Virus record (IMG/VR): IMGVR_UViG_3300013195_000006
Span: 1-24,519 of that record
Length of the DNA: 24,519 bases
Reading direction: 5' to 3' (one strand)
Source of the DNA: a virus
The position numbers and the translations under genes are program-made. The notes under the pieces were generated by a model. It had not been told where the DNA came from. It did not search any database and saw only the letters and a program-made list of their open reading frames with translations. Shown piece by piece: positions 1 through 24,519 of the stretch; positions within the stretch are counted from its first letter, which is position 1, and every line of letters starts with the position of its first letter.

Positions 1-516
1 ATCACCACCAATTTGTGCTAGGACTGTGCCTGCTCCTGATGCTGCGGTGCTGATAACAACATCACCTCTATTGTATCCATCAGAACCAGCATCAGTAATA
101 AATGCTCTGTAAACTCTCAAGAATGTTTGTGTAGAAGCAGCACCATTAACTGTAACTTCTTCCTGAACCAAATTGTAATCAGTATCCAATCCTTGGATTG
201 TTACTTTTCTAGCTCCAGTTCCAGTCAATCCATCGTTGGCATCAGCGGAATAAACATAAACTGGCACAGCAGATGTTAGATATTCGTAGATACCACCACG
301 ATCCCAAACAGTTTCAATACTTGTAGCGACACTTGGATTTCTACCGAACTTTTCAATAGAGGAATAACCTTGTAATTCTCCAGCAGCAATAGGAATGTTA
401 GCAGCGGATCCATAACTATTCAGTGGGTTGCCGTCTTCATCGGCAATCATCACTACCTCAAAGTTTGTTGTGTCCTGTGCTCTATATGCTTGAGCGTCTT
501 TGTTCCATTGTGCCAT
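1..516 (-). CDS. Probable virion structural protein, C-terminus beyond the window
   Basis: An open frame starts at ATG 516 and stays open for 172 codons to the left edge, so the gene is truncated by the window. It begins MAQWNKDAQAYRAQDTTNFE and continues with short beta-strand-like stretches (for example VPVYVYSADAND, KVTIQGLDTDYN, TFLRVYRAFI). There is no signal peptide or membrane segment. I recall similar N-termini in proteins annotated as virion structural proteins in marine T4-like phages, but no defined function. A good Shine-Dalgarno sequence (AGAGGT at 527-522) lies five bases before the ATG and supports this start. The gene follows the DUF6321-like gene after a 14-base gap and is probably co-transcribed with it. 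By position it is one of the genes lying between gp16 and the expected gp17. The structural role is inferred from context and resemblance only. Confidence 0.6.
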   Translation of the reverse strand, partial: MAQWNKDAQAYRAQDTTNFEVVMIADEDGNPLNSYGSAANIPIAAGELQGYSSIEKFGRNPSVATSIETVWDRGGIYEYLTSAVPVYVYSADANDGLTGTGARKVTIQGLDTDYNLVQEEVTVNGAASTQTFLRVYRAFITDAGSDGYNRGDVVISTAASGAGTVLAQIGGD

Positions 517-530
517 GACTTACCTCTTTA

Positions 531-1028
531 TTAACAATTCCAAGCTCTAAGGGACTTATTGATTCTGCTATCGGGATCGTTAGCAGTTTTGGAAGAAGTA
601 AGCTTCTTCTTCATACCTTTCATTCTCGCACAAAAACTTTTTCTACGAGGGTTCCCAACTTTTTTTGAAGGTGCCTTAAGATCGCTTCCTGGGTTTTCGC
701 GCTCATACGACTTTCTACCTTTTTCATTCAATCCACCTTCCTTATTCTTTCCTGATTTCTTTGTCCATGCTGCACCCTCTCTCATGATGATCAGAGGATT
801 ACCTGGGGCGAACTCAGACTTTCTAAAGATAACCAGAGATGCTTCTGGATAAATCTTTTTCAGATCATCCTCAATCATTGCTCTGTTTACTGTTCCGCCC
901 TGAGAATAATATAGTTGAGTATACTTTCTCTTTCCACGGTAAATAAACTCTACCGTAAAAACATATCCATTAGATTGGATTCTCTTCTCAATCAAAGAGA
1001 CGAGATCTTGTTTTAGTTGATCGTCCAT
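531..1028 (-). CDS. DUF6321-like phage protein of unknown function
   Basis: The protein has 165 residues from ATG 1028; an in-frame GTG directly before it (1031) would add one residue. The first 85 residues look like a small alpha/beta domain (DDQLKQDLVSLIEKRI, then VFTVEFIYRGKRKYTQLYY). Residues 87-165 are a very basic segment containing GGLNEKGRKSYERENPGSD, NPRRKSFCARMKGMKKKLT and an ending in NKSLRAWNC. This resembles the DUF6321 family that I recall from marine phages and a few bacteria; the match is from memory. The two cysteines (C133, C165) sit in this basic part. The charge would suit nucleic-acid binding, but no known fold or catalytic motif is visible. A late promoter (1055-1048) lies 19 bases upstream. 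No clear Shine-Dalgarno precedes either start codon, so the choice of ATG over GTG is a judgement. Confidence 0.72.
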   Translation of the reverse strand: MDDQLKQDLVSLIEKRIQSNGYVFTVEFIYRGKRKYTQLYYSQGGTVNRAMIEDDLKKIYPEASLVIFRKSEFAPGNPLIIMREGAAWTKKSGKNKEGGLNEKGRKSYERENPGSDLKAPSKKVGNPRRKSFCARMKGMKKKLTSSKTANDPDSRINKSLRAWNC

Positions 1029-1046
1029 CACGCGATACGTTTTCTT

Positions 1047-1439
1047 TTATTTATGTTTCTTCAGTAACTTCTGAAGATCTGCTGTGCTTCCTACAAACAG
1101 TGCGTTGTTAGTTACATGTGTAGGACCAGACTTATCTTCTCCTAATTCTTTCATCTTCTTCTGGAGATCAATCAACTTATCAGTTGCGTCTGAGACGCTC
1201 TTGATCAACTGTCCAGTGACTTCATACGCTCTTGGGGAGTCTGACTCCTGAGCTAGTTCTAACGCCCCGTCAAGCGCCTCCTGACCCTTCTCAATGAGGG
1301 AGTAGAGGTTACCACGGGTATACTCGTAATCTTTATTTACCTCATCTACTTGGTCTGGTTTCATGATCTCTGGTTTTTCGACAGGGAGAATCTCCCCGTC
1401 TACATCAAAAGTATCATTAATCTCATCGAAGTTCTGCAT
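1047..1439 (-). CDS. gp16: gp16, small terminase subunit (DNA packaging)
   Basis: In T4, gp16 forms rings that regulate the gp17 packaging motor and help recognise concatemeric phage DNA. This 130-residue protein has an acidic N-terminus (residues 1-35), then two predicted helices (about 41-66 and 70-100), a layout compatible with the central coiled hairpin of small terminases. It ends with NNALFVGSTADLQKLLKKHK, a C-terminal block I associate with cyanophage gp16. T4 gp16 is somewhat longer (164 residues). The gene starts two bases after the gp15 stop, in the T4 order 13-14-15-16. In T4 the next gene is gp17, but here a DUF6321-like gene and another open frame follow. The stop codon overlaps a late promoter. 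The assignment rests on gene order plus the C-terminal motif. Confidence 0.83.
   Translation of the reverse strand: MQNFDEINDTFDVDGEILPVEKPEIMKPDQVDEVNKDYEYTRGNLYSLIEKGQEALDGALELAQESDSPRAYEVTGQLIKSVSDATDKLIDLQKKMKELGEDKSGPTHVTNNALFVGSTADLQKLLKKHK
1048..1055 (-). promoter_or_regulatory. T4-type late promoter (CATAAATA)
   Basis: The minus strand reads CATAAATA, one base from the T4 late consensus TATAAATA recognised by the phage gp55 sigma factor. It overlaps the TAA stop codon of gp16 (1049-1047) and lies 19 bases before the start of the DUF6321-like gene. Transcription starting six or seven bases downstream would leave a leader of about 13 bases. The site would let genes after gp16 be expressed independently of the neck operon. 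Confidence 0.6.
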
Positions 1440-1441
1440 AG

Positions 1442-2254
1442 TTAGAATCCATTGTAAGTTACGGATGTACTGAATCCAAAGTCTTCATCATCAAAGTCTT
1501 GTAGCAATGCAGTGTCTGCTGCATTGACAACACCATCATTGTTTTGATCTGTTGTCGCTTTAGGTACAACAGTATATGTAATCTCTCTTCTTGCAGTAGC
1601 TCTGTCTGTAGTTCCGTAGATATCTGCGATAGCAGTTCTGATGATGGAACTGTCGGATGTAGGACCGAACAGGTATGTCTTTGCTGTAAATTGTAGAGTC
1701 CATACAATTACAGTTCTCTTTTGGAAGTCTCCCTCATACTCATCTCTATACCCAATATTATTGAGGACAATCGCTACGTCACGCTTCTCGTCAATATCAG
1801 GAACCATCTTCAATGTAATATTGAATGCTGGTTGGAAGTATGGTAAAATCTGTTCAATGATTTGTAGACCATCGTCCTGATTCTTTGCATAGATTGACAT
1901 CTCAAAATTTACATTGTATGGTACAGGTAAATATTGTTTTGTCTTATTGTTTGCATCTTTATCTGCAGAGATATATTTGAGTGGAGATGCCTTTCTTGTC
2001 TGATCATACTGTAGACCAGTAATCTCAAACGACATTCTTGGCAGAGTAATTGCAACATCTCTGGCAGTTAGATCTGCCTGCTGTTGAATTCTTGCTAAGA
2101 ACTTTTGTGTAGGACCATATGACAAAGGCACCTTGAGTGCCTCCACAACATCCCCAGCCGCATTGTAACGCTTCAACTCAATGTTGTTGAAGAGTGTACC
2201 AAATCCGACAACAGTCTTTCTTAGTATTTCGTGGTAATAGTATGTCCCTAACAT
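1442..2254 (-). CDS. gp15: gp15, proximal tail sheath stabilisation / tail completion protein
   Basis: In T4, gp15 forms the hexameric tail terminator ring that caps the contracted-sheath end and contacts the neck. The 270-residue length is close to T4 gp15 (272). The N-terminus MLGTYYYHEILRKTVVGFGT and following KVPLSYGPTQKFLAR are typical of marine T4-like gp15, and a conserved core runs through YLPVPYNVNFEMSIYAKNQD and IIEQILPYFQPAFNITLK. Residues 236-251 read DQNNDGVVNAADTALL, a dockerin-like EF-hand loop with possible calcium ligands D236, N238, D240, N244 and D247. An acidic DFDDEDFGF follows near the C-terminus. The ATG overlaps the gp14 stop by one base (TAATG), which implies translational coupling, and GGTGA just upstream can serve as a ribosome binding site. 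Confidence 0.87.
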   Translation of the reverse strand: MLGTYYYHEILRKTVVGFGTLFNNIELKRYNAAGDVVEALKVPLSYGPTQKFLARIQQQADLTARDVAITLPRMSFEITGLQYDQTRKASPLKYISADKDANNKTKQYLPVPYNVNFEMSIYAKNQDDGLQIIEQILPYFQPAFNITLKMVPDIDEKRDVAIVLNNIGYRDEYEGDFQKRTVIVWTLQFTAKTYLFGPTSDSSIIRTAIADIYGTTDRATARREITYTVVPKATTDQNNDGVVNAADTALLQDFDDEDFGFSTSVTYNGF

Positions 2255-3666
2255 TAGAATTCACCAAATGGATTTACTTCAGTAAAGTCAATAATATTGT
2301 CTGATTCAGTTTCAATAGTAAGACTTTGATCATATGTGGAGTTAGTATTATTTAGTGCTAGTGTCTGATCGTAAGACTCAGGACTCCACTTTGCACCTGA
2401 CGTGAGACCCGTAACAGTCTCTGCAGTAGTGAATACTCCAGTTCTGTTGATAACTTGTAGTTCTCTTGTAGAACTATTCCAAGACTTGACCTCTGCTCTA
2501 TTGTCCTTAGGTGAGTAATCAATGGTAACTGTAGGTGTAAATGTGTATCCTAGTCCAGGATCTGTAATTGTAATAGCACTAACAATGCCTGAGGAAGACA
2601 CTGTTGCAGTTGCTGTCGCAGATCTTGTTACCAGGACAGTTACAATTCTAACGAAAGCATTATCATCTCCACCATCAATTCTAAGAACATCACCAGCACT
2701 ATACCCAGTACCTCTATTGTTAATTGTAAAAACTAGAGCTCCACCAGATACCGACAAACCTCCATTATTATCAACACTGTAAACGGTAGCAATTGCCCCA
2801 GATCCAGTACCAGTCGTATTAGTTGTCGTGTAAGTACCAGCTGTATATCCAGTTCCTGTTGTGTTTGTATATGATCCTGTGCTTGTGGTTGTATTGAATA
2901 GATCTAATCCTCCAGATGTAGGCGCAGCAGTGATTGTAACTGACGGTGGTGTAGCAGTCTTATAATGGGCACCGCCATCGTTAATTGTAATTGAAGATAC
3001 AATTCCACTTGACATATTTGCAGTAGCAAATGCTAAGAATTCGTCACCAACAACTTCTTCTCCAACGGTAAAGTCTCCTGTACCGCCAGGATCCATAAAG
3101 AGTTTGATTGCTGCTGCTTGCTCCAATTCGATTGCATCGATCTCTGCAACACCAGTCTCGATTTCCTCGTCTGCAAACTCGAAGAGTTCACAACGCAATT
3201 CATAAGAATAGAAATCACCCAACTGATACATATCAGTCTGATGCTCTACATACTTGATTTCAAATAGTCCTTTGGTTAATGGGAAGTAGATTAGATCTCC
3301 TTCTGCTGGACGATCATCTGCCAACTGACCAGCAAAGTTACCATCAAACTCTTCTTGCCATCTACGCTTTGACACAACAAATGTCAACGCATCATTATTC
3401 CTGAGTCCGAACTGAGTGATGGTGTCATCCTGCAAACCATCAAACTTATCGTAACTCTTCATATACATTTCAATCTGAACCGCAGAAGTAAAACTTGATG
3501 TGGTTGCTTCATGAAATAAGTTGTCAACATTATTCAAAGTCCTTGGTAGATAGTAAACTGTACTACCATGGATTTTGATATGCTCATCTACCAGATCTTG
3601 TGCAAGACCCTGTTCTGATGTCGCTCCCCCATATGCTGGGAAGTATGTACTTTTTTGAGTTGCCAT
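2254..3666 (-). CDS. gp14: gp14, neck protein, with an added beta-repeat domain
   Basis: In T4, gp14 with gp13 forms the neck that seals the filled head and accepts the tail. Residues 1-211 carry the conserved core: STYFPAYGG, DLVDEHIKIHGSTVYYLPR, QIEMYMKSYD, FGLRNND, SKRRWQEEF, YFPLTKGLFEIKYVEHQTD and YQLGDFYSYELRCELFE. The conserved fold appears to resume near residue 390 (RAEVKSWNSSTRELQVINRT) and ends FTEVNPFGEF. Between them, about residues 212-388, is a Gly/Thr/Ser-rich stretch with two clear copies of a beta motif (GIVSSITINDGGAHY and GIVSAITITDPGLGY, each followed by PSVTI or PTVTI) and a Thr-rich linker. The total of 470 residues is much longer than T4 gp14 (256). It starts one base after the gp13 stop. 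The core assignment is firm; the role of the extra domain is unknown and may be head or neck surface decoration. Confidence 0.88.
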   Translation of the reverse strand: MATQKSTYFPAYGGATSEQGLAQDLVDEHIKIHGSTVYYLPRTLNNVDNLFHEATTSSFTSAVQIEMYMKSYDKFDGLQDDTITQFGLRNNDALTFVVSKRRWQEEFDGNFAGQLADDRPAEGDLIYFPLTKGLFEIKYVEHQTDMYQLGDFYSYELRCELFEFADEEIETGVAEIDAIELEQAAAIKLFMDPGGTGDFTVGEEVVGDEFLAFATANMSSGIVSSITINDGGAHYKTATPPSVTITAAPTSGGLDLFNTTTSTGSYTNTTGTGYTAGTYTTTNTTGTGSGAIATVYSVDNNGGLSVSGGALVFTINNRGTGYSAGDVLRIDGGDDNAFVRIVTVLVTRSATATATVSSSGIVSAITITDPGLGYTFTPTVTIDYSPKDNRAEVKSWNSSTRELQVINRTGVFTTAETVTGLTSGAKWSPESYDQTLALNNTNSTYDQSLTIETESDNIIDFTEVNPFGEF

Positions 3667-3667
3667 A

Positions 3668-4480
3668 TCATCCGATCATATCTAGTGGTGGAAGTTCATA
3701 TGTAGAAAGCATTGAGTCTTCAATGTCCTTCAGTTCTGTAATAGCATCTTGATAGATTTGTCTTCCATCAAGTTCTACGCCGCCAGGGAATTTGACTCCT
3801 CTGAACTTGATTAGGTTCATACCCCACTGCTTTTTGATTAGTGAAGTAAGATACTTCTTCAAGAACGAATCGTTGAATACATCTGTAGCAGATGTAGGAT
3901 CAAGTGCTCTATGGCACTCAATAACAATATAATTATCTTCCTTGATGTCTTTAGCGTCTACATCGAGATAAAGTCTATCTCTTCTTTTGTTGAATCTGTA
4001 CTGTACAAATGCGCCACTATTCAGTACAAAATCTAGATCCTCAAGATATGTCTTTGTCATATAGTAGTTGAGAATGTCAAGTGATCCGAACTGATACATG
4101 TCGTTCAGAAACAGTTGATACTCAAGACCAAATAGATTTCCTCTTACAGAAGAAGACTTCATACCAAAAACTTTTGAGATACCAAAGACATGCTCTGGAA
4201 CCTCAATATAATTATTTCTTTCTTCCCAAGAATCTGAGTTGTCTGCAGTAGTTGTTGCGTCGGATGATGTGAAACGAGTTACATCTGCAGCAGTAAACTG
4301 GTGCTTCAGCAGAATATTCTCCACGCCATCAAAATGACGTTCTTGGAAATATTGAATTGCCTCATCGATCAGATCTTCTACCTGACCATCATCAACGTTA
4401 ATTTGAGTAACTGGTTTACCCAATCTACGCAGACAATACTCCTTCAGTTCATCCCTCGTAGCAGGTTTAGTTGCTGACAT
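3668..4480 (-). CDS. gp13: gp13, neck protein (head completion)
   Basis: In T4, gp13 binds the portal-proximal face of the filled head together with gp14. The 270 residues open with a helical, charged block (TRDELKEYCLRRLGKPVTQI, then a stretch with NVDDGQVEDLIDEAIQYF and the RHFDG turn) typical of cyanophage gp13. They continue with YQLFLNDMYQFGSLDILNYY, RFNKRRDRLYLDVDAKD, VIECHRALDP and KKYLTSLIKKQWGMNLIKF, and end LPPLDMIG, all of which fit the family. T4 gp13 is longer (309). An in-frame ATG 12 bases upstream reaches a stop after three codons (M-G-T-stop) directly before the chosen ATG, so the start at 4480 is secure. The gene is first in a tight gp13-14-15-16 unit with its own late promoter at 4515-4508, insulated by a terminator from the giant gene upstream. 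Confidence 0.87.
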   Translation of the reverse strand: MSATKPATRDELKEYCLRRLGKPVTQINVDDGQVEDLIDEAIQYFQERHFDGVENILLKHQFTAADVTRFTSSDATTTADNSDSWEERNNYIEVPEHVFGISKVFGMKSSSVRGNLFGLEYQLFLNDMYQFGSLDILNYYMTKTYLEDLDFVLNSGAFVQYRFNKRRDRLYLDVDAKDIKEDNYIVIECHRALDPTSATDVFNDSFLKKYLTSLIKKQWGMNLIKFRGVKFPGGVELDGRQIYQDAITELKDIEDSMLSTYELPPLDMIG

Positions 4481-4507
4481 TTATGTACCCATGGAACCGC
4501 TTTTATA

Positions 4508-4515
4508 TATTTATG
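4508..4515 (-). promoter_or_regulatory. T4-type late promoter (CATAAATA) for gp13-gp16
   Basis: The minus strand reads CATAAATATATAAAAG between the terminator and gp13. The CATAAATA element matches seven of eight bases of the T4 late consensus and lies 27 bases before the gp13 ATG. Because a terminator lies immediately upstream, this is the natural start of transcription for the neck and packaging operon. Confidence 0.72.
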
Positions 4516-4540
4516 AAAAAACCCTCCCGAGGGAGGGTTT
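4516..4540 (-). terminator. Rho-independent terminator after the 2120-residue virion protein
   Basis: On the minus strand the sequence reads AAACCCTCC-CTCG-GGAGGGTTTTTTC. This is a nine-base-pair stem (six GC-rich pairs plus three A-T pairs) with a four-base loop, followed by a run of six T. It begins eight bases after the stop codon at 4549. The plus-strand reading has no long T run after the stem, so it should act only on leftward transcription. It directly abuts the late promoter for gp13. It is the only clear intrinsic terminator I see in the window. Confidence 0.88.
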
Positions 4541-4548
4541 GATCTGTA

Positions 4549-7500
4549 TCATGCCTGGGATTCAGTCCAGGTGATTCTTGCGTTACAGTTCGTGTACTGA
4601 TATGATGTACTTGTGTATTCACCGTCAGGAACAACAACCACGGTCAGGGTATCTGGTCCGTTGGGGAAGGTGTAGTCTCCACCAAGGATTGAGTTACCGA
4701 GGTTGACAACCTCGCCCAGTTCCTGTTCAACCGTTTCGTCAGCACCAACTCGGAACTCATAAAGAACGATACCGTTATTGTATCTGTCATCGAGTAGTGA
4801 GAACTCAGTAGCAGTTGATGGGTTATGGTACATAACCTGTGATAGTGAAGGTGCATCCTGCTTAGTATAGAATGGCTTCGATAGGTCGGCGTTCAGAACC
4901 AGTCTAACAGTTGCGGACTTTCTCTGAGAGTCATTACCGTATCTGTTAACACTGGTTGCACCTGCTTGTGTACCACCATCAGAGAGAGAAACTGAAACCT
5001 GCTTCAATTGAAGTTGCATTCTATTGATCAGATCTCTTGTTCCTAGTTCACCAGTTAGACCAGCATCAACGGAAGGTGCAAGTCTGATAGTAAGAATTGG
5101 ATACTCTCTAGATGCCTGCTCGGGGTCACCATCAGTCTTCTGGTTTAGCATAAAGATCGTTGGTGATGATGCAGAGAAGAGGTATGCTTTATCATCCTCA
5201 AACTGACCATCCATGATAACGGAAGCACCCCAGTGGAACAGTGAAGGAGCAAACTTGATAGTAGCACTCTTATCACCGAAAGTCTTAGCTTCATATCTTG
5301 CAGGTAGGTTACCAGATCTGAAGTATGCTTCAGTAAACTCGTTGTTGTGGATGAAGGAATGGCAATAGAAGACATTACCATGCTGATCCTTGAATCCGAA
5401 ACGAATCTTACCACCACCATACCAGGAGTAATCAATGTAGCACATCTGCAGTCTTCTGATATTCAACTCATATCCAGACTGACCAGTTCCATCACAACGA
5501 TCCATGTTCCAGTTTGCTTGTCTGACCTTGGTATCTACAGTTAGAGTTGCAGTAATTCTATTTGCAGTAATACCGATATATGGTCTAGAAAGAATCAAAA
5601 GAGTGTTGGAAGGAACATCAGTGACCTTGTAAGACTGACCGCGAATGACAATCATATCACCCACAGACAACTGCTTGGTGAATGAAGTGCCATTACCATT
5701 GACAACCTGAGAATCATTAGTAACATTAATCGTTCCTGCAAGTTGTGCAGTTGATGATCTTCTGACGGCATACAGATATGTGCCATCATACTCATAGAAG
5801 AATCCATTTTGGTCATCAAACATACCAGCGCGGATAGCAGCATTCGTCCAACCATTCTTATTGAGAGTTGGGAATCCACCAGGAGCAGTATCTGTTGGAG
5901 TACCTGCCATCTGATAGGTGAATGTGAAATCATCAATAACAGTGTTGACTGTTAGTGACTCGCTATTGTAATGGTTAGTGCCCGAAGAAACGGTCACATC
6001 TTCCATGGTGATATTATCATTTTGTGCCAGGTTATGTGGTTTCCTGGTTACCACAGTTGCAAGGTTTCCTGTACCAGTTAGAGTCTTGACCTCAATAGGA
6101 GCATTGAAGTTGGTTGCAGTTGAATACTGCAGACCTTTACCTGACTGATAACGGAAGTATCTTCTGGTCTGTCTAACGATTGAGGAGTCAGCAGAAGTAC
6201 CTGGGTTGATCTCAACACCACCATCAAATGGTCTGTGGAGAGAGTATGAAGAAGGCTTCATGTACAACTTAGTTGGAACGATGTATTCCTCAGTGTTGTA
6301 GTTTTCAGACATGATGGTGAAGAAGTGCTTATCACCTGTACCAGTAGAGGTGATATCTCTATCTTCGTCAGCCTGTCTAGCAAAACCCTGCTCCCTATTA
6401 GTAGCAGTGTTAGTACCACTACCAAACATCTTATAGTAATCATTGCCCATGGCACCTACAAAGTAAGTGTTACCTGCAGTCAATCCACCAATCGCAGTAT
6501 CGGTATCTGGTTTAGAGTAAATGACTCTGGTTCCAGAAAGTAGTTTATCTGCATAACCTGGGAGATAGAATGTCTCACCATCAGTTGTATCTGGTGTCCA
6601 ATTAATAACTTGAGGGTTAGTTTGCTGTGGGTTGAATTCAATAACAACTGGTTCAAATGGATCTTCAATCGTCATCTCATTGGAATCTGTAATTGAAGTA
6701 ATATCTGCATCAACAATTCTTGACTCAAATCTCCACCACTTATGTCTATCATAGTAAGTTGAGTTACCCGTTGAATTGCCAAGTGAAATGGCATTGGTGC
6801 CTTGTCTAGAATGATCTAGAGTGTCATGTAGGGTTACTGTTGTTCTAGTCTGAACGTTTACATAATAGAATGAACCATCTTTCAGACCATTATAATCAGT
6901 AGGTAGGTTGGTGGTAATATCATTTTCTAGAGCATCATAATATCCTTGGTTTCTGTAATAGATACAATCACCAGTGTAAAAACCATGGTCCGAACCAAAG
7001 GAAAGAGTAGTTCCAGATACATTATTATGAGAAGTATAAGTGTTCCATCTTCTGGTGTTGGAGTAACCAATTCTTCTCTCATCATCAATTTGAATGTGCT
7101 CACCAGGAGTATATTGGAATGTGAAGTTTGTATCTAGTTCTGCACCAGTAACTTCTTCTTCACCAGGTTGATCCAAACGCTTCCAATATGCATCAGCAGT
7201 TGGCCAATAATATGATGAGCTGGTGGGATCATAACCTTTGTTGTTAGCATCACTATCTTGAATCAGATCATCATAGTTACCTAGGTTATCTCTGATTGCA
7301 ATCCAGTATGTATCATTACCATCATCATCCTTGACAATATCACCAGCAAAATATGTGGTATCAGTGTCCCAAATACCTCTGAAACGAGAACCTCGGATAG
7401 CATTTCTACTAATCTTGAAGACGTGGGTTGATCCATCACCTACACCGAGAATATCAACAGGTCTGTATCTTCTCCATGCATCAGAGATTGTGTTGTAAAG

Positions 7501-10500
7501 TTCAAATTCACCAGAACCTTCTTCACGTACATAATACTTTCTACCAAATTCAAGACCTTGAATGGGTGAAGCATCACCATATGCGTTATACTCAACAAAG
7601 TCACCAGTACGGAATCCATGAGAAGAGATAATAAGTCTATCTCTGTTTGTATTGATAGATGCGACCGCAGAACCATCAAAGACGATATCTCTAGTAGTAT
7701 ATGTAACACGACCAGAACCTTGTACTTGACCAAATACACTACCCGAAGTCAATGTATGAGTAGCATCTTCAGTGATGATATTACCATAATTATAATACTC
7801 TTTGATTTGTGTTCCTGCCTGAGCATTTGCTAAGCTGGTTGCAAGAGCAAAGAAGTTCTTAGAAATTCTGATTACATAATATGTGTCACCAGCAGTTAGT
7901 CTATTGTAAGTAGAACCATTCGGTGGTGCAGGACTTGCTCCGATAGCAACTGCAGTATTGATTGTACCATCTGTAATAGTATATGTTACTTCAGTACCAG
8001 TTGATAGACCATGGTTCTTGACATAGAAGTGACCATTCAGTTGATTTAGAACAGCCTGTGGTTTGAATGTAATCTTCTTACCAAAGATTTGTTGATCAGT
8101 ACCTAAATCATATCTAAGACCATCAGCATTCTTAGAACTAATAGTATATGATCCATCAATACTTCCTTCAACAGAAGTATTTTCAAAATAGTGGTTTGGT
8201 GAAGATGTTGCTGATGCCTGAGTTAGATTAATAACATCGCCCTCATATGTCGATGACAGAGAGAATCTATTAGTAGTTACATTCTTCACATAGTAAGTAT
8301 TACCATTTTGTAGTGGTTGAACATCTTGGTTACCATTAGAATTGTATCTAACTGACTGACCCTCAGTAAATCCATGATTGGGAATATAGAATGTATTCTT
8401 GAATGGATTGTAGTGGTTTCGTGCAACAAATCTAACTCTATAGTTAGTCGTATCAGTTCCCCAAGTTGTAAACCCTCTCAGGTTAGCAGATGCATCTTTT
8501 TGGAATCCATTGCCACCAGATGGCCAGTTGGGATCATTTTCATCTTGAATGATCTGAGCTGACTGATCAATATCGTTGGTATGATCTGCTTCTGCAAGTC
8601 TGACATGATCATCATTAATTGGATACATCCAGTACCAATAGTTTGTACTCATGTTACCCACAGCGTTACCTGTTGAGTACTGAGAATCAAAGCGATACTG
8701 CAACCAATATCTAGGATATCCCTCATCGTTTAGATTGAATCCATGATCTTCAAAGTACCATGTGTTTGCAGTTTCAATCTCTTCAATTTTGAAAACGAAA
8801 GTCTCTTCATTATCCTTATCAGATGAATCGTGTAGATCAAGAATAGGACCATTAGGTGTTCTTGAAATTGAGAATTCAAATGTCGATTGAGCACCGAAGC
8901 TATTAATTGCTGGATATCTTACATAGAAAACAGTCGATCTATAGGCTTGATCTGTGGTGTAATTCCAGTTTGATGTTGCTTCAGTGACGTTCATATTAAC
9001 GGATCCATCACTATAGAATACGACCTTATCACCTTCTTGAAGGTTTACCGTTTCAAATTCACATAGAATTCTATTTCTCTTTCCAGTAGAATTCGCATAT
9101 GTAGTGTTCAATGCACCCGCTGCATATGCTCGGCTATATGCAAGTTTGATACCTGGCCAGATCGAGAATGGAGCACCCCAAGTATAGTTAACACCCTGAG
9201 ACGTAATATCGACTTCAGCATTATTACCTGTTGGGTGATAAGGTCCAGTGGATTGTGCTGGTCTACCGCTTTGAGTTGTATGGAGTTTGATCGTATCTGT
9301 ATCAACAACCTCAATGTAGAACATTCCAACCTGAGTATCACTGGTTTTTGGAATGCCAGCTGGTTTTGTGTTAGGTGTAGGACCAACAGCAACACCTACA
9401 GGTTGACCATTCTTGAATTGATGATTTGGAATGCAGATTGTATTGAGAGAGGTATCAACTGCTTCTGGTCTGAAGTAACGCTGTCTTCTACCAAATGCTG
9501 CATCATTAGTATCACCAACTTCAATAATATTATAATGGAATGGATTCATTGCGGTAGATGCATATCCTCTACCAAATCTTCTGAATACCATCTGAGTACC
9601 AGAAGTTGCTCCACCTGTAACAGAAATTGGAACGTCATTAACAGCGTTTTGTGGTGAAGATGCTAGTTTGAATGTCTGGTCAGTTACGCGGATAATATAG
9701 TAAATACCATTACCACCGTTTGTAGAAGATGCGTCTGTACCAGAAGTTACTTTTACCGTCAGACCAGAAGAAGTGACACCCAGTTTAGAATCTAGGATGA
9801 TCATGTCACCAGTGACGAGATCATGATCTGCTAGAGTATCAGTCTCATCATAATATGTAAATGTATCTGTAGCAGGATCTACTGAAGAAACACCACCAAC
9901 TGCATTGATGACATAACGTCTTACATCAACACCCAGTGGTTCCCATAGTTCAACAGTTGGTGAGGTGATTTCTGAGATTGTCTCTTGGAAGTCAACTGCT
10001 CCAGGATTTGTGGCTGGATCTGGGTTACCAGATAGTACGAATGGTGCAGAAGTACCTTTGAACTCTTTTCTTTGAGATGCAATAGAGTTTGTAAGGTAGA
10101 AAGAAGTGCCAATAGAATAATTGGCTTTATATGGAGTTGTAATCGTCAGAGTCGAAGTCGTAGCTTCGTCAGTAGTAATTGCAGTGTACTCTCCAAGTTT
10201 AATAACAGATCCAACATAGTATCTACCAATAATTAGGTTGGTATATACTGTAGAAATGTCACCAGTTACTGTACAAGGTGCATTTGTCTGATAGACAAAT
10301 GTCTTATTTGATGGAACAGATTTAATAATAAATGATCCCTCTGCAATCTGATCTTCAAGACCTCTGATGTCAATGGGAATATTGGTCTGAAGACCATGGT
10401 CGGTTGAAGTTTTGACAGTAACTGACTTCGAACCGCTAGTAGAGGTTACCTCAGTAACATTTGCTACGGGAACATCACCTGACTGTGAATAGAAAGAAGG

Positions 10501-10911
10501 AACTTCGTTAATTCTTTCTAGAGTTTCCCACTTAGTAGACTGAAGACCATACTCAAAGTCGGTATCGATGAGTGTGTTTGGTGCCGAAATCCTTAGCTTA
10601 CTTACTGGATCAACAAAGGTTTCGGTTGGTTTGAACTCAGCTCCCTCCTCATCAAGAAAAATCTGAAGGTCGTCAGTATCAGCATGCCCCGCTGTACTCG
10701 TATCGAAATTCAGAGTAAACGTAGTCGTATCTGCCGCAGCATCATACGATCTAGCAGTCGTTCTCAGAGAAGTATCACCAAGCGCATAGATGGTCGTACC
10801 TCTAGTTGCGTTATTGATGAAAAGGAGTTTCTTCAGACTAATATGACCGTTGAGAGTAACGGTTTGTGCCGAAGCGTCAAATGTGTAATCAAAAATTAAT
10901 TTTTTTGCCAT
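4549..10911 (-). CDS. Giant virion structural protein (2120 residues), paralogue of the gene at 15522-20519
   Basis: The protein begins MAKKLIFDYTFDASAQTVTL and ends RITWTESQA, and no signal or membrane segment is seen. Residues about 1-140 match the paralogue at 20519-15522 (LIDTDFEYGLQS, KWETL). Residues about 1585-2120 match its C-terminal part: YFRYQSGKG, DDQNGFFYEYDG, YAVRRSS, DYSWYGGGKIRFGFKD, PSLFHWGASVIMDG, LINRMQLQLKQ and LGNSILGGD. The middle holds roughly ten degenerate units of the type HGFxTGxxVxY...GLxxGxxYYV, for example near 8390-8280, 7635-7520 and 6565-6450. One CBM5/12-like module (RGIWDTDTTYFAGDIV, residues 1178-1247) sits among them. The start has AGGAAAG four bases upstream (10922-10916). 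I recall the C-terminal block from marine T4-like virion proteins without a proven role; a baseplate- or fibre-associated protein is likely from its position before gp13. A terminator follows the gene. Confidence 0.8.
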   Translation of the reverse strand: MAKKLIFDYTFDASAQTVTLNGHISLKKLLFINNATRGTTIYALGDTSLRTTARSYDAAADTTTFTLNFDTSTAGHADTDDLQIFLDEEGAEFKPTETFVDPVSKLRISAPNTLIDTDFEYGLQSTKWETLERINEVPSFYSQSGDVPVANVTEVTSTSGSKSVTVKTSTDHGLQTNIPIDIRGLEDQIAEGSFIIKSVPSNKTFVYQTNAPCTVTGDISTVYTNLIIGRYYVGSVIKLGEYTAITTDEATTSTLTITTPYKANYSIGTSFYLTNSIASQRKEFKGTSAPFVLSGNPDPATNPGAVDFQETISEITSPTVELWEPLGVDVRRYVINAVGGVSSVDPATDTFTYYDETDTLADHDLVTGDMIILDSKLGVTSSGLTVKVTSGTDASSTNGGNGIYYIIRVTDQTFKLASSPQNAVNDVPISVTGGATSGTQMVFRRFGRGYASTAMNPFHYNIIEVGDTNDAAFGRRQRYFRPEAVDTSLNTICIPNHQFKNGQPVGVAVGPTPNTKPAGIPKTSDTQVGMFYIEVVDTDTIKLHTTQSGRPAQSTGPYHPTGNNAEVDITSQGVNYTWGAPFSIWPGIKLAYSRAYAAGALNTTYANSTGKRNRILCEFETVNLQEGDKVVFYSDGSVNMNVTEATSNWNYTTDQAYRSTVFYVRYPAINSFGAQSTFEFSISRTPNGPILDLHDSSDKDNEETFVFKIEEIETANTWYFEDHGFNLNDEGYPRYWLQYRFDSQYSTGNAVGNMSTNYWYWMYPINDDHVRLAEADHTNDIDQSAQIIQDENDPNWPSGGNGFQKDASANLRGFTTWGTDTTNYRVRFVARNHYNPFKNTFYIPNHGFTEGQSVRYNSNGNQDVQPLQNGNTYYVKNVTTNRFSLSSTYEGDVINLTQASATSSPNHYFENTSVEGSIDGSYTISSKNADGLRYDLGTDQQIFGKKITFKPQAVLNQLNGHFYVKNHGLSTGTEVTYTITDGTINTAVAIGASPAPPNGSTYNRLTAGDTYYVIRISKNFFALATSLANAQAGTQIKEYYNYGNIITEDATHTLTSGSVFGQVQGSGRVTYTTRDIVFDGSAVASINTNRDRLIISSHGFRTGDFVEYNAYGDASPIQGLEFGRKYYVREEGSGEFELYNTISDAWRRYRPVDILGVGDGSTHVFKISRNAIRGSRFRGIWDTDTTYFAGDIVKDDDGNDTYWIAIRDNLGNYDDLIQDSDANNKGYDPTSSSYYWPTADAYWKRLDQPGEEEVTGAELDTNFTFQYTPGEHIQIDDERRIGYSNTRRWNTYTSHNNVSGTTLSFGSDHGFYTGDCIYYRNQGYYDALENDITTNLPTDYNGLKDGSFYYVNVQTRTTVTLHDTLDHSRQGTNAISLGNSTGNSTYYDRHKWWRFESRIVDADITSITDSNEMTIEDPFEPVVIEFNPQQTNPQVINWTPDTTDGETFYLPGYADKLLSGTRVIYSKPDTDTAIGGLTAGNTYFVGAMGNDYYKMFGSGTNTATNREQGFARQADEDRDITSTGTGDKHFFTIMSENYNTEEYIVPTKLYMKPSSYSLHRPFDGGVEINPGTSADSSIVRQTRRYFRYQSGKGLQYSTATNFNAPIEVKTLTGTGNLATVVTRKPHNLAQNDNITMEDVTVSSGTNHYNSESLTVNTVIDDFTFTYQMAGTPTDTAPGGFPTLNKNGWTNAAIRAGMFDDQNGFFYEYDGTYLYAVRRSSTAQLAGTINVTNDSQVVNGNGTSFTKQLSVGDMIVIRGQSYKVTDVPSNTLLILSRPYIGITANRITATLTVDTKVRQANWNMDRCDGTGQSGYELNIRRLQMCYIDYSWYGGGKIRFGFKDQHGNVFYCHSFIHNNEFTEAYFRSGNLPARYEAKTFGDKSATIKFAPSLFHWGASVIMDGQFEDDKAYLFSASSPTIFMLNQKTDGDPEQASREYPILTIRLAPSVDAGLTGELGTRDLINRMQLQLKQVSVSLSDGGTQAGATSVNRYGNDSQRKSATVRLVLNADLSKPFYTKQDAPSLSQVMYHNPSTATEFSLLDDRYNNGIVLYEFRVGADETVEQELGEVVNLGNSILGGDYTFPNGPDTLTVVVVPDGEYTSTSYQYTNCNARITWTESQA
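6137..6234 (-). repeat. Direct repeat, copy 1, in the 2120-residue gene
   Basis: Two exact 20-base blocks of this segment recur in the paralogous gene: 6137-6156 equals 17638-17657, and 6215-6234 equals 17716-17735, at the same 78-base offset and in the same orientation. They encode the shared YFRYQSGKG and HRPFDGGVEI-type segments. They mark the start of the conserved C-terminal half of the pair. Confidence 0.9.
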
Positions 10912-10936
10912 TGTTCTTTCCTAGGTCTTTAATGCA

Positions 10937-10953
10937 GTGGGAGGGGAGTGGGG
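10937..10953 (-). other. C-rich leader tract before the 2120-residue gene
   Basis: The short gap 10912-10959 contains a tract reading CCCCACTCCCCTCCCAC in the message strand, that is, three G runs (GGG, GGGG, GGGG) on the opposite strand. It stands out in an AT-leaning genome. It lies between the stop of the CBM-repeat gene and the AGGAAAG ribosome binding site, and it cannot form an obvious terminator hairpin. Its function is unknown. Confidence 0.5.
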
Positions 10954-10959
10954 TAAAAA

Positions 10960-11853
10960 TTATAGTCCGAAGGTAATCGCATAACCAATTGCTTTGATGT
11001 TGACTGCATCTAGTTCACTTTGAGTGACGTTCTGTGCAGCATTGGTCCCTTCAGTAAAGAGTGTCCAATAACTCGTAGCATTTTCAGGGGTATTGTTGAT
11101 TGATTCTAAGATATTTATATAAGTACTAGGCGCACGGAACACTAGATCACCAGGATAATATGTGGTGGTAGAGTTCCAAGTCCCCTTCCAAGATACACCC
11201 TCAAGTACTAAGTCCCAGGAAGTCTGTGCTGGTGCATTGGGTGCAGTTCCAACTGTGGTAGTATTGGCAGCATATGCATAACCACCAAACTGTACTACAG
11301 CACCTGGAGCATATGTTGTTGCAGGATTATAATCTCCAAGAACAGTAAATCCTGTAGTCAGAATGTCCCAAAAATCATTTGGGGTAACAAGATTTTCATT
11401 TGGTTGCTTATTGTTGTTAGCAAGTTTGGCAATATAAGTATATCCACCATAGTTGACAACATCACCTGGTTGATATGCTGTCAAATTGCTCCAACTATCT
11501 TCAAATTGGAAACCACCAACAAAATCACTAAATTGAGTTGCATCAAATGCTTGTGTTGATGTATGTGCGGTAATGACACGATATGTATTATTACCGAACT
11601 TCACCAGATCATTCAACTTATAAAAAGTCGTGGCAGCCCAATCACCTCTAGGTTGAAGACCCTCAAGGTGCAAGCTCCAGTTGCTTAGATCCGATGAGTA
11701 CCAATTTGTCTCATTGCTTGCTGACGTATGATTAGTAGTACATACATAACTGTTTGCACCAAACTTCACAATATCGTCAATCTCATACGCAGTGGAAACA
11801 GTCCAGTTCCCACGCCACTTGAATTTTAATCTACCAAGTCTAAAATCTGCCAT
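10960..11853 (-). CDS. Virion protein of five tandem CBM5/12-like carbohydrate-binding repeats
   Basis: The 297 residues contain five repeats at about 13-64, 69-115, 119-166, 172-219 and 222-268. Each follows the plan G-x-W/Y, T-x-Y, GD/ND-x-V-x-F/Y-G, Y and a closing W (for example RGNWTVSTAYEIDDIVKFG and KGTWNSTTTYYPGDLVF). This is the pattern of the small chitin-binding-like CBM5/12 fold, in which exposed aromatics bind polysaccharide. No catalytic domain is present. The C-terminus (SELDAVNIKAIGYAITFGL) resembles the end of the fibre protein at 20556 (TAIAYAIALS). A likely job is surface glycan binding or decoration of the fibre tip. The start is 11 bases after the previous stop with no convincing Shine-Dalgarno sequence. 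A perfect late promoter motif (11119-11112) lies inside the gene. Confidence 0.78.
   Translation of the reverse strand: MADFRLGRLKFKWRGNWTVSTAYEIDDIVKFGANSYVCTTNHTSASNETNWYSSDLSNWSLHLEGLQPRGDWAATTFYKLNDLVKFGNNTYRVITAHTSTQAFDATQFSDFVGGFQFEDSWSNLTAYQPGDVVNYGGYTYIAKLANNNKQPNENLVTPNDFWDILTTGFTVLGDYNPATTYAPGAVVQFGGYAYAANTTTVGTAPNAPAQTSWDLVLEGVSWKGTWNSTTTYYPGDLVFRAPSTYINILESINNTPENATSYWTLFTEGTNAAQNVTQSELDAVNIKAIGYAITFGL
11112..11119 (-). promoter_or_regulatory. Perfect T4 late promoter motif (TATAAATA) inside the CBM-repeat gene
   Basis: The minus strand reads TATAAATA, identical to the T4 late consensus, within codons for Tyr-Ile-Asn (residues 245-247). It lies 201 bases before the start of the 2120-residue gene, which has no late promoter motif in its own short leader, and could drive that gene. 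Because the motif is inside coding sequence, chance occurrence cannot be ruled out. Confidence 0.45.
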
Positions 11854-11864
11854 TGTTTTTGGAT

Positions 11865-12227
11865 TTACTTAGGTCCGTTTGTGCTATAATTATATATGCG
11901 ACCCATTCTTGCAACCATCTGTCCATCTTCATCAATGAAGTATGAAAGATCTCTACTATCAAATTTATACTGATAATATGGATCAATGTCGGGGTCTTGT
12001 ACTACTGGTTGACCAGAAACTAAATCAAGAGTAAAATCATCTAGTGTTCTAAAGATTGGATTACCATTAGCATCTAGTTTGGTTTGTGTAACCAAATCGA
12101 TTGAGTCTGCGTCTTTGGGAGTTACTTTGGTATAAATGAGCATACCATCAGCATCTCTACGGAGAGCATGGAAATCAGTTTGACCTCCGCTACCTCTTTG
12201 TGCTAATGAAGAAAGTAAAATTGCCAT
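11865..12227 (-). CDS. Small hypothetical virion-associated protein, 120 residues
   Basis: The protein begins MAILLSSLAQRGSGGQTDFH and continues with ALRRDADGMLIYTKV, VTQTKLDANGNPIF, YYQYKFDSRDLSYFIDEDGQ and a C-terminal MGRIYNYSTNGP. It is soluble, acidic in the middle, and has no signal peptide. I do not recognise a domain with a known function, though similar small proteins seem to accompany fibre genes in marine T4-like phages. It starts two bases after the stop of the 316-residue fibre gene, so translation is probably coupled; the only purine-rich stretch (GGAAAA) is too far upstream to be a good ribosome binding site. A perfect late motif lies 143 bases upstream, inside the preceding gene. 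Context suggests a fibre-associated structural or assembly protein. Confidence 0.65.
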   Translation of the reverse strand: MAILLSSLAQRGSGGQTDFHALRRDADGMLIYTKVTPKDADSIDLVTQTKLDANGNPIFRTLDDFTLDLVSGQPVVQDPDIDPYYQYKFDSRDLSYFIDEDGQMVARMGRIYNYSTNGPK

Positions 12228-12229
12228 CT

Positions 12230-13180
12230 TTATACAACGATTTTCCAGTGTGTGCCATTATATACTAATAAAACTTCCCATCCATCATCATCAAAGATGA
12301 GTTGAGAATCCACCGTATCCTGATAATCCTTTAGATTTGATCCAGAATTGGTGGAGTCAATCGTAATATTATTTATACTCCATTTGTTTGTAACATCGAC
12401 AAATTTGATGAAATCACCAGTATTTGGTGTCTTCGCCAAGTCAACTGTGAAGGATCCATTTGTACTATCTAACATATAATTATCATTGTAATCATATGTT
12501 GTACCGTCAATAACGTATGCTTGGTTTCTTACAGAATCACCATAGTCAACATAGTTTAGAATTTCTTCTCTATCAAGAAGTTTCTCCCAATACAAGACGT
12601 TTTGAGGATTCTTCTTGGTTACATAATAAAAATTATCTGTATTCAAATACGCAATCTGACCAGCATAAACTGGAGTTGGTAACGAACTTCTATCCAGATT
12701 CAGTTGTTCTACCTGAACAGATCTGTCATCTAATTTAGTGTTATCAATAATATCATTTTCTAGTTTCGCTCTAGTAACATCACCATCAGCAATCTTTGCT
12801 GTGGTTACAGAAGCATCTGCAAGTTTTTGTGATGTAATAGAGTTATCAAGGAACTTTGAGTTCGTGATTGACCCGTCACTAACAATACCAATGTCAAGTT
12901 GATCACCAAAGATAATAGCGAAGAATGTGTCTGTTGGTTGAGGTGCTGTTGTGAAAGTAATTCTTTCGTTAGCAATATTATAATCAACCGTAGGTTCTAA
13001 AACACTATCGTTCAGAACCGCAAGCAACTGAAACTGCCCAGGGAATACACTTTCTCCACCAACTTGCATTAGGAAGATTGTCTGTACTCCATTGAATCCA
13101 GTTCCAGATCCAAACCTAGGAAGTGGAGAATCTAATTTTCGTTGATTGCCCGTTCTTGGGCTATTACCAATATAAGGCAT
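12230..13180 (-). CDS. Tail-fibre-like protein, 316 residues, with MPYIGN anchor and decapeptide repeats
   Basis: Three parts are visible. Residues 1-98 begin MPYIGNSPRTGNQRKLD and form a beta-rich region ending TFFAIIFGDQLDIG, similar to N-terminal domains of many marine phage fibre proteins. Residues 101-160 hold six ten-residue repeats of the type ADASVTTAKI. Residues about 165-316 contain a C-terminal domain (MLDSTNGSFTVDL, GDFIKFVDVTN, NNITIDSTNSGSNL, LLVYNGTHWKIVV) that resembles a common fibre tip domain. The same repeat type builds the giant fibre protein at 20556-24519, and the N-terminal motif is shared with the LamG protein just upstream. The ATG has AGAGGA at 13189-13184, and a late promoter lies 37 bases before the start. 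The tail-fibre role is inferred from modules and location. Confidence 0.75.
   Translation of the reverse strand: MPYIGNSPRTGNQRKLDSPLPRFGSGTGFNGVQTIFLMQVGGESVFPGQFQLLAVLNDSVLEPTVDYNIANERITFTTAPQPTDTFFAIIFGDQLDIGIVSDGSITNSKFLDNSITSQKLADASVTTAKIADGDVTRAKLENDIIDNTKLDDRSVQVEQLNLDRSSLPTPVYAGQIAYLNTDNFYYVTKKNPQNVLYWEKLLDREEILNYVDYGDSVRNQAYVIDGTTYDYNDNYMLDSTNGSFTVDLAKTPNTGDFIKFVDVTNKWSINNITIDSTNSGSNLKDYQDTVDSQLIFDDDGWEVLLVYNGTHWKIVV
12370..12377 (-). promoter_or_regulatory. Perfect T4 late promoter motif (TATAAATA) inside the 316-residue fibre gene
   Basis: The minus strand reads TATAAATA within codons for Ser-Ile-Asn near the end of the gene. It is 143 bases upstream of the 120-residue gene, which otherwise lacks its own promoter. 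An exact consensus match on the coding strand is suggestive, but the site is intragenic and untested. Confidence 0.42.
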
Positions 13181-13217
13181 TGTTCCTCTGTATGGTTCTA
13201 GGTACTTATGATAGAGT

Positions 13218-13225
13218 TATTTATC
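13218..13225 (-). promoter_or_regulatory. T4-type late promoter (GATAAATA) before the 316-residue fibre gene
   Basis: The minus strand reads TGATAAATAA. The TGA is the stop codon of the LamG protein (13226-13224), and GATAAATA matches seven of eight bases of the late consensus. It is 37 bases before the ATG at 13180 and is the only candidate in this 43-base gap. Confidence 0.65.
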
Positions 13226-15503
13226 AAACGGTAGCTAGATCTAACAATCTAACTGCGACATAACCAGTGTCAACTGCGGTCCCATCACTAATCTGTGTGA
13301 CCACAATATCAAAGTAAGATGCATATCTAATTACACGAACATGACATGGTGATGTGGGTCCATCATTAATTGTTGCATGAACAACATATGATTGTGAAGA
13401 GGCAAATGTTCCAGAGAAAGTTACTCTGTAAATTCCTGCTTGAGATCTCTGGACAGTCCATCCTGTAGTTCCATTCCAACCAGGAGTTGTTCCCAAAGCA
13501 ATAGATCCTTCACCAGAACTTGCTGGAGTTGGTGCAGTTGTCAGAGATCCTGTAGTTCCAAGTGGTCCTGTTGGTGGAGTGAAGTTTTCTGTATATCTAA
13601 CATAGTCAGATATCCTTACGTCATCGAGATATTTTGGAGTAATAGTAGATTCAGATTGGTATCCTGTTATAGACCAACCAGCATTACCAGACCTACCACC
13701 AATCGAAAGTTTCCCAGAAGGATTCAAAGAATAATTTGATACACTCTGACCAATCAATGCTGTATCTGGATTCTCATACTGCATGGCGTATCCATCGACA
13801 AATAGTAATACTCTACTATTCGTATTTTCTTTTGTAAGTGCAACGTGAACCCATCTTCCTGTGAGATATGTTGATAACCAACCTTTGTCTGAGTCAGAAG
13901 TTAATGTGTAAGAGTCTGAACCAAACTTGCACATAAACTTATGCTCATTATTTGTACTAGTAACGGAAGCGAGACCAAACTCAAGATTATCAAGAGTAGC
14001 ACCATAGTTTGATCCAAAATTGAATATTGAACTGGATCTAGCACCACCACTGTATAAAGGCAGTGATTCAAATTTAATCCAAGCCTCAAAAGTCCATTCG
14101 TCAGTCAAGAATGCAAAATCATCAGCATCACCATATTCGATTCCCGTATTAGTGTTTACGTATACGGACGATGCTCCATATTTTACTGAATTTGTGCTAA
14201 CCGCCGTCCCAGTTGTTGCTGAACCAGTAAGCGCATTTTGACTGGTATCATTTAGGTTAGTATCGTATGTTGCTCTAAATTGAACATCACTCCAATTATC
14301 ATCTATTGTTGCTGGTACTGGTGCTGTAATAGGATATGCTGCTGTTGGTGGAGCAAAGTTTTGACTTGGCGTATATCTTGCATACTGTGTAATTCTAAAG
14401 TCATCTAAATTATAAGCAGAACCAAGACTGAAGGTATTACCTGTAGTATTATTATGTGCTGCTCCAAAATAAGTTCTAGTACTATTAATCACATTCATTG
14501 GAAGGACACTAATATCAACATGGTGACCCTTATATATTCCATTCCAGTAGCAATGAATTTTTGAGTCAGCAGCAGTTCGCATCACAGTCAAATGATGCCA
14601 AGTTTCTTCTGTAATATCAGCACCAGGGGTAGTTTCCACAAAAATGCCATTGATGTTGGCATTATTATACCAATTTACATACTTATATCCACTTTGGTCT
14701 CTTCCAATGGTTATACCCTGATAGTTGGCATTGCCATCAAAGATGCCAACCAACCCATACTGTATAGCTCCAGCATCTAATGAGTCTTGTGCAAAATAAA
14801 TCCAAGTCTCTAGGGTCCAATCTGCGGACCAATCTATACATCCACCCCTTTTAGCACCGCTCCAGTTGGCTAAGGGTTGCCCTCGGTGATCAGATGATAT
14901 TACATTTGAATACCAGGTAATAGCATTATTGACAGTACTAGCTTGGGCTCTTAGAGATGAAGTACCAAACTTTACTGGAGAATTTACTCTACCAATGTGA
15001 TTACCAGAAGTATAGTAAACAGCCTTTTGATTTACGTGGTTTATAAAACTGTTATTTTCTCCACCAAGCTCAAAGTCAAATCTTACCTGAACATCATCCC
15101 AATTTACATCTACTGTTGTAGCATCTTCTACATTGTCAAATAAGTAAAATCTTTTCCACGCTGTTCCATCATGATAGTATGGAAGACCACCAATCTTTTT
15201 GATATCTCCTTGAGTACCTGCAACTGAACTCAGTTGATCTGCATTGAGTTTGAAACCAGCAGCATCAATAGTGTTAGTTGTTGAACTACCGTTATCGGTA
15301 ACACCTTGTAGATCACTAGTGGTAGCACCACCGCCACCACCAGTACCTGTGTCATCTTCTGGCACCCAGTTTGTGCCATTCCATTTTAGAACCTGACCTA
15401 TCTCAGGAGCGTCTGAAACTGTATCGACATCAGCCAATATATCAACCGACTTGGTTGATACATTGAGCTCTGTTACTTTAGGATTATTACCAATATAAGG
15501 CAT
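13224..15503 (-). CDS. Fibre/adhesin protein with two LamG (concanavalin-like) domains, 759 residues
   Basis: LamG domains are beta-sandwich lectin-like modules that bind glycans or proteins. Residues 1-60 begin MPYIGNNPKV and carry a fibre module LADVDT...QVLKWNGTNWVPED ending in five glycines. LamG domain 1 spans about 130-388 (WTLETWIYF, WHHLTVMR, LDDFRITQYARYTPSQNF, then PPT). LamG domain 2 spans about 400-650 (WTFEAWIKFE, RWVHVALTKE, LDDVRISDYVRYTENFTPPT). A C-terminal beta domain of about 100 residues (YRVTFSGTFASSQSYVVHA, ending VRLLDLATV) follows. This pairing of LamG_3-type domains is common in phage and bacterial surface adhesins. No catalytic residues are recognised. Both domains are complete, and AGGAAAG (15514-15508) supports the start. 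It lies between the two giant paralogues, and a host-recognition role is likely. Its stop codon overlaps a late promoter. Confidence 0.8.
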   Translation of the reverse strand: MPYIGNNPKVTELNVSTKSVDILADVDTVSDAPEIGQVLKWNGTNWVPEDDTGTGGGGGATTSDLQGVTDNGSSTTNTIDAAGFKLNADQLSSVAGTQGDIKKIGGLPYYHDGTAWKRFYLFDNVEDATTVDVNWDDVQVRFDFELGGENNSFINHVNQKAVYYTSGNHIGRVNSPVKFGTSSLRAQASTVNNAITWYSNVISSDHRGQPLANWSGAKRGGCIDWSADWTLETWIYFAQDSLDAGAIQYGLVGIFDGNANYQGITIGRDQSGYKYVNWYNNANINGIFVETTPGADITEETWHHLTVMRTAADSKIHCYWNGIYKGHHVDISVLPMNVINSTRTYFGAAHNNTTGNTFSLGSAYNLDDFRITQYARYTPSQNFAPPTAAYPITAPVPATIDDNWSDVQFRATYDTNLNDTSQNALTGSATTGTAVSTNSVKYGASSVYVNTNTGIEYGDADDFAFLTDEWTFEAWIKFESLPLYSGGARSSSIFNFGSNYGATLDNLEFGLASVTSTNNEHKFMCKFGSDSYTLTSDSDKGWLSTYLTGRWVHVALTKENTNSRVLLFVDGYAMQYENPDTALIGQSVSNYSLNPSGKLSIGGRSGNAGWSITGYQSESTITPKYLDDVRISDYVRYTENFTPPTGPLGTTGSLTTAPTPASSGEGSIALGTTPGWNGTTGWTVQRSQAGIYRVTFSGTFASSQSYVVHATINDGPTSPCHVRVIRYASYFDIVVTQISDGTAVDTGYVAVRLLDLATV

Positions 15504-15521
15504 CGTTCTTTCCTGAGTAGA

Positions 15522-18500
15522 TTATGCTTGAGATTCTGACCAAGAGAGTCTGGAGGAAACACGGAATGGTGAAGTTGCGTCAACTTCAGCAGTGTCAATA
15601 ACGTTGGCACAGATAGTCATAACATCTGGACCATTCGGGAACACATCGTCTCCACCCAAAATAGAGTTACCAAGGTCAACCAGTTCACTTAGATCAAACG
15701 CTGATGATACAGACAGTCTCTTACCGTCAGCGTTTTCAGTACCACCAGTAGCACGGAACTGATAAACAAGAACACCACCATTTACAGTATCGCCTGCCTC
15801 ATGTGGAATATATTGTGACAATGATGGTGTACCAACATCAGAATAAGTTAGATTACTGTTATTGGCATTCAAAAGAACACTGATTGTGGTGTCATGAGTA
15901 ACACTGACGCCCAATTCTTTTAGTTTGAGTTGCATACGATTAATGATGTCTCTTTCACCTAGATCTCCAATAATATTATTATCTACAGACGGTGCCAGAC
16001 GTACACTAATTAGTGGAATTAGATCATTGAGGTCAACATTGACACCTCCCGTTGCTGGACCACCAATACTAACTGCAGTTCCAGATCCTACCTCTGGATA
16101 TACTGCTGGAGCACTATATCCTTCCGAGATTTTGATATACACGTAAATATTGCTACCGCCATATTGAGTGTAAGATACGGTTTCACCATCCAATTCTCCT
16201 CCAGCAGTATAGAGTGGTGTACCAGTAGAGAATTTGGATGCATCGGAAGATAGGAATGAGAGTCTTACATAATATGTTCTATACCTACCCCACCCAGTAC
16301 TTGTAAGCACTGACGCTGCGTTTGTAGTTGCTGTACTAACATCACCGTTTGCAAATGATAATGCATTACCAGCTGCAGTGAATAGATAACTATCATCATT
16401 ATCAAATGTTCCATCCATGATAACTGAGGTTCCCCAGTGGAATAGTGATGGAACAAAGTCTGGTACTGCTTTGTTGAAGACTTCATATCTACCTGGAATA
16501 TTACCAGATCTCATGTACGCTTCATTGATTCTATTATTATGAATAAACTCATGCATATACTTGACATGCCCATAAGTATCCTTGAATCCAAAGCGAATCT
16601 TACCAGCACCATACCAAGAATAATCAAGATAGACCATTTGAATCTTATGAATATCTAGATTGAATGCACTAGGTCCAGTTCCATCTGCTTTATCAATATT
16701 CCACTGACTCTGTGGAACTTTTACATCAACGGTTTTAGTAAGTACCGCACCAACAGTTGTCAATCCTTGATATTTTGGTTGAATGTTTAATATTTTGTCC
16801 GATACAACAGATGTAACTTTATATGACTGACCACGAAGAACAATATAATCTCCAGCAACTAAATCTTTTGTAAATGATGAACCATTACCAGTAATGACAT
16901 TCCTACCATAAACAGCACTTACTGTACCACTCAATTGTTGAACAGAAGATCTTCTTACAGCATATAATTGTTTACCATCATACTCATAAAAGAATCCATT
17001 CTGGAAGTCAAACAATCCACAACGAACACCAGCGTTCTTATATCTGGCGATTGCATATTCAGGAATACCTGTTGGTGATGCCACAGTTACCGATCCAGAT
17101 GCACTGTAAGTAAATGTAAATGCATCAGGAACTGTAGCGACTTCATAGTTTGTTCCATTATATGGATTTGTAATATCGTAATGTGTGACTCCGTTAGTTG
17201 TAGCACTTACAAAGGTATGAGTTGTTGTGTCTGAAGAAGTTCCGACATTTACCTTGATAGTATTTGTGTCTGAATAGAGAACTCTCAGTCGTGCATTGCC
17301 ACCTGCAGGGTCACTTGATCTAGGATATGGGTGATTAGTCGCATGTCCATCTTTTGCACATGTAAATGTGATGCCACCCTCTGCAATTGAAATCTCTTCA
17401 TCGGTATTGATTCCATGACCATTAATGGTTAGAACCAAATCGCCTGTATTTGGATTATAGGTAGCTCCTGTTGGTGTAAGTGATTTTTGTTCTTCTACAC
17501 CTTGAATCAATACATAATTCCCTACTGTCAAACCATGTGGATATTCTGTAGTTGCAGTAACTGTAGATCCAGAACCAGAGATTGTTTTTAGTGGTCTTGC
17601 TGGGTTGAAATTAATAGCAACAGAACATTGAATACCCTTACCTGACTGATAACGGAAATACTTCCTAGTTTGGCGGACAATAGTTGAGTCTGGGGATTTA
17701 CCAGCAGTAATCTCTACACCACCATCAAATGGTCTATGTAGGAATTGACCATCTGCCCTAATGTTGATTTTAGTATCAACGTAGTGGGTTATTCCAGTTC
17801 TAGTTTCAGTCCTTTCTGAATCCAAAGTAAGTTCAGTATCATTGATTACCGAGACAACTCTACTTTCAATGAATGAATTGACTGTGGCTCCAGTAGTAGT
17901 ATATGCGAAAGTATCACCAACTTTATATGCAGAAGCAAATGCAGTATCTGTACCAATAACTTTTGATGATCCTTCAGTAATTGCTACCGTACCACCAGCA
18001 GCAACTCTACCATCAATCGTAGGAATCTTGACTTCATAAACTCCATTTGACGATGGTTGTGCTGTTATAGCATTGGTAGCCGATTGCCAGTCACTAATAC
18101 TAGCACATGGGTAGAAATGTTGATCATCTGCCACATATGCATAATAAGTTGATCCACTAGTGAGACCTGGTACTGCAGCTCCGCTAGTTACGGAGAATAC
18201 AATTGGTGAACCAGATTTTATACCATGACCTGTAGTTTCTTTGAAGTAGTATACTCCATTACCATCATCGATAATATCACTATTTGATGTGTTAGTAAAT
18301 TCAAGTACTCTAGCAGGAACTTTAGAACCAGCATTGATGGACGCAGTATTCGAAGTTACTGAACTTAGTTTGTAATAGTCATCAAAAACACCAGCAGTTT
18401 GGTCAGTTTCTATATCAATAGGTCCTGTTCCAGAACTTGAGAAAACAAATGGTTGTTGATTAGTGTTTTCTAAGGTAATTCTATCTCCGTTTACTACCTT

Positions 18501-20519
18501 TGCTCTAACTTCATTTTGACCAGATGAATTTGGCCAAGAAGCATAACTTCTATCTGCAATAACTTGGTTTACAATAGTTGCTGCCATTTGTGCAGTAGTC
18601 TGATTTGATCCAGAAGGTCCAAATGCACTACCACTTTCACTATCATCGGTCATAAAGAAAGTTTCAATTTTATAGTGCATTCCAGCATTATTATTTGAAT
18701 CTCTACTGTTAAGACTATAAGCTGAATATGACCATGTTCTTTGATACCAATTACTGTTTGTATTATTTGCAAGAGTTCCCCATCCAGTATTGAAAAGGGT
18801 AATATCTAATTCTAAAAATCCAGGACGATTTGAATAACCACCATATTGCCATACTGATGCATATGTATAATACCAACCATTACCTGCACTGATTGGGGTA
18901 TTTTGAGAAGTTCTACTGGTTCTAGAATTATAAAAACTAGTTAGTACTGATTTACTTCTAAAAGTATGATCATATAAGTATGTTCTATTGTATGTCGAAT
19001 CCACAGATGTAAAATCAGTATCGACCTGATGTACTTTAACTAAAAATGGTTGAAACGAATTATCTGTATGCTTCGTATAAGTTTTCCATGCTTTACCTGC
19101 CAATGTGCCAGGAAGACCATTATTGAGAGCCGTACTATTTGCAGTATAAAATGCACCGACATCTACTGCATTTCCTGTATATAATGTACCATAACCTTCA
19201 CCATAGGGATACCAATAATATCCCCCTCGATAAGAACCAAATTGTGACTTTACATCTACCATGAAGTAATTATTATCCCCATCATCACCATATCTCAATT
19301 GTTGATATTGGTAATCTGTACCTCCCCCATACCCACCAACATCGGTAGGACTAATACCATAACTACCATAGACATACACGGCGTATGGAGTATTATTATA
19401 ACGAGTATATATACTCGTCATCCTATCACCAGCAGTTGTTCTGATAGATTCACATGCAGTATTTACGGAATCAAAAACAGCTTGACAATTGGATTCACCT
19501 TGAGCAAGTGGGGCACCTACGGCTGGTGTAGGTAGAGTTCCCCCTGTACCAGGAGTAACATAAATTCTTTGATTATTAACTAGATTATGCTGCTTTAGGA
19601 AAAGTGTATTATCTGCTGTGTTGATGTTTGGACTACCATCTTGAGCATTTGCCGTTGTATTTGTAATTTCAAATTCTTTTTTACCAACAGTATTTGTTAC
19701 ATATATGCTAGTATTTTCTGATAAACCGTGAACAAAATCTGTAGTAAATGTCAGGGTAGATTCTGGAGATGCTTCATTTGTTGCTATACCAGTAGTTTCA
19801 ATATAATCAATATCAGAAGAAGCAAAAAAGGATCCTGGGATAATAGTAGTATATGCCTCTACAATATTTCCTGTTGAGTTCTGTACATCACCCGCTCGAT
19901 ATGAAAATTCTGTAGTAGATGAAACACCAAGAACTAGATACTTACCATTCGCTGTTCTTGATCCAGTTCCTTGAACTTCAATTGGATCTCCCGTAGATAA
20001 GTCATGAGGAATACCAGTCCTTACTGTGATGATGTCGTCATTTTGAATTGTATTGACTTGTTGAATCTCACCGATAGAAACACTAGCTGCTCTGGTATAT
20101 GTTGATGGGATGTTATCTACTAACTCAACTGTTTCCCATTTTGATGACTGAAGACCATATTCAAAGTCAGTATCAATCAAGTTCTCTGGGTTAGAGACTC
20201 TCAGTTTGTTAACTGGGTCAACAAAAGATTCTGAGAAATCAATTTTATCTTCTCTAATATCTAAGAAGATCTGTAGTTCATCATTAGTATTATGTGTTGA
20301 TGTATCAAACTCTAGTGTTAGAGTTGTCTCATCATCTGCTTGATCATATGATGTGCTTCCACCAGTACCTGCTCCAGCAAAGTTATAGATAATGGTGCTT
20401 CTGGTGGTATTAGTGACCAGCAAAAATACTCTCTGTGGGTGGTTACCAGGAACCTTTACAACCCCCGCATTCGCTGCCCCAGGAATAAACTGGTAGTTAT
20501 AAATTAACTTCTTTGCCAT
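15522..20519 (-). CDS. Giant virion structural protein (1665 residues), paralogue of the gene at 4549-10911
   Basis: The protein begins MAKKLIYNYQFIPGAANAG and ends RLSWSESQA. It shares residues about 1-135 (VDPVNKLRVS, LIDTDFEYGLQS) and about 950-1665 (YFRYQSGKG, FQNGFFYEYDG, YAVRRSS, DYSWYGAGKIRFGFKD, PSLFHWGTSVIMDG, IINRMQLKLKE, LGNSILGGD) with the 2120-residue protein downstream. The middle is different. After three degenerate HGL-type units comes a Tyr/Gly/Asn/Ser-rich region at about 340-670 with a single cysteine pair (NCQ...ACE), then more HGL-type units. An insertion of about 100 residues follows the FHWGTSVIMDG block. The role is probably the same as the paralogue, a baseplate- or fibre-associated virion protein with a variable exposed part. 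A late promoter (20557-20550) lies 30 bases before the start; no strong Shine-Dalgarno is close to the ATG. Confidence 0.8.
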   Translation of the reverse strand: MAKKLIYNYQFIPGAANAGVVKVPGNHPQRVFLLVTNTTRSTIIYNFAGAGTGGSTSYDQADDETTLTLEFDTSTHNTNDELQIFLDIREDKIDFSESFVDPVNKLRVSNPENLIDTDFEYGLQSSKWETVELVDNIPSTYTRAASVSIGEIQQVNTIQNDDIITVRTGIPHDLSTGDPIEVQGTGSRTANGKYLVLGVSSTTEFSYRAGDVQNSTGNIVEAYTTIIPGSFFASSDIDYIETTGIATNEASPESTLTFTTDFVHGLSENTSIYVTNTVGKKEFEITNTTANAQDGSPNINTADNTLFLKQHNLVNNQRIYVTPGTGGTLPTPAVGAPLAQGESNCQAVFDSVNTACESIRTTAGDRMTSIYTRYNNTPYAVYVYGSYGISPTDVGGYGGGTDYQYQQLRYGDDGDNNYFMVDVKSQFGSYRGGYYWYPYGEGYGTLYTGNAVDVGAFYTANSTALNNGLPGTLAGKAWKTYTKHTDNSFQPFLVKVHQVDTDFTSVDSTYNRTYLYDHTFRSKSVLTSFYNSRTSRTSQNTPISAGNGWYYTYASVWQYGGYSNRPGFLELDITLFNTGWGTLANNTNSNWYQRTWSYSAYSLNSRDSNNNAGMHYKIETFFMTDDSESGSAFGPSGSNQTTAQMAATIVNQVIADRSYASWPNSSGQNEVRAKVVNGDRITLENTNQQPFVFSSSGTGPIDIETDQTAGVFDDYYKLSSVTSNTASINAGSKVPARVLEFTNTSNSDIIDDGNGVYYFKETTGHGIKSGSPIVFSVTSGAAVPGLTSGSTYYAYVADDQHFYPCASISDWQSATNAITAQPSSNGVYEVKIPTIDGRVAAGGTVAITEGSSKVIGTDTAFASAYKVGDTFAYTTTGATVNSFIESRVVSVINDTELTLDSERTETRTGITHYVDTKINIRADGQFLHRPFDGGVEITAGKSPDSTIVRQTRKYFRYQSGKGIQCSVAINFNPARPLKTISGSGSTVTATTEYPHGLTVGNYVLIQGVEEQKSLTPTGATYNPNTGDLVLTINGHGINTDEEISIAEGGITFTCAKDGHATNHPYPRSSDPAGGNARLRVLYSDTNTIKVNVGTSSDTTTHTFVSATTNGVTHYDITNPYNGTNYEVATVPDAFTFTYSASGSVTVASPTGIPEYAIARYKNAGVRCGLFDFQNGFFYEYDGKQLYAVRRSSVQQLSGTVSAVYGRNVITGNGSSFTKDLVAGDYIVLRGQSYKVTSVVSDKILNIQPKYQGLTTVGAVLTKTVDVKVPQSQWNIDKADGTGPSAFNLDIHKIQMVYLDYSWYGAGKIRFGFKDTYGHVKYMHEFIHNNRINEAYMRSGNIPGRYEVFNKAVPDFVPSLFHWGTSVIMDGTFDNDDSYLFTAAGNALSFANGDVSTATTNAASVLTSTGWGRYRTYYVRLSFLSSDASKFSTGTPLYTAGGELDGETVSYTQYGGSNIYVYIKISEGYSAPAVYPEVGSGTAVSIGGPATGGVNVDLNDLIPLISVRLAPSVDNNIIGDLGERDIINRMQLKLKELGVSVTHDTTISVLLNANNSNLTYSDVGTPSLSQYIPHEAGDTVNGGVLVYQFRATGGTENADGKRLSVSSAFDLSELVDLGNSILGGDDVFPNGPDVMTICANVIDTAEVDATSPFRVSSRLSWSESQA
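17638..17735 (-). repeat. Direct repeat, copy 2, in the 1665-residue gene
   Basis: This is the partner of 6137-6234, with identical 20-base blocks at 17638-17657 and 17716-17735. The two copies are about 11.5 kb apart in direct orientation and flank the LamG, small fibre, 120-residue and CBM-repeat genes. Confidence 0.9.
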
Positions 20520-20549
20520 TTTCTATAAAATGCTGAGATACCTTTTTTA

Positions 20550-20557
20550 TATTTATC
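20550..20557 (-). promoter_or_regulatory. T4-type late promoter (GATAAATA) before the 1665-residue gene
   Basis: The minus strand reads TGATAAATATA. The TGA (20558-20556) is the stop codon of the giant fibre gene, and GATAAATA is one base from the late consensus. The start codon of the next gene is 30 bases further on. Confidence 0.68.
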
Positions 20558-23500
20558 AGGACAATGCAATAGCATATGCAATCGCTGTGGAATCACTGAT
20601 ACCAGCTTGACCACCAGTCACACCAGTTGCAAAGATTTGTCCACTACCATTAATTTGAATTGATGTTCCATCAACTTTTACTGCACCATAAACACTAGTC
20701 GTTGCATTTGGAATACTGGTAAGATAACCAGCGGATGCATGGTCTCCCCAACTATATGCAGTGTTCCAGTTTGATGTATTTGTTGATGTGATTGTTGCTG
20801 CTTCAGAAGCACTGAATACTGGATCCGTTTCAGTTCCTCCTCCACCACCAGAACCAGTATTGTCGGTTCCTGGTGCCCACTTACTACCATCCCACTTCAG
20901 AACATCACCAGTAGATGGTGTGGTGGTAGTTGTATCTACATCAGAAAGAGCATCGATCGAGATTCCATTTAGATCTGATGCTACAACAGTATATGATGTC
21001 AGATAACCAGCAGTGGAGTGATCTCCCCATCCATATGCTGTGTTCCAGTTCGCCGCATTGTTAGTAGTAACGCTATATCCACCAGAACCATCTGTGGTCA
21101 TCAGACCCCCACTAGTAAAGTCACCATCTACAACCACATCAGATGCAGTTGGTGCTGTAACAGCAACGTTAGTTACACCAGTAATTCTACCGTTAGCATC
21201 AACAGTCAACTGTGGAACATTAGTGGCGTTACCATAAGTTGCAGCAGTTACGCCTGTGTTATCCAGTTCATTCGAACCAACAACACCAGAATCAATAGAC
21301 CAGGTTGCACCACTGTTAGAAACAGTGATGTCTCCTTTGTCCCCATCACTAATACTGCCACCACCACCAGAAGAAGCGATAGTAATTGCTTTGGTTGCCG
21401 ATCCAGTATGTGTAGTTGTGGTGGTAAGAGTAATACCTGTACCAGCGATTAGTTCAATCTCATCCTCACCAGATGCAACCAGAGTAGTTTGTCCAGAAAC
21501 ATACCAAGTTTTGAATGCGCTACCAAAGTCAACAAAGGCAACACCACTACCTAAGTCCGTGACATTGAAACCAGTGTTTTTGTCAAACTGCAGTTCAGTG
21601 ATACTTGTAGCAGTAACGTCTACTGTTCCACCACTACCCTGAACCTGCTTGACAGTGATACCACTACTTGATGCTGCAACTGTACCTGGTTCCCATTTAC
21701 CAGCTGTATTATCCCAAACAAGAGCCTGTCCATCTGTTGGTGCAACAGTGGAGGTATCAACATCCGAAAGTTTGTCAATGCTAGATGCTGTGTCAACAAG
21801 CTCAACCCAGTTTCCAGCATGAGCAAAGTAACCTTTACCAGTACCATGAACATGAGCAAACATACCATGATATGTTGATGCACTTGGGAGATCTCCCGTA
21901 GTCGCATACAGGTTAGAGAACAGAATCTTACCTGTAGTGGTAATGTCTCTGGTAGTTGTTGCTCCAAGAGCAAGAACATTATCAAGTGTTTGTGTCTCTG
22001 TATATGAGGTTAAATAACCAGCAGTAGAGTGATCACCCCAACTGTAAGCAGTATTCCAGTTTGTTGAATTATTTGTAGTTACTGTATATGTTCCAGAACC
22101 ATCTGTGGTCATTAGACCAGAAGTGGTGAAATCCCCATCAACAACTACGTCAGCATGAGAAGTTTCTGATGTCAGATAACCTGCAGCACTATGATCACCC
22201 CATCCATATGCAGTATCCCAGTTAGATGAGTTTGCAACTGCAGTGTTTAGTGCAGTAGTTGTAGCAAAAGAAGAAAGATCTGGTGGTGTGTAAGTAAAGA
22301 CACCATTTGCATTATTATATGAAAGACCTGCTGTTCCAGCGGCATTCTGAGTTACAGAGATATCTGCTAGATCAATATAATTAACATTATTAGAAAGATC
22401 ACCTACCTGTACTGGTAGATTGTAATATGTCGATCCATCGTTGGTAAACTCCCATCTATCATTAGTCTCATTCCACTGAATCTTGACGTTTGTGGAAGTA
22501 CCTCTCTCAACTTCCAGATATGCATCCTCTGATGGAGTGCCAGTTACATCCTGATTTAGAGTAATAAACGCAGCGTTTGTGCTGAGGTTAGTTGTGTTAC
22601 TGTAAGTTGTTGTACCAGTAACTGTCAAGTCACCACTAATCGTTAGATCATTAGTGATAGTTTGATTACCATGAGTGTCGAGGAACTGCCTCCATGCAGC
22701 ACCATCATAAACATTCATTCTATCGGTAGACTCATCAAAGTAAATATCACCCGCATCGGTGAGATTTGCAACCATACTATGGGAAGAATTAGTCAATCCC
22801 AGAAGGAGTTTCTTGGGATTTACAGCATTTCCTGCAATTTGTGTTGCAGTAATAGTCTGATCAGCAATCTTTGCAGCAGTTACTGCATCATCTGCAATAT
22901 GTGCAGTATCAATAGATCCATCAACATAGTGCTCAGAGTCAATCGAATCATCAGCAATTTTTGTTCCATCAATTGCATCGGCAGCAATCTTTGCAGTAGT
23001 AACTTGAGAATCACCAATGTGTGCGGTATCAATAGATCCATCGACATAGTGTTCCGAATCAATAGAATCGTCAGCGATCTTTGCACCAGTTACTGCATCG
23101 GCAGCAAGTTTTCCAGTGGTTACATTAGCGTCAGCAATCTTAGCGGTAGTAACATTAGCATCAGCGATCTTCGCTGTTGTTACATTAGCGTCAGCGATCT
23201 TACCTTCAGTAACTGCAGAACCAGCAATATGTGCAGTATCAATAGAACCATCTACATAATGCTCTGAATCGATTGAATCATCAGCAATCTTTGCACCTGT
23301 TACTGCATCAGCATTGAGTTTTGCAGTGGTTACTGCCTGGTTGGCAAGTTTTTCTGAAGTTACATTTCCATTAACAATTTTACCTGTAGTGACCGATAAC
23401 GCTACTAGTTGGTCGGTATCAACAGAAGCATTAGCAAGCTTGTCGTTGGTTACTGCATTATCTTTGATGTGATTCGTATCGACTGCTCTATCCGCATCAA

Positions 23501-24519
23501 CAGTGCCACTTTCAGCCAACTCTGTGGATGTTACTGCATTAGTAGCAATCTTTGCTGAAGTTACTGCAGCGTCATCAATTTTATCTGTAGTTACTGCGTC
23601 ATTGGCGATTTTTGCAGTGGTAACATTTCCAGTTGCAATCTTTACATATGTGATTGCATTATTTGCAATCTGGTCAGTATCAACTGCAGCATCATTGATT
23701 TTCGCAGTTGTTACTGCATTGTCAGCAAGTTTTGCTGTAGTAACATTAAGATCTGAAATTTTAGATTCAGTTACTGCGTTAGATCCAATCTTTGCAGCAG
23801 TAACAGCAGAATCAGTAATCTTTGATGTATTGATTGCAAGATTTCTGATATGATCTGTAGTTACTGCTCTATCAGCATCAACACTTGCACTATCTTTTAG
23901 TTTAGTTGAGTCTACAGCATCTGCTGCGATCTTTGCTGTAGTAACATTAAGATCTGCAATCTTAGCTGTAGTTACATGAGCATCAGTAATCTTAGCAGTT
24001 GTTACTGAGTTTGATGCTAACTTATCAGTAGTTACTGCAGCATCTCTAACATGATCTGTAGTTACTGCTCGATCACCATCAGTAGTACCCGAATGTGATA
24101 ATTTGTCTGATGTTACTGCAAGATCTACAATAGCATCAGTCGTAACAGAATCCGTGGCTAGGGTAGCTCCACTACCTGTAGAACTGATAATTGTACTGCC
24201 ATTAACTAGCAGTGTTGAAACTTCTAAACTTCCTTGGATTGTTTGTCCACCAGAAGTATCAACTAACTGATGCCAATTGACACCATTTACGTTTGTAGAA
24301 AATCTATTTACTGCTGTATTGAAATAAAGGTCACCTTGACCCAATCCAGCATTAGAGCTAAGACTCAACCCCAATTTTTCTGGAGTTACAGCATTTCCTG
24401 CAATAGTTCTGGTATCTACTGCATTACTTTTAATATTGAGACTATCAACTGCCCTATCAGCATCATTGAGCAAACTGGTTGCCAACTTAGCGTGAGTTAC
24501 TGATTCGTTGACAAGTTTA
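20556..24519 (-). CDS. Giant tail-fibre-like repeat protein, N-terminus beyond the window
   Basis: At least 1320 residues are visible. The frame is open to the right edge; a TTG at 24485 is not a real start, because the upstream codons continue the same repeat (NESVTHAKL). In window numbering, a fibre module lies at 43-113 (GDLYFNTAVNRF, WHQLVDTSGGQTI), and degenerate ten-residue repeats of the type ADANVTTAKI lie at about 118-566. A second copy of the module is at 563-640 (GDIYFDESTDRM, WRQFLDTHGNQTI), followed by GTSTNVKIQWNETNDRWEF near 670. Four NTAYxWGDHSxAGYLTS repeats lie near 770, 826, 1163 and 1258, and two LSDVDT...W modules near 914 and 1193. The repeats probably form a long trimeric shaft. 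No S74 chaperone domain is seen at the C-terminus (TAIAYAIALS). Such proteins are usually fibres or whiskers in marine myoviruses. Confidence 0.8.
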   Translation of the reverse strand, partial: KLVNESVTHAKLATSLLNDADRAVDSLNIKSNAVDTRTIAGNAVTPEKLGLSLSSNAGLGQGDLYFNTAVNRFSTNVNGVNWHQLVDTSGGQTIQGSLEVSTLLVNGSTIISSTGSGATLATDSVTTDAIVDLAVTSDKLSHSGTTDGDRAVTTDHVRDAAVTTDKLASNSVTTAKITDAHVTTAKIADLNVTTAKIAADAVDSTKLKDSASVDADRAVTTDHIRNLAINTSKITDSAVTAAKIGSNAVTESKISDLNVTTAKLADNAVTTAKINDAAVDTDQIANNAITYVKIATGNVTTAKIANDAVTTDKIDDAAVTSAKIATNAVTSTELAESGTVDADRAVDTNHIKDNAVTNDKLANASVDTDQLVALSVTTGKIVNGNVTSEKLANQAVTTAKLNADAVTGAKIADDSIDSEHYVDGSIDTAHIAGSAVTEGKIADANVTTAKIADANVTTAKIADANVTTGKLAADAVTGAKIADDSIDSEHYVDGSIDTAHIGDSQVTTAKIAADAIDGTKIADDSIDSEHYVDGSIDTAHIADDAVTAAKIADQTITATQIAGNAVNPKKLLLGLTNSSHSMVANLTDAGDIYFDESTDRMNVYDGAAWRQFLDTHGNQTITNDLTISGDLTVTGTTTYSNTTNLSTNAAFITLNQDVTGTPSEDAYLEVERGTSTNVKIQWNETNDRWEFTNDGSTYYNLPVQVGDLSNNVNYIDLADISVTQNAAGTAGLSYNNANGVFTYTPPDLSSFATTTALNTAVANSSNWDTAYGWGDHSAAGYLTSETSHADVVVDGDFTTSGLMTTDGSGTYTVTTNNSTNWNTAYSWGDHSTAGYLTSYTETQTLDNVLALGATTTRDITTTGKILFSNLYATTGDLPSASTYHGMFAHVHGTGKGYFAHAGNWVELVDTASSIDKLSDVDTSTVAPTDGQALVWDNTAGKWEPGTVAASSSGITVKQVQGSGGTVDVTATSITELQFDKNTGFNVTDLGSGVAFVDFGSAFKTWYVSGQTTLVASGEDEIELIAGTGITLTTTTTHTGSATKAITIASSGGGGSISDGDKGDITVSNSGATWSIDSGVVGSNELDNTGVTAATYGNATNVPQLTVDANGRITGVTNVAVTAPTASDVVVDGDFTSGGLMTTDGSGGYSVTTNNAANWNTAYGWGDHSTAGYLTSYTVVASDLNGISIDALSDVDTTTTTPSTGDVLKWDGSKWAPGTDNTGSGGGGGTETDPVFSASEAATITSTNTSNWNTAYSWGDHASAGYLTSIPNATTSVYGAVKVDGTSIQINGSGQIFATGVTGGQAGISDSTAIAYAIALS
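22820..24165 (-). repeat. Tandem decapeptide-coding repeats (30-base period)
   Basis: About 45 degenerate ten-codon units encode the pattern x-D-x-A/S-V-T-T-A-K-I/L. Some are nearly identical in a row, such as the three ADANVTTAKI/ADANVTTGKL units around 23190-23100. A 20-residue unit made of ADDSIDSEHY plus VDGSIDTAHI occurs three times (about 23290-23225, 23080-23018 and 22960-22898), giving a higher-order repeat. The ten-codon period implies growth by unequal recombination of coding DNA, and the third-base divergence between copies shows most units are old. Confidence 0.85.

Follow-up and report, generated by a model that had tools for sequence, protein, structure and literature searches.

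Two giant and related virion structural proteins, hereafter A and B, are encoded on the minus strand of the window, by which we mean the whole stretch of DNA analysed (24,519 nucleotides). The reading that we favour, with a probability of about 0.75, is that A would be the resident copy of the phage lineage, that B was most likely acquired, and that the module would be altered by homologous recombination between phages at its conserved ends. The homology, the subfamily membership, the synteny and the swap tracts from which this reading is drawn were observed in the analysis. The modular exchange of putative host-recognition genes is a known process, of which the protein family, the located joint and the pair from two subfamilies are a new instance. 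The link between genes and host range is poor in cyanophages, and a recurrent located joint flags which uncharacterised structural genes move as units.

The window and its gene order

The window takes up an entire virus record of 24,519 bases and represents a fragment of a T4-like cyanophage. It belongs to a marine cyanobacterial virus, the nearest named phage being Synechococcus phage S-BM3 (Kyanoviridae, 169 kb). PHROG and Pfam matches identify the gp13-gp14-gp15-gp16 neck and small terminase genes in a T4-like order, as in Kyanoviridae (T4-like cyanomyoviruses), and the gp13-gp16 region is syntenic with that of S-BM3 (66-77% amino acid identity). Along the minus strand, the upstream half contains a fibre-type gene rich in repeats, which extends beyond the contig, followed by B, a 759-aa gene, a 316-aa hoc-like/fibre gene and a 120-aa gene; the downstream half continues with a CBM_5_12 repeat gene, A, gp13, gp14, gp15, gp16, a DUF6321 gene and a gene cut by the contig end (Table 1).

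A preliminary description of this DNA had placed four fibre genes between A and B. Two of them, the CBM_5_12 gene and the 316-aa gene, do match tail or fibre PHROGs, but the 120-aa and 759-aa genes match only PHROGs of unknown function, and no Pfam match to LamG, the domain attributed to the 759-aa gene, was found. A search for close relatives of the 759-aa gene gave mostly sequences that have just its first ~60 residues in common with it.

Two further features were noted in the neck genes. At 470 aa, the gp14 protein (2254-3666) exceeds the about 300 aa of S-BM3-type relatives by a Gly/Thr-rich insert of ~170 residues, which is also present in the related locus L005 and is strongly divergent in the related locus L004 (60-76% nt). 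Towards its C-terminus, the gp15 protein (1442-2254) bears a dockerin-like motif, DQNNDGVVNAADTALLQDF, whose match to Pfam Dockerin_1 (E 0.011) lies below the cut-off.

Table 1. Features of the window discussed in the text, with their coordinates and the evidence for them.
Feature	Coordinates	Strand	Evidence and remarks
Protein A, giant virion structural protein, 2,120 aa	4549..10911	-	ORF; PHROG 5838/1645; putative resident copy directly upstream of gp13
A N-block, residues 1-289	10045..10911	-	Residues 1-90 a confident beta domain; near-invariant LIDTDFEYGLQSTKWET motif at 114-130
A middle, residues 359-1505	6397..9837	-	8 copies of ~58-aa beta-rich repeat; profile search
A C-block, residues 1545-2120	4552..6279	-	All-beta; C-terminus WTESQA
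A tract replaced by diverged allele in L005 (codons ~130-2,115, 5.96 kb)	4565..10522	-	58-71% nt inside, 95-100% outside
Protein B, 1,665 aa, second family member, different subfamily	15522..20519	-	ORF, PHROG, N- and C-block trees
B N-block, residues 1-290	19650..20519	-	BLASTP
B C-block, residues 914-1665	15525..17780	-	BLASTP; C-terminus WSESQA
~108-aa module within B C-block, residues 1009-1116	17172..17495	-	Not in A; alignments
Exact 20-bp repeat pair 1	A 6137-6156 / B 17638-17657		Within chance for conserved coding sequence
Exact 20-bp repeat pair 2	A 6215-6234 / B 17716-17735		Within chance for conserved coding sequence
CBM_5_12 repeat protein, 297 aa	10960..11853	-	Pfam CBM_5_12; tail-fibre PHROG 9851; syntenic in A-type loci
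120-aa protein	11865..12227	-	Matches only PHROG 8997 (unknown function); syntenic in A-type loci
Tail/fibre-type protein, 316 aa	12230..13180	-	Tail/fibre PHROGs; hoc-like per S-BM3 annotation
759-aa protein (LamG gene of the preliminary description)	13224..15503	-	PHROG 16570 (unknown function); slot with unrelated genes in relatives
Repeat-rich fibre-type gene, directly upstream of B	20556..24518	-	5' end beyond contig
Neck genes gp14 and gp13, anchor flank downstream of A	2254..4480	-	PHROG, Pfam
Intrinsic terminator hairpin (4519-4540) and late-promoter-like motif CATAAATA (4508-4515), between A and gp13	4508..4540	-	Fold z-score -5.6; conserved in A-type relatives

Shared and variable parts of A and B

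By BLASTP, the N-terminal block (N-block) of A (residues 1-289) is 41% identical to that of B (residues 1-290; E 2e-54), and the C-terminal block (C-block) aligns in three segments, A1545-1639/B914-1008 (52%), A1645-1923/B1117-1391 (54%, E 2e-87) and A1938-2120/B1502-1665 (37%). The two proteins had been described as sharing their ends and differing completely in their central parts. Both do terminate in W-[TS]-ESQA, and the C-block does exceed 500 aa, but the N-terminal homology reaches residue ~290 and not 140. Complete difference is too strong a term for the middles, since a beta-rich repeat of ~58 aa is common to both, the profile search placing 8 good copies between residues 359 and 1505 of A and 2 in B (304-332 and 763-803). 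A peptide-pattern search for relatives of the middle of B gave none; whole-protein alignment, though, shows that most of the B clade matches B over its first ~1,000 residues, at 37-46%.

The ~108-aa module in the C-block of B is missing from the B-type relatives L050, L053, L058, L064, L080, L112 and L160, and is spanned by the alignments with L103, L104 and L125. Longer proteins have more repeats (r=0.79 across 113 relatives). Taking into account that repeat count tracks length and that the insert of B varies among B-type relatives, the length variation of the family is due in good part to repeat number, and also to added modules.

The exact 20-base repeats from which exchange between the two genes had been proposed are present in the shared blocks. 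However, when synonymous codons were shuffled, a shared word of at least 20 nt appeared in 23% of trials, and for this reason the repeats are not evidence of exchange. A separate DNA- or RNA-level signal in the shared blocks, such as a recombination element, was also considered and dropped, its conservation going little beyond coding expectation: synonymous-codon conservation over 113 genes was only slightly above that expected at the most conserved motifs (0.54 vs 0.44 at residues 1560-1574; 0.56 vs 0.42 at 1590-1604), and Rfam gave no match.

A broad phage family

Viral contigs were scanned with the C-block and with the N-block, and the best 80 loci were listed per scan, some of them overlapping on one contig. 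Proteins containing both blocks, of 1,095-3,400 aa, were found in at least 147 loci, and two family genes per locus were seen, among the matches listed, just in the window and in the near-identical loci L026/L028. To judge from these scans, the N-middle-C protein forms a broad family among phages, with one copy per locus in nearly all cases. The architecture predicted for it has conserved ends, an N-terminal head and an all-beta C-block that terminates in E[SA]QA, and between them a variable middle to which beta-rich tandem repeats contribute. In the actinophage DSL-LC01 (L164 7046-18092), N-block and C-block are found on two adjacent ORFs of 824 and 2,853 aa.

Both proteins match the profiles of PHROG 5838 / 1645 (T4-GC 863), with E values of 8e-182 (A) and 6e-164 (B) for phrog_5838 and of 9e-44 and 1e-41 for phrog_1645. 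Isolates with a family gene include S-PM2, Syn1, S-RIM44, S-RSM4 (about 1,100 aa) and S-CAM1 (1,673 aa), and the family extends to the podovirus-annotated genome ctQRb9. The cyanomyovirus proteins of T4-GC 863 / PHROG 5838 (S-PM2 p173, Syn1_216, S-CAM1 SXBG_00214) have the same N- and C-block and lie directly after fibre or structural genes, the S-CAM1 copy preceding gp13, like A. Those phages carry a single family protein, with a length of about 1,095-1,673 aa; in the window there are two such proteins (1,665 and 2,120 aa), and A has a long repeat middle.

Origin of the A/B pair

Separate trees were made for the N-block and the C-block, with 113 proteins each. A falls in the same 8-row clade (A plus seven relatives) in both, with support 100/100, and B in the same 13-row clade (B plus twelve relatives), with support 99 (N) and 97 (C); most of the other main clades also have identical members in the two trees. 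Because both trees give matching clades, the N and C ends have stayed together within subfamilies. From end to end, A shares 52-87% of its amino acids with the seven A-type relatives (54% with S-BM3), and the nearest relatives of B found, the single-copy L103, L104 and L125, reach 50-53%.

Each type also occurs alone. A single A-type copy is present in the complete genome of S-BM3 and in four longer A-type contigs, a single B-type copy in six B-type contigs, and the complete genome of S-CAM1 has one family copy. The hoc-like/120-aa/CBM/A/gp13 context is constant in A-type loci wherever the contig reaches, and B-type genes lie in other surroundings, directly behind a large ORF that is a tail fibre in the four tested. 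The B-type contigs were also considered as candidates for non-T4 phages, but one of them carries a T4-type tail-tube cap. The S-BM3 terminase and portal found no match in the six B-type contigs, nor in two A-type contigs, all of which may be fragments. The slot upstream of hoc is itself variable between related phages: S-BM3 and L170 share about 53% over ~4 kb between flanks at ~94%.

Thus, A and B belong to two old subfamilies, each occurring alone elsewhere, and the pair is best read as co-resident and not as a local duplication; it also illustrates that related genes within a single phage may have other origins than duplication in place. By its synteny, A would be the resident copy of the phage lineage, the last gene of the hoc-like/120-aa/CBM/A row, before the terminator and gp13. 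Since B belongs to the other old subfamily and lies beside a fibre gene in a variable slot, it was most likely acquired by transfer, and it would have entered the slot upstream of the resident module, probably together with its fibre gene.

An old duplication in the phage's own lineage, after which most relatives would have lost one copy, is compatible with the gene trees and with the existence of a second double-copy phage (L026/L028). We nevertheless judge it unlikely, as B groups with single-copy genes found in other contexts, it is missing from those A-type relatives whose upstream sequence is long enough, and the L026/L028 pair is likewise made of members of two different subfamilies.

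The preliminary description had instead proposed a paralogous pair recombining through its shared blocks, giving rise to a chimera and deleting the four genes in between. The blocks do lie in the same orientation, about 11 kb apart, and there is an engineered analogue, the Ackermannviridae phage S117 with a fifth tail spike, which recombined tsp4 with tsp5 or lost tsp3 (PMC11414711). This proposal is nonetheless very unlikely. The longest words shared by the two genes, 20 bp, are within chance, and the two genes belong to separate subfamilies whose N and C clades agree. None of the 113 tree proteins was seen to be a chimera pairing an N-block from one subfamily with a C-block from the other. 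Nor was there any signal of A-B gene conversion: the B of the window is as close or closer to the A of other phages (51-53% nt in the N-block, 58-61% in the C-block) than to the A of its own genome (50.2% and 58.2%). Relatives always carrying both genes intact, with no conversion, had been named as the finding that would speak against the proposal; the lack of conversion was indeed found, but the relatives carry A only or B only. Co-residence of two subfamilies, with B probably acquired, is the reading that we retain.

Exchange of the module between phages

One exchange is seen between the window and L005, a metagenome contig and as such liable to assembly chimerism. The two share 91-100% nt, mostly 97-100%, over the region that starts with the DUF6321 gene and takes in gp13 and the spacer. 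Codons 1 to about 130 of A are about 95-97% identical, the last ~5 codons are also near-identical, and the tract in between is replaced by a diverged allele (Table 1). One edge of this tract coincides with the end of the near-invariant LIDTDFEYGLQSTKWET motif and the other lies within the final ~5 codons (ESQA), both joints falling in identical stretches of 74-84 nt. L004 behaves in reverse with respect to L005, being nearer to the window in the body and farther in the flank, and the contrast of informative sites among the window, L005 and L004 gave Fisher p values of about 1e-175 (3' flank) and 1e-12 (5' flank).

Analogous steps occur in other phages. S-BM3 and L166, the latter also a metagenome contig with the same liability, share about 66-88% through A, a difference of some 20%, and then 97-98% from the last codons on, for about 1.5 kb. 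Two cultured isolates of one species, S-RIM44 Sn_13_0910 and Sn_08_0709, differ in a 10.8-kb block (50-80%) comprising the family gene and, upstream of it, two genes of structural or fibre type, with flanks mostly at 92-100%. The edge of this block lies seven codons inside the stop of the family gene. Over this stretch, Sn_08_0709 and phage Syn1 are identical. A similar identity step separates S-RSM4 from S-H9-1. Near-identical flanks, a replaced interior and sharp edges are therefore found at both edges in window/L005 and in the S-RIM44 isolates, and at the 3' edge in S-BM3/L166, and a joint at the conserved ESQA/EAQA end is common to three to four cases.

Host-recognition proteins often evolve fast, and the differing bodies might in principle be ascribed to diversifying selection acting in place, with no recombination. 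The chance of this is almost negligible: in L005 and S-RIM44 identity drops from 95-100% to about 50-75% within a few bases, silent sites included, and L004 and L005 switch as nearest relative between flank and body. Assembly chimerism of the window or of the comparison contigs would be suggested by their metagenomic source and by the identical stretches in which the L005 joints fall. It is, however, extremely unlikely, because the 20 nt at most that A and B have in common would not suffice for a common misjoin, and because the same 3' joint appears in the cultured and completely sequenced S-RIM44 isolates, S-BM3 being an isolate as well.

Recombination between different phages is thus our preferred explanation of the swaps. 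Cyanophages are known for high recombination (PMC6722890), and this, together with the tracts described, suggests that homologous recombination in conserved stretches produced them. The module would change through joints placed in nearly identical stretches, at the 3' side in the last 5-8 codons of the gene and the spacer behind, and at the 5' side in one of two places, directly behind the conserved N-terminal motif (codon ~130) or beyond the fibre genes upstream. The resulting virion protein would have old ends and a new body. Given that a strong terminator and a late-promoter-like motif follow the end of A before gp13, the 3' joint coincides with a likely transcription-unit border. The earlier view of a cassette able to gain, lose or swap parts is in this sense borne out, its conserved ends hosting the joints in L005, S-RIM44 and S-BM3.

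Other differences were seen outside these tracts. The S-RIM44 isolates also differ elsewhere (L329 28201-28800 and 30301-32100), with a carbamoyltransferase insertion in Sn_13_0910 only. Part of the hoc-like gene of the window (12601-12900) is 74% identical to L004 between stretches at 94-99%, and may be a further swapped patch.

Likeness to known systems

The exchange of T4-type tail-fibre adhesins was reportedly described by Tetart and colleagues in 1998, with conserved motifs that are said to flank the variable parts and to serve as recombination joints. The exchange seen here works in a like manner, and takes in almost all of the body of a 2,120-aa protein. In metaviromic islands, fibres and carbohydrate-binding proteins vary among otherwise near-identical marine phages (Mizuno et al. 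2014, PMC3909814), and the T7-like fibres in such islands keep their N-terminus and vary downstream (PMC3909814). Compared with these, the joints in the window are located, one within the N-terminal block and one at the final codons of the gene, and the protein concerned is another and far larger one. In the branched tail spikes of Ackermannviridae, several receptor-binding proteins have conserved N-terminal parts, and acquisition and recombination alter the set (PMC11414711). The receptor-binding role of those tail spikes is known, whereas that of A and B is putative, and no A-B recombination was seen.

Putative function

Family members are annotated as virion structural proteins, PHROG 5838 being a "virion structural protein" filed under head and packaging, and the S-RSM4 record notes that its copy resembles an S-PM2 structural protein. 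A domain of ~80 residues in the N-block resembles a phage endosialidase domain (Foldseek, E 2e-4), and the C-block has a short match to the F2-pyocin side fibre (63 positions, E 7e-6). Beyond this one short stretch no solved homologue of the C-block was found, and none covering the whole protein. The C-block model has a pTM of 0.60 and is confident mainly in its first half, and its PDB matches are not meaningful.

Taking into account the fibre and carbohydrate-binding neighbours, the beta-rich repeats, the endosialidase-like domain and the pyocin match, an adhesin or fibre part is favoured, with a putative role in attachment. The N-block and the ESQA end would be docking parts, and a swap may alter host range. 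The part played in host range can be tested directly in pairs of natural isolates, for example with the two alleles of S-RIM44. A wider proposal, a doubtful possibility in our opinion, is that of a plug-in attachment family of marine phages, in which the docking ends would fit many virions, the last codons and the spacer would act as a standing recombination joint, and phages with two subfamilies would show two receptor specificities.

As a separate observation, the C-block model (4552-6264) matched, in BFVD, proteins of the giant viruses Mimivirus AB-566-O17, Bodo saltans virus and Pithovirus with a probability of 1.0 and TM-scores of only 0.3-0.4.
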